Below, piece after piece: positions 1-64,000 of a stretch of DNA of 64,000 nt (position 1 is its first letter; each line of letters opens with the position of its first letter). Made by a program: the position numbers and the translations under genes. The notes below the pieces were generated by a model. It was not told the DNA's origin. It worked only from the letters and a program-made list of their open reading frames with translations, and searched no databases. The DNA comes from Leptotrichia sp. oral taxon 212 (GTDB lineage: Bacteria > Fusobacteriota > Fusobacteriia > Fusobacteriales > Leptotrichiaceae), in assembly GCF_001274535.1 (NCBI RefSeq), contig NZ_CP012410.1:1337126-1401125 (forward strand), given 5' to 3'.

Positions 1-59
1 CCGTTTCCTCCATTTAAAATTTCAACTTGTTCCTTAAAAGTTTTAAATGGCTTATCCAT
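1..59 (-). CDS. Abi_2 (AbiD/F) abortive-infection protein, N-terminal fragment cut by window edge
   Basis: Only the first 19 codons are in the window, starting at an ATG at 57-59 on the minus strand behind a G-rich ribosome site (GGGGGAAAGGG). They read MDKPFKTFKEQVEILNGGN. This resembles the usual opening of Abi_2 (AbiD/AbiF) proteins, which start with a KPFKT..EQ..IL pattern. Abi_2 proteins are HEPN-type predicted RNases that abort phage infection, and they have been discussed as relatives of Cas13 ancestors. The gene directly follows a small RNA gene (85-175) with its own promoter and terminator, which supports the assignment. The rest, including the HEPN catalytic residues, lies outside the window, so function rests on the N-terminus and context. 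Confidence 0.6.
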   Translation of the reverse strand, partial: MDKPFKTFKEQVEILNGGN

Positions 60-84
60 TCCCTTTCCCCCTTTTGTATCAAAA

Positions 85-175
85 ATGCAAAAAAGCTCCA
101 TCAAAATTGAAAGAGCTTTTTTTACAGTCTACAACAACGCACAATTAAGTGGGTTATTCTTGTAGTACGATCACT
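85..175 (-). ncRNA. Predicted small structured RNA upstream of Abi_2 (AbiF-RNA-like)
   Basis: About 90 nt lie between a perfect promoter and a rho-independent terminator, with no start codon and reading frame of note. The RNA can form a stem CTACAA (160-165) with TTGTAG (129-134), enclosing a CAC...GTG mini-stem and the stretch AACCCACUUAAUUGUGCG, followed by the terminator hairpin. Structured RNAs upstream of abiF/Abi_2 genes are a known class, and an RNA-antitoxin role has been proposed for them. Placement, size and architecture fit that class. The homology is from memory of the class, not from a covariance search. Alternative: an attenuated leader of the Abi gene. Confidence 0.6.
89..123 (-). 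terminator. Rho-independent terminator between the small RNA and Abi_2
   Basis: AAAAAAGCTC (89-98) pairs with GAGCTTTTTT (113-122). On the minus strand the GAGC/GCTC-based stem is followed by a run of T. It would end the small RNA about 30 nt before the Abi_2 start codon, so Abi_2 expression would depend on read-through. Confidence 0.75.
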
Positions 176-181
176 AAAATT

Positions 182-210
182 ATTATACTCTATATTTTGA
201 TATTTGTCAA
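182..210 (-). promoter_or_regulatory. Consensus sigma-70 promoter for the Abi-linked RNA
   Basis: On the minus strand TTGACA (205-210) is followed by exactly 17 bp and then TATAAT (182-187). Both hexamers match consensus perfectly, so this should be one of the strongest promoters in the window. The predicted start is near 175. It drives the short RNA that ends at the 89-123 terminator, just before the Abi_2 start codon, rather than any protein directly. Confidence 0.85.
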
Positions 211-269
211 ATGTAAAAAACTTTCATTTTGCTTCATTTTTTCTATAAAATAACTCTGCCTTTATTTAA

Positions 270-1112
270 CTATTTATCCCAATCTCTTGGAAAATCCCTC
301 TCTGTTTCTGAATAATCCTCAAACCTCTTTTGATAAACTTTTTTCGGATTAATTCCTTTATTTTTTAAGTATTCTTCAAATTTTATTTTTGTATTTTCAT
401 CAAAATATTTATAATAAATCCAAAAAGTATTTTTGATGCTTTTTTCTATAAACTCAGTGAGTAATCTATAATCTGCCTTCGCCTGTGTAGTTTCCAATGC
501 AGTATAATACTCTTCCCTTTCCTCATTTCGTATAACTGTAATAGGATAGCCATTTTTCATCAGTTCTAAATTCAGTAATAATCTCCCTGTCCTTTCATTA
601 CCGTCAATAAATGGATGAATCTTTTCAAAATCAGCATGAAAATGTGAAACTTTTGTCACTAGATTATCAACTTTATTACTATTATATTTCTCAATCAGCT
701 CAGTTAATTTTTCCTCAACCAAGTAATAAGGAGTTGTCTCAAATCCAGCTCCAAGAATTTCATTGTTACTCTGTTTGAATTTACCTCTATTTTCAATATC
801 ATCATTCAGTACAAGAGAATGGAATTCCCTTATAAGCCTTAATGAAAGGAGTTCATTCCTTTTTATAATTTCTTTTAAAAAATTAATGGCATATTCCTGT
901 CCCTTTACTTCTTCATGCTCCTTCAAACTTTTACCTTTCACAGTAACTCCATACTGAAGTATGATGTCAGTTTCCTTCAGAGTAAGAGTATTTCCTTCGA
1001 TAGCATTTGAATTATAAATAAAATTTGTTTTAAGATTACTCTCCAGCTTTTTCAAAATCCCTTCATTCAAAGGTCTTTCCAGCTCTAAAAATTGTTTAAA
1101 AATTTCAATCAT
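270..1112 (-). CDS. Fic family protein (class II, with N-terminal inhibitory motif)
   Basis: Predicted nucleotidyl (AMP) transferase of the Fic/DOC fold. The catalytic loop HPFIDGNERTGR sits near residues 166-177: His is the general base, Asp/Glu-type residues bind metal, and the second Arg binds phosphate. Near residues 35-41 is SNAIEGN, matching the (S/T)xxxE(G/N) inhibitory helix motif placed N-terminally, which defines class II Fic proteins; the Glu keeps the enzyme off until displaced. Length (280 aa) suits a compact Fic-only protein. The start is taken at the ATG at 1110-1112 because the GGGGGAG ribosome site is 5 nt upstream; the GTG two codons earlier lies on top of that site. The target protein cannot be read from sequence. 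The gene sits upstream of the Abi-linked RNA in a defence-like block. Confidence 0.88.
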   Translation of the reverse strand: MIEIFKQFLELERPLNEGILKKLESNLKTNFIYNSNAIEGNTLTLKETDIILQYGVTVKGKSLKEHEEVKGQEYAINFLKEIIKRNELLSLRLIREFHSLVLNDDIENRGKFKQSNNEILGAGFETTPYYLVEEKLTELIEKYNSNKVDNLVTKVSHFHADFEKIHPFIDGNERTGRLLLNLELMKNGYPITVIRNEEREEYYTALETTQAKADYRLLTEFIEKSIKNTFWIYYKYFDENTKIKFEEYLKNKGINPKKVYQKRFEDYSETERDFPRDWDK

Positions 1113-1148
1113 AATCACTCCCCCTTTCTGAATTTTAGCTTATATGTA

Positions 1149-1955
1149 TTATCCTAATATTTTTGGTATAAATTTGTCTGGAACAGTATCTAAAAAATCA
1201 TCTATTTCATATAATCTTAATAATTCATCAGATATTAAAGGGTCTTCTATATATATTTTATGAAATATTTTTATTACCGTTATTATTGCAGCTATTAGTA
1301 TATAAACTTTTAATTGATCAAAAAATAAATTATTTAGTTCAGTAATAATTTTTTGTTTATCATTGACATTCTGTACAATTAATTGCATTAAACTACTATA
1401 ATATTTATCCAATAATGACCAAAAACTTGTCAATACAACTATAAGAAAACTATTATTTATCAATGATTCCATGATTCCTCTTTTTGAATTCATTATTTTA
1501 TCAATTCTAGATTTTAATTGTTTTTGTATCTCTATTTTATCAAATTCATACTTTTCTTTTATTTGCTCATCAAAAACTATTTTAATTTTCATATCTAATT
1601 TTAGAATATTTTTTTTTAAATCAATAGGTGAAAAAAAATACTTCCATTTATAGTCGATTTTACATTCTTCATTTATCTTTCTTCTTATTTGTTTATTTTT
1701 TTCTATTTTTTTATCCATTTTATAGTCAATAAATTTTACATATGGTCCCAAAAATATAGAGATACATAATAGAATTAACACTATCCAATTTATACAAAGA
1801 AATATATTTAATTTTAAAAAATACAATAACATAAAATCAACTATAAAAAAATAATATATAACTCTAATTTCTTTATAAAAAATTAAATTAAGTATATTAA
1901 AATTACTTTTTTCAATTAATATTTTATGAAGATATTTAATTTTTTTCTTTTCCAT
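1149..1955 (-). CDS. Hypothetical multi-pass membrane protein
   Basis: Not recognised. The 268-residue product is Lys/Ile-rich. It has a hydrophobic pair near residues 30-73, a long charged stretch (about 75-155) rich in KK and EK that is probably cytoplasmic and partly helical, then two further hydrophobic segments near 165-185 and 213-232, and a short acidic C-terminus. The start ATG at 1955 has a GAGG site 7 nt upstream. It lies 36 bp upstream of fic on the same strand and may be co-transcribed with it. The layout of two TM pairs around a charged domain resembles small membrane effectors in defence loci, but that is inference only. Confidence 0.7.
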   Translation of the reverse strand: MEKKKIKYLHKILIEKSNFNILNLIFYKEIRVIYYFFIVDFMLLYFLKLNIFLCINWIVLILLCISIFLGPYVKFIDYKMDKKIEKNKQIRRKINEECKIDYKWKYFFSPIDLKKNILKLDMKIKIVFDEQIKEKYEFDKIEIQKQLKSRIDKIMNSKRGIMESLINNSFLIVVLTSFWSLLDKYYSSLMQLIVQNVNDKQKIITELNNLFFDQLKVYILIAAIITVIKIFHKIYIEDPLISDELLRLYEIDDFLDTVPDKFIPKILG

Positions 1956-2000
1956 AAAAATACCTCATTTATTTTATATTTATTTTATTCTATATACTTT

Positions 2001-2136
2001 GCAAACTTATTCCCCACGACATTCAAATTTTACAACGTAAAAAATATGGAAATGAGCGTAATGAAAACAATTTATTTTGTTTTCATAGCGAATGAATATT
2101 TTTAAGTATGTAAAATTCGAGTTGCAAGTTTTTTGC
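2001..2136. repeat. Long imperfect inverted repeat (MITE- or REP-like palindrome) downstream of nrdE
   Basis: The left arm (2001-2070) and right arm (2075-2136) are reverse complements over most of their length. Strong blocks include ATGAAAACAA (2061-2070) against TTGTTTTCAT (2078-2087 region), AAATAT near 2042 against ATATTT near 2097, and AAATTTTAC (2025-2033) against GTAAAATT (2110-2117). The outer ends carry GCAAA and TTTGC. There is no ORF inside. The whole could fold into one hairpin over 60 bp long. This is typical of a non-autonomous palindromic repeat, although terminator or processing roles are possible. Confidence 0.6.
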
Positions 2137-2139
2137 TAA

Positions 2140-2157
2140 GCTTTTTTACAAAAAAGC
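2140..2157 (-). terminator. Short perfect hairpin immediately after nrdE
   Basis: GCTTTTTT (2140-2147) pairs perfectly with AAAAAAGC (2150-2157) around a 2-nt loop, 5 bp past the nrdE stop codon. The stem is almost all A:T, so it is a weak terminator on its own; it may act together with the adjacent palindrome at 2001-2136. Confidence 0.45.
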
Positions 2158-2161
2158 GTGA

Positions 2162-4255
2162 CTACACCGAGCACGAAATACACTCCTCAATCGTAGCCTT
2201 TCTCGTTCTTGTATAATAAAGAGATTTCAGACCTAGTCTATGTGCATAGATATATAGTTTTGCCAGATCCCTTGTTGTATCTGTACTCTTATTAAATAAT
2301 ATTGTAGAAATTCCCTGGTCTACGTGTCTCTGTATTACAGACACAAGTTTCAGTATATTTTTCTGATCCATATCATATGCAGATTTATAGAAAAAATAGT
2401 TGTCATTTGTCAGGTAAGGCATTGGATAGAATGTCGTACTGTCTCCGTATTCCCTTACTTCTATCGTATCCACAACAGGCATTATGGAAGCTGTAGAGTT
2501 CATTATGTAAGATGTAGACTGATTTGGTGCAATGGCCATTCTATAAGCGTTGTATACACCATATTTCATTACATCCTCCTTCAGTTTTGCCCAGTCATCC
2601 TGAGTTGGAATATGTATCCCTTCAAACAGTTCCTTTACTCTGTCAGTCTGAGGCAAGTACTCATTTTCAAGGTATTTATTAAAATAATTTCCATTTGCAT
2701 ATTCCGACTTATCAAAATCCTTAAATGTTTCCCCTTTTTCCCTAGCTATTTCCATCGATCTTTCAAGCGAGTAAAAGTTCACCATCATAAAGAAAATATT
2801 ACAGAAATCAAGCGCTTCCCTGCTTTCATACATTATGAAGTTCTTTGCAAAATATCCATGCAGGTTCATTGCTCCAAGTCCTACACTGTGAAGCTCCTCA
2901 TTTGCCTTTTTGATTGAAGGCACTACATCGATGTTTGTCAAATCTGACACTGTTGTCAGTGAATCTATCGCAGCCCTTGTGGCTTCCCTTATTCTTTTAT
3001 TTTCCATTACCGTGGCGATATTAAGCGATCCCAGATTACATGAAATTCCTCTTCTTATAATATCTTCCTCAAAATACGAATTTATGTCTGAAACTTCTGA
3101 CAGCTGCATTATTTCTGTACATAAATTTGAAAATTTTACAGAACCTATTTCCTTCAGGGCGTGTTCCTTATTTGCATTATCCTTAAAGAATAAATACGGA
3201 TATCCGCTTTCCTTCTGTGTCTGGGAAATTTTAATTAAAAGTTCCCTTGCATTAATTTTTTTCTTTTTAACATTAGGATTGTCAACCAGTTTTTCATACA
3301 TTTCATTCATATCCATTTCATCCAGATATTGTCCATATTCTAAAAATACAGTATGAGGATTGAATGTGTAGCAGATTTCATCTTCCCTTGCCAGTTCCAT
3401 AAATTTATCCGGCATGATTACTCCTATTGAAAGGGATTTTATTCTTATTTTTTCATCTACATTTATCTTTTTACAGTCTAAAAATTCATTAATGTCAGAA
3501 TGGAATACATTCAGATACACAGCTCCTGCTCCTGCTCTCTGTCCCAGCTGGTTTGCATAGGAAAAAATATCCTCAAGTATTTTCATAATAGGAAGGACTC
3601 CTGATGCTCTTCCTTCTACACCTTTTATTGATTCTCCCCTTGACCTTACTTTAGAAAGGTTTATTGATACTCCTCCTCCAATTGAAGAAAGCTTCATTGC
3701 AGAATCAAACACATATCCTATCCCACTCAGATTATCTCCCATTTCATCAAGAAAGCATGATACAAGCTCTCCTGATCTCTTTTTTCCAGAATTAAGAAAT
3801 GTAGGTGTGGCAGGCTGATATTCCTGGTTTATGAGCATTTCTGCATATTCCATTGCCTTTTCCTTATTTCCCTGTGCCAGATACAATGAAACAATGGCTA
3901 TTCTGTCTTCATATCTTTCCAGAAACTTTTCTCCTGTGTCATCCCTCAAAGCGTAGCTCTGATAAAACTTTGATGCACTCATAAAAGAAGCAAATCTGAA
4001 TTTTTTATTATACACTGACTTAAATACTTCTTTTATTTCTTCAAATGTATACATGTCATAAAAATTTATATAGTAATCATTTTCAATAAGATAATCCATT
4101 TTTTCCTTTAAATTATGAAAAAACACTGTATTTTTGTTTACATAATCTATAAAATAGGAATAAACAGCTTCCTTATCCTTTTCAAGCTGAAATTCTCCAT
4201 CCTTTTTTACCATTATTTCATTATTTAGATATATCCATTTTTTCGCTCTTGCCAA
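2162..4255 (-). CDS. nrdE: Ribonucleoside-diphosphate reductase, class Ib alpha subunit
   Basis: Catalytic subunit that reduces ribonucleoside diphosphates to deoxyribonucleotides. At 697 aa it has the class Ib length and lacks the N-terminal ATP-cone of class Ia. Active-site features are visible: C167 in VSCFLDE and C406 in SCNLGS form the redox pair, N377, C379 and E381 in SNLCTEI provide the thiyl-radical site, and the C-terminal C692-x-x-C695 (ISCSV end) takes electrons from NrdH. It lies 34 bp after nrdI and downstream of nrdH, as in nrdHIE operons. The radical-generating partner NrdF is missing from this window, although nrdF normally follows nrdE directly; here a palindromic repeat follows. 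Regulation by NrdR is supported by the box at 5306-5321. Confidence 0.95.
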   Translation of the reverse strand: MARAKKWIYLNNEIMVKKDGEFQLEKDKEAVYSYFIDYVNKNTVFFHNLKEKMDYLIENDYYINFYDMYTFEEIKEVFKSVYNKKFRFASFMSASKFYQSYALRDDTGEKFLERYEDRIAIVSLYLAQGNKEKAMEYAEMLINQEYQPATPTFLNSGKKRSGELVSCFLDEMGDNLSGIGYVFDSAMKLSSIGGGVSINLSKVRSRGESIKGVEGRASGVLPIMKILEDIFSYANQLGQRAGAGAVYLNVFHSDINEFLDCKKINVDEKIRIKSLSIGVIMPDKFMELAREDEICYTFNPHTVFLEYGQYLDEMDMNEMYEKLVDNPNVKKKKINARELLIKISQTQKESGYPYLFFKDNANKEHALKEIGSVKFSNLCTEIMQLSEVSDINSYFEEDIIRRGISCNLGSLNIATVMENKRIREATRAAIDSLTTVSDLTNIDVVPSIKKANEELHSVGLGAMNLHGYFAKNFIMYESREALDFCNIFFMMVNFYSLERSMEIAREKGETFKDFDKSEYANGNYFNKYLENEYLPQTDRVKELFEGIHIPTQDDWAKLKEDVMKYGVYNAYRMAIAPNQSTSYIMNSTASIMPVVDTIEVREYGDSTTFYPMPYLTNDNYFFYKSAYDMDQKNILKLVSVIQRHVDQGISTILFNKSTDTTRDLAKLYIYAHRLGLKSLYYTRTRKATIEECISCSV

Positions 4256-4289
4256 TTTTTTTCCCTCATTTCTTAATTTTTTTCATATA

Positions 4290-4661
4290 TTATTTATTTT
4301 CAACACTGTTTATAAAATATTCCACCTGAACATGTGTCCCTGACAGTTCAAATTTCATCAGTACAGGAATACTATATGTTTCTTCTATTTTATCTGCGGC
4401 TTTTCCAAATAGTGTTCCCCAGTTCATGTTACCACTTGAACATACAGATTCTATGTATTTTCTGTTATTTTTATTTTCCAGAAATTTTTCTGTAGTATTG
4501 GGAATTTCTCCAAAATTAGTAGTAAATGTTACTAAATGACCATTTTCTGATATTTCCATATCACCACTTATTTTGACAAAACTCCATTCAGGTCTTTCTT
4601 TTTTTATTTTATCTATAAATCTTTGTACATTTCCTGTTTTCGAATCATAATATACAAACAT
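4290..4661 (-). CDS. nrdI: NrdI flavodoxin-like protein
   Basis: Small flavoprotein that delivers the oxidant for assembling the Mn-tyrosyl radical cofactor of NrdF. The 123-residue product opens with the FMN-binding pattern VYYDSKTGNVQRF (residues 3-15), followed by TFTTNFGEIP and a SGNMNWG segment near 75-85, both characteristic of NrdI. It sits between nrdH and nrdE on the same strand, which is the standard class Ib order. Its presence implies that an NrdF partner exists elsewhere in the genome. Confidence 0.93.
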   Translation of the reverse strand: MFVYYDSKTGNVQRFIDKIKKERPEWSFVKISGDMEISENGHLVTFTTNFGEIPNTTEKFLENKNNRKYIESVCSSGNMNWGTLFGKAADKIEETYSIPVLMKFELSGTHVQVEYFINSVENK

Positions 4662-4728
4662 AATTTATATCCTTTCATTATGGCTTTTATGCCTTTATAA
4701 ATTTATAAAACTAAGTCTGAAGTGTAAA

Positions 4729-4938
4729 CAAAAAAGAGACTGCTTTAAAAACAGAAATTCTTTGATAATGAACATATCATTTACAGGTTGAATGAGTTAT
4801 CTCAAAAATAGAATCTGAATTCCTATATAAAAAATTATATTTATGAATTATTTGTAAATATATTTTTTATATTTAATTTCTATTTTCTATATTTTGAGAT
4901 AACTACAAATTTCTATTTTTAAAGACCGCCCCTTTTTA
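4729..4938. repeat. 210-bp nested inverted-repeat element between nrdH and nrdI
   Basis: The outer arms 4729-4759 and 4909-4938 are reverse complements at roughly 80% over 30 bp (AAAAAAGAGACTGCTTTAAA against its mirror TTTAAAGACCGCCCCTTTTT). The inner arms GTTATCTCAAAAATAGAA (4796-4813) and TTCTATATTTTGAGATAAC (4885-4903) also mirror each other. The AT-rich core has no ORF. Both outer ends finish in A or T runs, so the structure could act as a terminator in either direction and separate nrdH from nrdIE. The 'TCTC..AAA / TTT..GAGA' arm motif recurs in hairpins near 28303 and 44199. A MITE-like insertion is the likeliest origin. Confidence 0.55.
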
Positions 4939-4972
4939 TATATATAAATTTCTTCAGACAATTCGTATATTT

Positions 4973-5212
4973 TTATATCATTGTTATTATTTCTTTCAGT
5001 TCCTCAGGATTAAATCCTATTGTTCTTCTAATTTCTTCATCCTGATCCACAAGTATTGTCGTAGGTACTGTTCTTACCTTGTATTTCATTGCAAGTTCAG
5101 GATTATTGAATGGATTTACCTTTTCATATTCAACTCCGCTTTTATCCAGTAAATCTGATACCATCATACATGGATTGCAGTCAGCTTTTTCAAATTTAAT
5201 CAGTTTTCTCAT
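4973..5212 (-). CDS. nrdH: NrdH-type thioredoxin/glutaredoxin-like protein
   Basis: Small electron donor for the class Ib reductase. From the chosen start the product has 79 residues with the CNPC redox motif at about residues 12-15 in a thioredoxin fold, followed by the cis-proline region VRTVPTTILVD. The start is the ATG at 5212 because AAAAGGAGAAACTAAA places a GGAG site 8 nt upstream; the longer open frame to 5275 adds residues without homology character and no ribosome site. It lies upstream of nrdI, but a 210-bp inverted repeat separates them. CNPC is thioredoxin-like rather than the CMQC or CVQC of classical NrdH, so a general thioredoxin is the alternative. Confidence 0.8.
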   Translation of the reverse strand: MRKLIKFEKADCNPCMMVSDLLDKSGVEYEKVNPFNNPELAMKYKVRTVPTTILVDQDEEIRRTIGFNPEELKEIITMI

Positions 5213-5305
5213 TTTAGTTTCTCCTTTTCCTAAATTGCTGCACGTTAATTTAAATAGCAACTTAATATTTTTCATTAATTATTCTATCTATTTCTCAAAA
5301 CAAAA

Positions 5306-5321
5306 ACACAAGATATTGTGT
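5306..5321 (-). promoter_or_regulatory. NrdR box upstream of nrdH
   Basis: ACACAAGATATTGTGT (minus strand ACACAATATCTTGTGT) differs from the ideal palindromic NrdR box ACACAATATATTGTGT by one base. It lies about 95 bp upstream of nrdH. NrdR is the ATP/dATP-sensing repressor of ribonucleotide reductase genes. Boxes normally occur in pairs about three helical turns apart; a perfect GTTATA/TATAAC palindrome centred near 5348 could be a degenerate second site but matches poorly. nrdR itself is not in the window. Confidence 0.8.
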
Positions 5322-5565
5322 TTGAATTTTTTCTATTAGGTTATATCTAGTATAACTATTATTTAGAATTTTTTCAATATATTTATTCTGTGAAAAAAAT
5401 TAAAGGATTTTAATCTATAATCTCGATACAAGACATTTCAATTACTATAAAAATGTCAATATGTTTTATATATATAATTTTTATAAAACAACGAGAGTTA
5501 TTCATATTTTATTTTAATCTTTTGTATATACATGTATTTCTTTTTATGATATAATCATTTATATG

Positions 5566-5593
5566 TTGAATTTTACATAATAATATATATAAT
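5566..5593 (+). promoter_or_regulatory. Candidate metH promoter within the 5322-5653 intergenic region
   Basis: TTGAAT (5566-5571), 16 bp, then TATAAT (5588-5593), about 60 bp before metH. A second candidate is the extended -10 TGATATAAT (5547-5555) with no good -35. The gap 5322-5653 is otherwise AT-rich non-coding DNA with a small GTTTTATA/TATAAAAC hairpin (5463-5489). I looked for SAM or cobalamin riboswitch signatures and saw none. Confidence 0.45.
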
Positions 5594-5653
5594 GGTATAA
5601 TAAATCTTTAAAAAATATAACAATTTAATTATAAATCGGGAAAGGAATATCTG

Positions 5654-8600
5654 ATGGCTGATTGCAATAATTCTAGAAATGATAACTTAAATAATAACTA
5701 TAAGGAATCCTACAGTCTTTTAAAAAATGACCTGGATAATAAAATAGTTATGATTGACGGTGCTATGGGAACAATGATACAGCAGCAGAAACTTACTGCT
5801 GAAGACTTTGGTGGAGAAAAATATGAAGGATGTAATGACTATCTTGTACTTACAAAGCCTGACGTTATAAAAAATATACATAAAACTTATCTTAAGTCTG
5901 GAAGTGATATCATAGAAACAAACACCTTCGGAGCCCTTGATATAGTTCTTAAGGACTATAATCTGGAAGATAAGGCATTTGAAATGAACAAAGCTGCAGC
6001 CGAAATTGTAAATAAGGCAATTAAGGAATTTAAGGATGAAAATCCTGAAGAAAAAAGGAACCTCTATGTGGCAGGAGCATTGGGTCCTTCCAATAAATCA
6101 ATAAGTGTTACAGGTGGAGTGACATTTAACGAGCTTATACATTCATATTATACTGCTGTTTCAGGATTGCTTGAAGGTGGAGTAGATATAATACTTTTTG
6201 AAACAATTCAGGATACACGTAATTTGAAGGCGGCATATTTAGGATTTCAGAAGGCTACATCTGAAAAATATTCTGTTCCGCTTATGCTTTCATTTACTAT
6301 TGAAAGTACAGGAACTACTCTTGCAGGACAGACTGCTGATGCATTTTACTATGCGGTAAATCATATGCATCCGCTATCAATAGGTCTAAACTGTGCTACA
6401 GGACCTGAATTTATGACACAATTTCTGAAAACTCTGAATAACGTTTCAGATACGTATATTTCAGTATATCCAAATGCCGGGCTTCCAAATGAGGAAGGAG
6501 TATATGAAGAGACACCTGATACACTTGCAGCAAAGATAGAACCTTTTTTTCAGGGAAATTTTCTGAATATAGTTGGAGGGTGCTGTGGTACTACTCCACA
6601 GCATATAGAAAAAATAAAGGAAAAAAGTATAAACTACAAACCAAGATCAATTAAGGAACATCAGGAAACAAAAAATGCAGTCAGCGGACTTGTTACACTG
6701 AATCCTCCTGCTGACAGACCTATTTATGTAGGTGAAAGAACAAACGTAATAGGTTCACGTATCTTTAAAAATCTGATTGCAAATGAAAAATTTGATGAGG
6801 CAACTGAAGTGGCAAGGCTACAGATAAAAGGAGATGCAGATGTAATTGACATATGTCTTGCAAACCCTGATAGGGATGAAATCAGTGATATGAAAGCATT
6901 CCTTGAAAAGGTGGCCAAATTTGCAAAAGTACCTATAATGCTTGATTCTACTGATATAAATGTAATAAAGGAAGGACTTACATATCTTCAGGGAAAGGGA
7001 ATTATAAACTCCATAAATCTTGAAGACGGAGAAAAGAAATTTACAGACATGACAGAACTGATTAAAAAATTTGGTGCTTCTGTCGTTGTCGGTCTAATAG
7101 ATGAAAGCGGAATGGCAGTTTCACTGGAAAGAAAACTTGAAATTGCAAGAAGAAGCTATAAACTGCTGACAGAAAAATATGGTATTGATGAGAGGGATAT
7201 AATTTTTGATACACTTGTATTCCCTGTTGCTACAGGAGATCAGAAATACATTGGTTCAGCCACTTCCACTATTGAAGCAATAAGGGAAATTAAAAAAGAA
7301 ATGCCTAATGTAAAGACCATACTTGGGGTGAGTAATATTTCATTTGGACTGCCTATTGCAGGAAGAGAAGTTCTGAACAGTTACTATATGCAGAAAGCCT
7401 ATGAAGCAGGACTTGATTATGCCATTGTAAATACTGAAAAGCTGATTCATATGTCAGATATTTCTGATAAGGAAAAGGAACTCTCTGAAGCACTCCTATT
7501 TAATACAAACGATGACACTGTTGCAGAATTTGTTGCATTTTATCGTGAGAAAAAAGGTGTAGAAAAAAAGGCTGATACAAGTAACATGACTCCTGAAGAA
7601 CAGATTGCAAACCTTGTAGTTGAGGGAAGTAAGAAGGATCTGGTTCCTCTGCTTGATAAACTGCTTGAAAAATATGCTCCACTTGAAATTATAAATGGAC
7701 CTCTAATGACTGGAATGGATGAAGTTGGAAGACTTTTCAATAAAAATGACCTTATTGTTGCTGAAGTTCTTCAAAGTGCTGAAGTAATGAAGGCTTCCGT
7801 CTCACATCTGGAGCAGTTTATGGAAAAAGCTGATTCTGCAACAAAGGGGACTGTCATTATGGCAACTGTTAAGGGAGATGTTCATGATATTGGAAAAAAC
7901 CTTGTAGGAATAATAATAGGAAATAATGGATACAATGTTATTGACCTTGGAATTAATACCCCTGCAGAAAAAATAAGGGAAGCTATTATAACAGAAAAAG
8001 CTGATTTTGTCGGACTTTCAGGACTTCTGGTGAAATCTGCCGCTGAAATGGTAAATACCGTGGCTGTTCTTCGTGATGCAGGGATTGAGATTCCTATATT
8101 TGTAGGAGGAGCCGCTCTTACGGAAAAATTTACAGTGAACAAAATAGAACCTTCATATGAAAATAATATTGTCATTTACTCTAAAGATGCCATGACTGCA
8201 CTGGCTGATCTTAACAAAATGATTGTACCTGAAAAATTTGAGGAATTTAAGAAATATCTTCAGACACGGAGAGACCTTCTGCTTATAAAGGATGAAAAAG
8301 CTCTGGAAAGGCTAAATGTCCGTCAGACTGTAGGAGACATCAAGGATGCTGAAGGAACATTTGATTATTCTAAAATAAAGAAACCTGAATATAGCTTTGA
8401 AAAAATATATAAGCCTGAAACCCTTAATAAACAGATAATTACAAATATAAATGCAAAAGATGTATTTAAATATATGAATCTGCAGATGCTTATTGGAAAA
8501 CATCTTGGAATGAAATGGGTTATAAGCGACCTTCTTTCAAAAAAAGATCCTAAAGCCATGAAAATATATAATGAAATTCTTGATATTATAAATCATGGAG

Positions 8601-9178
8601 ATGAATATTTTGATATTAAGGCTGTTTATAAATATTTCCCATGTAGAAAAAATGGGGAAAAAATAGAAATTCTTTCTGATGATTTGTCAGAAGTTCTGGA
8701 GACATTTGAATTTCCAAGACAAAAATGGGGACAGTATCTGTCACTTAATGACTATATTCATCCAACTGAAATAGATTATATAGGTATGTTTGTTGTAAGT
8801 GCAGGAGAAAAGTCCAGAATTGTTTCAAATGAACTGATAAGTAAAGGAGAATTCTATAGAGGGCATCTTGTAAATTCATTGGGACTTGAACTTGCTGAAT
8901 CTACAGCCGAATACATTCATACAGTAATGAGAAAGGATGTAGGAATTATAGATAAAAATATAAGTATGGATGACATACTGAAGGCAAAATATCAGGGAAA
9001 CAGATACTCTTTCGGATATCCTGCCTGCCCCGATCTGTCCAATCAGGAAAAACTATTTGGACTGTTAAAACCTGAAAGGTTTGGTGTTAAACTTACAGAA
9101 GGATACATGATGTATCCAGAAGCTTCAGTAAGTGCCATTGTTTTTTCACAGCCTTTCTGTAAATATTTTAATATATAA
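5654..9178 (+). CDS. metH: Cobalamin-dependent methionine synthase
   Basis: Transfers a methyl group from 5-methyltetrahydrofolate via methylcobalamin to homocysteine. The order of all classical modules is visible in 1174 aa. The homocysteine domain starts at IDGAMGTMIQQ, with zinc ligands C247 (GLNCATG) and C310/C311 (GGCCGTT). The pterin-binding domain starts near residue 355 (YVGERTNVIGSR). The cobalamin domain contains DVHDIGKN with H744 as the axial ligand. The C-terminal reactivation (AdoMet) domain carries GYPACPD near residue 1121. The ribosome site GGGAAAGGAATATCTG precedes the ATG. It is monocistronic, ending before the separate 9312 gene. No folate or B12 genes are adjacent, so its cobalamin source and reactivating reductase lie elsewhere. 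Confidence 0.97.
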   Translation: MADCNNSRNDNLNNNYKESYSLLKNDLDNKIVMIDGAMGTMIQQQKLTAEDFGGEKYEGCNDYLVLTKPDVIKNIHKTYLKSGSDIIETNTFGALDIVLKDYNLEDKAFEMNKAAAEIVNKAIKEFKDENPEEKRNLYVAGALGPSNKSISVTGGVTFNELIHSYYTAVSGLLEGGVDIILFETIQDTRNLKAAYLGFQKATSEKYSVPLMLSFTIESTGTTLAGQTADAFYYAVNHMHPLSIGLNCATGPEFMTQFLKTLNNVSDTYISVYPNAGLPNEEGVYEETPDTLAAKIEPFFQGNFLNIVGGCCGTTPQHIEKIKEKSINYKPRSIKEHQETKNAVSGLVTLNPPADRPIYVGERTNVIGSRIFKNLIANEKFDEATEVARLQIKGDADVIDICLANPDRDEISDMKAFLEKVAKFAKVPIMLDSTDINVIKEGLTYLQGKGIINSINLEDGEKKFTDMTELIKKFGASVVVGLIDESGMAVSLERKLEIARRSYKLLTEKYGIDERDIIFDTLVFPVATGDQKYIGSATSTIEAIREIKKEMPNVKTILGVSNISFGLPIAGREVLNSYYMQKAYEAGLDYAIVNTEKLIHMSDISDKEKELSEALLFNTNDDTVAEFVAFYREKKGVEKKADTSNMTPEEQIANLVVEGSKKDLVPLLDKLLEKYAPLEIINGPLMTGMDEVGRLFNKNDLIVAEVLQSAEVMKASVSHLEQFMEKADSATKGTVIMATVKGDVHDIGKNLVGIIIGNNGYNVIDLGINTPAEKIREAIITEKADFVGLSGLLVKSAAEMVNTVAVLRDAGIEIPIFVGGAALTEKFTVNKIEPSYENNIVIYSKDAMTALADLNKMIVPEKFEEFKKYLQTRRDLLLIKDEKALERLNVRQTVGDIKDAEGTFDYSKIKKPEYSFEKIYKPETLNKQIITNINAKDVFKYMNLQMLIGKHLGMKWVISDLLSKKDPKAMKIYNEILDIINHGDEYFDIKAVYKYFPCRKNGEKIEILSDDLSEVLETFEFPRQKWGQYLSLNDYIHPTEIDYIGMFVVSAGEKSRIVSNELISKGEFYRGHLVNSLGLELAESTAEYIHTVMRKDVGIIDKNISMDDILKAKYQGNRYSFGYPACPDLSNQEKLFGLLKPERFGVKLTEGYMMYPEASVSAIVFSQPFCKYFNI

Positions 9179-9311
9179 TTTTTTTAAACAAAGTGTTAAC
9201 AAAGAGTAAGTTATATCATTTATATGTAGAAATATAAAAATAAAAAAGTATACAATATTATAATTCACTTACGTTAACGAACAAATTTTATGAAGAGGTG
9301 ACTTAAAAATT

Positions 9312-9818
9312 ATGAAAACAAGTAAGAAAATGCTAACAGTTGTGCTAGGAGCAGCTTTAATCGCAGGTTTATTACCTGTAAGCAGTTATTCTAAACCTAA
9401 GAAAGGACAAAAATCAGCTATTCAGCAATTACAGGATTTTTTTGCAAAAGAAGAAGCTGCTGAAAAAGAAGTTGCAGTTTCTGCTGCAACAGAAAAAAAG
9501 GAAACTCCAGCTAATGTTTCCGGTGATAATACTTCTAATAATGCTGCTACTTCAGGACAGGAACAACAAACTGCTCCTGAAATCATTAAAAAGACTTTTG
9601 TCTGTGGTAAAGAAACTATTACTGTTGAATATGGTGACGGTGAAAAGGCTGTCTTGACTAATGGAAAAGGTAAAACATTTGAACTGGTTAATACAAAAGC
9701 TGCCAGTGGAGAGTTATACAGTAACAAAGAAGGTGTTTCTATTCATATGAAAGGAAACGACGGAGTATATACATCTTCATCTAAAGCTAAAGATGTAAGC
9801 TGTGAATTAAGCAAATAA
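9312..9818 (+). CDS. Secreted MliC-family (C-type lysozyme inhibitor) protein
   Basis: The 168-residue product has a signal peptide (hydrophobic core about residues 7-22, likely cleavage after SSYS near residue 27) without a lipobox Cys. A low-complexity Ala/Glu/Thr linker (about 35-85) follows, then a domain of about 70 residues. That domain matches the MliC/PliC pattern: FVCGKETITVEYGDGEKAVL, then ASGELYSNKEGVSIHMKG. The two Cys (FVCG and near-terminal VSCE) are placed to make the family's disulfide. These proteins inhibit host lysozyme in the periplasm or envelope. The missing lipobox suggests a soluble periplasmic (PliC-like) form. Two GTTAAC sites and a TATAAT (9259-9264) lie upstream. 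Family membership is by motif pattern, so confidence is moderate. Confidence 0.72.
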   Translation: MKTSKKMLTVVLGAALIAGLLPVSSYSKPKKGQKSAIQQLQDFFAKEEAAEKEVAVSAATEKKETPANVSGDNTSNNAATSGQEQQTAPEIIKKTFVCGKETITVEYGDGEKAVLTNGKGKTFELVNTKAASGELYSNKEGVSIHMKGNDGVYTSSSKAKDVSCELSK

Positions 9819-9881
9819 TAATATTTAATTTTTTTCATTTATCATCCAAAAATAAATATCTAAACAGCAAAAGCTGAAGAT

Positions 9882-9933
9882 AAATATTACCTGGAAAGTT
9901 CAATTATAACTTTATCAGGTAATATTTTTTATT
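9882..9933 (+). terminator. Rho-independent terminator after the MliC-like gene
   Basis: AAATATTACCTG (about 9882-9893) pairs with CAGGTAATATTT (9916-9927), followed by TTTATTTT. An inner AAAGTT/AACTTT stem stabilises the loop. It is about 65 bp past the stop codon. Confidence 0.85.
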
Positions 9934-9955
9934 TTACAACTTTGTCAATTCATTA

Positions 9956-9984
9956 CAAAAATGACCGGATTTCTCCAGTCATTT
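9956..9984 (-). terminator. Rho-independent terminator after rtcB
   Basis: AATGACCGGA (9960-9969) pairs with TCCAGTCATT (9974-9983) with one mismatch and a 4-nt loop. On the minus strand it is followed by TTTTTG. It lies 16 bp past the rtcB stop. Confidence 0.85.
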
Positions 9985-9999
9985 CAATGTTCATTAAAT

Positions 10000-11151
10000 T
10001 TATTGTAAACCTTTAAAATTAAATATTGGCTTTACTACTTCTATTATATCCATCGTTTCTTTTGTAGCTTCCACTATTTCATCAATATTTCTGTATGCCT
10101 GTGGCGCTTCATCCAGAGTATTTTCAGTGACGGTAAAGCTTTTTATACCTTCCATGCTGTTTTTGTAATCCTGCAGGGAAATACTCTCTTTTGCCTGACT
10201 TCTGCTCATTACACGCCCTGCTCCATGAGGTGCCGACTGGAGCCATTCTTCATTACCTCTTCCCATCGCTATAATGGAACCATCCCTCATATTTATTGGG
10301 ACTATTATTTTCTGTCCTTTTCTTGCAGGTGTTGCACCTTTTCTGACTGTCATGTCTTCAAAATCTATATAATTATGAACAGATTCCCAAAAATTATCTG
10401 CATTAAATCTATATCCAAAAAATTCGAGCATTTTTTCTATCATTTTTCTACGATTTTCACTTGCAAATTTTTGAGCTATTTTCATATCATTTAGATAGTT
10501 CTGTGCCTTTTCTCCTGTGAGAATATGTGATGTCCTGTTATATTTTGCCTTGATACTTTCTTTCAGATTTTCCCTTTCTTCGGGAACAGTATTCTTCAAA
10601 TCATTTTTATAAGCTTCCAAATCAAATTCAAGCATCTTGTTATAATATTTACATATATCCAGTCCAAATTTTCTAGATCCTGAATGGACTACAATATAGT
10701 CATTATTCTTACCTGAATTTATTTCAATAAAATGATTTCCCCCACCTAAAGTTCCAAGTGCCCTTGAATATAAATCTATTTTTTCTTTAGGTTTTTGCAT
10801 TATTAAATTACTGAAATCAAACTTCTGGGTCTTTTCCTGTAATTTCGGCCCTGATGGAATATTTTCATTTATATGATTATAAAATGATTTCCAGTCAATA
10901 TTTTCAATATCAAGCTTTGGAATCTCATATACACTCATTCCACATCCTATATCAACTCCGACAATATTTGGAATTACTCCCTTTTCTACATCCACTTTTG
11001 CAACAAATCCTACTGGAACATCCTTTCCCCTATGAGTATCAGGCATTAAATGAACTTCATCATACAATCCGTGTGTATTTTCATAAACATCATTTATTAT
11101 TCCATAGTCAAAATTTATTGCATGATTTACAATGTTAATTTTACTTTTCAT
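10000..11151 (-). CDS. rtcB: RNA-splicing ligase RtcB
   Basis: GTP- and Mn-dependent ligase that joins 2',3'-cyclic phosphate or 3'-phosphate RNA ends to 5'-OH ends. The 383-residue product contains the family signatures in order: metal-site VGVDIGCGM near residue 65, GGGNHFIE, VVHSGSRKFG, and SAPHGAGRVMSR with the guanylylated His at residue 309. Bacterial RtcB acts in RNA repair after RNase damage. It stands alone with its own promoter-like TATAAT (11218-11223) and terminator. No archease or rtcA/rtcR neighbours are present, so it is not an RtcR-regulated rtcBA operon. Lying between a HEPN-type Abi gene and an accessory region, it could repair RNA cut by toxins, but this is inference. Confidence 0.95.
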   Translation of the reverse strand: MKSKINIVNHAINFDYGIINDVYENTHGLYDEVHLMPDTHRGKDVPVGFVAKVDVEKGVIPNIVGVDIGCGMSVYEIPKLDIENIDWKSFYNHINENIPSGPKLQEKTQKFDFSNLIMQKPKEKIDLYSRALGTLGGGNHFIEINSGKNNDYIVVHSGSRKFGLDICKYYNKMLEFDLEAYKNDLKNTVPEERENLKESIKAKYNRTSHILTGEKAQNYLNDMKIAQKFASENRRKMIEKMLEFFGYRFNADNFWESVHNYIDFEDMTVRKGATPARKGQKIIVPINMRDGSIIAMGRGNEEWLQSAPHGAGRVMSRSQAKESISLQDYKNSMEGIKSFTVTENTLDEAPQAYRNIDEIVEATKETMDIIEVVKPIFNFKGLQ

Positions 11152-11310
11152 TTCCTTTCTCCTCCACTTTCATAGTATTTTTTAGAGGGTTAGGGGTTTT
11201 GAGATACTTTGCCCAGTATTATACCTTATTTTTTATAAAAAGAAAAGGAAAATTCAAAAATTTTCTTGTGAACCTATTTTCATTTTTGCTTCACTTTTAT
11301 TAGTTCATAT

Positions 11311-11333
11311 AAAAAATAGCCGTTAAGCTATTT
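11311..11333 (-). terminator. Second small terminator-like hairpin in the 11152-11384 gap
   Basis: AAATAGC (11314-11320) pairs with GCTATTT (11327-11333). On the minus strand it is followed by TTTTATATG. It could back up the terminator at 11355-11387. The rest of this gap is the rtcB leader with a TATAAT at 11218-11223. Confidence 0.5.
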
Positions 11334-11354
11334 GTAATTTAATGTCTACTCCCT

Positions 11355-11387
11355 AAAAAAAATCACAGTAAACCTATACTGTGATTA
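11355..11387 (-). terminator. Terminator overlapping the stop codon of the DUF2335 gene
   Basis: AATCACAGT (11361-11369) pairs perfectly with ACTGTGATT (11378-11386). On the minus strand it is followed by TTTTTTT. The stem includes bases of the TAA stop at 11385-11387. Confidence 0.85.
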
Positions 11388-11834
11388 CATATCCTCATCC
11401 TCTTTTTCCTGTTCTTTTTTGCTCATGTTATTCCAGATAACACTTCCTATGCTTAACATGATAGATGCCACAATTGAAGCATATCCTCCTGCATCTTTTC
11501 CAAGAATTACTAAAATAAATCCTCCCAAAAGCATAATTAGAATCAAAATAAATCCTAAAATCTGCCCTCTTTTTACATTTTCTATTTCAGCTCTAAGAGC
11601 TTCTTTCCTACACTCATTTATATTTTCCTGATCTAACTTTGATAGTTCCTGATTAGATTTCAGCTGATTTTCTGTCATAGCAAGTATCCTGTCAGTCGCT
11701 CCGGAACAATTTTTTTCATATCCCTCTATTATACTGGGATGTGGAATTATTCCCGAGTACTGCTCCTGCTGCTGTATTAAAATTTCTGCTTTTTTTACAC
11801 TTTCCTTCTTATTTATACGTGTTCTCTTTGCCAT
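11385..11834 (-). CDS. DUF2335 family membrane protein
   Basis: The 149-residue protein has the DUF2335 pattern: a basic N-terminus, then YSGIIPHPSIIEGYEKNCSGATDRIL near residues 26-51 (P-P..I..Y....PGA..RI), a helical charged region, and two closely spaced hydrophobic helices near 90-110 and 115-135. DUF2335 proteins are small membrane proteins of unknown function, often carried in phage-derived or toxin-like loci. The start codon lies inside the end of the upstream small ORF (26-bp overlap), implying translational coupling. A strong terminator follows directly. Confidence 0.75.
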   Translation of the reverse strand: MAKRTRINKKESVKKAEILIQQQEQYSGIIPHPSIIEGYEKNCSGATDRILAMTENQLKSNQELSKLDQENINECRKEALRAEIENVKRGQILGFILILIMLLGGFILVILGKDAGGYASIVASIMLSIGSVIWNNMSKKEQEKEDEDM

Positions 11835-12012
11835 AATTGCTTATTGCTCCTTTTATAGCTATTCCGACAGTATCCCAGCTATGTTGCAATGCTTCTTTCA
11901 CTGTTTTTTCATGAGCTGTAGGGTATTTTTTGAAAATATTGTCCACATTTACTGCTGAAGTACTGTTAAAAATACTTGCAGTTCCACGGACTATAGTATT
12001 TAACTTTTTCAT
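11809..12012 (-). CDS. Small hypothetical protein overlapping the DUF2335 gene
   Basis: A 67-residue ORF with a strong ribosome site (AGGAGAGGG, 3-9 nt upstream). The product is mildly basic and has ALQHSWDTVGIAIKGAISNYGKE near its C-terminus, which could form an amphipathic helix; no signal peptide or clear membrane span is seen. Not recognised. The 26-bp overlap with the downstream membrane-protein gene and the terminator right behind the pair make a two-gene unit, resembling the layout of small toxin-antitoxin or anti-phage pairs. Confidence 0.6.
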   Translation of the reverse strand: MKKLNTIVRGTASIFNSTSAVNVDNIFKKYPTAHEKTVKEALQHSWDTVGIAIKGAISNYGKENTYK

Positions 12013-12250
12013 TTTCCCTCTCCTCTCAATTTTTCCTCAATAATAGTATACCTTTTTTATCCAAAAAATTCAATCTAAAATTAAATAATGAAATAGCAAT
12101 AGTCTCAATTTTTTGAGATTTTTAATTTTATAATTACTTAGATTTTATTATTTCCATATGCTCAGCAATGTCTTATTTCATTAAATGTATAATAAGTAGC
12201 ATTTCTATTATTTTACTTTTTTATATGTATTGTTAATATAAATATATAAA

Positions 12251-13969
12251 TTAAAGCAATATACGCTTTAATTCATTACTCATTAATTCTTGACGTTTTT
12301 TCATAAACTCCTCAAAATTAGAGAAATCATAAGAAATTTCTTTTGGAAGATATTTTACATTTTCGCTATTTTCTATCTTTTCTAACCATTCTACAAGTGG
12401 TGTAGCATTCTTACTTCCATTTTCTCTTCCTTCAAGCAATTGCAAGTTTGCTAAAGTATTTCGTCTTCTTCTCCAATCTTTTTTGGTCTCTTCATCAATT
12501 ATAGTTCCATCTGGTAACTTCATGTCTTTAATTTTATTTTCTTCAAATCCAATATAGGGATGCATATGATCTTGATGAAAACCTTTTTGACTATATTTAA
12601 GATTAGGATACAAAAGAGATAATAGCATAAATGTATAAGCACTTTTTTCATAAGTATCAAACAAGGAATTAATTTCATCTATGGTAAATCGAAAAGTTTT
12701 ATCTCCAGTAAAGCTAAGATTATTCAGATTTGCCATATTAAATGAGTTAACCGAAGTATCTTGTAACCTTTTTCTAATTTTTGTCAATGCAGAATTTGAT
12801 GCAGCACCAAAAATCTGTCTAATTTGCGCAATAACAATATATTTTCTCAATTCACCTTTGCTGTTTGAATCAAAATTACCATTTTTGTATCTATAATAAA
12901 CCATTGGAGAAATAGCAACATAAGAAATTATATTTTCTGAATTAAATCCAAATTCATTCAATAAATCAACTGTTTCTTTAATTGATTTACAAATCTCTCC
13001 CCAGTTTTCTTTTATTTTCAAAATATTATCTTTCTTAAAAATTTCTACCTTTAATTCCACAGACTCGTCTAAAAGATACAAGCAGGTACGTATAATGAAA
13101 TCATTAGAAAACTTGAATCCTTCTCCTTTTTTATTTATCTCCAAAAGTAATTTATCAATTTCATCTCTTGCCTTATCCCAATGAGAAACAATAGTTGAAA
13201 ATAGTAAATCACTTTTTGATAATACTGTTCCTCCAGAATTAACTCTTACAAATACATCCAAAACATTGTCAATAGAGTCTTCCTCAACTTCAAAATAATT
13301 TATTATTTCATCAGTAACTAACCTTCTATACAATAAAAAAATATTATTTTTAGCTATATTATCTTCAATCCAACCATTAGGGATAATAACTTCTTTCTCC
13401 AAATCTTCATTTGTTGAATATTTAAGAATATCTTTTACTAGATACCAAGTCTTGTTATTCTTATTTTTATTAACTTCTTCTAATGTTAAAAATTTAAATT
13501 CATAAGAAATATCTTCATTATCAATATCTTTACTATGCAAATTAAAATATAATTCTTTTTTAGGAAAAGCATTATCATTTTTCCATTTTTTATATGGAAT
13601 TTTTCTACTTATACTACCTTGTAATGCTATATACAATGAAGTAAGTCTTTGCTGTCCATCTAAAACTGCCCAGATAGTTTCATCATCACTCCCAATAATA
13701 GGCTTTGGTGCAGGTGGATTTATATTATTATCTCTATCATGATATTCTTTTATGAATTCATACATTGAATATTCTTTTTGATTAACAATTGTCTTTTTTA
13801 CTTTCCAAAACAAAAATGTTCCAATTGGATATCCGAGCATTATCGAATCCATTAATTTTGTTATTTGTAAATCATTCCAAATATATTTCCTCTGAATAGC
13901 AGGAATATAGATATATCTTTTATTTATATTATCTATTATTATTCTAATACTCTTTTTTTCATATGCCAT
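12251..13969 (-). CDS. DUF262 (ParB-like)/HNH domain protein, GmrSD-like
   Basis: The 572-residue protein has an N-terminal DUF262 domain with IPAIQRKYIW near residues 22-31 and the signature DGQQR at 104-108 (ParB/sulfiredoxin-like nucleotide pocket). The C-terminal part (about 470-530) has HQDHMHP followed by RRNTLANLQLLEGRENGSKN, which matches the His..Asn pattern of the DUF1524-type HNH nuclease. This pairing is found in GmrSD type IV restriction enzymes and related anti-phage proteins such as BrxU, which use NTP hydrolysis to cleave modified DNA. It stands alone, with no methylase or partner next to it. A defence role is likely but inferred from the family. Confidence 0.8.
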   Translation of the reverse strand: MAYEKKSIRIIIDNINKRYIYIPAIQRKYIWNDLQITKLMDSIMLGYPIGTFLFWKVKKTIVNQKEYSMYEFIKEYHDRDNNINPPAPKPIIGSDDETIWAVLDGQQRLTSLYIALQGSISRKIPYKKWKNDNAFPKKELYFNLHSKDIDNEDISYEFKFLTLEEVNKNKNNKTWYLVKDILKYSTNEDLEKEVIIPNGWIEDNIAKNNIFLLYRRLVTDEIINYFEVEEDSIDNVLDVFVRVNSGGTVLSKSDLLFSTIVSHWDKARDEIDKLLLEINKKGEGFKFSNDFIIRTCLYLLDESVELKVEIFKKDNILKIKENWGEICKSIKETVDLLNEFGFNSENIISYVAISPMVYYRYKNGNFDSNSKGELRKYIVIAQIRQIFGAASNSALTKIRKRLQDTSVNSFNMANLNNLSFTGDKTFRFTIDEINSLFDTYEKSAYTFMLLSLLYPNLKYSQKGFHQDHMHPYIGFEENKIKDMKLPDGTIIDEETKKDWRRRRNTLANLQLLEGRENGSKNATPLVEWLEKIENSENVKYLPKEISYDFSNFEEFMKKRQELMSNELKRILL

Positions 13970-14261
13970 TTTTAAAATCTCCTCTTAAACTTTTTAGTAA
14001 TAAATATATTTTTTTATACTAGTTATCTCTTTAATATTATAAATAAGCTTAGAAATATTTTCAGAATTAACACTACTAACTTTTTTCATTATTAAATTTA
14101 TTATTTTTTAACAATTGTTTTTATAATGCAATATTCTTTTGAAAATTTGAGCACAAAATTAAATGAAGAGTTTTATTTATCTTTTATTTTGTTAATTTCT
14201 TTTTTCTTATATTTAGTTTTCTTCCTAAATCTAAATATAAATGTTTCTGTAGACTTTCTTT

Positions 14262-14546
14262 CTAATCCATTGAAAGTCCATAGTTATTCTCCTTATTAGC
14301 AATACTTAAAGTTCTCAACTCAAAAGTTTTATATCCTTTTTCTATAAAAGGATCAGACTCCGCAATCGCTCTTGCTTCTTCTATGTTTTTGTATTCCAGT
14401 ATTACAATCCCACCATCATGGTCAGTAAATGACCCACATAATACAAGTTTACCTGAATCATCCAATTTTTTTAAATATTGAACATGTTTTTTTACTATTT
14501 CTAAACTTAATGTTTTTTTGTTAGCCATTAAATATACATAAGTCAT
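14262..14546 (-). CDS. YciI family protein
   Basis: The 94-residue product has a ferredoxin-like fold pattern: an N-terminal strand TYVYLM, KKHVQYLKKLDDSGKLVLCGSF (residues about 18-40, with the conserved His), DHDGGIVILEY, and AESDPFIEKGYKTFELR. The family's His and Asp (SDPF) are present. YciI proteins are small, possibly enzymatic, with no settled role. The start is set at the ATG at 14546 because GGAGG lies 9 nt upstream; the TTG two codons earlier is only 3 nt from that site. It is flanked by AT-rich gaps; 13970-14261 (292 bp) holds nothing I can identify. Confidence 0.82.
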   Translation of the reverse strand: MTYVYLMANKKTLSLEIVKKHVQYLKKLDDSGKLVLCGSFTDHDGGIVILEYKNIEEARAIAESDPFIEKGYKTFELRTLSIANKENNYGLSMD

Positions 14547-14604
14547 TTTCAAATTCCTCCTTCTAAAACAGTATGAATTTATCTTATGAAAAAATTCAAT
14601 ACTA

Positions 14605-14840
14605 TTATAGTTTTTTATGATTTACTTTTTCTATCAATTTATTAGTATACTGTAATACCTTGGTTTCAGAATCAAAAGATGTCTTTCTATAGCATCCTCG
14701 TTATCAATCTGTTCTGTGTCAACAAATATATCTTGAATATTATTACTCTTGGAGTATTCCATCAGGAAATTTATTAAACTCTTTCCTACTCCTCTATTTT
14801 GAAATTCTTCTTTCACTCCTAAGTAATTAAAAAATACTGT
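14605..14840 (-). pseudogene. Decayed GNAT acetyltransferase (N-terminally truncated and frameshifted)
   Basis: Frame one reads NYLGVKEEFQNRGVGKSLINFLMEYSK then IFVDTEQIDNEDA, which is the acetyl-CoA-binding motif A (Q-x-R-G-x-G) and following strand of GNAT enzymes. At about 14691 the frame breaks. Losing it by one base restores YRKTSFDSETKVLQYTNKL, a natural GNAT C-terminus, which runs to a stop at 14605. The first half of the domain is absent: an in-frame stop at 14841 lies just upstream. A small remnant of a lost acetyltransferase in an accessory region. Confidence 0.7.
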
Positions 14841-14880
14841 CTAAATTTTCATTTTAAACAATATCTATAATCAAAATCAG

Positions 14881-15795
14881 CTAATCAATTTCTTTTTTCA
14901 TTTTCTCTTTTATTCTTGACATTAAATCATCCCCAACTCTATTAATAAATGTGTTATATTTTTCCTTTGTCCAAAATTCTTGTTTTTTTTCTTCTTGATA
15001 AATTTGAAATATTTCAGGTAACAATTCTACATATGTTATCAATATCAACTTTGTTTTCAATAAATAATCTCCTGAGATTTCTGAATTTAGACTTCCTCTA
15101 TAATTTTTGACTTCAACGCTCAATGTAGAAATTTTTTTTCTATTTAAAGTCAATTCAATATTATTATGTGTTGCATATTCAAGGTCTATTCGTATTTGAT
15201 TTAAATTTTTACTTTCTAGTAAAAAAGATAAAGTACTAATTATATTCATTATAGTTTCACCATCTGCTGCAACTTTGTTTAAAAAATCATCTGTATTTCC
15301 TTTAAATCCCTTGATACTCTTTATTATAATTTCATCATTCTTAGAATTTTCTAAAACATTGTCCTTATTATAAATTTTTTCTATTAACCAAATAAAAAAA
15401 TCACTACTAAAGTCAAGCATACTAGAAACTATTTTATTCTTTTTGCCTTTATATCCACTAAATTTTCTCAATAGACTTTCTGCTCCAGAATATTTATTTA
15501 TAATATAATAAATTCTGTTATTGGCTAAATATATTATTATAAATCCTTCTTTAACTGTTGTCCGATCTACTATGGGTAACTCACCAGAAACAATAGAATC
15601 ATATGAAAATTCTATATAGTTAAAAATAACTTCCCTAGAATTTAAAAATATTCTCTGATTTTCTACAAAAATTTTCTTAAACTTAAAGTTTTTATCCCCT
15701 GTTTCAGAATCTTCATCTTCTTTATAACTACATATCTTACTTATTGCCTCATCTAAATTTTTTCTTTCTTCATCACTCCATCTAGTAGTCTGCAT
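14881..15795 (-). CDS. Hypothetical protein, last gene of a three-gene unknown cassette
   Basis: Not recognised. The 304-residue product is soluble with no signal peptide, starts MQTTRWSDEERKNLDEAI and ends with a Lys/Glu helix. Beta-rich stretches (EGFIIIYLANNRIYYIINKYSG, near 83-104; ISTLSVEVKNYRGSL, near 223-237) alternate with helices, and FKGNTDDFLNKVAADGETIMNIISTL looks helical. No nuclease, ATPase or TIR motif is visible by eye. It is preceded 26 bp upstream by the membrane-protein gene of the cassette and shares its transcript. The proteins lack the Ser/Thr-rich look of phage structural genes. KwaB-like (DUF4868) relationship was considered because of the neighbouring membrane protein, but I could not see the family pattern. 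Confidence 0.7.
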   Translation of the reverse strand: MQTTRWSDEERKNLDEAISKICSYKEDEDSETGDKNFKFKKIFVENQRIFLNSREVIFNYIEFSYDSIVSGELPIVDRTTVKEGFIIIYLANNRIYYIINKYSGAESLLRKFSGYKGKKNKIVSSMLDFSSDFFIWLIEKIYNKDNVLENSKNDEIIIKSIKGFKGNTDDFLNKVAADGETIMNIISTLSFLLESKNLNQIRIDLEYATHNNIELTLNRKKISTLSVEVKNYRGSLNSEISGDYLLKTKLILITYVELLPEIFQIYQEEKKQEFWTKEKYNTFINRVGDDLMSRIKEKMKKEID

Positions 15796-15821
15796 TTTTC
15801 CTCCATATTATTTGTTGTGTA

Positions 15822-16433
15822 CTATGTTTTTATTTTAAACGAATTACTCTTAAAAGTACAAAAAAAACTATTTAAAAATAATTTTTTTCTATCTAATCTT
15901 ATCCCTACTTCAAATTCTCTTTCAATTCCTTCCTCTCCGTATATAATCATGGGAAAATCAAATTTGAGCGATATTTTCTTTTCAGTCTTATTTTTTGTTA
16001 ATCCAAATAACTCTTTTACATCGTATACATAACTTCCATTTTCTTTTAAAACATTTGCTTGCGGTTGAATCCAATTTGGTAAATCAAGTAGTACTCTTAA
16101 GTTTTTTGCATTACCTTTTAATTCAAATTTTAATTTAATTTCTGTTACACCTGTTTTGTTCAATTCGATAATCGGAATTGAATTTTCATTTATTTCTTCA
16201 TTTTTTTTAAAAGCTACCACTGATAAATTTGTCTTAAAATTCTTATTTATTATGTCTATTATAAATCTAATTATAAAATCTACCATTCCCACATAAATTA
16301 ATACATTTATTTCTATTTTTTTATCTTTTGGAATAAATTTTAAAAATCTTGAAAAAAAATCTAAAATATCAAAACAACTACTTAAGAAATATGCAATAAT
16401 TAAAGATAGAATAGAAAATATATATTCCCACAA
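15822..16433 (-). CDS. Hypothetical membrane protein, middle gene of the three-gene cassette
   Basis: Not recognised. The 203-residue product has one hydrophobic segment at residues 4-28 and a second at about 44-64, then a soluble beta-rich domain (about 75-200) with alternating hydrophobic strands (TEIKLKFELKGNAKNLRVLLDL; KKISLKFDFPMIIYG). This looks like an Ig-like or beta-sandwich sensor or effector domain at the membrane. It ends 26 bp before the next gene and starts only 1 bp after the upstream gene ends, so the three are probably co-translated. A bitopic or hairpin membrane protein in such a cassette is often the effector in anti-phage systems; that is inference. Confidence 0.7.
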   Translation of the reverse strand: MWEYIFSILSLIIAYFLSSCFDILDFFSRFLKFIPKDKKIEINVLIYVGMVDFIIRFIIDIINKNFKTNLSVVAFKKNEEINENSIPIIELNKTGVTEIKLKFELKGNAKNLRVLLDLPNWIQPQANVLKENGSYVYDVKELFGLTKNKTEKKISLKFDFPMIIYGEEGIEREFEVGIRLDRKKLFLNSFFCTFKSNSFKIKT

Positions 16434-16434
16434 T

Positions 16435-16920
16435 TTAAATCACCTTTTCAACTAATTCTAAAATTTTTTTTATTTCAATTTCTTCTAAATCATCTTCTAT
16501 TATAACTATACCATTTACTTTTATTGTAAAAGTAATATATTTTCCATTTTTTGGACTATTTGATGATAAATTTATATATTCAATATCAATTGATGAATTA
16601 TTTGATATGAATTCCAATCTCTTTAATAAATAAAAAAATTTGCCTCTATCCTTCTCAATCATCTTTAAAATGTTATCTATTTCATCCTTCATTTCAAAAT
16701 CTTCTTCACCAAGATTTATATCAATTATTCTATAATTCTGATTTAAAAAATATTCTTCTATAATTTTTAACATTAATTTTGAAGTTACTATTACTTGTCT
16801 TAGCCCTTTTTTATATTGAGATTCAACAAATTGAAAATAATTTTTTTGTAACTCAGAAGAATATTCAATTCCAACAACATTACTATTTTTTTCTTGAAAC
16901 AATTTAAAAATTTTCTTCAC
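16435..16920 (-). CDS. Hypothetical soluble protein, first gene of the three-gene cassette
   Basis: Not recognised. The 161-residue product starts at a GTG (16920) with GGAGG 8 nt upstream. It is soluble, with helical N-terminal and middle regions (IKKIFKLFQEKNS..., ...KDEIDNILKMIEKDRGKFFYLLKRLEF) and a C-terminal beta-hairpin (GKYITFTIKVNGIVIIEDD) followed by a short helix. The pattern could be a small adaptor or sensor. It is transcribed from the consensus-like promoter at 16958-16986 and runs without a gap into the membrane-protein gene. Confidence 0.68.
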   Translation of the reverse strand: MKKIFKLFQEKNSNVVGIEYSSELQKNYFQFVESQYKKGLRQVIVTSKLMLKIIEEYFLNQNYRIIDINLGEEDFEMKDEIDNILKMIEKDRGKFFYLLKRLEFISNNSSIDIEYINLSSNSPKNGKYITFTIKVNGIVIIEDDLEEIEIKKILELVEKVI

Positions 16921-16957
16921 TTGAAAAACCTCCTTATAGATTTAAATATTTTGATAA

Positions 16958-16986
16958 ATTATATCTCATATCTTCTTAAATTTCAA
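16958..16986 (-). promoter_or_regulatory. Sigma-70 promoter of the three-gene cassette
   Basis: On the minus strand TTGAAA (16981-16986), 17 bp, TATAAT (16958-16963), followed about 40 bp later by the GTG start. A second, extended -10 (TGCTATAAT, TATAAT at 17043-17048) lies upstream. The cassette therefore has its own strong promoter. Confidence 0.75.
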
Positions 16987-17101
16987 TAGTTTATAAAAAA
17001 AGAGAAAGACCAAATCTTTTTACAAAATTTTCATTATAACTTATTATAGCATATTGACTATACATTAAAATAACTAGTAAGCAGGCATTTTTTGGAAAAA
17101 C

Positions 17102-17488
17102 TTAAATTTTATTTAAAATTTTATCTAGAAATATCCATATGCTAATTATCTCTACTAGCCTATTTTTATTCCTTTTAACTGTCTTCTCATCTACTCCTAG
17201 AACTTCAGTTATTAAATTATTTATTTTCTTTTCAAAATATTTTATTTCAATTATTTTATCATGTTTGTCATCTTTCACATAATCCAAAGCAGCATTTATT
17301 AAATCTAATTTATCCTTTATTTTCTCAATTGATACTTCTAATTCATGTATCTTGTCTTCTACTTTTTCCAAATTGCTCTTATACTCAATATTTCCGCCAC
17401 TCACTATTTCTACATATCCTGAATAAGTTATTGCAATCCTATTTTCTTTTATTGTTTTTATTAACTTTTTTCTCTTTTCAATTATCAT
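17102..17488 (-). CDS. Phage-type ArpU/sigma-like transcriptional regulator
   Basis: The 128-residue product has a coiled-coil middle (VEDKIHELEVSIEKIKDKLDLINAAL) and then KIIEIKYFEKKINNLITEVLGVDEKTVKRNKNRLVEIIS. This matches the C-terminal helix-turn-helix of ArpU/RinA-like late regulators in phages ('IIELKYF...I...L..SE.TV.R.KN'). No ribosome site is visible before the ATG. Upstream lies degenerate phage-like sequence, so this may be a remnant of a prophage that no longer has structural genes. A chromosomal sigma-70 region-4-like regulator is the alternative. Confidence 0.6.
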   Translation of the reverse strand: MIIEKRKKLIKTIKENRIAITYSGYVEIVSGGNIEYKSNLEKVEDKIHELEVSIEKIKDKLDLINAALDYVKDDKHDKIIEIKYFEKKINNLITEVLGVDEKTVKRNKNRLVEIISIWIFLDKILNKI

Positions 17489-17842
17489 TTATTATGATTT
17501 TGTACATTTTGTTATAACATTCCCTTGCTGTTATTTCAATCAGTTCGTCTGTTTGATTCTCAATTTCTTATTTTTTTAAATAATTCATTATTTCTTTTAA
17601 AATATTACTTTTTTTGCTTTCCATTTTTTGTTTTATCACTTCTTTATCATAATTATTCTCATTATAAAATTCCAATAAATATTTTTTATTTTTTGAAAAT
17701 ATTCACTCAAACATTTATTTGCTTTCTTTTTATCAGACTCTTTGTCAATAGTGAGAGGAGGGAAAAGTTCGATGACCTTAAGAGATTCTAAGCTTAACAA
17801 GCTTTTTAAGGTTGTCGATTTTTTTATTCCCTCGCTTGACAA
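17489..17842 (-). pseudogene. Degenerate phage-like coding remnants
   Basis: Between the ArpU-like gene and rlmD lie broken frames. One reads MSSEGIKKSTTLKSLLSLES... and then, after a one-base shift near 17700, continues as NKKYLLEFYNENNYDKEVI to a stop. A further short frame ends ...ITARECYNKMYKIIINDN just before the ArpU start. Lys/Asn-rich, no family recognised. This looks like small early phage genes in decay, next to the 3' end of rlmD. Confidence 0.4.
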
Positions 17843-17849
17843 AAAGCCT

Positions 17850-17922
17850 AAATAAAAAAGTGGACTATGGTGATTAAATAATTTGTTACCAGTAGTGTTA
17901 CCATTTTGTTACCAATAGTCCA
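17850..17922 (-). terminator. rlmD terminator with three GGTAAC repeats in the loop
   Basis: On the minus strand TGGACTATTGGT (17911-17922) pairs with ACCATAGTCCA (17861-17871), followed by TTTTTT. The loop of about 40 nt contains three copies of TGGTAAC (17885-17891, 17897-17903, 17908-17914). It is 45 bp past the rlmD stop. Confidence 0.65.
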
Positions 17923-17966
17923 ATTTTATCTTATTTTTTTTCAATTTATTTCAATTTTTTATTTTC

Positions 17967-19415
17967 TCAACCCCTATAATCCCTTATTTTCCTTAACATA
18001 CTCACTACTTCCATATGTGGTGTAACCGGGAACATATCGACTGGACAGACTTTTACAATCTCGTATCCATTCTCCTGAAAAGTTACCAAATCCTGAACCA
18101 GTGTTTTTGGATTGCATGAAACGTAAATTATATTTGAAACATCATATTTCAGAAGTTTCATTATAGTCTTTTCTCCAACTCCTGGTCTTGGCGGATCAAG
18201 AATTATAATATCAGGTTTTATTTCCTTTTCTTCCAGCTCATCGAGTTTCTCAAATACATCTCCCGCAATGAACTCGGCATTATCTATATTGTTTAATCTT
18301 GCATTTTCATTGGCTTTTCTGACTGCTTCTTCCACAAGTTCTATCCCATAAACTTTTTTAGCCTTTTTTGATACAATCTGACCTATTGTTCCCGTTCCGC
18401 TGAACAGATCAAAAATAGTACATTCCTTTGTATTCTCATCAATATTATCAATGTACTCCATAACTTTTCCATAAAGAAGTTCCACTCCATCAGAATTTGT
18501 CTGAAAAAAGCTGTATGGACTTATTTTAAATTTCAGTCCAAAAATTTCTTCCGTCAAATCCCTTTCCCCATATAAAATAGTTTCACTCTCAGAAATAACC
18601 ATATCTGAGAAATTATCATTAAATGTATGTAAAATTCCTGAAATTTTAAATCCGTCGCTCAAATTTAATGCCAGAAGACCTTCCTTGAACATTTCCTGAA
18701 ATTCCCTCTTCTGTGTGTCCTCAATTTCTGTAGTCGTTATAATATTTACTAAAATCTGCTTTGTAAATTCTGCTTTCCGTATTACCAGATTTCTAAAAAA
18801 CCCTTTATGATCAAGCCTGTGATAAAAATCAAGACCTGTTTTCTTACAGAATTCATTACAGAAAATATATATCTGATTAAAATTATCATCCATCAGCTTA
18901 AGTCCGTCAACTTCCACAATATCGTGAAAACTGTTCTGCTTATGAAGCCCAAGAATTATAGGACCGTCTTTTACTGCATTTCCAAAGCTGAATTCCATTT
19001 TATTCCTATATTTTTCTGGCTTCGGACTTTTAACCGGTTCTTCAAAAATATACTCATTTCTAATAACTCTGTCCAGTTCTTTCTTAATATGCCCTGCCTT
19101 AATTTCCAGCTGTTCTTCATAAGTATAGTACTGATAGTTGCATCCCCCATTTTGTCTAGCTTCATCATCATAAATCGCATTTTTTCTCCCTGCAAAATCA
19201 ACTATTTTACAATGTATCAGCTCGTATTTATGACGTCTTTTAACAAAAATCCCTTCAACAATCTGATTCTGTGCAGCATTTATATTTGTATATATTTTAT
19301 TCTCATCGTAGAAACCATATGCTCTGCCTTTTGTATCAAGATTTTCAATTTTTAATTGTATCAAATCACCTTTTTTTAAAGTTTTTTTATCTATCTTTTC
19401 CATTAACTTCTCCAT
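17967..19415 (-). CDS. rlmD: 23S rRNA (uracil-C5) methyltransferase, RlmD/RumA family
   Basis: SAM-dependent m5U methyltransferase of 23S rRNA. The 482-residue product has an N-terminal TRAM RNA-binding domain (KKGDLIQLKIENLDTKGRAYGF). Next comes the Fe-S cluster region with Cys near residues 69 and 93 (GGCNYQYY). The catalytic domain has FFQTNSDGVELLY, FDLFSGTGTIG (SAM site), ILDPPRPG and SCNPKTL with nucleophile C434. Target position (U1939 versus U747/U54-like) cannot be told from sequence alone; RlmC and TrmA are paralogues. It is followed 4 bp upstream on the same strand by the aminotransferase gene, so the two form an operon. Confidence 0.93.
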   Translation of the reverse strand: MEKLMEKIDKKTLKKGDLIQLKIENLDTKGRAYGFYDENKIYTNINAAQNQIVEGIFVKRRHKYELIHCKIVDFAGRKNAIYDDEARQNGGCNYQYYTYEEQLEIKAGHIKKELDRVIRNEYIFEEPVKSPKPEKYRNKMEFSFGNAVKDGPIILGLHKQNSFHDIVEVDGLKLMDDNFNQIYIFCNEFCKKTGLDFYHRLDHKGFFRNLVIRKAEFTKQILVNIITTTEIEDTQKREFQEMFKEGLLALNLSDGFKISGILHTFNDNFSDMVISESETILYGERDLTEEIFGLKFKISPYSFFQTNSDGVELLYGKVMEYIDNIDENTKECTIFDLFSGTGTIGQIVSKKAKKVYGIELVEEAVRKANENARLNNIDNAEFIAGDVFEKLDELEEKEIKPDIIILDPPRPGVGEKTIMKLLKYDVSNIIYVSCNPKTLVQDLVTFQENGYEIVKVCPVDMFPVTPHMEVVSMLRKIRDYRG

Positions 19416-19419
19416 TTTA

Positions 19420-20565
19420 TTATAAATTCATATATTTTTTCAGTCTTCCAATTGCCTCTTCCAGTACAGGTATGTCATGAACTATGGAAAATCTTACATA
19501 ACCTTCCACCTGAAATGTTGACCCCGGAACAATTGCAAGACCTGTTTTTTCAAGTAAATCCAGTGCAAAATCCAAGGACTTCATATTTTTAAGCCTGTCT
19601 ATATTCTCATATCCTGCAAAAATATAGAATGCTCCTTTAGGTTCAAGACATTTAAATCTCATTTTTTCAAGTTCGTTCTTAAAATATTCAACTCTTTTTC
19701 TATATATTTCAGAAACTTCCTTTCTGTCTGAACATTTTTCAAGAGCCACCAGTGCTCCATATTGTGACAATGTAGAAGTACTTGTAACATTATACTGGCT
19801 TACTTTTTTTACCTGAAGCTGTAAATCAGGATTTGTAATTATATACCCTATTCTGTACCCTGTCATTGAATGCGATTTTGAAAATCCGCTCACTACTATA
19901 AGCTTTTTTTCTAATTTTTCCCAATATTCTGCAAAAGAAGTATATTCCTCAAAAACAATGGAAGCATATATTTCATCACTTAAAAGATATATTTCTTTAT
20001 CTTTTAACAAAGCTGCAATTTTCTCCATTTCTTCCTTTGGCAGAGTTGTTCCCGACGGATTGTTCGGGTTAGTCAGAATTACAAGCTTTGTTTTTGGTGT
20101 TATATGTTTTTCAAGTATTTCTGCTGTCAGCTTAAATTCATTTTCCCTCAGGTCAATGTATTTAGGAGTACCTCCTGTCAGCTTTATTAATGAACCATAT
20201 CCCACATAGGCAGGAGTAGGCATCAGAACTTCATCTCCATCAGCAATTATAGCTTTCATTACTGATCCCAGTCCTTCAGTAGATCCCACTGTTACAAGAA
20301 CATTATCTGCAGAAAATTTTCCACTAAAATTTTCATTATAAAAGTCAGCTATTTTTTGGCGTAATTCAGGCATTCCACCTACAGGAGAGTATTTTATCCT
20401 TGTATTTACTGCGTGATGTGCAACAGCTTTCTTTACTTCTTCCGGTACATCAATATCAGGCTCGCCAAGTGACATATTTATTGTATTTTCATAAGTCTGC
20501 ATTTTTTCATATATTTTTCTTATATCTGAAATCTGTATTTCTTTTACTGTTTTATTTATATACAT
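19420..20565 (-). CDS. Class I/II pyridoxal-phosphate aminotransferase (aspartate aminotransferase-like)
   Basis: Predicted fold-type I aminotransferase, 381 residues from the start chosen here. Visible motifs: YSPVGGMPELR near residue 80, LTNPNNPSGTTLP near 160, and SGFSKSHSMTGYRIGY with the Schiff-base Lys at residue 230. A C-terminal FSIVHD stretch with the conserved Arg contacts substrate. The start is set at the ATG at 20565 because GGGG lies about 5 nt upstream; the GTG five codons earlier lies on the other side of that site. Substrate (aspartate, alanine or aromatic) is not determinable by eye. It ends 4 bp before rlmD starts. Confidence 0.88.
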   Translation of the reverse strand: MYINKTVKEIQISDIRKIYEKMQTYENTINMSLGEPDIDVPEEVKKAVAHHAVNTRIKYSPVGGMPELRQKIADFYNENFSGKFSADNVLVTVGSTEGLGSVMKAIIADGDEVLMPTPAYVGYGSLIKLTGGTPKYIDLRENEFKLTAEILEKHITPKTKLVILTNPNNPSGTTLPKEEMEKIAALLKDKEIYLLSDEIYASIVFEEYTSFAEYWEKLEKKLIVVSGFSKSHSMTGYRIGYIITNPDLQLQVKKVSQYNVTSTSTLSQYGALVALEKCSDRKEVSEIYRKRVEYFKNELEKMRFKCLEPKGAFYIFAGYENIDRLKNMKSLDFALDLLEKTGLAIVPGSTFQVEGYVRFSIVHDIPVLEEAIGRLKKYMNL

Positions 20566-20771
20566 AATTTCCCCTTTCACTGTTAAAATACTGTTATTTG
20601 TTTATTTTATCATATTTTGCAGCTAAAAAACAATTACGTCTCACTTTTTATTTGAAAATTTTTAAAATTTAGTTTGTATTATGTATATTTTTTTGATAAA
20701 ATCTATATGTAGCTCTTTTAATTTTTAACTTGAGCTATCAGAGAAAAATTTAACATTGAAAGGATAATATA

Positions 20772-21521
20772 ATGAGTGAAGATAAGCAGCAATCAATAAA
20801 TTTAAATATAATAATCAAAATAATTTATAAAAATATTTTTCTTATAGGACTTGTTACCATTCTTATGACCGGATTAGCAGGTTTTTATGCTTTTAGAAGT
20901 AAAGGGTTTAAAAGTGAAATTATTTTATATGGAAATGACAGGGTTTTAAATGAAATCGGAGAAAATTCCCAGTATTCGTTAAACTCCTTTGATTTTCTGA
21001 AATTTATAAAAAACAATTCAAAAACATTGACAAATACAAAACTTTCTGAAGAAAAATTTTTAAAGGAAATGTCAAAAAAACTGACAGCACAGACAGAAAC
21101 TGGAGATCCTACAGTTAAAGTAAAATATTCCAATTCAAATAAAACTGAAGCAGAAAATTTTTCCAAAGAATATACTGACCTTGCAGCAAAATATCTGGCT
21201 ACAAAGGAAGACGCCTTCTTAGACAGAAATATTAAGCTACTGGAAGAACAGTACGATTTTCTGACGAATAATGTTGATTTAAGGACAACAAAGGATTCAT
21301 TGAGTGATACACTTGTTTCCAGACTTGCATACTACAGACTCCTGAAAAATGATACTTCTCCCCTTGTAAAACTTGTAAATATAAATGTAAAACCTGCATT
21401 AAATAAGAAACTTGTTCTGGCAGGCGGGATTTTCTCAGGATTATTTTTAGGAGTTTTGATTGCATTTATTAAAGAATTCTCCAAATCACTCGACTGGAAT
21501 GACATAAAATCAAAAAAATAA
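20772..21521 (+). CDS. Wzz-like chain-length determinant family membrane protein
   Basis: The 249-residue protein has two membrane spans bracketing a periplasmic domain, as in Wzz/polysaccharide co-polymerases: TM1 about residues 23-43, and TM2 about 214-235 (LVLAGGIFSGLFLGVLIAFI) preceded by the family-typical Pro (VKPALNKK). The middle is helical and Lys/Glu-rich. Unlike normal Wzz, no polysaccharide genes surround it. Instead it is followed 16 bp later by a PTS permease. Its leader has a TAGCTC/GAGCTA hairpin (20710-20737) of unclear meaning; otherwise 20581-20771 holds nothing recognised. Confidence 0.7.
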   Translation: MSEDKQQSINLNIIIKIIYKNIFLIGLVTILMTGLAGFYAFRSKGFKSEIILYGNDRVLNEIGENSQYSLNSFDFLKFIKNNSKTLTNTKLSEEKFLKEMSKKLTAQTETGDPTVKVKYSNSNKTEAENFSKEYTDLAAKYLATKEDAFLDRNIKLLEEQYDFLTNNVDLRTTKDSLSDTLVSRLAYYRLLKNDTSPLVKLVNINVKPALNKKLVLAGGIFSGLFLGVLIAFIKEFSKSLDWNDIKSKK

Positions 21522-21537
21522 CTATTAGGAGGAATTT

Positions 21538-23352
21538 ATGAAAGATAAAGCTTCTAGTAAGCTTAAAACAATGGGAAAAGCTTCCATTTTTCCAATAGCA
21601 TTGTTGCCTCTTGCCGGACTTTTTCTCGGACTGGGAACATTATTTACAGATGCTGTTAATATAAAAGTATATGGTCTTCAGAATATTTTAGGGAAAGTAT
21701 ATTTTGTCGGAAGTACTCTTGCTGTAACTAAAACTACTGTACTGTATGAATTTCTGATTATTCTTTCAAAGCTTGGAAACGTAATTTTTTCAAACCTTCC
21801 TCTACTTTTTGCAATTGGAATGGCATTTGCATTTTCAAAATATGAAAAAGCTACAGCGGCACTTATGGGAGCTGTATTTTTTCTAGTTATGCATCAGACA
21901 ATCAATGGTCTATTATCTACATCCCTGGTACCAGGTGTTTCAATTGTAACTGACACTCCTGATAATCCTTATGCAATGCTTATGGCTGGACAAAGTTTTA
22001 TACTTGGAATACAGTCACTCCAAATGGGAATATTCGGAGGAATTATCGCTGGACTTATGACTTCAGGAATACATAACAGATATTGTAAAATAAAATTATA
22101 TTCTGACAGTGATTCTGTTTCTGTTGCTGAATTTTTCAAAATTTCAAAACTGACAGTTATTTTAACTATTATATGTGCTGTTTTTACCGGTATTGTTTCG
22201 TATGTCATATGGCCACTTATACAGATGGGAGCTGCTAATTTAGGATTTTTTATAAAAAATACAGGATATGTCGGAACATTCCTGTTTGGTTTCATGGAAA
22301 GAATATTTATGCCTTTTGGATTACAGAATGTTTTTTCACTCCATCTTATGTATACAAAACTGGGTGGAGAAATGATTATCGGCGGAACTGCTGTTCAGGG
22401 ATTTCATAATATATTTTTAAATCATCTTACTAATCCTGCTATAAAAAAATTTTCTATTGACTATACAAGATTCATGACAGGAAAATATTTATTTATGATG
22501 TTTGGTCTACCTGCAGCTTCACTTGCAATGTATAATGCAGCTTCAAAAGATAGAAAAAAATTTATAAGAGGCCTGCTTTTTTCAGTAGCCTTTGCTTCAT
22601 TCCTTGTAGGATTTACTGAGCCACTGGAACTCCTTCTTCTGTTTACTGCTCCGTTATTATATGTAATACATATTATTCTGGCAGGACTTTCTTTCGTAGT
22701 AATGCAGATTATTAATGTTTCAGTCGGATTGTCCTTTTCCGGAGGATTAATGGATTACTATATGTTTGGTGTTCTACAAGGACAGCCTAAAACTGGATGG
22801 ACTACTATCATTCCTTTAGGAATTGCATGCTTTGTAATTTATTACCTGTTGTTTAGAATTCTTATCAGCAAGTTGAATTTAAAAACTCTCGGAAGAGAAA
22901 ATATGAAACATTATAAAAAGACAGATAAGGATAAAAAATTTCAGACTGAAGATGCTGTTGCAGCTGAAAAAATTTCTGAAGATGAAAATAAATCTGAAAA
23001 TACTAATGAAACTACAAATGAATCTTCTAACAATAAATCTGAAAATCCTGAAAAAGAAGATTCCAAAGAAAACAATATTATAGATTTAGAAAAAACTGAA
23101 GCAATTATTTCAGCTCTTGGAGGAAAGGAAAATATAGTAAAAATCGATAACTGCTCTTCCAGATTGAAACTTGAAATGAAAAATAATTCTCTTGTTAATG
23201 ATGCGGCTTTAAAAATTACCGGTGCACTAGGAGTTATAAAAAAAGAAGACTCTGTTCAGGTAATTTATGGTTCTGCTACATCAGTTATAAAAACAGGATT
23301 AGAAGAGTTTTTGAAAGCAAATGAAAATACAAATAATGATAATGAAAATTAA
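21538..23352 (+). CDS. PTS glucose/maltose/GlcNAc-type EIIBC permease
   Basis: Takes up and phosphorylates a sugar. The EIIC domain (about residues 1-450) has ten-odd membrane spans and the family GFTEPLE substrate motif near residue 362, followed by an FSGG..DY segment near 400. An unusual acidic Asn/Glu-rich linker (about 470-510) joins it to the EIIB domain, whose phosphorylated C539 lies in DNCSSRLKLE. There is no EIIA domain, so EIIA is supplied from elsewhere. The ribosome site AGGAGG is strong. It is in an operon with the Wzz-like gene. Substrate (glucose, maltose, GlcNAc) is undetermined. Confidence 0.9.
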   Translation: MKDKASSKLKTMGKASIFPIALLPLAGLFLGLGTLFTDAVNIKVYGLQNILGKVYFVGSTLAVTKTTVLYEFLIILSKLGNVIFSNLPLLFAIGMAFAFSKYEKATAALMGAVFFLVMHQTINGLLSTSLVPGVSIVTDTPDNPYAMLMAGQSFILGIQSLQMGIFGGIIAGLMTSGIHNRYCKIKLYSDSDSVSVAEFFKISKLTVILTIICAVFTGIVSYVIWPLIQMGAANLGFFIKNTGYVGTFLFGFMERIFMPFGLQNVFSLHLMYTKLGGEMIIGGTAVQGFHNIFLNHLTNPAIKKFSIDYTRFMTGKYLFMMFGLPAASLAMYNAASKDRKKFIRGLLFSVAFASFLVGFTEPLELLLLFTAPLLYVIHIILAGLSFVVMQIINVSVGLSFSGGLMDYYMFGVLQGQPKTGWTTIIPLGIACFVIYYLLFRILISKLNLKTLGRENMKHYKKTDKDKKFQTEDAVAAEKISEDENKSENTNETTNESSNNKSENPEKEDSKENNIIDLEKTEAIISALGGKENIVKIDNCSSRLKLEMKNNSLVNDAALKITGALGVIKKEDSVQVIYGSATSVIKTGLEEFLKANENTNNDNEN

Positions 23353-23371
23353 ACAGATAAAATTTCATATA

Positions 23372-23416
23372 AAAATAGTCTTCCATGGTAAAAAATATCA
23401 CAGAAGACTATTTTCT
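23372..23416. terminator. Bidirectional terminator after the PTS gene
   Basis: AAAATAGTCTTC (23372-23383) pairs perfectly with GAAGACTATTTT (23403-23414). It serves the PTS gene and, reading the other way, the 23408 membrane-protein gene, whose stop codon lies inside it. Confidence 0.85.
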
Positions 23417-23758
23417 ATACAGTAAAATTCCGATTATTATAAAAAAACTACTATACATGGCAATAAAAGCAACATAAGTTTCTTTATTTATTGCTACAAT
23501 TAAAAAAGTAATAATTGAAAGCAATATTAACATTAATTTATTTACATCCCACAATATTTTAGCACATAAATATCCTATTAAAACCGATATCATTGAATGA
23601 ATAATAACTGTAAGTATACGCTCTCCACGCAATGAATAAGATAAATAAACAGAAAACTTTAAAAACTCTGCTCTTGTATGTAAAGAATAGAGAAAAATAA
23701 AATAAATAGTCAATTTCAATATTAATAATATTATATTTTGTATTTTTATATTTTTCAC
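23408..23758 (-). CDS. Small hypothetical membrane protein
   Basis: Not recognised. The 116 residues contain four hydrophobic segments (about 8-24, 46-66, 72-90, 95-113) with few charges and a short loop LRGERIL near residue 44. It is last in the minus-strand run that includes the nucleoside hydrolase upstream (16 bp gap), so the two may be co-transcribed. No enzyme motif is seen. Confidence 0.55.
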   Translation of the reverse strand: MKNIKIQNIILLILKLTIYFIFLYSLHTRAEFLKFSVYLSYSLRGERILTVIIHSMISVLIGYLCAKILWDVNKLMLILLSIITFLIVAINKETYVAFIAMYSSFFIIIGILLYRK

Positions 23759-23773
23759 ACTAACCCCATAAAA

Positions 23774-24712
23774 TTAGTACATTTTTATAACTTCATATAA
23801 AAGATTCCAGAATTTTTCCAGATTAATTTTCTTTCCTGCCATTATAACAGCACCTTTTTGATTTCCTGTATTTTCACAATTACAGCTGCTGCACACTGTC
23901 TGACCATACTTTTCAGCATCTTTGATTTCAACTATGCATTCTACCTTTTCCAGTTCAACAATGCTTTCATCTATAATATAAGCCAGTGTCACAACATCAT
24001 GTAATGTATGATATATGAAATTTCCGTTTTCATCGTATCTTTTTGGGAAATGCAGGCTCTGATATAAAAAGTCACTTGCTTTTGTATTTGTTGCCTGAAT
24101 TTTATTTACAATTTCTGCATCAGGCATTGTCTTATTTGTAACATCAAGTCCCATCATTACAACAGGTACACCTGATGAAAATACAATATGAGCCGCTTCA
24201 GGATCCGCATATATATTAAATTCAGCAAAAGGAGTATGATTTCCGGCACCACAGCTTCCACCCATAAGAACTATCCTTTTAATTTTTCCTTTTATTTCAG
24301 GCTCAAGTCTCAATGCCATTGCAATATTTGTCAAAGGTCCCACAGGAACAAGTGTAATTTTTTCTTCACTATTTAAAAGGGTATCCACTATGAAATTCAC
24401 TGCATGCTTTTTTTCAATCTTTCTTTCTGTCCCAGGTAATTTTATTCCATCCAGTCCTGTTTCCCCATGAAAATCACTTGCAATAACCTGTTTTCTTACA
24501 AGCGGACCTTTCACTCCACCATGCACATGTGTATCAAATCCAAAATAATCGCATATTCTCAACGCATTATTTGTTACATTTTCATAAGTCTGATTTCCTG
24601 CAACTACTGTTATCCCTAATAAATCCAACTTTTCATGAAGTCCTGCCACCATTATTGCAATCGCATCATCATGTCCCGGATCACAATCTAAAATTATTTT
24701 TTCTTTTGCCAT
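23774..24712 (-). CDS. Inosine-uridine preferring nucleoside hydrolase
   Basis: Hydrolyses nucleosides to ribose and base. The 312-residue protein begins with the Ca-binding DCDPGHDDAIAI motif (residues 9-20). Later come the family VPVGPLTNIAMAL stretch, MGGS and the NIYADPEAA motif near residue 166, and HDVVTLAYI near the C-terminal His. A second copy occurs at 31467-32408. AGAGAAGGAGAG precedes the ATG. It lies 16 bp from the alkD-type gene and may share its transcript. It sits outside the LacI-regulated cluster. Confidence 0.92.
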   Translation of the reverse strand: MAKEKIILDCDPGHDDAIAIMVAGLHEKLDLLGITVVAGNQTYENVTNNALRICDYFGFDTHVHGGVKGPLVRKQVIASDFHGETGLDGIKLPGTERKIEKKHAVNFIVDTLLNSEEKITLVPVGPLTNIAMALRLEPEIKGKIKRIVLMGGSCGAGNHTPFAEFNIYADPEAAHIVFSSGVPVVMMGLDVTNKTMPDAEIVNKIQATNTKASDFLYQSLHFPKRYDENGNFIYHTLHDVVTLAYIIDESIVELEKVECIVEIKDAEKYGQTVCSSCNCENTGNQKGAVIMAGKKINLEKFWNLLYEVIKMY

Positions 24713-24728
24713 AGCTATCTCTCCTTCT

Positions 24729-25397
24729 CTAAATATATTTACTTCCCTCTTTGATACTTAATTTTGCCATTTTATCCTTATTTTTTTCAATAAAATCTCT
24801 TACCCACTTGGGATTTGTCTTACTGTAATCCCTTAATGCCCAGCCAATAGCTTTATTAATAAAAAATTCTGTCTGACCAAAATTATTTTTAATAATTTTT
24901 CCAAGCAGTTCCGTATTTGTTTTTTCTTTTCTTAGAAGCTGATGATCTATGGCTATCCTTCTGAGCCAGATATTTTCATCAGTGCTCCATTGAAGGATAA
25001 TATCATTTACTTTCGGATATTTTAGAGCTATTCCACCTATAATCATGTCAAGACAGTCAATTGTATCCCACCATGACTTGGAAAGGGCAAGTGTCTCTAA
25101 TTTTGGAATATCCTTATCAGTTAAAATATTCTTCACTGTCTGTAGATAATCAAGTGCCGAGTATTGTAGTTCCCTATATTCATTTTTCCAGCAGTTATTT
25201 ATAAAATTCCAGTCTATTTTTCCGGATTTTTCCTGTTCTTTTTTATATTCCTTAAAAAAATCTCTAAATATTTTTCTTCTTTCAGGTGTTCTAATTCCAA
25301 TATGTTTAAACTTATTAAGCATATAGGATGACATTTTTTCTGCCTGTTCTTTGTTTCTATAATTTAACATTTTAGCGTACAACTTTTCATAGTCCAT
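24729..25397 (-). CDS. DNA alkylation repair protein (AlkD-like HEAT-repeat glycosylase)
   Basis: The 222-residue protein is all-helical with HEAT-like repeats and the AlkD motifs YHLGIRTPERRK-like (HIGIRTPERRKIFRDF near residue 32), KSWWDTIDCLDMI near 108, and ENIWLRRIAIDHQLL near 139, including the aromatic/Asp pocket residues (Trp, Asp). AlkD enzymes excise N3- and N7-alkylated bases without flipping. It is followed closely by the nucleoside hydrolase (16 bp). Confidence 0.85.
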   Translation of the reverse strand: MDYEKLYAKMLNYRNKEQAEKMSSYMLNKFKHIGIRTPERRKIFRDFFKEYKKEQEKSGKIDWNFINNCWKNEYRELQYSALDYLQTVKNILTDKDIPKLETLALSKSWWDTIDCLDMIIGGIALKYPKVNDIILQWSTDENIWLRRIAIDHQLLRKEKTNTELLGKIIKNNFGQTEFFINKAIGWALRDYSKTNPKWVRDFIEKNKDKMAKLSIKEGSKYI

Positions 25398-25463
25398 GCT
25401 TTTTATCCTCTTAAATTAATATTTTTAATTTATCAATATTAGATAGATTATTTAACTTCTAAT

Positions 25464-25871
25464 TTATTTTTTTACTTCCTTCAGTTCAAATGCTCCAAAA
25501 TAAATCAAAATAGCAATTTCTATAATAGTTATTGAAATTGTTACAAAAGCTGTTTTTATGTTTTGCATAATAATTAACTGCGTCATAATAAAATGAACAA
25601 AAAACAAAGTTATCCAAATTTTATAATGAAGCGTTATTATATATTCCTGAGTTTCTGAATTTACATCTATAACTTTCTTTGGTGATTTTTCAAAAAAACT
25701 ATTGTATACTTGAATAGTCTGTTCACCGTAATCCATTGCAATTTCATTTTTCACATTAGGCATTATATCTTCTGTTCTTTCATCATTTATCTTCAGTTTA
25801 TAGATTTTTATATTCTTCCTTGCTACTCTGGATCTTAAAATATTTTTGGATTCTACAATAATTTTAGGCAT
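25464..25871 (-). CDS. Hypothetical membrane protein with two C-terminal spans
   Basis: Not recognised. The 135 residues form a basic and beta-like N-terminal half (about 1-75), then two hydrophobic segments (about 80-101 and 104-126) before a short charged tail. GAGGA lies before the ATG. It lies between the alkD-type gene (66 bp away) and yjjW; no functional link is visible. Confidence 0.5.
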   Translation of the reverse strand: MPKIIVESKNILRSRVARKNIKIYKLKINDERTEDIMPNVKNEIAMDYGEQTIQVYNSFFEKSPKKVIDVNSETQEYIITLHYKIWITLFFVHFIMTQLIIMQNIKTAFVTISITIIEIAILIYFGAFELKEVKK

Positions 25872-25898
25872 ATCATTCCTCTTTCTTAACTTAATATA

Positions 25899-26630
25899 TC
25901 ACACAATTACGACATCTTTCAATCCATTTTTCAATGCAATTCTTTTAAGTTTATTCATATAGGCATCATTTGGTGTATAAGCTTTCAGAACATCTTCCCT
26001 GACACCATTCTGACGAAATTTTATAATCTTGTATTTTATATTACTGTTACATTCTGCAATAAGCTTACTTATATTATCTACCATTTTTTCATTGTCAGTT
26101 ATTTCAGGCACAATTACTGTCCTTACTTCATAAACTTTATCCAGTACTGCTAAAAACCTGAAATTTTTAATGACAGTTTTATTTGTTGTTCCTGTTATGA
26201 GATTATGCTCCTCTTCAGTAAATCCTTTTATATCTATCATCATCTTATCAAAAATCTTAACAAATTCCCTTTTTTCTTCAGTCCAAAGTGGAAACGAACA
26301 GTTACTGTCTACAAAACATGTCATTTTTGGCCATTTCTCCTTTACTGCTGTAAAAAGCTCTGTCAGAAATCTCCATTGCAATGTACACTCTCCCCCTGAA
26401 ACAGTTATTCCTGATATGAAAGGAGCAACCTCTGTGATTTCATTCATAATCTCTTCTACAGTCATTGCAGTTACATCATCAGAACAGTTTCCTTCCTTCA
26501 TTATTTCTATTGTTTCAGGATTATGACAATACAGACAGTCAAAATTACATCCCTGAAAAAATATTGACAGCCTGTTACCCGGGCCGTCAACATTACTAAA
26601 GGGTATTATTTTGTTAACAATCCCTTTCAT
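25899..26630 (-). CDS. yjjW: YjjW-like glycyl-radical enzyme activase (radical SAM)
   Basis: Radical-SAM protein that installs the glycyl radical on the upstream YjjI. The 243-residue protein carries the CNFDCLYCHNPE cluster motif (C-x3-C-x2-C, residues about 28-35) preceded by FSNVDGPGNRLSIFFQG, and the SGGECTLQ SAM-contact motif. It differs from E. coli YjjW by being shorter, with no clear ferredoxin-like cluster insert. Its start overlaps the yjjI stop by one base (TAATG), indicating coupled translation. Confidence 0.85.
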   Translation of the reverse strand: MKGIVNKIIPFSNVDGPGNRLSIFFQGCNFDCLYCHNPETIEIMKEGNCSDDVTAMTVEEIMNEITEVAPFISGITVSGGECTLQWRFLTELFTAVKEKWPKMTCFVDSNCSFPLWTEEKREFVKIFDKMMIDIKGFTEEEHNLITGTTNKTVIKNFRFLAVLDKVYEVRTVIVPEITDNEKMVDNISKLIAECNSNIKYKIIKFRQNGVREDVLKAYTPNDAYMNKLKRIALKNGLKDVVIV

Positions 26631-28132
26631 TATTCATTTCCTCTTACTTTTCTTTCCAATATTTTTGAATTTTCCCTTGCTCCCAGTCCAAATACAACTG
26701 TCTGCTGTATAACCTGCTCATTTTTGTATAATTTTTCCATTTCAGATTTTTTTACAAGATATCCTGTAATTCTTATTACATCAGCATCTGTAGAATAAAC
26801 AGAGAAATATCTCATTCCTTCTTTAAATGCACCTTTTATAATATCAAGAATTGAAGCAGGATTCTTAGAAGCCATCTCATCAAATGGAAAAATATCTCCT
26901 ATTCCAGATTTGAAATAAGGGTGGAATTTAGCAGTCTGTTTTATATGCTTAGGTAAAGCAGGTTCATCTCCTATAGGAATTCTGCACCCCGGACTTATTC
27001 CTGTATCTGTATCTATTCCTACCTGAGCATGAAGTACATAGTGATTATCAGTTATTTCACAATATTCTGTCTTATAGCTATGCACTAAATTCTGTAATTT
27101 ATCGACAATTCTTACTCCTAGATCATCAGCATACTGATTCCATCCAAACTTGTCTTCTTTCTTTTCTGCACCTATTATTTTATTTACACATTCAGCAAGT
27201 CCTACTACTCCGAACATTCCACTAAATCTATCTCTATGTATAAGTCCTTCTTTTACAAGAAAACTTGTATCAAAGAACCCACTTTCTTCTACAAGAAACT
27301 TAACTCTTTTGTCCATATAGCTTGCCATTCTTTTTACTGCTTCAGGCAATGCATTGTTAAGCAAATCTTCCTCATCTTTTGCTTCATTTGCCAATTTTGC
27401 AAGGTTAAGTCTTACAAGTGTATAAGCTCCACCACCTATGCTAAGACCATTATAGCAGCTTGCTATTGCATAGTCTTTTCCATAAAAATCTTTTCTGAAC
27501 ATTTTATTATTTGCAAAACTAGGTTTAGCAACTTTTAGACTTGTTTCAATTGCCAATACTGCAAAATCATCCGGAGTTACTTCCTCATCATATTTCAATG
27601 TCAGGTTAGGAGTCATTGTATCAAGTTCAGCTGTAGCTCTCAGTATCATTTCTCCTGCCTTTGTCTTATGAGGCCCTAAATTTGCATGACAGAAAGAATC
27701 CGTAATAGTTCTGTCAATCTGAAGAAGGAACAGCTTGATAGCCTTGTATGCCTCTTCCTCATCTTTTATATAAGGTTCAAGTAGTGTATCAAGATTTCCA
27801 AGATACACCGGATATGTTGTTATGGAAGGTACATGATTGTATAATATAAGTAAATTAGTAGTAGCTTCCCATATGTCCTTTGCAGGTTTTATTTCAAGAA
27901 ATTTGCTTCCCTGTTTCATAAATACTTCATAGTCAGGAGTAATATACCTTGCCCTATATGGAGCATTTCCTTCAAACAAATCACATATTATGCCTTTATC
28001 TCTGTATTCCTGAATTTCAGGTGTAATTCCAAGAACATCAAGTGTAGCTTCAGCCGCTCCCGCCAGTGTTCTCAGCTTCTGTTCATAAGTCAGAACTCTA
28101 TTTTTAACGATAGATAAAATTTGATCCGACAT
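26630..28132 (-). CDS. yjjI: YjjI family glycyl-radical enzyme
   Basis: Glycyl-radical enzyme of unknown substrate. The 500-residue product has IRITGYLV near residue 460 as the glycine-radical motif (R-x-x-GY). Further features are DSFCHANLGPHKTKAGEM (near 142), SCYNGLSIGGGAYTLV (near 225) and a C-terminal VVFGLGARENSKILERKVR typical of YjjI. Partner activase yjjW is translationally coupled. Upstream AGAGGAGG is a strong ribosome site. Glycyl-radical chemistry implies anaerobic use. The function of YjjI is not settled. Confidence 0.88.
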   Translation of the reverse strand: MSDQILSIVKNRVLTYEQKLRTLAGAAEATLDVLGITPEIQEYRDKGIICDLFEGNAPYRARYITPDYEVFMKQGSKFLEIKPAKDIWEATTNLLILYNHVPSITTYPVYLGNLDTLLEPYIKDEEEAYKAIKLFLLQIDRTITDSFCHANLGPHKTKAGEMILRATAELDTMTPNLTLKYDEEVTPDDFAVLAIETSLKVAKPSFANNKMFRKDFYGKDYAIASCYNGLSIGGGAYTLVRLNLAKLANEAKDEEDLLNNALPEAVKRMASYMDKRVKFLVEESGFFDTSFLVKEGLIHRDRFSGMFGVVGLAECVNKIIGAEKKEDKFGWNQYADDLGVRIVDKLQNLVHSYKTEYCEITDNHYVLHAQVGIDTDTGISPGCRIPIGDEPALPKHIKQTAKFHPYFKSGIGDIFPFDEMASKNPASILDIIKGAFKEGMRYFSVYSTDADVIRITGYLVKKSEMEKLYKNEQVIQQTVVFGLGARENSKILERKVRGNE

Positions 28133-28302
28133 AAAAGTCCTCCTCTAAATAAATTCTTTTCATCTATTTTTTAACTACTTATTTTAAATGTGAATCTTTA
28201 AATCTTATAATTTTCCCTCTTTGTCTTTTTTCATACAAATATTGTACCACATTTTTTCTATAAATGGTAGAGAATTTTGAAAATATTAACTTAAATAAAT
28301 AA

Positions 28303-28407
28303 GAAACTGTCTCAGAAGAAAATCTAAGAAACAATGTGAAGAATTATATTTTAAATATAATATCCATCTGCTTTCTTTATATTTTCTTTATTTTGAGACA
28401 GCTTTTT
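28303..28407. terminator. Long hairpin between lacI and yjjI
   Basis: AAACTGTCTCAGAAGAAAAT (28303-28322) mirrors the sequence at 28381-28407, which ends TTTTGAGACAGCTTTTTT. The loop of about 60 nt is AT-rich. The plus-side end has a T run; the minus-side run is TTTCTTATTT, sufficient to end the lacI transcript. It shares the TGTCTC/GAGACA arm motif with the element at 4729-4938. Confidence 0.6.
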
Positions 28408-28413
28408 TAATTA

Positions 28414-29367
28414 TTAAAGGTTTATTTCAACTGTTGTATCTAAAATATCATTTTTCAGTAACGATTCCAGTATTTCTATACTTTTTTTAGCTAATTCTGA
28501 AAACGGTATATCATAAGACACTATTTTCTCATCAATAAATCTTATAATTTCGTTATCTTCAAAAGTTGCAATTTCCATACTTTCAGGATTTATGTTCAAT
28601 TCTTTTAAAGCTTTTAAAAATCCTAATGTCATTGAGTTATTAGAAATATATATGGCATTTATTTCTCTTTTCAAAATTTCTTTTCCTAAATTATAGCCAC
28701 TTTCTAATGTAAAATTTCCATAGAGTACTAGTTCTTTATCATATTTAATCCCATTATCTTTCAGAGCTTTTTTATAGCCGTCTAATCTTTCTTTTGCTGT
28801 ACTTATAGTTTGAGGTCCTGCTAAAAATCCTATTTTTTTCTTTCCATGTTTTATGAATTTTTCTATAACTCCATAAGATGAATAAAAATTTTCAAAAAAT
28901 ACTCCTGGCATCTGTTTGTCTATTTTTCTATCAATCAGTACTAATGGAATTTTTGAAGATATCTGATCAAAAAAATTAATTTTATCGTATGAATTTTGTG
29001 TTACAGCAATAATTATACCTTTAACTCTCTGTTCTATAAACAATTCTATATATTTTTTCTGTAATTTGAAATTTTCATTGGAACATCCTAAAATAATATT
29101 TAAATTTCTGTTATTTGCTTCATCAACTATTCCATCCATTATACTTGCAAAATATAAGTTTTTTATATCGGGAACTATAACTCCTATTGTATTATTCTCA
29201 TTTTTAGAAAGATTACGTGCAATTATGTTAGGATAGTAGTTATTTTCCTTTATAATCTGATTTATTCTTTCTTTTGTTTCTTCTTTTACATTGTTATTAT
29301 TATTTATTACCCTTGAGACAGTTGCAACAGAAACATTTGCCAGTCTCGCTATATCCTGTATTCTCAT
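28414..29367 (-). CDS. LacI family transcriptional regulator
   Basis: The 317-residue repressor has a typical N-terminal helix-turn-helix (IQDIARLANVSVATVSRVIN, residues 3-22) and hinge, followed by a periplasmic-binding-like ligand domain (IGVIVPDIKNLYFASIMDGI near 62). It is the last gene of the nucleoside cluster, downstream of the PF07090 gene, and is the obvious candidate to bind the two ATGTAA-N4-TTACAT operators upstream of rbsK and the BMP gene. The ligand could be ribose, a nucleoside or a breakdown product. Confidence 0.93.
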   Translation of the reverse strand: MRIQDIARLANVSVATVSRVINNNNNVKEETKERINQIIKENNYYPNIIARNLSKNENNTIGVIVPDIKNLYFASIMDGIVDEANNRNLNIILGCSNENFKLQKKYIELFIEQRVKGIIIAVTQNSYDKINFFDQISSKIPLVLIDRKIDKQMPGVFFENFYSSYGVIEKFIKHGKKKIGFLAGPQTISTAKERLDGYKKALKDNGIKYDKELVLYGNFTLESGYNLGKEILKREINAIYISNNSMTLGFLKALKELNINPESMEIATFEDNEIIRFIDEKIVSYDIPFSELAKKSIEILESLLKNDILDTTVEINL

Positions 29368-29433
29368 AATACCACCGTTTCAGTTTTATTTCATATTATT
29401 TTATATTTTAACGGTGTGTTTGTCAACTTTTAT

Positions 29434-30177
29434 TTATGAAGTAAGCCATTTTATAATATTTTGCCATAACTTATCATAATATTTCCATTCTACAAATTCT
29501 TTTGACCCCCAGTGAGGTGCACAGTCAGAAGTAAAAGCAACGCTTTTTCCTTTTCCAAACTTTCCTGCTGCTATAAATGGATCTTCATCTATAAGAGCTA
29601 TTACTTCTCCTTTTGTATTATCAGAAAGAGTTTTATTATATCCTAGGAAGAAAGGAAATTCACCTTCTATGCCTTCAAATATTTCATGTTTTGCTACAAT
29701 TTTTGGTACAATTCCTTCAGGTCTTTCAACCCTATCGTCATATTTTAATAAGTCCACAGGCAGAATATCCCTTACTTCTGTTTCTCCATATCTTGTCTTA
29801 GCATCAATCCCGGTAAAAGACATATATCCGCCTATCATACAGAAACCTCCGCCGTTTTCTACATATTCCTTTATCAGTTTACATCTGTTAGGTGTTTTTT
29901 CACTTCTTGAAAAAGTTGCTGAAGGTAGCAATAAAGTATTTGAACCTATATCTGACAATATTACAACATCATATTCTGAAATTTCTTCTTTAGTTTTTGG
30001 AAATTTTTCACTCGCATGATGATTCGGAATGAAAGTTACCTGATGATTTGCTTTTTCAAGAGCTTCCTTTAACCATTTCACTCCTTCTTCATAAACACTG
30101 GTAGTAAATGTATCAAATCCTTTTATATGTATTGTATGACTTGTCCATGATTCTCCCGCTATCAATATTTTTGACAT
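29434..30177 (-). CDS. Glutamine-amidotransferase-like protein (PF07090)
   Basis: The 247-residue protein has the class I glutamine amidotransferase-like fold of PF07090 (cytoplasmic, function unknown): KILIAGESWTSHTIHIKGFD at the start, YDVVILSDIGSNTLLLP near 70, ENGGGFCMIGGYMSF near 109 with the Cys in the nucleophile elbow position, and FTSDCAPHWGS near 222. A His follows in the triad position. The role in the nucleoside cluster is not clear; it lies 17 bp from the M20 hydrolase gene and is clearly part of that operon. Confidence 0.75.
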   Translation of the reverse strand: MSKILIAGESWTSHTIHIKGFDTFTTSVYEEGVKWLKEALEKANHQVTFIPNHHASEKFPKTKEEISEYDVVILSDIGSNTLLLPSATFSRSEKTPNRCKLIKEYVENGGGFCMIGGYMSFTGIDAKTRYGETEVRDILPVDLLKYDDRVERPEGIVPKIVAKHEIFEGIEGEFPFFLGYNKTLSDNTKGEVIALIDEDPFIAAGKFGKGKSVAFTSDCAPHWGSKEFVEWKYYDKLWQNIIKWLTS

Positions 30178-30194
30178 ATTTCCCTCCTATTTTC

Positions 30195-31454
30195 TTATTT
30201 GAAATTCAATATAATATTGGCATAATTAATTATATATTTGTAATATTCATTAATATCCAGTTTTTCATCTATTGTATGACAATCTTTTAAAAGTCCCGGA
30301 CCTAATATTACAGTCGGTATTTTTGATATGTTTGAAAAAATTCTTGCATCGTTTCCTGCTGTTCCACCTGCAATATCAATATTATTGTCAATTAATGCAC
30401 AAGTGTCCTTTATATATTTGACAAATTTATCTTCCTGATTTATTTCAAAACCGTTTCCCATCTGATATATTTCCAGTTCAGGAAGATTATGTCTCATAAA
30501 TTCATCTCCCTGTGCCCTTTCAAAGATTTTCTCTTCAAATTCTTTTTTTACCTGGCTGTACGACATTTCACCTGGGATATAATGTATACATAAATCAAAT
30601 TCACAGTAATCAGGAACTGTAGAACCTGCATCTCCTCCTTTTATAACTCCTACATTTATTGTAGGAGGCGGAAGTAAAGAATGCTTGTATTTCATAAGCC
30701 ATGTTTTCTCAAGCTCATTAATGGATTCTATAAGTTTAATCGCTTTTTCAATTGCATTTATCCCTTTCCATTTTTCAGCTGAATGTAATGCAATACCTCT
30801 TACTTTTACTTTAAAAAAGACAAATCCCATATGGGCAACTAAAATTTTATTATCTGACGGTTCGCATACAATTACTCCGTCTCCATAAACATTTTTGTTC
30901 ATTGCTGTGACGATACTTCCATTTCCTCCACCCTCTTCATCTGCCACGGAGTTTATCACTACATTACATGGTAATTCAACATTTGAATCTTTAAGGAGTT
31001 TTATAGCCATAATTGCTGCCATCAATCCCCCTTTCATATCAGTTGTACCCCGTCCGTAGATATATTTTTCATTAATTTCTCCAAAAGGATTGTATTTCCA
31101 GTCTTCTTTATTTCCAATTGGCATTGTATCCACATGACCATTAAATACCAATGTTTTATCACTTTTTCCCTTAAATTCAGCTATAAGGTTGTATCTGTCA
31201 TTATTATTATGCCCTAAATTTCCCTCATTGTATTCTTCCAATGCTTTTTTCAAAACATCATCATCTAGATATTCTTTTCTAATTTTGAAAACACCTAATT
31301 CATTAAATAAATTTTCCAGAAAAATTTGTCCATTTTTTTCGTTTCCACCTTTTATTCCATGACCAATTGTCTGAGTATCTATTTCAATGAATTTTTTTAA
31401 ATAGTCTAAATATTCAGATTTTTTGTTTTCAAATATATTTAGTAATTCATTCAA
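30195..31454 (-). CDS. M20 family metallohydrolase (ArgE/DapE-type)
   Basis: Zinc-dependent amide hydrolase. The 419-residue protein has the family metal ligands: VFNGHVDTMP (His, Asp) near residue 105, GRGTTDMKGG near 136, NSVADEEGGG (Glu-Glu pair) near 165 and VCEPSDN near 200. Substrate unknown; members act on N-acyl amino acids, dipeptides or carbamoyl compounds. It lies in the nucleoside operon, just upstream of the PF07090 gene and 12 bp after a nucleoside hydrolase, so a nucleobase- or ureide-derived amide is an option. Confidence 0.88.
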   Translation of the reverse strand: MNELLNIFENKKSEYLDYLKKFIEIDTQTIGHGIKGGNEKNGQIFLENLFNELGVFKIRKEYLDDDVLKKALEEYNEGNLGHNNNDRYNLIAEFKGKSDKTLVFNGHVDTMPIGNKEDWKYNPFGEINEKYIYGRGTTDMKGGLMAAIMAIKLLKDSNVELPCNVVINSVADEEGGGNGSIVTAMNKNVYGDGVIVCEPSDNKILVAHMGFVFFKVKVRGIALHSAEKWKGINAIEKAIKLIESINELEKTWLMKYKHSLLPPPTINVGVIKGGDAGSTVPDYCEFDLCIHYIPGEMSYSQVKKEFEEKIFERAQGDEFMRHNLPELEIYQMGNGFEINQEDKFVKYIKDTCALIDNNIDIAGGTAGNDARIFSNISKIPTVILGPGLLKDCHTIDEKLDINEYYKYIINYANIILNFK

Positions 31455-31466
31455 TTATATCACTTC

Positions 31467-32408
31467 CTAAATGTGATTATCGTATAATTTTAAATTCTCG
31501 TAAACAAGATTCCAGAACTTGTCAAAATCAAGTTTTACTGCCACATCGACATTAGGTTCTTTTTTAAGTATTCCAAAATAATCACATAATGTTCTACCAT
31601 ATGATCTTTCACTCCAAAGTTCGATTTCACAAAACATAGGTTTTACTTCTATGCATTCAGGATCAATTATATAGGCAATAGTAGTAGGGTCGTGAACAGG
31701 AGGAGCACTCCACCCATATACATTTTTTTGAGAAGCTGCAAAAAACTCCATTAAGTCTACAAACAGTTTTGATGCTTTGTTGTTCAGTGATTTTATTTTT
31801 TCCACTACTTCCTTAGTTGCCGAAGCCTGTCTCGTCAGATCAAGTCCCATCATTACAATCTTTACTCCAGAACTGAATACAATATGTGCCGCATCAGGAT
31901 CCGCAAGAATGTTAAATTCTGCTGCAGGAGTCATATTTCCTAACTGATATGAACCTCCCATTAATACTATTCTATTAATTTTTTCTATTATTCTAGGCTC
32001 AAATCTTATTGCCATTCCTATATTAGTTAAAGGTCCTGTGGGAACAAGTGTTACTTTTTCATCTGAATTCATTAACGTATCTATAATAAAGTTTACTGCG
32101 TGTTTATCTTCGGCTTTTATTTTTAATTCTTCAAATTTTGGACCATCTAATCCTGTTTCTCCATGAATATCATCCGCTATTAGCTGTTCTCTTATCATAG
32201 GTCTTGACATTCCCGAATAGACTGGAACATCTAAATTCAGATGATTACAGACTTTAAGGGCATTATTTACTGTCTTTTCAAGTTTCTGATTTCCTGCAAC
32301 AACTGTAATTCCTAACAATTCAATTTTTGGATTTATCGCAGCCAGCATTATTGCTACGGCATCATCATGTCCAGGATCACAATCCAGAATTATTTTTTCT
32401 TTTTGCAT
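31467..32408 (-). CDS. Inosine-uridine preferring nucleoside hydrolase (second copy)
   Basis: The 313-residue homologue of the protein at 23774-24712 carries the same DCDPGHDDAVAI Ca-binding N-terminus, VPTGPLTNIGMAI, and FNILADPDAA. It belongs to the operon with the ABC importer, only 17 bp downstream of the permease gene. Its role is to split imported nucleosides so that ribose can go to the ribokinase. The C-terminal part differs from copy one (YGWSAPPVHDPTTIAYI), so substrate preference may differ. Confidence 0.93.
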   Translation of the reverse strand: MQKEKIILDCDPGHDDAVAIMLAAINPKIELLGITVVAGNQKLEKTVNNALKVCNHLNLDVPVYSGMSRPMIREQLIADDIHGETGLDGPKFEELKIKAEDKHAVNFIIDTLMNSDEKVTLVPTGPLTNIGMAIRFEPRIIEKINRIVLMGGSYQLGNMTPAAEFNILADPDAAHIVFSSGVKIVMMGLDLTRQASATKEVVEKIKSLNNKASKLFVDLMEFFAASQKNVYGWSAPPVHDPTTIAYIIDPECIEVKPMFCEIELWSERSYGRTLCDYFGILKKEPNVDVAVKLDFDKFWNLVYENLKLYDNHI

Positions 32409-32425
32409 TTTCTATATTCCTCCTT

Positions 32426-33352
32426 CTATACTGCACTTCTTCTTTTCTTTATTTTTTTATACTGTCTTATCATCGAAACACTCAATATTGAAATCGTAAT
32501 AATATATGGCAGCATAAGTACAAATTGGGACGGAAAACCATGAGCCTGTAATCTTGCTCCTACTGAATCTGTAAATCCAAATATTAGACAACCGATAGTT
32601 GTAAAAATAGGATTGGCCGCACCGAAAAACATTGCAGCTACTCCCATAAATCCACGGCCATTTGTCATATTTTCAGTAAACAGATTTGAATATCCTAAGG
32701 ACAGATGAGCTCCTGCAAGTCCTCCTATTACTCCTGAGATCAGTATCACTTGAAATTTTCTTTTATATACATCTATTCCTGCAGTCTTCGCAGCTTCAGG
32801 ATTTAATCCTATACTTCTTGTTCTAAGTCCCCAGACAGTCTTATAGAGTAAGAACCATAGAAGTATTATTAAAGGTATGCTCAAAATTTCAAATAATGAA
32901 TAATCATTGAAAAGACTGTTCAATATTTTATTTCCTTCAAATATTTTTAAATGAATTTTTGGTATTGATACGTTATCTTTTAGTGTAAAACTTCCTGAAA
33001 CTCCCAGTAACTGCTGTAATAGAAATCTTGTCAATGCCAGTACTAACAGGTTAATAACAGTACCTACAGCAAATATATCTCCTTTATATTTTAAATGTGC
33101 TACTCCCATAATTGCCGCTATGATTACGCCTGCCACTACGGCGGCTATTACCGCCAGTATCCAGCTTCCAGTTATAAAGCACACATAAACTGCTATAAAT
33201 GCCCCCATCAGCATTATCCCTTCTACTCCGACATTCAATATATCAGCCTGTTGAGTTATAACAGCTGAAAAAGCAGCCAGAAGGATTGGTGTAGTTGCTC
33301 TGATAGTTGCATGAATAATTGTATAATCTACTATTGAAAAAATCTTATTCAT
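32426..33352 (-). CDS. Nucleoside ABC importer permease (second subunit)
   Basis: Inner-membrane permease of a BMP-type (branched-chain-permease superfamily) nucleoside importer. The 308 residues give about eight membrane spans, with the BPD_transp_2 hallmark LNVGVEGIMLMGAF near residue 37 and a conserved GLNPEAAKTAGID loop near 182 that contacts the ATPase. It pairs with the permease at 33355-34398. The two genes are nearly contiguous. Confidence 0.9.
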   Translation of the reverse strand: MNKIFSIVDYTIIHATIRATTPILLAAFSAVITQQADILNVGVEGIMLMGAFIAVYVCFITGSWILAVIAAVVAGVIIAAIMGVAHLKYKGDIFAVGTVINLLVLALTRFLLQQLLGVSGSFTLKDNVSIPKIHLKIFEGNKILNSLFNDYSLFEILSIPLIILLWFLLYKTVWGLRTRSIGLNPEAAKTAGIDVYKRKFQVILISGVIGGLAGAHLSLGYSNLFTENMTNGRGFMGVAAMFFGAANPIFTTIGCLIFGFTDSVGARLQAHGFPSQFVLMLPYIITISILSVSMIRQYKKIKKRRSAV

Positions 33353-33354
33353 TA

Positions 33355-34398
33355 CTACACCTCTTTTCCTTTTTTAATTTTTTTTCTGATTTCAAACAGT
33401 TTTTCCATCGTTACTAATAAAATGAATACTGCAATAATTATATCTATAAGAGATTTTGGAATACCTGTATGTCTTTCCAATCCTAATGAACCTGATTTCA
33501 AAGCTGCAATGAATAAACTTAAAAACGGTAACGCTACTACGCTTCCTTTAGCAATTAATGCCGCCAACATACCATCAAATGCAATATTTGAAGAAAAATT
33601 ATCCAAAAACACACCATAAATACCCATAACTTCTATAGCTCCTGTCAATCCTCCTATTGCACCACTCAACATCATTCCTGTTACCATTATTTTTTTTGAT
33701 TTTATTCCTACATATTCTGAGAAATGTGGATTCATTCCTGTAGAACGGATTTCAAATCCTAATTTTGTTTTTTTAAACAGGTAATACACTAAAATACATA
33801 CTGCTATTGCTATAAATATACCTGCATTGGCTCTGCTCGGTTTCAATATTTTCATAAGTACCGCACTTTTTTCAATAGGTTTAGTCTGAGAAATTCCAGT
33901 TTTTCCTGATAAAGGACCACTTACAAGATATGAAGTTATATATATTGCTACATAGTTCATCAGAATTGTTACACATACTTCATTTACATTATAGAAAGCT
34001 TTCAAAAAGCCGGGGATGAATGCCCATAATGCTCCTATAATCATTGCCACCAAAAAACATACCAATATATGAAGTAAAGATGGCATTCCTTTTAATGTAT
34101 ATCCTACATATGCCGCAGCTATGGCACCTAAGTAAAGTTCTCCTTCCACACCTACATTGAAAACACCGACACGTGATGACACAATAAAAGCCAGACCTGT
34201 CAGTAGCAGAGGGACAAACTTTTCAATTGTTGTTCCAAGATTAAAGTTCCCTATAAAAGCACTTTTAAATAACTGCGCATATACTTCAAAAGGATTTTCT
34301 CCCATAAACGCCATAACTATTCCACTCAATACAATGCAGACTATTATAGAAAATAAGACACTTAGATATTTACTGTTCATTATCTTTTTATATAACAT
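33355..34398 (-). CDS. Nucleoside ABC importer permease (first subunit)
   Basis: The 347-residue partner of the above, with the same superfamily marks FNVGVEGELYLGA near residue 80 and a RSTGMNPHFSEYVGI coupling loop near 218. About eight to nine spans. Its gene overlaps the ATPase gene by 11 bp, so both are made together. A longer cytoplasmic C-terminus (RKKIKKGKEV) is basic. Confidence 0.9.
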   Translation of the reverse strand: MLYKKIMNSKYLSVLFSIIVCIVLSGIVMAFMGENPFEVYAQLFKSAFIGNFNLGTTIEKFVPLLLTGLAFIVSSRVGVFNVGVEGELYLGAIAAAYVGYTLKGMPSLLHILVCFLVAMIIGALWAFIPGFLKAFYNVNEVCVTILMNYVAIYITSYLVSGPLSGKTGISQTKPIEKSAVLMKILKPSRANAGIFIAIAVCILVYYLFKKTKLGFEIRSTGMNPHFSEYVGIKSKKIMVTGMMLSGAIGGLTGAIEVMGIYGVFLDNFSSNIAFDGMLAALIAKGSVVALPFLSLFIAALKSGSLGLERHTGIPKSLIDIIIAVFILLVTMEKLFEIRKKIKKGKEV

Positions 34399-35911
34399 CT
34401 TTTTCTTTACCTCCGGTCATTAAAAATCCTACATTTTCTTCATTTGCATTTTTTGAATCCAAGTCTCCTACTATTTTCCCTTCGTACATTACGAGAATTC
34501 TATCTGACAATGTCAATATTTCTTCCAATTCTGCAGAAATAAGTAAAACACCTTTATTTTTATCCCTATATTCAACTATATTTTTTCTTATAGTTTCTAT
34601 GGAACCTATATCTATTCCTCTTGTAGGCTGAGACGCAATCAGCAAATCAGTATCACTCTCTAATTCTCTTGCAACTACTATCTTCTGGGCATTTCCTCCA
34701 GAAAGGTTTTTAGTTGTAATATTAAAGTTTGAAGGTCTGATATCAAATTTCTTTATTATATTCTCACAAAATTTATTTATTTCTTTTTCTTTTAAATTAA
34801 TCACACCTGAAAAAGCATTATCTGAAAATTTTGTAGCTATTAAGTTTTCCTTTATATTCATTTCCCTATTCAGACCCCTTTTATTTCTGTCATCAGGAAT
34901 ATGTGCAATACCGGTTTCTCTTACAAATTTAGGTGTCTTATTTGCTATTTGTGTATCTTTGAAGTATATTTTTCCTTTTTGAACTTCCCGTAATCCCGTT
35001 ATTGCCTCCACAAGTTCTTTCTGTCCGTTTCCATCAACTCCTGCTATTCCCAATATCTCGCCTCTTTTTAGTGAAAAGGACAATCCTCTTATTTTTGATA
35101 ATTCTCTGTCACTTGGAACATAAATATCTTCTACTTTTAAAATAATCTCTTCGGTTTCCATTTTTTTCTTCTTCACTTCCAGCAATACTTCTCTTCCTAC
35201 CATCATTTTTGCCAGTTTTGTTGGTGAAGTATCTTCCTTGAGTACAGTATCAATATATTTACTATCCCTCATTACTGTAATTCTGTCACTGATTTTCATT
35301 ACTTCATTCAGTTTATGGGATATAAAAATAATTGATTTCCCGGATTTTTTCAAATTGTCTAGAATTTCAAACAGTTTTTCAGTTTCCTGAGGTGTCAGAA
35401 CAGCTGTAGGCTCATCCAAAATAAGTATATCCGCGCCTCTATACAAAGTTTTTATTATTTCCACCCTTTGAGCTTCTCCAACTGATATATCCTTTATTTT
35501 TTTATTTATCTGAATATCCAGATCGTATTTTTTTACATATTCCAGGACTTTTGACTTAGCTTCATTAAAATCAACCATGGCAATCGAATGTTTCGGTTCA
35601 AAACCAAGAATTATATTTTCGAGAACTGTCATTTCATTTACTAGCATAAATTCCTGATGGACCATACCTATTCCGAGAGTTATTGCTTCTTTTGTAGTAT
35701 AATCTTTCATTTTTTTATCATATATTTCTATATCTCCACCATCAATAGGATATATACCATACAATATTTTCATCATTGTAGATTTTCCTGCACCGTTTTC
35801 ACCAATTAATGAATGAATTTCTCCTTCAAATAAATTAAAATTTCCATTTTTTATTGCCTGAACTTCTCCAAAAGTTTTCACAATATTTGTCATCTTAATT
35901 ATTTCTTTCAA
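34388..35911 (-). CDS. Nucleoside ABC importer ATP-binding protein (tandem ABC domains)
   Basis: The 507-residue protein has two ABC cassettes. The first has Walker A GENGAGKST near residue 38, signature VGEAQRVEI and Walker B ILILDEPTA. The second has a degenerate Walker A-like VDGNGQKEL near residue 290 and the signature LSGGNAQKI. This asymmetry is normal for sugar/nucleoside-type ATPases such as RbsA and BmpB-type (YufO). It powers the two permeases downstream and lies between them and the BMP lipoprotein. Confidence 0.92.
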   Translation of the reverse strand: MKEIIKMTNIVKTFGEVQAIKNGNFNLFEGEIHSLIGENGAGKSTMMKILYGIYPIDGGDIEIYDKKMKDYTTKEAITLGIGMVHQEFMLVNEMTVLENIILGFEPKHSIAMVDFNEAKSKVLEYVKKYDLDIQINKKIKDISVGEAQRVEIIKTLYRGADILILDEPTAVLTPQETEKLFEILDNLKKSGKSIIFISHKLNEVMKISDRITVMRDSKYIDTVLKEDTSPTKLAKMMVGREVLLEVKKKKMETEEIILKVEDIYVPSDRELSKIRGLSFSLKRGEILGIAGVDGNGQKELVEAITGLREVQKGKIYFKDTQIANKTPKFVRETGIAHIPDDRNKRGLNREMNIKENLIATKFSDNAFSGVINLKEKEINKFCENIIKKFDIRPSNFNITTKNLSGGNAQKIVVARELESDTDLLIASQPTRGIDIGSIETIRKNIVEYRDKNKGVLLISAELEEILTLSDRILVMYEGKIVGDLDSKNANEENVGFLMTGGKEKDVI

Positions 35912-35934
35912 AATAATTCCTCCTATTTTAGAAC

Positions 35935-36999
35935 TTATTCAACTTTAAATCCTGGATAAGACTCTACTTTTATTTCTCCTTTTTTTATTTTTTCAGTTAA
36001 TTCATTAATTTTTGCCAATATATCTTCAGGAAATTTATCTTTTAAAGCAGTCTTCATTGCGGCCATATCTGTCAGACCTACTCCACCATTACTTGCATCC
36101 ATTCTTACAATTTCTCCGCCTTTAAAATTACCTTCATGAACCTGTTTTATCATATTATATGTAGCAACATCAACTCTTTTCAACATAGAAGTAAGAATAA
36201 ATCCAGGATATATATCATCTTGATTTATATCAACTCCTATTGCATATTTTTTACTGTCCTTAGCCGCTTCCAATATTCCATTACCTGTATTTGAAGCTAC
36301 GTTCATTACAATGTCCGCTCCTTGGCTATATTGAGCAAGAGTCAGTTCTTTTCCTTTTAACGGATCGTTGAAAGTTCCTGCAAATGATACCAATACTTTT
36401 GTCTGTGGATCAATGTAAGCTGCACCCTGTTTGTATCCAGTCAGAAAATCCTGTAAAACAGGTATGTCCATTCCTCCAACCCATCCTATTATTTTTTCTC
36501 CATTAACATTAGGAATGTTTGTTTTTTGAGTAAATAATGCCGCTGCCGCACCTGCTAAAAAGGATCCTTCATTCTGAGCAAATATAGCTGAAGAAACATT
36601 AGGTTTTTTAACTACACTGTCTATAATTCCTATTTTTACGTTCTTAAATTCATCTGCATGATTGTTTACTATATCAGTAAACTGTGATGAAATTGCCAAA
36701 ACCAAATCATAACTGTCATCTGAAGCAGCTGAAACAAAGTTAGTTTCCCAATCTGATGGAACTTTAGATTCAAGAACTTTAAATTCTATTCCAAAATCCT
36801 GTTGCGCCTTTTTTAAACCTTCATAAGCAGAATCGTTAAATGATTTATCACCTAAAAAACCTGAAAATACTACTGCAACTTTTAGTTTTTTCTTAGTGTT
36901 TCCTCCTTCATTGCTACTTTTATCATCTTTTTTATTTCCACAAGATACTAGCATTAATCCAATTAATAATAATAACGTTATTTTTAAAATCTTTTTCAT
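35935..36999 (-). CDS. BMP family nucleoside-binding lipoprotein
   Basis: Substrate-binding lipoprotein of the nucleoside importer (Bmp/PnrA-like). The signal peptide has a lipobox LVSCG with C20. The mature 334 residues hold the BMP features VVFSGFLGDKSFNDSAYEGLK near residue 40 and YAIGVDINQDD near 250. The start is the ATG at 36999 because GGAGG lies 8 nt upstream; the longer frame to 37047 lacks a ribosome site and adds a non-signal stretch. Promoter-like TTGAGA-N17-TATAAT precedes it, behind the operator at 37068-37083. Confidence 0.9.
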   Translation of the reverse strand: MKKILKITLLLLIGLMLVSCGNKKDDKSSNEGGNTKKKLKVAVVFSGFLGDKSFNDSAYEGLKKAQQDFGIEFKVLESKVPSDWETNFVSAASDDSYDLVLAISSQFTDIVNNHADEFKNVKIGIIDSVVKKPNVSSAIFAQNEGSFLAGAAAALFTQKTNIPNVNGEKIIGWVGGMDIPVLQDFLTGYKQGAAYIDPQTKVLVSFAGTFNDPLKGKELTLAQYSQGADIVMNVASNTGNGILEAAKDSKKYAIGVDINQDDIYPGFILTSMLKRVDVATYNMIKQVHEGNFKGGEIVRMDASNGGVGLTDMAAMKTALKDKFPEDILAKINELTEKIKKGEIKVESYPGFKVE

Positions 37000-37067
37000 T
37001 TTATTTACCTCCAAATTATAGATATTATATATGAAAGTCTCAATCAAGTATTATTATTCTGTTTTTT

Positions 37068-37083
37068 ATGTAATCGCTTACAT
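37068..37083. promoter_or_regulatory. LacI-type operator upstream of the BMP gene
   Basis: ATGTAATCGCTTACAT, an inverted repeat of ATGTAA-N4-TTACAT with central CG, one mismatch in the mirror. It lies between rbsK and the BMP gene, upstream of the BMP promoter. It matches the operator at 38061-38076 in 15 of 16 bases. Confidence 0.85.
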
Positions 37084-37107
37084 TTTTTTGAAAAAATTTA
37101 AATTCTT

Positions 37108-38025
37108 CTAATTTTTCTTAATAAATTCTTCTATTTCATCTTTTGTAGGAATTGAACTCTGTGCACCCTGCCTTGTAACAACTATTGCTGAAACTGCTGT
37201 TGCATATTTTATTGCTTCGCCTGTATCTCCACATTCACATATTTTCATGGCAAATGCTCCAATAAAGGAATCTCCTGCCGCAGTTGTATCTATTGCTTTT
37301 ACCTTATATGCTTCATACTTATTGACATCATTATTTTTATCAAAATATACACAACCTTTTTCACCTAATGTAAGAATAATATTTTTTATTCCATTTTCTT
37401 CTTTTTTACAAAGCATTTTTTCAGTATATCCTTCATTAAAAATTTTTATTTCAAATATCTCTTCCATTTCAGTTTCATTAAGTATTAAATAATCTGTGTT
37501 ATGAAAAATTCTATCATTTAATTTTGTTGCAGGAGCTGGATTAAATACTGTAATTTTACCAAGTTCCTTAGCTTTCAGAAGACAAAATTCAACTACAGAA
37601 AGAGGAATTTCATTTTGTAAAATTACTATGTCATTCTCTGCTATTGCATCTATTTTATTCAGAATATCTTTTTCTGTAATTTTGAAATTACTTCCTGCGA
37701 TAACAATGATATTATTATCACCATTTTTATCTACTGTTATTATCGCTCTTCCCGTTAATTCATCACTTTTAATAACATTATCAGCTTTAACTCCATTATC
37801 AACTAAGTTTTGAATCAACTTTTCTCCTTGGATGTCCTTTCCTACCATTCCTATCATTTCTGTTTTCATTCCAAGTTTAGCTACTGCAACAGCTTGATTT
37901 GCACCTTTTCCTCCACAACTTTCATAAAATTCATTTCCAAAAATTGTTTCACCTAATTTGGGTAATTTTTCCACCTTTACAGTCATATCCATGTTCAAAC
38001 TTCCTATTACAAGTGCTTTTTTCAT
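37108..38025 (-). CDS. rbsK: Ribokinase
   Basis: Phosphorylates ribose to ribose 5-phosphate. The 305-residue PfkB-type sugar kinase starts GSLNMDMTVKVEKLPKLGET (residues 8-27). It has FYESCGGKGANQAVAVAKLG near 33 and the catalytic-base motif DTTAAGDSFIGAF near 246 (the Asp is general base). It is the first gene of the cluster and starts just after an operator and promoter, and it feeds on ribose released by the nucleoside hydrolases. Confidence 0.93.
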   Translation of the reverse strand: MKKALVIGSLNMDMTVKVEKLPKLGETIFGNEFYESCGGKGANQAVAVAKLGMKTEMIGMVGKDIQGEKLIQNLVDNGVKADNVIKSDELTGRAIITVDKNGDNNIIVIAGSNFKITEKDILNKIDAIAENDIVILQNEIPLSVVEFCLLKAKELGKITVFNPAPATKLNDRIFHNTDYLILNETEMEEIFEIKIFNEGYTEKMLCKKEENGIKNIILTLGEKGCVYFDKNNDVNKYEAYKVKAIDTTAAGDSFIGAFAMKICECGDTGEAIKYATAVSAIVVTRQGAQSSIPTKDEIEEFIKKN

Positions 38026-38060
38026 TTTATCACCTCCTATTATATAATTTAACTTTCAAA

Positions 38061-38076
38061 ATGTAACCGCTTACAT
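38061..38076. promoter_or_regulatory. LacI-type operator upstream of rbsK
   Basis: ATGTAACCGCTTACAT, same inverted-repeat core as at 37068-37083. It lies about 16 bp downstream of the rbsK -10 hexamer and 36 bp before the start codon, the standard repressor position. A weaker half-site CGTTTTACAT lies at 38149-38158. Confidence 0.88.
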
Positions 38077-38091
38077 AACTTTCTTAGTATG

Positions 38092-38119
38092 AGTATACCT
38101 TGTTTTTTTCTAAAATCAA
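38092..38119 (-). promoter_or_regulatory. rbsK promoter
   Basis: On the minus strand TTGATT (38114-38119), 16 bp, TATACT (38092-38097). The operator at 38061-38076 falls directly downstream, so bound repressor would block initiation. Confidence 0.7.
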
Positions 38120-38241
38120 GAGTAAAAATACAAAATAAATTTAGAAACCGTTTTACATATAGATAAAATATAGCATTTCAATATTTAAATTATTATTTTC
38201 TCAATTTCTTTGATTAAAAATAGATTTAATTTCCTCACAAA

Positions 38242-38289
38242 TAAAAATACAGGAAAATATATTCTATATCACAAATATACTTTTCCTGT
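38242..38289 (-). terminator. Terminator of the efflux operon
   Basis: ACAGGAAAA (38249-38257) pairs perfectly with TTTTCCTGT (38281-38289). On the minus strand it is followed by ATTTTTATTT. It lies 24 bp past the permease stop. Confidence 0.8.
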
Positions 38290-38312
38290 AATTTTATATA
38301 AATATTTAATTT

Positions 38313-39524
38313 TTAATCCACCCTCAATGCCTCCATAGGCTCCAGAGCCGCAGCTTTTTTCGCTGGATAAACTCCGAACACAAGCCCAATCATTGTTGAA
38401 ACGAAAATACATACAAATACAACAACAGGACTCAGAATAGGTGCCGCACCTACAAAAATTCCTATAAGAAGTGCCAATAAATATCCTATTACCGCTCCAA
38501 TTATACCTCCAAAAAATGTAAGAATTATCGCTTCAATTAAAAATTGTACAAGAATATGTATTGTTTTTGCTCCTATTGCCTTACGGAGACCAACCTCCCT
38601 AATTCTTTCAGTAACACTTACAAGCATTATATTCATAACTCCTATTCCACCTACAAAAAGGGAAATAGCGGCAACTCCGCTTATAAACAGTGATAACATA
38701 TTCAAAATATTATTGAATTCATCAAGTCCTTGGCTTGTAGAAGATACATTATAAATATCAGGGTCACTTCCTCTTGTTTTAAAAGACTGCTTAACCACTT
38801 CCATTACCCTGTTCATATCATTAGCATCTGTTGCTTTTACCTGTAATGCAGTATATTTATCCTGTTCATTACCATTTATATGGTTAAGATAATTATTCGG
38901 CAAAAGTCCCATTCCAGGCATACCTTCAGTTCCACCACCCAGACTTGCATATGGATTTTTATAAACTCCAACAACAGTAACAGTCTGACTATTTTTTCTG
39001 AAATTTAAAGTAAGTTTTTTTCCTATCGGATTTTCTCCAGGATATAGTTCTTCTGCCGTTATATGATCTATCATTACATATTTTCCATCTTTTCTGTATT
39101 CACTGGGTAAAAATTTTCTTCCTTTCAGTACCGTATAATCTGATATTTTAAAATAGTCCTCTGTCACTCCTGTTCCTTGAAACATTTTTGTATTATCATT
39201 TACACTTATTCTGGCAAAGGTGCTTGAGGTAGGAGTAACTGCCTCAACTCCTTCGATACTTTTTATTTTTTCTATATCTTTTGATGTAAGCAGATCATCT
39301 GTTTTATAAGTCTGCCCAGGCGAAGTATCAATTGATATTTCAAAATTTGACACTCCAAGTTTATTCAAATCACCCGTAATATTTTCCTTAATTCCTGCAC
39401 CAAGAGAGGACATCAGTATAACTGCGGCTATTCCAATTATTATTCCTAACATTGTCAGGAAAGAACGTACTTTATAGCTGAACAGATTTGATACGGATAA
39501 TTTTAACAGTTCAAAAAAATCCAT
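38313..39524 (-). CDS. MacB-like ABC transporter permease (FtsX-type)
   Basis: The 403-residue MacB-type permease has an N-terminal span at about 17-42 (FLTMLGIIIGIAAVILMSSLGAG), a large periplasmic domain (about 50-275) and three C-terminal spans (about 279-306, 325-355, 362-388). It has the family NIMLVSVTERIREVGLRKAIGA coupling stretch near 297. It ends the tolC-macA-macB ATPase operon. Here ATPase and permease are separate genes, in contrast to fused MacB. Its ATG directly follows the ATPase stop. Confidence 0.9.
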   Translation of the reverse strand: MDFFELLKLSVSNLFSYKVRSFLTMLGIIIGIAAVILMSSLGAGIKENITGDLNKLGVSNFEISIDTSPGQTYKTDDLLTSKDIEKIKSIEGVEAVTPTSSTFARISVNDNTKMFQGTGVTEDYFKISDYTVLKGRKFLPSEYRKDGKYVMIDHITAEELYPGENPIGKKLTLNFRKNSQTVTVVGVYKNPYASLGGGTEGMPGMGLLPNNYLNHINGNEQDKYTALQVKATDANDMNRVMEVVKQSFKTRGSDPDIYNVSSTSQGLDEFNNILNMLSLFISGVAAISLFVGGIGVMNIMLVSVTERIREVGLRKAIGAKTIHILVQFLIEAIILTFFGGIIGAVIGYLLALLIGIFVGAAPILSPVVVFVCIFVSTMIGLVFGVYPAKKAAALEPMEALRVD

Positions 39525-40217
39525 TTATACTCCCCTCCGATTATATACAATTTCATCTTTTTCTATTACACCATCTTTTAATCTTATTATTCTTTTACAA
39601 TGTTCCGCTACATCTTCTTCATGGGTAACCATTACTATCGTTGTTCCATTATCATTTAACTTTTTAAATATTTCCAGAACCTCTTCTCCTGATTTTGAAT
39701 CCAAATTTCCTGTAGGCTCATCTGCTAAAAGAATTCTAGGATTGTTTATTATTGCCCTCGCTATTGCTACCCTCTGTCTCTGACCTCCTGACATTTCACT
39801 GGGTTTATGATGTATTCTTTCTCCAAGTCCAACGCTTTCAAGTGCTTCTATTGCCCTCTTTACCCTTTCATTCTTTTTCACTCCAGCATAAAGTGCCGGA
39901 AGAGCTACATTTTCAACTGCGGTCATTTTAGGAAGAAGATTAAATGTCTGAAAGACAAATCCTATTTTCTTATTTCTAACTTCAGCAAGTGCATCTCCTT
40001 TTATGGTTGATACATCCTGGTTATCAAGAATATACTTTCCTGATGTCAGGCTATCCAGACATCCCAGAATATTCATAAGAGTGGACTTCCCACTTCCTGA
40101 AGGTCCCATAAATGCAACATATTCTCCTTCCTTCACAGAAAGATTAAGCCCTTTTAATACGGTCAGTTCCAAATGTCCTGTTTTATATGTTTTTACTATA
40201 TCGCTTACGTCTATCAT
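39525..40217 (-). CDS. MacB/LolD-type ABC ATPase
   Basis: The 230-residue ATPase has Walker A GPSGSGKST near residue 38, the Q-loop FVFQTFNLLP, signature MSGGQRQRVA near 142, Walker B ILLADEPTGNLDS near 161 and H-loop VTHEED. The pattern is the macrolide-exporter/LolD subfamily. Stop codon and next ATG are adjacent, so translation with the permease is coupled. Confidence 0.92.
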   Translation of the reverse strand: MIDVSDIVKTYKTGHLELTVLKGLNLSVKEGEYVAFMGPSGSGKSTLMNILGCLDSLTSGKYILDNQDVSTIKGDALAEVRNKKIGFVFQTFNLLPKMTAVENVALPALYAGVKKNERVKRAIEALESVGLGERIHHKPSEMSGGQRQRVAIARAIINNPRILLADEPTGNLDSKSGEEVLEIFKKLNDNGTTIVMVTHEEDVAEHCKRIIRLKDGVIEKDEIVYNRRGV

Positions 40218-40252
40218 AAAGATTTACCTCTAATTCATATAATTCGTGTTTC

Positions 40253-41371
40253 CTACATTGGCGGTCCTCCGGGACCTCCTCCTTTACCTTTTTTCTTATT
40301 ACTTTTAACATTAGCATTATTACCATTACTTTTTGAAGAATCCATTATTTTTATTTTTTCACCATCTTTTAGGGCTTCATCAATTACTGAAATTATTCTG
40401 TCTCCTTCTGACAGTCCTGATGTAACTTCATAATATGAATCATCATTTGTTCCAATCTGTACTTCCTTTTTAGTCACTTTACTGCTATTATCCACTGTAA
40501 ATACATAAAATTTACCATTTTCATTCATAACTGCACTATAAGGAACTTTTATTACATTTCTACTTTCCTTGTAAAAAATTACTGCATTGATTGTAGCTCC
40601 AGGCCTTAAGTTCTTGGCATCATTGAATTTTATCGTAACTGCCGTATTACTTTCATCAAGGCTCGAACTTTTTGTAGCAACCCCTGATATCTCAGTAACC
40701 TCTCCCTCAACCTTTTCTCCATTAGGTAATGAATCTGATGTTATTTCTACCCTCTGTCCTACTGCAACATTTTTTATCTGGGAGTCTGAAAGGCTCACTT
40801 CCACCTTCATATTTTTTGTATCAGATACTTTAAAAAGTGTAGTCTCAGTATTTACTTTATAGTTTTCATCTGCTGTCATTTCAGTAATTACACCGTCAAC
40901 TGGACTTACTATCTGATCCTTTATTAAAGATAAATCTTCCTGTAATGTAGACAGCTCCAGTTTGGAAGTTTCTAAAGCAATTCTTGCATCATCAACAGAT
41001 ACTTTCGAAGCTCCTCCAACCTTAAAAAGTTCGCTTGCATTTCTCAAATCTCTTCTTTTCTGTTCAACTTCAAGTGATTTTATCTGTATTTTTCTTAAAG
41101 TTTCATTTTTATCCACAGGATAGAATGTAACAACTACATCACCTTTTTTTACATTATCACCTTTTTTGAAAAATACTTTCTGTACTCTCTGACTTGAAGT
41201 CGTATAAACTGAAATTTCATTATCTGAAACAACCTGTCCCGTTTTCTCAGTAGAAAGTGATATGTCTCCCCTTTCCACCTTCACAACCTCATATTCCTTG
41301 ACTTCTGTCTTTTTACCGCATGAAAGCAGAAAAACCAGAAACAGGGATAAGAATAATATTCCTTTTTTCAT
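40253..41371 (-). CDS. MacA-like periplasmic adaptor (membrane-fusion) lipoprotein
   Basis: The adaptor of 372 residues has a lipobox LLSCG with C18, then the HlyD/RND-type barrel-sandwich pattern VKKGDVVVTFYPVDKNE near 75, a coiled-coil hairpin (about 90-145), the second lipoyl half (SPVDGVITEMTADENYKV) and a beta-barrel and membrane-proximal domain. It ends in a short Gly/Pro tail (GKGGGPGGPPM). The start is set at the ATG at 41371, with AAAGGAG 6 nt upstream; the preceding ATG overlaps the upstream TolC stop codon and precedes that site. It links the MacB pair to the TolC-like channel. Confidence 0.9.
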   Translation of the reverse strand: MKKGILFLSLFLVFLLSCGKKTEVKEYEVVKVERGDISLSTEKTGQVVSDNEISVYTTSSQRVQKVFFKKGDNVKKGDVVVTFYPVDKNETLRKIQIKSLEVEQKRRDLRNASELFKVGGASKVSVDDARIALETSKLELSTLQEDLSLIKDQIVSPVDGVITEMTADENYKVNTETTLFKVSDTKNMKVEVSLSDSQIKNVAVGQRVEITSDSLPNGEKVEGEVTEISGVATKSSSLDESNTAVTIKFNDAKNLRPGATINAVIFYKESRNVIKVPYSAVMNENGKFYVFTVDNSSKVTKKEVQIGTNDDSYYEVTSGLSEGDRIISVIDEALKDGEKIKIMDSSKSNGNNANVKSNKKKGKGGGPGGPPM

Positions 41372-41388
41372 GGAAATCTCCTTTTTCA

Positions 41389-42663
41389 TTATTTATAATA
41401 TTTTATTTTTCTAGTATATGCAGCCAGTTCGTTTTTAGCCACTTCATAGTCTATGACAGCTTTGTTATAGGCATTTCTTTTTTCAACATAATTTTCATAT
41501 GTATCTGTCCCAAGCTCATATTTTTTAGCATATATTGTATAATTTTCCTTGGCTATATCCATATTCTTTTTACTGATCAGTTCATTTGTCTGATAAGTAG
41601 TATAATTTAACATTTCCTGACCTACATTTGATAATATTTCGTTTTTTTTCTGTTCGTATTCCAGCTTCAGTTTCTCTGATTCATTTTTCAGGTCTTCAAT
41701 TGTATCATTATACTGTTTAAAAGTTTTTGTTATCCCCACTCCTACAGTAAAGGATTTATTTTTTATTGAGTATCCCGCATCTGCTGTTATTTTTGGAATT
41801 TTATAATCAAAAGTTTCTTTTTTCAGTTTTTCACTGTTCAAAGTTTCATTAAGTTCTATTTTTTCTGCTTCTGACAATCTCAGCTTATAGAAATCTTCAT
41901 TTTTCAGCTCAACTTTTTTTATATCTTCAAGCTTTTCATTTTCAGGAATTGCCACATTATAAATCATAAATTTTTCCTTCAGAATTTTCAGTTCCCTCTG
42001 TAAATTTTCATACTTTAACTGGGAAGTTTCATATTCTGTCCTAGCTAAATCAAAATCATATTTTGCAGCTGTCCCAACTTCATATTTTTTAGACTGTATT
42101 GCATAATCCTTTTTTTTGTCATCAAGTGCAAGAGCTTCCTGAGCTATTTCCTTTTCCTTGCTCTTATAGTTTTTATAAAGGTCTATCAGATCTCTTATTT
42201 CAGAATTTTTTGTTGTCTCATTATTTATTTTCTGAATATCTCTCTGAATGTTATTTATTTTTTTGTTGTATTTATTGTCACCATATTTTGCATAGTCATT
42301 TAACACTTTCGAAACACCAATTTTATTCTCGGTCATTTCCCTATTTGTTATATTATAAGTATTTTTATAATAAAATAATCCATATTTTACAGTATTGTCT
42401 GTGCTTATTCCATCATATGTATGGCTATTTTCATATGTGTTTTGGGAAGAGATGGAGACTTCATTCCAGGAACCTTTTTTCAGAACTTTATCCTTAATAT
42501 CATATGTTTTCAAATTGGCTTCATTTATTTTCGTAGTATAAGATTTTTTTTCATATTCTGAAATTGCAGTATCCAAATTCATTCCATAATTTAAAGCACT
42601 TATAAAAAATAGGAAAAATAACTGCAGCTTCCTACTTTTTATATCAGGAATCACCTTTAACAT
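41389..42663 (-). CDS. TolC family outer-membrane channel protein
   Basis: The 424-residue protein has a weak N-terminal signal peptide (hydrophobic about 13-28), then mostly long alpha-helical coiled coils typical of TolC (periplasmic barrel), with paired motifs such as KYEVGTAAKYDFDLARTEYETSQLKYE near 195 and KYELGTDTYENYVEKRNAYNKAVIDYEVAK near 385. The paired internal repeats correspond to the two TolC halves. First gene of the efflux operon with AAAGGAG before the ATG. The substrate of the pump is not known. Confidence 0.85.
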   Translation of the reverse strand: MLKVIPDIKSRKLQLFFLFFISALNYGMNLDTAISEYEKKSYTTKINEANLKTYDIKDKVLKKGSWNEVSISSQNTYENSHTYDGISTDNTVKYGLFYYKNTYNITNREMTENKIGVSKVLNDYAKYGDNKYNKKINNIQRDIQKINNETTKNSEIRDLIDLYKNYKSKEKEIAQEALALDDKKKDYAIQSKKYEVGTAAKYDFDLARTEYETSQLKYENLQRELKILKEKFMIYNVAIPENEKLEDIKKVELKNEDFYKLRLSEAEKIELNETLNSEKLKKETFDYKIPKITADAGYSIKNKSFTVGVGITKTFKQYNDTIEDLKNESEKLKLEYEQKKNEILSNVGQEMLNYTTYQTNELISKKNMDIAKENYTIYAKKYELGTDTYENYVEKRNAYNKAVIDYEVAKNELAAYTRKIKYYK

Positions 42664-42870
42664 TCTATACTCCTTTCTTATAGATAAGTTACATTATTTT
42701 ATACCTTCTATCTTAGAATAACCTTTTTTAGCTATTTTATTTTTGATTTTTCTAATCAAGATTCTTATTATTTATGATATTAACAAAGAATTTTGTCAAA
42801 ATTGTGTCATTTTTGTTTTTTTAATTTAAATTTTTCAACTCAAGCTTTTTCTACTTACAAATAAATTAAG

Positions 42871-42899
42871 TTTACAATTTATACGTTTTGGTTTATAAT
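42871..42899 (+). promoter_or_regulatory. Promoter of the AI-2E family transporter gene
   Basis: TTTACA (42871-42876), 17 bp, TATAAT (42894-42899), about 32 bp before the ATG. It lies in the 268-bp divergent gap with tolC. No operator-like palindrome was seen here. Confidence 0.8.
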
Positions 42900-42931
42900 G
42901 TTTATGTATTTAAATATTCAAAGGAGATTTT

Positions 42932-44173
42932 ATGGCAAATTATAAAAGATTTGATTTTAAGAAATTATATTTTATTTTATATATAGTACTTGTACTTATT
43001 GTAGTATATCTGCTTTTTAAACTGGGAATTTTTCTGTTTCCTTTTACACTGGCTCTGTTTTTTTCCATATTGACTCAGCCATTTTCAAGGTTTCTACAGA
43101 AAAAACTGAAATTTTCACAGAAAATTGCAACCATAGTGTCAATAATTCTATTTCTTGTAATATTTTTAGCTTTTATAAGTCTTTCCGCCTTACGGCTTTC
43201 AGGGGAAATCTACAAACTTTCCATAAATCTTAATAAATATTCTAAAGATTTTCAGAGCTTGTGGAATCATACAATAGATAGAGTTTACTCTCTTCTAGGA
43301 TATTTTCCTGAAGGATTTGATGAACAGGTAAAAAGTTCCATTAACGGATTTATTAGAATGGGAACGTCAAAACTTGGCTCCTTTATAAACAGCCTTATAA
43401 ATTTTATTACATCAATACCTACAATAATACTTTATATCTGTATTACAATACTGTCAACTTTTTTTATAAGTCTGGACAAGAAGAAAATAATGACTTTTCT
43501 GGAACAGCAGTTTCCGGAAACATGGATAAAAAAGGTATATAATATTAAAAGAGAAATGTTTAATGTACTCGGTTCCTACATAAGGGCTCAGATTATACTA
43601 ATGACAATCTGTTTCTTTGAATTACTTATTTCATTTAATTTATTGTCATTTTTAAAATTTAATTTACCGTATCCGTTAATTTTTTCAATTATAATCTGTA
43701 TTATTGATGCCCTTCCAATACTGGGAGCCGGTGCTGTACTCCTGCCATGGAGCTTGATATCATTTGCAACTGGAGATATTAAACTTGGACTGGCTTTATT
43801 AGGCATTTATTTTCTGGTTCTTTCTGTCCGTCAGATGCTTGAACCTAAGCTTATAAGCCAGAATCTGGGGGTACATCCGCTTGTTACACTGATTTCAATG
43901 TATTCAGGATTCAAATTTTTTGGTGTCATAGGATTCCTTATAGGGCCTGTTGTAATGATTATACTTAAAAATGTGTTCTCACGTGAACTTGAAATTGGTT
44001 TTTTCAGGGAAATTTTTACAGAAATTCATGAAGATGATGAGAAAAAATCTGACAGCAATAAATCTCACCATACTGAAAATAATTCCAATTCAGACAATGA
44101 TTCCAGTGAACCTCTGAATGAAAAAATAAAGAAATATATAGATGAAGAATTTATAGAAGATAAAAAATGTTAA
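42932..44173 (+). CDS. AI-2E family transporter (PerM/YdiK-like)
   Basis: The 413-residue integral membrane protein has about eight spans and the family marks: LAFFSILTQPF-like start near 40, a long amphipathic stretch with a hydrophobic hairpin, PILGAGAVLLPWSLI near 269 and ISQNLGVHPLVTLISMYSGFKFFGVIGFLIGPV near 308. Family members transport AI-2, Na+/H+ or unknown substrates, so the name should not be taken literally. The C-terminal 60 residues form an unusual acidic Ser/Asn/Asp-rich tail. It is monocistronic with its own promoter and terminator. Confidence 0.88.
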   Translation: MANYKRFDFKKLYFILYIVLVLIVVYLLFKLGIFLFPFTLALFFSILTQPFSRFLQKKLKFSQKIATIVSIILFLVIFLAFISLSALRLSGEIYKLSINLNKYSKDFQSLWNHTIDRVYSLLGYFPEGFDEQVKSSINGFIRMGTSKLGSFINSLINFITSIPTIILYICITILSTFFISLDKKKIMTFLEQQFPETWIKKVYNIKREMFNVLGSYIRAQIILMTICFFELLISFNLLSFLKFNLPYPLIFSIIICIIDALPILGAGAVLLPWSLISFATGDIKLGLALLGIYFLVLSVRQMLEPKLISQNLGVHPLVTLISMYSGFKFFGVIGFLIGPVVMIILKNVFSRELEIGFFREIFTEIHEDDEKKSDSNKSHHTENNSNSDNDSSEPLNEKIKKYIDEEFIEDKKC

Positions 44174-44198
44174 AAAATGAAATAATAAATTGAAATAA

Positions 44199-44277
44199 TA
44201 AAAAACTATCAAAAAAGAATATATATTAGAAACAATATAAAAATATAGTTAAATTCTTTTGAGATAGTTTTTTTATT
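44199..44277. terminator. Bidirectional terminator between the transporter and autotransporter genes
   Basis: AAAAACTATC..AAAAAAGAAT (44201-44220) mirrors ATTCTTTTGAGATAGTTTTTTT (near 44253-44274), with a short AT-rich loop. Both ends carry A/T runs, so it can end the convergent transcripts. Same arm motif family as at 4729-4938 and 28303-28407. Confidence 0.7.
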
Positions 44278-44288
44278 GAAAGTCAATA

Positions 44289-44313
44289 GAAATGTGAATT
44301 ATACCCACATTTC
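44289..44313 (-). terminator. Perfect 8-bp hairpin just past the autotransporter stop
   Basis: GAAATGTG (44289-44296) and CACATTTC (44306-44313) around a 9-nt loop, 31 bp past the stop. No T run on the minus strand, so it may be an RNA 3'-end stabiliser rather than a terminator. Confidence 0.4.
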
Positions 44314-44343
44314 CATCAACTTATTAAGCTTATCATTATTTAA

Positions 44344-47300
44344 TTAGTAAATCACTCTGAAGCCAACTCCACCTTTAATATTCTTACCTGTACTGTCATA
44401 TCCTGTATTAAGTGTCAGTCCCATTCTTGAATTTTCAAGTCCGAAGTTCAGATTTGCCTTAAAGTTTCCTTTATGGTTTTTCTTTTCTCCTCTTATATTA
44501 AACCAGTCAGCAGTTGTATATCCTACTCTTACTTTATTTCCACTGTCAAGAACATTTCCAAGCTCATTCTCATAACCTAAATCTAAAGATGCTGTAAATA
44601 TGCTCTTAACTGCAAATGGTTGTCTATACTTAAACTCAACTCCTACTTCAGGTACTACTGAATAATAGTCATTTTCCTTAACTTCCAGTCTAACTTCACC
44701 TGTTTTTTCCTTTATATTTCCTACTTTTCCATATTCAAGTTTTAAGCTTCCGTATGGTCTTATGCTTGTTCTTTCGCTTGTTCTAAATTCTTTGCTAATT
44801 TCATTTTTAACTGCCGCTCCGTAAGCATAGTATTCTGATTTTGCATTGAAAATTTCATCAACAACAAGGAATCTTCTGTTCATTCTACTTTCAGAAATGA
44901 AACCTTCTCCTGAAACAGTCCATTTCAGACTTCCATTATGATCAAATGCAGTTGACTTGAATGCACCTAATTTAAGCATTACTGTATCTTCTTTTGATTG
45001 TCCTATATCTTTAAACTTAAATTTGTTGTTTACTGCTCCTGCATACCATCCTGTGCTGTTTCCAAGCTTAATTGTCTCATCTTCATGAACATAAGCCACT
45101 CCATATGAATTACTTGTATAGTCCTTTACTCCTGCACTCTTCGTTTCAAATTTCTCCTTCATTCCAAATACCTTTATTTTATTGGAATTTTTAGATTTAT
45201 TCTCCCATTCATTCTGCAGGTAAGTAAACTCTTTGTCAAGCATTTTTCCTGTATTATACAGTCTTTGATGTGTATTTGCATACTGATGTCCTGACATTTC
45301 ATCAAAAGCCTGTGCAAGAAGTATTTTTTCGTTATTTCCTATACTGTTTATTTTATCCATTAATCTTTTTTCATTTGAATCAAGAGTATTCATATCGTAT
45401 CTCTGTTCAAGACCATCCGTAAAGTTATACAGATTATCTTTTCTTGGAACAAAAGCAGTATAAGGTATTTTAGTCATCAGAACTTTTTCAATCTCTCCTG
45501 TTGCAGGATTCACCTGAGGTGTTGCCAGCCATGTCAATGAACCTGAATAAGGAGTGAAAGTAAATATTCCTGTCTTAACCTGATCAAGGAATGGTTTTAA
45601 TATTTTATCTCCTATGATTACATTCTTTGAATTTGTTCTTTCTGAAAATTCTGTACCTATTATAAGGTCACTTTCCACTGCAAGTGATGTTGCTCCGGAA
45701 AGGTTTATAGGTTTAGTTCTTCCAAGTGTATCTACATAAACTCCAAAATTAGATAATCCAATATTGTTATTTACAGGATAATTTATTTCTTCAACCTGGT
45801 CATCTCTCAGTAAAACTCCATCCCTTTGAATAGCCAGTGTTCCATCTGGTAAAGTTACAATTCCTACTCCACCTACATTTTTACTAATATCCTGTGCTGC
45901 ACGGTACTGTTTTGCTCCGTTACTTGCATTTATTGTACCTGTACTTCCGTTTATTTCTCCTAAAACTGCTGAAGGATTATTTTCAGCTTCTGTTTTTTCA
46001 GGCAAGTCCGTACCTGTCGTTCCCTGAGCCTTACTATATTTTACTCCGTATGACGAAAGACCTGATATTGTTATGTTACCATAGTTCTTTATTACAGGTT
46101 TAGCATTGTCAGTTCCTCTTATAAGTACTCCATAGCTTCTTGATGCATCAATATCAATAGTTCCATGATTTATAAGCGTACTTCCATTTAACAGTGCAAC
46201 TCCAATTACACCATTTACATTAGGGTTTGAAGAATATGAACCTGATTTTATAACTCCTCCTGCTTCATTAATAAATGTAGCACCATTATCTGCAAATACT
46301 CCTATCATAGTCTGAATTTTATTTGAAGATGATGCTGAATCAGCATTCAGATAGATATTTCCAGAATTTTTCATTACAGTTCCTCTTCCATCTCCATACA
46401 TTCCAATGGAATTATTTCCCATAACTGTTATATTTCCTCTATTTTCTGAATATCCACCATTTGTTGCAGCTATTCCTATTCCATAAATTATGTTATTTGG
46501 ATCATCAACATTAGTTCTTCCGACATTTATTACACCTGAAGTATTATTTATTGCCCTTGAACCAGTTCCTGTTACAAGTATTCCCAGATTTCCTTTTCCT
46601 TGTGACAAGTCAATTCTTCCGTTATTTGTAACTTCTCCACCATTTTTCACATAGATTGCTGTAATTCCATCATTTGTAAGTCCATTTATATTTGCATTAT
46701 TTACAATACTTGCGTTTCCATCACTATATATGAAAGTAGACTCATTTCCTAATATAACGTTACTTCCTGCAGAATTTACATATGTATTTGCAGCAGTTCC
46801 TCTGTTATTAAGAATTACTCCATAAGATTTATTTCCTATATTGAAGTTCGATGTAGTATCATTTACATTTACTCCGCCAGTAGCATAAACAGCGGCAGGT
46901 TCTGTATTTAATCCCGGTGCAGTATGAGATGCTACATTAACTGTACCTCCAAGATTTACTGAACCACCTTTCTTGTAAATACCGATTGCCTGGTCTGAGA
47001 CATTTAGGCTTGAAGTCGCAGTTGTTGTAACGCTTCCTGTATTACTTAACGAATAAATACCAAATGATTTATCTTTTACATCCAGTGCACTTTCATTCAC
47101 TATATCTATTTTTGAACCATCTTTTGCATATATTCCTACTGTTGAGTTATTTTTATCAGAATCTGTTGTGATATCTACATTCAATGTACCTCTGTTTATA
47201 AACAGCTGGTCTGAATTTCCTTCTAAGTAAGCTCCCATTGATTTTTTACCTGAAATATTTATATTTCCATTATTTTCAACAGTTTTCAATAATCCACTCT

Positions 47301-50300
47301 GATTATTTGAATAGATTCCAATACTTTCATTTCCGGAAAAATATAATGCCGAGTTATTTTTTACATTTGAATTTCTTGCAACAATTCCTTTTGCCTTGTC
47401 AAATGAGCTTGTTATGAAGTTTCCTTCTGCTTCAATTGAAGAATTTTCAGTATAAATTCCTACAGAACTTACATTCAGCGACATACTTCCCCAACCTGTA
47501 AATTTAGAGTTTCCTGTAATATATGCCCCTGTTCCATTTGCTGAAACATTTATATCATTACCGTTCATGACAACTTCACTGTTATTAATAAATAATAGCG
47601 GTTCAGAAGTTGAATTCAATGTTCCTGCAACATTATAATTCATTTTAGAATTTTCTAAATATGCCAGACTTCCATTATTTGAGAAGTTTATATTTCCACC
47701 GTTTACATTTATTGTAGAATTGCTTCCATACAATCCAAATCCCTTATTTCCAACAGTGATATTTCCAGATGTTGTTAAGTTTGACTTTTCAACATAAATA
47801 CCTACTGCAGGATTTACTGAATTTCCTGAAGCATCTAAAATTGAATCTCCAACTGTAACATTTCCTGTATTTACAACTGTTGAGACTCCCGTTGTACCTG
47901 TACCTGGCTTAATATAAATTCCAGCTGTACCGTTTCCTAAAGTAATATCTCCTGCATTACTTACATCTATAGTCTTATCTATAAATTCTATGTTACCCAG
48001 ACTGTCAGTTTTAGTATTTGTTGCGTAGATTCCTACCGATTTATCTCCTCCGGATATATTTCCTTTATTTTCTACTTTATCTGTACTTACAGAATAAATT
48101 GCCGCAGAAGAATTTCCAACTGAAATTGAAGCTCCGCTATCATTTAAAATAGTAGATTTATTTATATACCCTACAGGATGTCCTGAAAATTTAGGAGTTG
48201 TTGCTTTATAAATTCCATAAATTCCTGTTGATTTATCTCCTGTTTTTATTGTTCCAGCATTTTTTCCTCTTGAAGATTCAAGGTACATTGCTGTAGACTC
48301 AGTAGCATTTGATAAGTCAAGAGTCCCATTATTTACTGCATCATAACCTGGATAGTTCCATGTTATTCCTGTTTTACTGTCATTTTTATTTCCATCAGCC
48401 ATCAGACCTATTATTTTTTGAGAACCTGCAGCTGCATCTACTGTTACTCCTGAAGCTATTCCTGCTTCTCCATTTATAACGTGAGAAAGTACATTTCCTG
48501 TTTCTAATGTAACATTTGCAGTTGTATTAGCTATCCCTTCAGTAATTCTTATTCTTTCAGCAGAATATCCATTCGTTATAAAGCTTCCTCCATTATCATG
48601 AATAATAGCACCTTCCTGTCCATAAATTCCGACTCCTTGTCCTTTTAACTCTATAGTTGAAGTATTCTTAAAGTTTATCGTTGAACCCTTAGTTGCTATT
48701 ACACCTACGCCATTTTCTCCATTTAAAGTAATATGCGCTCCACCCTCAAGTGTAACTTCAGACGGTGCCGTTCCTTCACCACCTGATCCTGTATTACCTA
48801 TATAAACAGCTGTTCCTGCAGTAGTTCCGTCACCTATGGTCATATTTCCTGTATATTTTATTTTACTTCCATTCTCAGCAAACAGTCCTATTCCATTTTT
48901 TCCGGTAGTTATAGCTGTATTTATAACTTTAGGTGTTCCTGCAGTTCCCTGTGCATCAGAATATATACCGATTGCATAGTTGCTTCCTACTGTATTTCCT
49001 ACAGTTATTCCTGCTGTATATGCTGAAATATTTGTATTTCCCTTAAGAAGCAGACCGATTATTCCATCACCTGTATTTGAATTGTTCTTATAATTCAATG
49101 CCGGAGTTGTACCATTAAGAGTTCCATTATCAAGATAAACTCCCACTCCATATCCTTTAACTGTTCCTATATTACTTCCCTTAAGAACTCCTGTATCCTT
49201 CACATAATATGCAACCCTGTTCTGTGATTTAGTTCCTAAGTCAATAGCCCCTGTCGAAGTATCAGCTTCTGCTAAATCTGTCAGATACACTCCTACTGAT
49301 GATTCAGCAGCATCTGCAAAGTTAATTTTACCTACTGATGTTACATCAGATTTTGGTGTATATATTCCTACAGTTTTTGCTTTATTCAGATTTATTGTTC
49401 CAGTATTTGAAATAGCAGAATTATTTATTGCAGTGTTAGCATTTGAAGCAAAAATTCCTGTTGATGTTTCTGAGTTAAGATTTATTGTACCTATATTCTT
49501 TAAATTTATTGCAGAAGCAGGAGCAGTACTGTCTGTCATTCCAAACATTCCTACTGATTTTTCTCCTGTTAAATCTATAGTGCCTGCTAAATCATTTACA
49601 CCTTCTGCACCATTTTTTGTAAATATTCCTGTTGAAGTTTTTCCTGATAAAGTAATTTCTTTACTGTTTGTAACTTTTGTTCCTGTTCCTGTTCCATACA
49701 TTCCAATTACATTTTGAACAGTTCCTGTAATTTTATTATTGTTAATTGCATTAGCTCCACCAGATGCCACCATTCCGTTGGAACTTTCTCCATTTAAATT
49801 AATGTTTCCTAAGTTTGTACCTTTTGTTCCGCTTCCACTTACATAAATACCTGAAGATTTTGTAGCAGTTCCTGCTGTTCCGGCAACATCTATATTACCA
49901 GTTGCCGCATTTTCAACATCTGCTCCATTCTGTCCAAAAATTCCAATGCTTGATATTGCAGAATTACTTAAATTAATTCCGGCTTTGTTTGTAACTTTTG
50001 ATTTATCTGCAAATATTCCTGTCGTTCCAGTGTTATTCAATCCTATCTGTCCGTTGTTTGTAACCGTTAAATTATTTACAGATTGAGTATTTTTAGCGTA
50101 TATCCCAATAGATTTATTCATATTTGCATTAACTATACTGTCATTAATTATATTTAAAGTTCCACCTGTCAAATTACCATAAATTCCTGCACTTCCATCT
50201 TTTCCTGCTATATTTTCTATAGTAACTGTGCCTTCATTCTTAATAGTATGAGCACCTGAAGTAAATATTCCATAAATTCCTGCTGACGTTTCACTTCCTG

Positions 50301-53300
50301 TAGAAACTCCTCCTTTAACATTTATCTGACCACCGGCTAAGTTGAAAGCATCACTGTTCTCTAAGAAAATTCCTGCTGATTTATTACCTGATATTTCAAT
50401 AAGTTTACTATTTTCAACTTTTGATTCATTTTTTCCATATATTCCTACTGAACCGTCCTTATTCATCAAAATCTTACCAGCATTTGTAACTTCACTTTTT
50501 CCAGCCAAAATCCCTATAGAAGAAGCCTCATCTCCTGTTATAATGCCATTTGCAGTATTATTTACAAGTAAGTTTCCTGCACTTCCTGAATTATTTTCAG
50601 CAATTATTCCTACAGATGATGTACTTCCTGAATTAATATTTATCTTGTTATTATTTTCTAAAGTAAGTACACCTGTAGCTCCTGCATCAACTTCTCCATA
50701 TATTCCAACATTTTTAGTGACAGAATTAAGATTTATTATTCCTTCATTCAAAGTTTTGTATCCAGTAGCTCCTGAAAGTTTTCCAAACATTCCTGCTGAA
50801 CCTGTTGCAGCTCCAGTACTTCCTGTTATTGTTATCACTCCGTTTACAGTATTTGTTGCATTTGAGTTTACTGTATACATTCCTGCTGAATTCTCGTGTG
50901 AAACATTTATATTTTTCTTGTTGGTTATTTCCGAACCATTATTACCGAACATTCCTGCTGATGATCCTTTGTTTACATTAATAACAGATTCATTTATTCC
51001 TGTTGCATTATCAACAAGTATTCCTACTGTTTCTCCTGCATTAAGGTCAATCACTCCATTTGGATGGCCTGTATTCTTGGCTATTCCTTTTGATATATCA
51101 GCGAAATTTTTTATGTAGATTCCTGCTGATTTTTCCTGTCCCACTAAAATTGATTTTTTATTTTCAAGTGTTGTTATACCAGTTGCAGAGCCTCCAATTT
51201 CAGCATACATTCCTGCTGATTGCATTAATCCGGCACCACCTATTAATTCAATTGTTCCACTATTTATTATATCTCTTGAAACAGCATCTGTATTTTTTGT
51301 AAATATTCCTGCTGATTCTTTACCTTCTACAGTTATTTTTCCTTCGTTTAATGGAAGAGAATTTTCAGCATAAATTCCAGCTGATTTTTCTTTCTTGGTA
51401 GTAATTACTCCGTTTGGAGAAGCATTAGTAACAGTGGCATTATTTTTTCCTAAAAGTCCTGCTGAACCTCCACCGTTCATTGTTATTATAGATTCATTTA
51501 TGGCTTTACCGCTATCGGCCAGCATTCCTGCAGACGCCGAAGCTATACCTGTATTAGTTGCCTGTATTGTTCCTTTGTTTGTTATTTCAGATCCAAGTTT
51601 TCCAAACATTCCTGCTGAACCGATTCCACCTATTGTAATTGTAGCTCCTGCATCATTTTTACCAATAGAGTTTTCAAGCATCATTCCTGCAACTCCTGCT
51701 ACATCTGAAGAAGTTATTATTCCTTTGTTAACAGCATCAACATCTGTTTTCGTACCTGTTCCATTTTTTGCATAAATTCCTACTGAATTTTTTATGTTAA
51801 TATTTATATTTTTACCTGTATCATTCAATACATTTAAAACTCCTGAACCTCCTGTAAGTCCGGCATAAATTCCTACTCCTTTTTCTTCACTGGCTGGAGT
51901 AGTTGCTAAACCAACATTTATTGTTCCTAAATTTTTTATATCTTTAGCTTTTGACGCTATAGCATAGATTCCCGCAGATGTTCCCTTTTCAGCTGTTATA
52001 TTTAATGAATTTGTTACATTACTGTTATTTGCATAAATCCCTGCTGAACCATCTGATTTTACAGTTATATTTCCTAAATTTGAAATTTCTGAATCTGTCG
52101 TTCCATAAATTCCTGCTGAACCTGAACCGTTCATAGTTAATACACCTGAAGCAGCATTTGTGACTGTACTGTTCACAGCAGACATACCTATTGAAGTATT
52201 ACCTGATGAAGTTATACTTCCTAAATTTGATAGTATCGAAGAATTTTCTCCATGCATTCCTATAGAATTTTGATTAGCAGTTGTTATAGCTGCTCCAGTG
52301 GCATTTGTTCCATCTGAGCCATTCAAATAAATCCCAATTGCTCCATCTTTTCCTGTTAATGCCAATGTTCCTTCATTTAGAGCATTTCCTCTTGTTCCTC
52401 CATCAGATTTCAGAGCTGAAATTGTTGTTTTTAAGTTTGAAGTCAGTGTTTTTCCTGAGGCAATATTCGCATTTCCACCATTTGTTACTAAAAACTGTGC
52501 TGTATCATGAATATTTGTAAATTTTCCACTTGTTGTTATATCGATAGTGTCATTAACATTTACCGTTGTTCCTGTATCCCCATAAAATACTGCTGAATTT
52601 TCTCCCATGGAAGATACTTTTAGATTTCCCAATGTAGCATTTGTTAGATTTACAGTATTATTAGCCGGAGCAGTAGATGCACCAAAATAAGCAAGTACAG
52701 AACTTTTTCCTATACTGGCTTCCAGACTATTAATTTCAAATACATTTTCAAAATTTGAAGCATTTGCAGAATATAATCCTACTGTTTTTTCTCCTAGAAC
52801 TAATTTTGCACCTGTATTAAATGTTGTTTTACCAGTTCCATCTGAGTATACCCCTATTCCTGTATGAGTAGCTGTAGAATTTCCAACATTAATTTCAGCT
52901 GAAACTGTTCCATTAGAGTTACTATTAAATAAAGCTATTCCACCATTTGTTGATGATATGACACCTCCAGAATGTACAAATGTACCATTTTCAGAATATA
53001 GCCCTGCTTTTCCTCCTGCTGCAGTAGAGATATTACCATCATTTGTAAGTGTTCCACCTTTCTGAACTACTCCATGGTGTAAACTACTTGATATTGTTGC
53101 ACCTGTTGCATTTGTAACTGTAGAATTTTCTGTATATACCCCCATTGATGTAGCACCTGTTGCATTTATATTTTTTGTATTTTCAAATATTGCACTATTT
53201 CCTAACATAACACCATATCCATTTGTTCCTGCAACTGTTATAGTACCATTATTTTTATTTGTCCCAGTGGTTCCAGTAAAATACATACCTATATTTTTGT

Positions 53301-55305
53301 TTCCATTTACATTAATTTTTCCTTCATTTTCAAATGCTGCCGTTGCTGAATAGACACCCATATTATCTCCAGCTGTACTATCAATTGTAATAGTACCTTT
53401 ATTTGACATATTTGTTGCATTAGCATTTCCAACTCTTATACCCATACTTTTTGTAGCTGTACCTGAAACAAAAATATTCCCAGCTGTTTCATTCACTATA
53501 TTTGAATTAACTTCAGAGTAAAGTCCAAAGGAATTATCTCCTTTTATTGTAATGGTTCCTGTATTAATTGCTCCACCAGGAAGTTGGGCAAGTAAAGTAA
53601 TTCCTCCTGACTTAATTCCATTTAATGTTATAGAACCCTTGTTTTCAAATTTAGAATCTGAACCTATTGGAACTGCTGTTCTCGAAACTACCATTCCATG
53701 GCTGCTAGCATTATTCATTTCAATTTCTGCACCAACTTCATTAATAGCTGTCATATGCCAACTTGCAGTATTACTTTCTCCAGAAAAATCACTAGTTGCA
53801 AATCCTGCTGAATTTTCTCCTCCCATAACTATTTTTTTCTTATTTACTAATGTATGGTAATTTTTTGTAGTAGCATTTTCAGATGTAAATAAAAGTGCTA
53901 CCTGATTATTATTTTTCCCTTCAATAAGCCCATTATTTGTTCCTTTTGTTATCATTGTTCCTGTATGAGTATCTGGTTGTACTTCTATTCCGGCCGTATT
54001 TGGAGCTTCAAGATATATTTTTCCATTATTTGTAAAAGTAAAATTCGGATTAGGGAGACCACCCTTAGCTACAGGTCTTCCTGGATCTAGTGTTATCGCT
54101 CTTTTTCGAGCTACATCAACATACATTACTGTATTTTCAGTTGCTGTAAAATCACCACTATTATCTATATATTCTGCTATTGCAGATTGTTTACCTAAAG
54201 GGCCTGGAGTAGCTGTGGATAAACGATAAACTCCATCTAAATTTTTATTTTCATTCATTGTAAAGTTCTGTGCATTTCCATAAGCATTTAGTGATGGTAC
54301 TGTAAAAGATATTGGATTTACTGTTATCGTTGGCGGAGTAACAGTTGGTGTCTCAGGAGATGATACACTTATCGCACTAACCTTCGATATCGGAGGAATA
54401 TTTATTGGTGACAGGCTAATTTCCGGATTAGGTGCCTCTATTGATATTCCCAGTTGCGGTGCATTTACAGTCAGCTGCACTGCTGGTGGTGTCAATGTAA
54501 TATTCATACTTGGTGCCGTAGCTTCTTCAGGAGCTTCAGGTGTTCCCGGTGTTTCTACATTTATAGTTACAGGTTTCACTGTAGGAAATGTTATATTCGT
54601 AGCTTCCAGCGGTGAATTCACATTAAGATTTACTTCAGGTTTTACTATCTGTCTAGGTGTATCTATCTGTGGTGTCAGCACAATTTCTTCCTTTTCAACT
54701 GATTTTGGTCTTACACTTGCCATTATCTGAATTTCAACTTCAGGTTCATTTATATTATTTAAATTGGCAAAACCATAATTTGGAGTTTTTCCTGAAGAAT
54801 AAAACAGATTGTATCCGTTATTTTGATTAAGAACACCTGGTAAATATCTTCCTTCTATCAGCAGATTTCTTTCACTCCAGTTTCCTCTTATATATTGTCC
54901 TTCATATCCTCCGTACATTGCTTCCCTGTCTCCATAACCTTCAGAAACAATATTTGCATTAGAAAAAAAGTTCATACCAAATTGCCATGAACTCCAAGGT
55001 GATTTTATAATCTGATCTCCCTGTTCCATTAATTGAATCAGCTCTAAGTTTGCACCTCTGATATACATCTTATTTCGATTTCTCATTTTTTTCAGCATAG
55101 ATTGAGTTTCATCAACAGTATTATTTAAATTATCATCATTATTCTTGTCATTTGCCTTCACTTTCCCGGTATTTGACAAAAGCACTCCTGTAGTTACACC
55201 CATTGCTCCTACTATAAACATTAAGTTTCTCGAATATCTGAATGCTTTGGAATTTCTCATTATTGATTTCGATTTCTTTTCTGAATTTTTAACTTCATTA
55301 CTCAT
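44344..55305 (-). CDS. Giant type V autotransporter (3653 aa)
   Basis: Surface protein of the fusobacterial autotransporter class. Residues 1-51 form an extended signal peptide with a hydrophobic core (about 27-46) and likely cleavage near VKA-ND. Residues about 55-185 resemble the N-terminal domain of Leptotrichia autotransporters. Residues about 190-350 are Pro-punctuated beta strands. Residues about 390-3250 form a passenger of degenerate 20-24-residue repeats (SAGIYxxN..VTNxGxI), expected to fold as a beta-helix. Residues about 3250-3370 are a linker/autochaperone region with GLSNFGVYVDTLGRTKP. The last about 285 residues are the beta-barrel, ending GFRVIY. The start ATG has GAGGAG 5-6 nt upstream. 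It may serve adhesion or co-aggregation; this is inferred from the class. Confidence 0.92.
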   Translation of the reverse strand: MSNEVKNSEKKSKSIMRNSKAFRYSRNLMFIVGAMGVTTGVLLSNTGKVKANDKNNDDNLNNTVDETQSMLKKMRNRNKMYIRGANLELIQLMEQGDQIIKSPWSSWQFGMNFFSNANIVSEGYGDREAMYGGYEGQYIRGNWSERNLLIEGRYLPGVLNQNNGYNLFYSSGKTPNYGFANLNNINEPEVEIQIMASVRPKSVEKEEIVLTPQIDTPRQIVKPEVNLNVNSPLEATNITFPTVKPVTINVETPGTPEAPEEATAPSMNITLTPPAVQLTVNAPQLGISIEAPNPEISLSPINIPPISKVSAISVSSPETPTVTPPTITVNPISFTVPSLNAYGNAQNFTMNENKNLDGVYRLSTATPGPLGKQSAIAEYIDNSGDFTATENTVMYVDVARKRAITLDPGRPVAKGGLPNPNFTFTNNGKIYLEAPNTAGIEVQPDTHTGTMITKGTNNGLIEGKNNNQVALLFTSENATTKNYHTLVNKKKIVMGGENSAGFATSDFSGESNTASWHMTAINEVGAEIEMNNASSHGMVVSRTAVPIGSDSKFENKGSITLNGIKSGGITLLAQLPGGAINTGTITIKGDNSFGLYSEVNSNIVNETAGNIFVSGTATKSMGIRVGNANATNMSNKGTITIDSTAGDNMGVYSATAAFENEGKINVNGNKNIGMYFTGTTGTNKNNGTITVAGTNGYGVMLGNSAIFENTKNINATGATSMGVYTENSTVTNATGATISSSLHHGVVQKGGTLTNDGNISTAAGGKAGLYSENGTFVHSGGVISSTNGGIALFNSNSNGTVSAEINVGNSTATHTGIGVYSDGTGKTTFNTGAKLVLGEKTVGLYSANASNFENVFEINSLEASIGKSSVLAYFGASTAPANNTVNLTNATLGNLKVSSMGENSAVFYGDTGTTVNVNDTIDITTSGKFTNIHDTAQFLVTNGGNANIASGKTLTSNLKTTISALKSDGGTRGNALNEGTLALTGKDGAIGIYLNGSDGTNATGAAITTANQNSIGMHGENSSILSNLGSITSSGNTSIGMSAVNSTVTNAASGVLTMNGSGSAGIYGTTDSEISNLGNITVKSDGSAGIYANNSNVTNSLNITAEKGTSAGIYAIASKAKDIKNLGTINVGLATTPASEEKGVGIYAGLTGGSGVLNVLNDTGKNININIKNSVGIYAKNGTGTKTDVDAVNKGIITSSDVAGVAGMMLENSIGKNDAGATITIGGIGSAGMFGKLGSEITNKGTIQATNTGIASASAGMLADSGKAINESIITMNGGGSAGLLGKNNATVTNASPNGVITTKKEKSAGIYAENSLPLNEGKITVEGKESAGIFTKNTDAVSRDIINSGTIELIGGAGLMQSAGMYAEIGGSATGITTLENKKSILVGQEKSAGIYIKNFADISKGIAKNTGHPNGVIDLNAGETVGILVDNATGINESVINVNKGSSAGMFGNNGSEITNKKNINVSHENSAGMYTVNSNATNTVNGVITITGSTGAATGSAGMFGKLSGATGYKTLNEGIINLNSVTKNVGIYGEVDAGATGVLTLENNNKININSGSTSSVGIIAENNSGSAGNLLVNNTANGIITGDEASSIGILAGKSEVTNAGKILMNKDGSVGIYGKNESKVENSKLIEISGNKSAGIFLENSDAFNLAGGQINVKGGVSTGSETSAGIYGIFTSGAHTIKNEGTVTIENIAGKDGSAGIYGNLTGGTLNIINDSIVNANMNKSIGIYAKNTQSVNNLTVTNNGQIGLNNTGTTGIFADKSKVTNKAGINLSNSAISSIGIFGQNGADVENAATGNIDVAGTAGTATKSSGIYVSGSGTKGTNLGNINLNGESSNGMVASGGANAINNNKITGTVQNVIGMYGTGTGTKVTNSKEITLSGKTSTGIFTKNGAEGVNDLAGTIDLTGEKSVGMFGMTDSTAPASAINLKNIGTINLNSETSTGIFASNANTAINNSAISNTGTINLNKAKTVGIYTPKSDVTSVGKINFADAAESSVGVYLTDLAEADTSTGAIDLGTKSQNRVAYYVKDTGVLKGSNIGTVKGYGVGVYLDNGTLNGTTPALNYKNNSNTGDGIIGLLLKGNTNISAYTAGITVGNTVGSNYAIGIYSDAQGTAGTPKVINTAITTGKNGIGLFAENGSKIKYTGNMTIGDGTTAGTAVYIGNTGSGGEGTAPSEVTLEGGAHITLNGENGVGVIATKGSTINFKNTSTIELKGQGVGIYGQEGAIIHDNGGSFITNGYSAERIRITEGIANTTANVTLETGNVLSHVINGEAGIASGVTVDAAAGSQKIIGLMADGNKNDSKTGITWNYPGYDAVNNGTLDLSNATESTAMYLESSRGKNAGTIKTGDKSTGIYGIYKATTPKFSGHPVGYINKSTILNDSGASISVGNSSAAIYSVSTDKVENKGNISGGDKSVGIYATNTKTDSLGNIEFIDKTIDVSNAGDITLGNGTAGIYIKPGTGTTGVSTVVNTGNVTVGDSILDASGNSVNPAVGIYVEKSNLTTSGNITVGNKGFGLYGSNSTINVNGGNINFSNNGSLAYLENSKMNYNVAGTLNSTSEPLLFINNSEVVMNGNDINVSANGTGAYITGNSKFTGWGSMSLNVSSVGIYTENSSIEAEGNFITSSFDKAKGIVARNSNVKNNSALYFSGNESIGIYSNNQSGLLKTVENNGNINISGKKSMGAYLEGNSDQLFINRGTLNVDITTDSDKNNSTVGIYAKDGSKIDIVNESALDVKDKSFGIYSLSNTGSVTTTATSSLNVSDQAIGIYKKGGSVNLGGTVNVASHTAPGLNTEPAAVYATGGVNVNDTTSNFNIGNKSYGVILNNRGTAANTYVNSAGSNVILGNESTFIYSDGNASIVNNANINGLTNDGITAIYVKNGGEVTNNGRIDLSQGKGNLGILVTGTGSRAINNTSGVINVGRTNVDDPNNIIYGIGIAATNGGYSENRGNITVMGNNSIGMYGDGRGTVMKNSGNIYLNADSASSSNKIQTMIGVFADNGATFINEAGGVIKSGSYSSNPNVNGVIGVALLNGSTLINHGTIDIDASRSYGVLIRGTDNAKPVIKNYGNITISGLSSYGVKYSKAQGTTGTDLPEKTEAENNPSAVLGEINGSTGTINASNGAKQYRAAQDISKNVGGVGIVTLPDGTLAIQRDGVLLRDDQVEEINYPVNNNIGLSNFGVYVDTLGRTKPINLSGATSLAVESDLIIGTEFSERTNSKNVIIGDKILKPFLDQVKTGIFTFTPYSGSLTWLATPQVNPATGEIEKVLMTKIPYTAFVPRKDNLYNFTDGLEQRYDMNTLDSNEKRLMDKINSIGNNEKILLAQAFDEMSGHQYANTHQRLYNTGKMLDKEFTYLQNEWENKSKNSNKIKVFGMKEKFETKSAGVKDYTSNSYGVAYVHEDETIKLGNSTGWYAGAVNNKFKFKDIGQSKEDTVMLKLGAFKSTAFDHNGSLKWTVSGEGFISESRMNRRFLVVDEIFNAKSEYYAYGAAVKNEISKEFRTSERTSIRPYGSLKLEYGKVGNIKEKTGEVRLEVKENDYYSVVPEVGVEFKYRQPFAVKSIFTASLDLGYENELGNVLDSGNKVRVGYTTADWFNIRGEKKNHKGNFKANLNFGLENSRMGLTLNTGYDSTGKNIKGGVGFRVIY

Positions 55306-55687
55306 ATTATTACTCCTCTACTGTTAATTTTTTCATTATAGTAATAAACCCTGTATTTTAATATGCTGAAAAACTGTTAAACTTATGCTGATACTTTCAT
55401 TAAATTTTAAAACAGGTAAACTATAATATATTTAATTTTATTATTTTCTTCCACCTTATAATTAAATTAGTTTTATTTTAATAATACCATTTTTTTTGCT
55501 TTTTTTCAATCTTTATTTTCTCTAACATAATTTTTTTCAACATTATTTCCACATAAAAAAAGGATGGTTATAAACAAAAAAAAGGAAATCTCAAAATACC
55601 ATCTTAAATATCTTTATTTTGAATTCCCTTATCTTTATGTCAAATAAATTATTAATTTATGCTTGAATATATTTATTGATAATTTGA
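55306..55687. other. 382-bp intergenic region before the giant autotransporter
   Basis: Contains the autotransporter promoter region: a TATAAT (minus strand, 55335-55340) with no clear -35, and an AT-rich stretch to 55560. The PspC terminator is at 55576-55630. No ORF or operator palindrome was seen. Confidence 0.5.
55576..55630 (-). terminator. Terminator after the PspC gene
   Basis: AAGGAAATCTCAAAATA (55582-55598) mirrors TTATTTTGAATTCCCTT (55614-55630), allowing mismatches. On the minus strand it is followed by TTTTTTTGTTT. Confidence 0.7.
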
Positions 55688-55876
55688 CTATTCACCTTCA
55701 GGCAACATAAATCCTGCTATAAGATATGCTATTGCTAATGATCCTCCTGTGATAACAGTAAGTACAACAGCTGCAATTCTCACTAAATTTGAATCTTTTT
55801 CTGCATATTTTGCAAGTCCACCACATACTCCCATGATTTTTTTATCAGAAACTGATTTTGTAAGCTTTTTTTCCAT
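55688..55876 (-). CDS. Small PspC-domain membrane protein
   Basis: The 62-residue protein has the PspC motif KKIMGVCGGLAKYAEKDSNLVRIAAVV, with a single membrane span about 35-58 (AVVLTVITGGSLAIAYLIAGFML). PspC-type proteins sense membrane or secretin stress. The start is set at the second ATG, 9 nt after AGGAGG; the first ATG touches the ribosome site itself. It is squeezed between the two giant autotransporter genes, each with its own terminator, which fits a possible envelope-stress role but is only suggestive. Confidence 0.85.
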   Translation of the reverse strand: MEKKLTKSVSDKKIMGVCGGLAKYAEKDSNLVRIAAVVLTVITGGSLAIAYLIAGFMLPEGE

Positions 55877-56084
55877 GATTTCCATCCTCCTAATATATAT
55901 TATTTATAAACAAATTGTTTAATACAGTTAATACCCCATTTTTCTAATTAATCCATTTTTTAAGCTTTTTAATTATATCATACACTTTTACACAATGTAA
56001 ACCTTTTTAAGTCGATATAACCTTACAAAAAGAATAAACTATGCTTTATAAAATGATTTTCTTATCGTTTTCATAGAATCATAA

Positions 56085-56137
56085 AGAAGGAAACTGTCTT
56101 TTAGTATCAAGATACTGCATAGACAGTTCCATCTTCT
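56085..56137 (-). terminator. Hairpin following the second autotransporter
   Basis: AGAAGGAAACTGTC (56085-56098) mirrors GACAGTTCC..CTTCT (56122-56137); an inner AGTATC/GATACT stem closes it. T content on the minus strand is modest (TTTCCTTCTTT). It lies 12 bp past the stop. Confidence 0.65.
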
Positions 56138-56148
56138 AATTACATTTT

Positions 56149-59100
56149 TTAATAAATAACTCTAATTCCTATTCCTCCCCTTAAATTATCTCCTTTTGTA
56201 TCATATCCCCCGTTCAAAGTAAATCCTACTCTCTTATTTTCTATTCCCAGATTTAAATCTGCCTTGAAATTTCCTTTTCTATCATCTTTTTCCCCTCGTA
56301 TGTTAAACCATTCTGCATCTGTAAATGCCACTCTTCCTTTATTGTCAACATCTCCTATTTTTCCCAGTTCATTTTCATATCCTAATCCAACTGTTGCTGT
56401 AAAGATAGTTTTTACAGCTATTGGCTGTTTATATTTGAATTCTATACCGGCTTCAGGTTTTATTGAATAATAGTCGTTTCCTTTTATGTCCAGTCTTACT
56501 TCTCCTGTTTTTTCCTTTATCGTGCTGAAAGTTCCATATTCAACCTTTAAACTTCCATATGGTCTGATGCTTGTTCTTTCACTTATTCTGAATTCTTTAC
56601 TCAGCTCATTTTTTACTGCCACACCATATGAATTATATGATGACTTTGCATTGAAGATTTCGTCTACTACAAGGTATTTTCTATGCATATCACTTCTAGC
56701 CGCATAACCTTCTCCTGAAACTGTCCATTGGAGACTTCCATTATGATCTGATGCCGGAGACATAGTTTTAAAGACTCCCAGTTTCACCATAGTTGTATCT
56801 TCTTTTGACCCGCCGATATCTTTAAATTTGAATTTATTATTTACAGCTCCTGCATACCATCCTGAACTGTTTCCAAGTTTTACAGCTTCATTTTCATGAG
56901 TATAGGCAACTCCATAGGCATTACTTGTGTAGTCTATTATTCCTGCAGTATCTGTTTTATACTCATCCTTCATTCCAAATACTTTTATTTTGTTAGACTG
57001 CTTTGAAGTATTTTCCCATTCTTTTCTCAGATAACCGAATTCCTTATCCAGTACTTTTCCCGTAGAATTTAGTCTTTGCTGTACATTTCCATACTGGTGT
57101 CCCATCATTTCATCAAATGCCTGTGCCAGAAGAACCTGTTCATTGTTTCCAATGCTGTTCAATTTGTCAAATAATGCTTTTTCCTGAGATCCAAGTTCAT
57201 TCATGCTATATCTCTGTTCCAGTCCGTCAGCAAAGTTAAAGGAATTATCCTTCTTTGGAACAAAAGCAGTATAAGGTATTTTTGCCATTACAATTTTTTC
57301 AATCTTTCCTGTCTGGAGATTCACCTGCGGTGTTGCCATCCATGTAAGGGAAGCTGAATAAGGAGTAAAATTAAATATTCCTGTATTTGTCTGGTCAAGG
57401 AACGGTTTCATAATTTTATCTCCTAAAATAACATTTTTAGAGTTTGTTTTTACTGTAAATTCCGTACCTATTATCAGGTCACTGTCTATATCTGGAGCTG
57501 TTATTCCTTCCAGTGATATAGGTTTTGTTCTTCCCAATGTATCAACATATATTCCGAAATTTGACAATCCTATGTTAGGCGAAACTTCGTAATCCAGTAT
57601 TTCCATTTCTGAATCTCCTATTACGACTCCGTTTCTTTTTACTACAAGTTTTCCATTATGCATTTCAACAATTTCAGTATTTTCAACTGCTTTATTTATA
57701 TCAGTTCCACTGTTAAACAGTCTTGCTCCGTCTGAGGCATTAATACTTCCACCGCTTCCATTTATCATGTTGATAACTGCATCCTGTCCTATATGTCTTA
57801 TGTCTTCCCTTTCAGGTAAAGCCTGTCCGTTACTTCCAATAGTATTTCTATATTTTACACCATAGGATTTTTTACCTCTTATTGTAATTGTACCGTAATT
57901 TTTAATTATGGATTTATTATTTTCAGTACCTACAATCAATGCTCCGTAGCTTCTATCTGCATCAATATCAATTATCCCATGATTTTCAAGCGTACTTCCA
58001 TTCAGCACAGCTACTCCTATAAGTCCGCTTACATTATCATTTCCTGAATAAGATCCTGATTTTATAACTCCACCGGCTTCATTTACAAATTTAGCTCCTT
58101 CGTCTATAAATACTCCTGTCATAGTAGAAATTTTATTTGCAGCTGTTGCAGAAGATCCGTCAAGATATATTGTTCCCGAATTTCTCAGTTCCGTTCCTGC
58201 ACCTTTTCCATACATTCCCAGACTTAAATCTCCGCTTACATGTATATTTCCTCTGTTTTCTATTTTTGCTCCTCTGTCTGCAACCATTCCTATACCATAT
58301 ATGATGTTGTCCTTATCAGAGTTATCAGTTCCACCAATTTTTACTGTTCCTTCATTCACTCCATATGAACCTGTTCCTGTTGCATAAATTCCAAGATTTC
58401 CTATTCCTGTGCTCAGGTCAATATTTCCCTTGTTATTTATATATCCTCCATTTTTAGAATAAATTGCTATTATTTTATTATTTGGTGAAGTTATATTTCC
58501 ATTGTTTACTATTTCAGCCTTTCCATCTGAATACAGATAAGTGGATTCTTCTCCTAAAGTTATTGAAGTTCCTGCAGAATTAACATATCTGTTTGTATTC
58601 ATTCCCGGATTACTTAAAATTACACCATATGATTTATTTCCTACATTTACAGTATTAGCATTATTTACTATACTTACTCCATCTATTCCATAAACTCCTA
58701 CTGGCTCACTGTCGTTTGCAGAAGAAATATGGTCAGCTACATTAACTGTTCCACCAAGATTTACAGTACCTCCCTTTTTATATATTCCTATTCCTTCATC
58801 TGAAACATTTAATAACGCTGTATTTGTTGCAGTTACATTTCCATCACTTATCGAATATATACCTACAGATTTTTTACCTACATTAACCTGTCCTTCATTA
58901 ATTATGTTTACAGTTGCTCCATCCTTGGCGTATATCCCTATTGTAGAGTTATTTCTGTCAGGTTCTGTCGTTTCATGGACTGTTATATTACCTCTGTTAT
59001 TAACTGTCTGACCCGAATTTCCTTCCAAATATATTCCTACTGTTTTCTTACCTGAAATTTCTATATTTCCTGAATTATCAATATTTTTAAGTGTTCCTGA

Positions 59101-62100
59101 AGTATTTCCCGAGTAAATTCCTAATGACTCTTCTCCTGCCATCTTTATTGAAGCACTGTTTCTAATATTTGAATTTACCCCTATAATTCCTCTGGATTTC
59201 TGTAAAGTTCCCTCTATAAGAGTCCCTTCCGATACTAAACTTGAATTATTTCCATATATTCCTACAGATTTCTGTCCAAGAGTTATCCTGTTCCAGTTTT
59301 TAAATTCCGAATTTCCGCTCATATAAGCTGCTACACCGTTATCAGATACATTGATATCATTCTGTGCCATTGTCACCTTACTGTTATTTATAAATAGCAG
59401 AGGATCCGAATATGTCTGCAATGTACCACCTATATTATAATTTAATATGGAATTTTCCATATAGGCAAGGCTTCCATCATTGGAATAATCAATATTTCCT
59501 GAATTTATATTCATAGTGGAATTACTTCCAAACAGTACCATTCCTTTATTACCTACTGTTATATTTCCAGTAGATGTAACATTGGATTTTTCAGTATATA
59601 TTCCCACAGAAGAATTTTCTGCCACTCCTGAAGCATTAAAAATAGTATCTCCTATAGTTATATTTCCACTATTTACAACATTTGAACTGTTTACAGAAGA
59701 GGAATCAGCCTTTACATATATACCTGCAGATCCGTTTCCTAATGTTATATCCCCTGAATTAATTATATCTGCTGAAATATCCCTTACTATATTAGCACCA
59801 TTTTCTGTCCTGAAATTTGTCGCATAAATTCCTACTGACTTATCTTTTCCAATAACTGAACCCTTATTTTCCACCTTTTCAAATCCTACAGAATATATAC
59901 CTGCAGAAACATTTCCAACTTCTACATTTTTTCCTGTATCATTTAAAATTACAGATTTATTAGGTGTAACACCATCAAATTTCGATGTTCCGCTTTTATA
60001 TACTCCGTAAATTCCTGTAGAATTATCTCCAACCTTAATTTCACCACTATTTTTACCTCTTGCAGATTCCAGATACATACCTGTTGCCGATGTTGAATTT
60101 GTGAAATCAATTGTACCAAGATTTATTGTATCATAGTTATTTTCAGGATTTGAAGTATCTTTATAAAGCCAATTTACTGTAGTATCATTATCATCCCTGT
60201 TTCCTTCTGCTAAAAGTCCGATAACATTTTGTGAAGTTGGCGTTGAATTAACAGTTACACCTGTTTCAATTACAGCTTCTCCATTTATAACGTGAGTCAA
60301 TACATTTCCTGTTGTTAATGTCGTATTTGCAATAGTTCTTGAAATACCTCCCGTAATTCTTATTCTTTCAGCAGAATGTCCGTTATTATTAAAAGTTCCT
60401 CCATTATCATTAATAATGGCACCTTTCTGACCAAACAGTCCGACTCCTGAACCTTGTAATTCTATAACCGATCCGGTATCAAAGTTTACTGTGGCATTTT
60501 TAGTAACTATAGCACCTACCCCATTTTCACCTTTCAATACAATATTTGCACCGCTTCCTATTGTTACTTTAGAAGGATTTGTTCCATTATTGTTTCCTAT
60601 GTAGATAGCTGTTCCTGCTTTAACTCCATTTCCTATTGCCATTTGTCCCGTATAATTTATATTACTTCCGTTTTCAGCAAAAAGCCCTACTCCATTTTCT
60701 CCTGTTTCAAGAGCTGCACTTATATTCTTAGCTGTTCCTGAAGTACCTTGTGCATCAGCATACATTGCAATTGCATAATTTGTACCTGCTGTGTTTCCCA
60801 CTTTAATTTTACGTGTATATCCTGATATATTTGTATTTCCTTTTAATAATAATCCTATAATACCGTTTCCACTATTTCCAGTTACTGTATAATCAAGCGT
60901 AGGACTTGAAGCATCAAGTGTTCCTCCGTCAAGATAAACTCCCACTCCATATCCTTTTATGCTTCCTATGTCTGTTCCTGTTATTTTTCCTGTATCTTTT
61001 ACATAATAGGCAACCTGATTCTGGGAAACGCTGTTCAGATCTATATTTCCAGTTGAAGTATCAGCTTCCGCCAGATCAGTCAGATATACTGCCACTGATG
61101 AATTTGCATCATCGCTCAAAGCTATTTTTCCTACATTTGTAATTTTAGATTTTGGAGTAAAAATTCCGACTGTCTGTTTTTTATTAAGATTAATAGTTCC
61201 TGTATTAGATATTACTGAATTATTTATGGCACTGTTTCCATTTTTTGCAAATATCCCTACTGAATCTTCCGAATTTAAATTTATAGTTCCTGTATTGGAA
61301 AGATTTATCGTATCAGTTGTATTATCTGTTATTCCATACATTCCAACAGATTTTTTTGAACCGTTTTCAGTTTCAAGATTTATAGTTCCTGTATTTTTAG
61401 CAACTGTACTGTTTTTAGCAAATATTCCTGTCGAATTATTTCCTTTAAGTGTAATTACACCATTAGAAGCATTTTCAACTGTACTTCCGTTTCCATATAT
61501 TCCTATTACTGAATCATTATTTCCTGTTATATTACCTGAATTCAGGGCATTTGCTCCACCTGTTGCAGATATTCCTGTAGTAGCCTTACCATTCAGAAGT
61601 ATATTTCCTTCATTTGTTCCTTTAGTTCCTGAACCGTCAATATATATTCCTGCAGATTTACTGTCAGTTCCTGCAACATCTGATAAAGTTACAGTTCCCG
61701 CTGATGTATTTCTTACTTCCGAACCGTTCTTACCAAATATTCCTGTTGATTCTGCACCCTTAATGTCTATTGTTTTACTATTTTCAGCTACAGCATTGTC
61801 TGCAAATATTCCAACAGCCTTATTTTTATTACCTGTTATAGTATCATTATTTACTGCCTTTAACTTAGTCTTATCAGATGTATTATTTTTTATATACATT
61901 CCAAGGGAATTTTCCATATCTATATTAATTGTCTTGCTATTAGCCAATGTTGCTGTACCTGTAGCAGTATTTTCCAGCTGACCATACATTCCTATACTTT
62001 GACTGTCAGAAGATGCTGCCGATGAAATTGATATATTTCCACTATTTTCCAATGTATAGTTTCCTGCATCTGAATATTTTCCAAACATTCCTGCCGAACT

Positions 62101-64000
62101 TCCTTTAGTAACTGTTATCTTTCCATTTACAGCATTGGATGCATTACTGTTTTCAGTGTAAACTCCTGCTGAACCTGTTCCGTTCATTGTAATTACACTG
62201 TTGTTTGTAACTTCTGAACCATTCTGTGCAAATATCCCTGCCGAAGCATTTCCATTCATGCTAATAGTTCCGTCATTTGTTACACTTCCCTTACTTGAAA
62301 GAATTCCTACTGATGAAGCCTCTGAACCACTTATTGTTCCTTTATTATCAGCTGTAATGTTTGCAACAGTTCCAGTGTTATTTAAAATATACATTCCTAC
62401 AGAGCTTGCAGTTCCTATATTTATATTTTTAGTATTTTCAAGGGCAAGCTTGTGTCCAGCTGTTGCAGTCAGTTCTCCATACATTCCGACACTCTGGTTG
62501 TAAGTCGTCCCTCCTGTAAGATTTACAGTTCCGTTATTTGTCAATTTATAATCTTTTGCAGTATCAGCATCTACTTTTCCAAAAATTCCTGCTGAACTTC
62601 CTTTAGATACTGTAACAGTTCCATTGGAATCATTTACTGCCTCACTGTTTTCTGCATATATTCCTGCTGAACTTGTTTCAGATACATTTATATCTTTAGA
62701 ATTTGTTATAAGGGAATCATTTTTCCCATAAATTCCTGCTGAACCTGACCCAAGTATATTCAGTATATTTAAATTTGTAACAGTTCCCTTATTTGCAAGT
62801 ATTCCTACAGAACTTGCCTTTTTAGTTTCTATTTTTCCTGCTGTGTCATTTTTAACAACCGCTTTTGATTTATCTGCTGTATTATTCAGTATATACATTC
62901 CTACTGAATTTCCCTGATCTACTGTTATGGTATTTTCATTTTTCAACGTTGTTGTTCCTGTAGCCGCCGTTGCAATCTCCGCATACATACCTACACTTTT
63001 TTCAGGTGTTCCTGATACTGTATTCAGATTTATTGTCCCTTTATTTGTTATGTTATAGTTATCAGCCGAAGAGTTTTTAGCAAACATTCCTGCTGACTCT
63101 TTTCCTGTAACTGTTACAGTTCCCTCATTAGAAGATGTACTATTTTCTGTATAAATTCCTGCTGATTTTTCTCCGTTCATTGTTACTGAACCTGAATTTG
63201 TTAATGTAGCACCATTCTGACCCAGCATTCCTGCAGAGCCTCCGCCTGCCATTGTTATATTTCCTGTATTTACAGCTGTTCCTTTGTCAGATATTATTCC
63301 TACTGATTTTGAATCAGCTGCACTGTTTGTAGCATTTATATTTCCTGAATTTGTTATTTCAGAATCATTTTTCCCAAATATTCCTACAGAAGTTTTTCCT
63401 TGTAAAGTTACTGTTCCTGAGCTTGTCACAGTAGATTTTTCAGATAATATTCCTACTGAATTTTCTTTTTTCGCCGTTATAGTTCCTGTATTACTTACTG
63501 TCAGGTTTCCTGCTGAACCTGTTCCATTTTTAGCAAATATTCCTACAGATCCATTCAAATCAATATTTATATTTGATGTATTTCCTATTGCCAGAACACC
63601 TGTTCCACCGGAAACAACTTCTCCATATATTCCTGCTCCCTGAGTATCAGTAGTGTTTGCAGCAGTTCCTACATTTATAGTTCCCACATTCTGTATACTT
63701 TTTGCATCTTTCACTTTAGCATAAATTCCTGCTGAAGTTCCTTTTTCTGCTGTTATTACACCTGACGCTTTATTTTCAGCATTACTGTTATCAGAATAAA
63801 TTCCTGCCGATCCTGTTTCCTCTGCAGTTATAGTTCCCTCATTGCTTATCGTAGAATTTTCTGAACCATAAATTCCTGCCGATCCTGTTCCTTCAGTTGT
63901 AATAGTTCCTCCGTTTTTATTTGTGACGGAAGAATTTTGAGCCAGCAGACCTACAGATTTCTGTTTTTTCATAGTCACAGTACCACTGTTCTCTATAACA
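56149..64000 (-). CDS. Second giant autotransporter, N-terminus beyond the window
   Basis: A paralogue of the protein at 44344-55305, colinear with it over most of the visible length. In-frame coding continues to the window edge, so the apparent Met at 63978 is internal and the true start lies outside. The visible 2,600 residues consist of the same SAGIYGxN..VTNxGxI repeats, then the GLSNFGIYVDTLGRTKP linker and a closely related barrel ending GIRVIY. Long blocks (for example NNSGAERIRIT... and GYGVGVYLDGGTLD... regions) are near-identical to the first copy, others clearly diverge. No frameshift is visible. Confidence 0.92.
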   Translation of the reverse strand, partial: VIENSGTVTMKKQKSVGLLAQNSSVTNKNGGTITTEGTGSAGIYGSENSTISNEGTITAEETGSAGIYSDNSNAENKASGVITAEKGTSAGIYAKVKDAKSIQNVGTINVGTAANTTDTQGAGIYGEVVSGGTGVLAIGNTSNINIDLNGSVGIFAKNGTGSAGNLTVSNTGTITAKKENSVGILSEKSTVTSSGTVTLQGKTSVGIFGKNDSEITNSGNINATNSAADSKSVGIISDKGTAVNTGNITMAGGGSAGMLGQNGATLTNSGSVTMNGEKSAGIYTENSTSSNEGTVTVTGKESAGMFAKNSSADNYNITNKGTINLNTVSGTPEKSVGMYAEIATAATGTTTLKNENTITVDQGNSVGMYILNNTADKSKAVVKNDTAGKIETKKASSVGILANKGTVTNLNILNILGSGSAGIYGKNDSLITNSKDINVSETSSAGIYAENSEAVNDSNGTVTVSKGSSAGIFGKVDADTAKDYKLTNNGTVNLTGGTTYNQSVGMYGELTATAGHKLALENTKNINIGTASSVGMYILNNTGTVANITADNKGTISGSEASSVGILSSKGSVTNDGTISMNGNASAGIFAQNGSEVTNNSVITMNGTGSAGVYTENSNASNAVNGKITVTKGSSAGMFGKYSDAGNYTLENSGNISISSAASSDSQSIGMYGQLENTATGTATLANSKTINIDMENSLGMYIKNNTSDKTKLKAVNNDTITGNKNKAVGIFADNAVAENSKTIDIKGAESTGIFGKNGSEVRNTSAGTVTLSDVAGTDSKSAGIYIDGSGTKGTNEGNILLNGKATTGISATGGANALNSGNITGNNDSVIGIYGNGSTVENASNGVITLKGNNSTGIFAKNSTVAKNTGTINLETENGSKKSVGMYGITDNTTDTINLSNTGTINLNSEDSVGIFAKNGNSAINNSVISNTGTINLNKKQTVGIFTPKSKITNVGKIALSDDANSSVAVYLTDLAEADTSTGNIDLNSVSQNQVAYYVKDTGKITGTDIGSIKGYGVGVYLDGGTLDASSPTLDYTVTGNSGNGIIGLLLKGNTNISGYTRKIKVGNTAGTNYAIAMYADAQGTSGTAKNISAALETGENGVGLFAENGSNINYTGQMAIGNGVKAGTAIYIGNNNGTNPSKVTIGSGANIVLKGENGVGAIVTKNATVNFDTGSVIELQGSGVGLFGQKGAIINDNGGTFNNNGHSAERIRITGGISRTIANTTLTTGNVLTHVINGEAVIETGVTVNSTPTSQNVIGLLAEGNRDDNDTTVNWLYKDTSNPENNYDTINLGTIDFTNSTSATGMYLESARGKNSGEIKVGDNSTGIYGVYKSGTSKFDGVTPNKSVILNDTGKNVEVGNVSAGIYSVGFEKVENKGSVIGKDKSVGIYATNFRTENGANIVRDISADIINSGDITLGNGSAGIYVKADSSSVNSSNVVNSGNITIGDTIFNASGVAENSSVGIYTEKSNVTSTGNITVGNKGMVLFGSNSTMNINSGNIDYSNDGSLAYMENSILNYNIGGTLQTYSDPLLFINNSKVTMAQNDINVSDNGVAAYMSGNSEFKNWNRITLGQKSVGIYGNNSSLVSEGTLIEGTLQKSRGIIGVNSNIRNSASIKMAGEESLGIYSGNTSGTLKNIDNSGNIEISGKKTVGIYLEGNSGQTVNNRGNITVHETTEPDRNNSTIGIYAKDGATVNIINEGQVNVGKKSVGIYSISDGNVTATNTALLNVSDEGIGIYKKGGTVNLGGTVNVADHISSANDSEPVGVYGIDGVSIVNNANTVNVGNKSYGVILSNPGMNTNRYVNSAGTSITLGEESTYLYSDGKAEIVNNGNITSPNNKIIAIYSKNGGYINNKGNIDLSTGIGNLGIYATGTGSYGVNEGTVKIGGTDNSDKDNIIYGIGMVADRGAKIENRGNIHVSGDLSLGMYGKGAGTELRNSGTIYLDGSSATAANKISTMTGVFIDEGAKFVNEAGGVIKSGSYSGNDNVSGLIGVAVLNGSTLENHGIIDIDADRSYGALIVGTENNKSIIKNYGTITIRGKKSYGVKYRNTIGSNGQALPEREDIRHIGQDAVINMINGSGGSINASDGARLFNSGTDINKAVENTEIVEMHNGKLVVKRNGVVIGDSEMEILDYEVSPNIGLSNFGIYVDTLGRTKPISLEGITAPDIDSDLIIGTEFTVKTNSKNVILGDKIMKPFLDQTNTGIFNFTPYSASLTWMATPQVNLQTGKIEKIVMAKIPYTAFVPKKDNSFNFADGLEQRYSMNELGSQEKALFDKLNSIGNNEQVLLAQAFDEMMGHQYGNVQQRLNSTGKVLDKEFGYLRKEWENTSKQSNKIKVFGMKDEYKTDTAGIIDYTSNAYGVAYTHENEAVKLGNSSGWYAGAVNNKFKFKDIGGSKEDTTMVKLGVFKTMSPASDHNGSLQWTVSGEGYAARSDMHRKYLVVDEIFNAKSSYNSYGVAVKNELSKEFRISERTSIRPYGSLKVEYGTFSTIKEKTGEVRLDIKGNDYYSIKPEAGIEFKYKQPIAVKTIFTATVGLGYENELGKIGDVDNKGRVAFTDAEWFNIRGEKDDRKGNFKADLNLGIENKRVGFTLNGGYDTKGDNLRGGIGIRVIY

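Follow-up and report, generated by a model that had tools for sequence, protein, structure and literature searches.

The nine minus-strand genes at positions 28414-38025 of the window (the whole stretch of 64,000 nucleotides analysed here, from the single-contig, 2,444,904-base genome of Leptotrichia sp. oral taxon 212) point to an unusual, probably amide-containing food molecule. They are tentatively explained, with a likelihood that we place a little below even, as an operon under LacI control that breaks down a non-standard riboside bearing an amide or acyl group on its non-sugar part. This reading is preferred because of the shared distribution and adjacency of two genes, coding for an M20 metallohydrolase (subfamily named M20a here) and a PF07090 protein, the importer clade that accompanies them, the gene content of one relative (G069), the changes in the importer pocket, and the ribose kinase RikA, whose gene adjoins a PF07090 gene in Salmonella. 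Whereas gene content, operon arrangement, operators and the tie of M20a and PF07090 to this importer clade are read directly from sequence, every enzymatic step and the substrate are predicted from them. Specifically, the BMP/ABC importer would take up the compound, the RihB-like hydrolase would split its N-glycosidic bond to yield ribose and an aglycone, and the ribokinase would channel ribose into the pentose phosphate pathway. The bond cleaved by M20a would be an amide or acyl one in the aglycone, or in the whole riboside if M20a acts before the hydrolase. The PF07090 protein, whose amidotransferase-type fold resembles that of sugar enzymes and has no catalytic cysteine, may act on ribose or on the aglycone. 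With neither the compound nor ribose present, LacI would keep the two transcription units repressed.

The first-pass annotation had described a same-strand set of nine genes of the uptake-hydrolysis-phosphorylation type, and the Pfam and NCBIfam scores place all the named families there. In the direction of transcription, and all on the minus strand, these are a PfkB-family ribokinase (RK, 37108..38025; PF00294; TIGR02152, 331.3 bits against a cut-off of 299.65), a BMP/PnrA-type substrate-binding lipoprotein (35935..36999, ATG start at 36999; PF02608, 226.5 bits against 24.1), a duplicated importer ABC ATPase (34388..35911, with two PF00005 stretches), permeases 1 (33355..34398) and 2 (32426..33352), both PF02653, a RihB-like nucleoside hydrolase (31467..32408; PF01156, 343.5 bits), M20a (30195..31454, TTG start; TIGR01910, 256.2 bits against a subfamily cut-off of 217.6), the PF07090 protein with a GATase1-like fold without the catalytic cysteine (29434..30177; 355.1 bits against 27), and a LacI-family repressor (28414..29367; PF00356 and PF00532). 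To our knowledge, neither the M20 hydrolase nor PF07090 has a place in nucleoside use. The ribokinase and BMP genes are 108 bp apart and PF07090 and lacI 66 bp, while from BMP to PF07090 the gaps range from -11 to 23 bp (BMP-ABC 23, ABC-permease 1 an overlap of 11, permease 1-permease 2 2, permease 2-hydrolase 17, hydrolase-M20 12, M20-PF07090 17). The scan of positions 26000-41000 returned three terminator-like sites against a shuffled mean of 4.6, one of them within the BMP coding sequence; the junctions joining hydrolase, M20 and PF07090 are free of them. The operon membership of the latter two is thus supported by their position, 12 and 17 bp behind their upstream neighbours. Neither outcome named earlier as refuting was seen, as judged from gene positions for separate transcription and from genome profiles for a lack of co-occurrence. 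No Rfam family reached its gathering score in 25800-39500, and no relatives were confirmed in viral contigs.

The two matched operators, said to lie 993 bp apart, were both located. The operator 14-mer TGTAANCGNTTACA has only two exact sites in the genome, both in the nucleoside cluster and 993 bp from start to start. Only exact matches are distinctive, because three more sites appear at one mismatch and a reversed control pattern alone gives eight at up to one mismatch. Operator 1 (ATGTAACCGCTTACAT, 38061..38076) lies downstream of a probable ribokinase promoter (TTGATT-16-TATACT, 38092..38119, minus strand) and is conserved in four genomes; in their alignment the promoter is kept, with a -35 box varying in its fourth base and a -10 box in its fifth, and the operator follows just downstream. 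Operator 2 (ATGTAATCGCTTACAT, 37068..37083), which has counterparts in G069 and G085, lies upstream of the -35 box of its own probable promoter, that of the BMP operon (TTGAGA-17-TATAAT, 37015..37043, minus strand; matched in position by TTGAAA-17-TATAAT in G069), and simple blockage therefore does not account for it. The pair flanks the ribokinase gene in the window and in three relatives (G085, G086, G069), at spacings of 993 (window), 1003, 1032 and 979 bp and helical phases of 0.57, 0.52, 0.29 and 0.24, so that neither spacing nor phase is conserved; a 1-kb loop between the operators is possible, without special support. A separate lacI promoter may exist at 29398..29426 (TTGACA-17-TAAAAT, minus strand), judged by its match to the consensus. 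The Sebaldella-type locus L012 differs in that its two operator-like sites are weaker, are separated by 47 bp and lie close to lacI rather than around ribokinase. That the LacI protein acts globally, in the manner of CcpA, is disfavoured, as the exact operator is found only at this cluster.

The profiling proposed for the M20 and PF07090 genes with BMP importers bore out their co-occurrence. PF07090 exceeds its family cut-off in 7 of 98 Fusobacteriota genomes, M20a occurs in the same seven (the window's and six relatives) and the two genes are adjacent in each; an eighth genome has a weak PF07090 match and a partial, much weaker M20 match of 115.5 bits. Such an overlap would have a probability of 7e-11 were the genomes independent, yet the seven represent three genera only. 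Among 391 Clostridia genomes, M20a is present in four, PF07090 in eight and both in three, always adjacent; the fourth M20a genome (G282) carries M20a twice, together with a ribose-type importer and without PF07090. A wider sample consists of the 80 top-scoring PF07090 loci out of at least 548 relatives, which biases it to proteins near the window's. Some loci duplicate genomes of the genome search (L023/L009, L024/L011, L026/L014, L167/L025, L168/L124), and loci L015-L022, from E. coli and plasmids, enter a 92-locus tally but not the counts of 80. That M20 and PF07090 are chance neighbours unrelated to the riboside could be argued from the few genera involved and from the persistence of operon gene order within one family. 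The same order behind BMP and nucleoside-hydrolase genes, however, is found in Clostridia, a Desulforamulus and a Synergistota genome, the pair occurs in two importer contexts, and M20a lies just upstream of PF07090 in 11 of 11 loci of the nucleoside-hydrolase type (within the 80 top-scoring of at least 548), which makes chance highly improbable.

The sequence comparisons moreover tie M20a and PF07090 to one importer clade. In a BMP tree of 72 leaves, the BMPs of these clusters form a single clade with a support of 0.995 (15 leaves plus short loci of two genes already included, from 14 distinct genomes), and every gene cluster of the clade carries M20 and PF07090. BMPs above 350 bits to that of the window occur in 14 of 95 loci, all with an M20 of at least 334 bits and a hydrolase of at least 364, the next BMP scoring 207. 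Most of these 95 loci were chosen for PF07090, and the reverse test was hence done in the 391 Clostridia genomes, where BMPs of 472 and 532 bits occur in only two genomes. Each of these has the complete cluster, and elsewhere scores do not exceed 272. Within the clade, F36, D238 and K260, whose numbering and nucleoside-contact role we take from PnrA, are kept, while one pocket position is S or T in 17 of 17 members where 29 of 30 generic BMPs have F, Y or W. The lack of this aromatic residue suggests a ligand with a different or larger base part and, together with M20a, favours a modified riboside. In G069, the ribokinase (94%), hydrolase (87%), LacI (90%) and both operators are retained and the four importer genes, M20 and PF07090 are all absent; these absences are also compatible with the simple loss of two gene blocks, which counts against the preferred reading.

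Concerning M20a itself, H107, D109, D139, E173, E174, E198 and H393, which we take to be the expected catalytic and metal-ligand sites, are invariant in five aligned sequences. The protein exceeds the subfamily cut-off of the ArgE/DapE deacylases (TIGR01910), a type that acts on N-acyl amino acids, and falls well below every equivalog cut-off among the 25 families listed, including acetylornithine deacetylase (TIGR01892, 147.2 against 297.7 bits) and succinyl-DAP desuccinylase (TIGR01246, 100.3 against 361.8 bits). In five of six genomes behind PF07090 loci there is one M20a-level match (405-583 bits) with all other M20s at 191 bits or less, and the sixth (G099) has only lower-scoring M20s; by these scores M20a seems to form its own subfamily. 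Across the 80 top-scoring PF07090 loci (out of at least 548), M20a (18), FmdA (14) and an amidohydrolase and/or creatininase (18) never overlap; of the rest, 23 lack all five labels and seven have only M20b, a broader M20 group tallied apart (seven loci alone, 14 with both). As these hydrolases are unrelated and mutually exclusive, they suggest a recurrent need for C-N bond cleavage at PF07090 loci. The grouping also tracks taxonomy. The amide-bearing compound proposed at first thus gains some backing from the exclusive C-N hydrolases and loses it on the side of the amidohydrolases, since the single protein scanned under that label (AmdH) resembles deaminases and gives weak support for amide chemistry.

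Alternatively, the core of M20a, PF07090 and kinase may degrade a ribosyl-amino acid or ribosyl-peptide conjugate, with the hydrolase cutting an N-ribosyl bond other than that to a nucleobase. The deacylase type of M20a would suit such a substrate, as would the seven of 18 M20a loci (within the 80 top-scoring of at least 548) in which the same core accompanies a ribose-type importer without a nucleoside hydrolase. Some loci of this kind include BtpA (L061, L085, L101) or an M28 peptidase (L061), and an M24 peptidase lies beside M20a in L122, a locus without PF07090. The remaining 11 of the 18, however, have a nucleoside hydrolase and, except for one cut contig, a BMP importer, and we regard the conjugate as an unlikely substrate. 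The presence of M20a with ribose-type importers, its single occurrence without PF07090 in G282 and the 62 of 80 PF07090 loci (the top-scoring of at least 548) without M20a are likewise observations against the non-standard riboside.

As for PF07090, the amidotransferase-like chemistry first attributed to it did not hold. Among the residues invariant in 43 relatives are E9, K19, D76, D147, D148, R149, E151, D218 and H222, and no cysteine is conserved at the nucleophile elbow, placed by sequence rather than coordinates: C113 is cysteine in only 6 of 43, and the sole cysteine-rich column, C219 (37 of 43; F in L012-L014), sits elsewhere, before the APHW motif. A working amidotransferase is rejected on this ground. 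The AlphaFold model of the window's protein (pLDDT 94) best matches the Salmonella structures 2gk3 (Z 34.6) and 3soz (Z 33.6), solved in 2006 and 2011, then 3rht (27.6). After these three uncharacterised relatives come the ThuA-like 1t0b (18.5), an IFT52 domain (16.8), a second ThuA-like protein and domains of GH42 galactosidases (near 16), and lower still true glutaminases such as Pdx2 (2nv0, Z 14.0, 2.7 A over 170 residues). Overall, the modelled fold matches that of the class I glutamine amidotransferases, though more weakly than it matches ThuA and GH42 domains. No function for PF07090 itself was found in the open-access literature.

Within 8 kb of PF07090, 65 of the best 80 loci of at least 548 have a PfkB kinase, a nucleoside hydrolase, or a BMP or ribose-type binding protein; the other 15, of which a few lie on short stretches, lack all of these. 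PfkB alone is that near in 24 of the 80, against 40 of 92 in a looser clustering. A nearness control on the same 80 loci (genes per Mb within 5 kb against 5-10 kb of PF07090) gives 50.3/8.5 for nucleoside hydrolase, 23.8/1.7 for M20a, 32.1/20.3 for PfkB, 54.5/44.0 for LacI and 15.4/38.9 for BMP. LacI and BMP show no clear excess, BMP being likely shifted beyond 5 kb by the intervening importer genes. Other neighbours are D-allose genes (L021), L-fucose isomerase with an FGGY kinase (L130) and PRPP synthetase (L083, L084), and the thread common to the loci, as judged from gene content, is sugar, mostly ribose.

Ordinary salvage of uridine, cytidine and related nucleosides is possible but rather doubtful; PF07090 would then aid with ribose, for instance as an enzyme of its ring form or of sugar handling in another way, and M20a would deacylate or hydrolyse some minor by-product or a peptide imported alongside. 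The window's hydrolase aligns with RihB (1q8f) at 376.8 bits over residues 1-309 without gaps and keeps H82, Q227, Y231 and H239, presumably the RihB-type active-site residues, although it falls below the RihB equivalog NF007417 (423 against 459 bits). Since this pyrimidine-nucleoside active site is kept, the ribosyl bond cut is probably one to a ring nitrogen. The ordinary active site, in one of only two nucleoside hydrolases of the genome, makes ordinary nucleosides plausible substrates and counts against a non-standard riboside. At other loci PF07090 neighbours plain nucleoside genes: of the 80 top-scoring loci (out of at least 548), 13 have cytidine deaminase and nine adenine deaminase within 5 kb, and L028 carries DeoD and a guanine-deaminase-like protein. 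Furthermore, McCormick et al. 2026 (PMC13432705) showed the Salmonella PfkB kinase RikA, whose gene adjoins the PF07090 gene STM3548, to be a ribose kinase, and they report having found no study of STM3548 function. Salvage of ordinary nucleosides is harder to reconcile with an importer clade specific to M20a/PF07090 clusters with altered pocket positions, and with the simpler BMP-NH-NH-RK-LacI cluster (NH, nucleoside hydrolase) that does without both genes in the same family (L163).

The linkage ties the PF07090 family to ribosides and, by naming one importer clade and one M20 partner, makes the substrate searchable by ligand screening of a single protein. A bolder version of the non-standard riboside, which we hold to be improbable, is a dedicated and horizontally spread pathway for modified nucleosides bearing acyl groups or amino acids, for instance from tRNA turnover, in which a specialised BMP importer, the hydrolase and M20 deacylation would be joined by PF07090 as a new riboside enzyme. 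Modified nucleosides as food, if true, would surprise most specialists.

Compared with known systems, the window's importer belongs by its PF02608 score to the family of BMP/PnrA nucleoside ABC importers (2fqw, 6y9u, 7x0r), with the same gene set, 7x0r and 2fqw (PnrA) being the closest solved structures to its BMP. It differs from them in its separate clade, in the S/T replacing the generic aromatic residue and in further clade-specific changes, and its nucleoside binding is predicted. The hydrolase shares the active-site residues of E. coli RihB and, unlike it, lies under the equivalog cut-off and is encoded in an importer operon. M20a has all the metal ligands expected of ArgE/DapE deacylases and differs by its tie to PF07090. 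PF07090 has a fold in common with ThuA-like proteins (1t0b, 4jqs, 4e5v), 1t0b aligning at 2.9 A over 203 residues with 15% identity, and the two are presumably separate Pfam families; a common fold says nothing on PF07090 function. Lastly, the Salmonella rikA-STM3548-STM3549-STM3550 locus (McCormick et al. 2026, PMC13432705) likewise places a PfkB kinase, one active on ribose, beside a PF07090 protein. In the Proteus relative the kinase reading frame opens with what is presumably a DeoR-like domain, and the Salmonella locus has a DMT transporter and a phosphotriesterase in place of the BMP importer, the nucleoside hydrolase and M20a.

A PF07090 protein (GATase1-like fold without the catalytic cysteine) is also encoded in rows of consecutive genes for a nucleoside hydrolase, PF07090, an alpha/beta hydrolase, and an FmdA-like amidase at loci L042, L049, L052, L070, L073, and L096, hosted by Anaerolineales and other bacteria. 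A second context of PF07090 with M20a, the M20 metallohydrolase subfamily of the operon, is present at loci L085, L101, and L061, where the two are accompanied by genes for a ribose-type importer, a BtpA/SgcQ protein, and a sugar kinase, and the nucleoside hydrolase is absent. At locus L122 (8563-9870; genome G282), a group II intron-type reverse transcriptase gene lies near an M20a gene. Locus L160 of the related genome G069 (8849-11876) codes for ribokinase, nucleoside hydrolase, and LacI and retains both LacI operators, while the importer, M20, and PF07090 are absent from both sides of the nucleoside hydrolase.

In the window, a second nucleoside hydrolase gene (23774-24712, minus strand) lies about 7 kb downstream of the operon's nucleoside hydrolase gene on the same strand; the two products are 53% identical, and the genome contains no further nucleoside hydrolase. 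Immediately downstream of lacI, the minus strand carries the genes of a YjjI glycyl radical enzyme and its YjjW activase (25899-28132), assigned through profile matches of the window proteins (TIGR04040, 804 bits, for YjjI; 269 bits for YjjW). In E. coli, yjjI and yjjW lie in the neighbourhood of the deo nucleoside genes.
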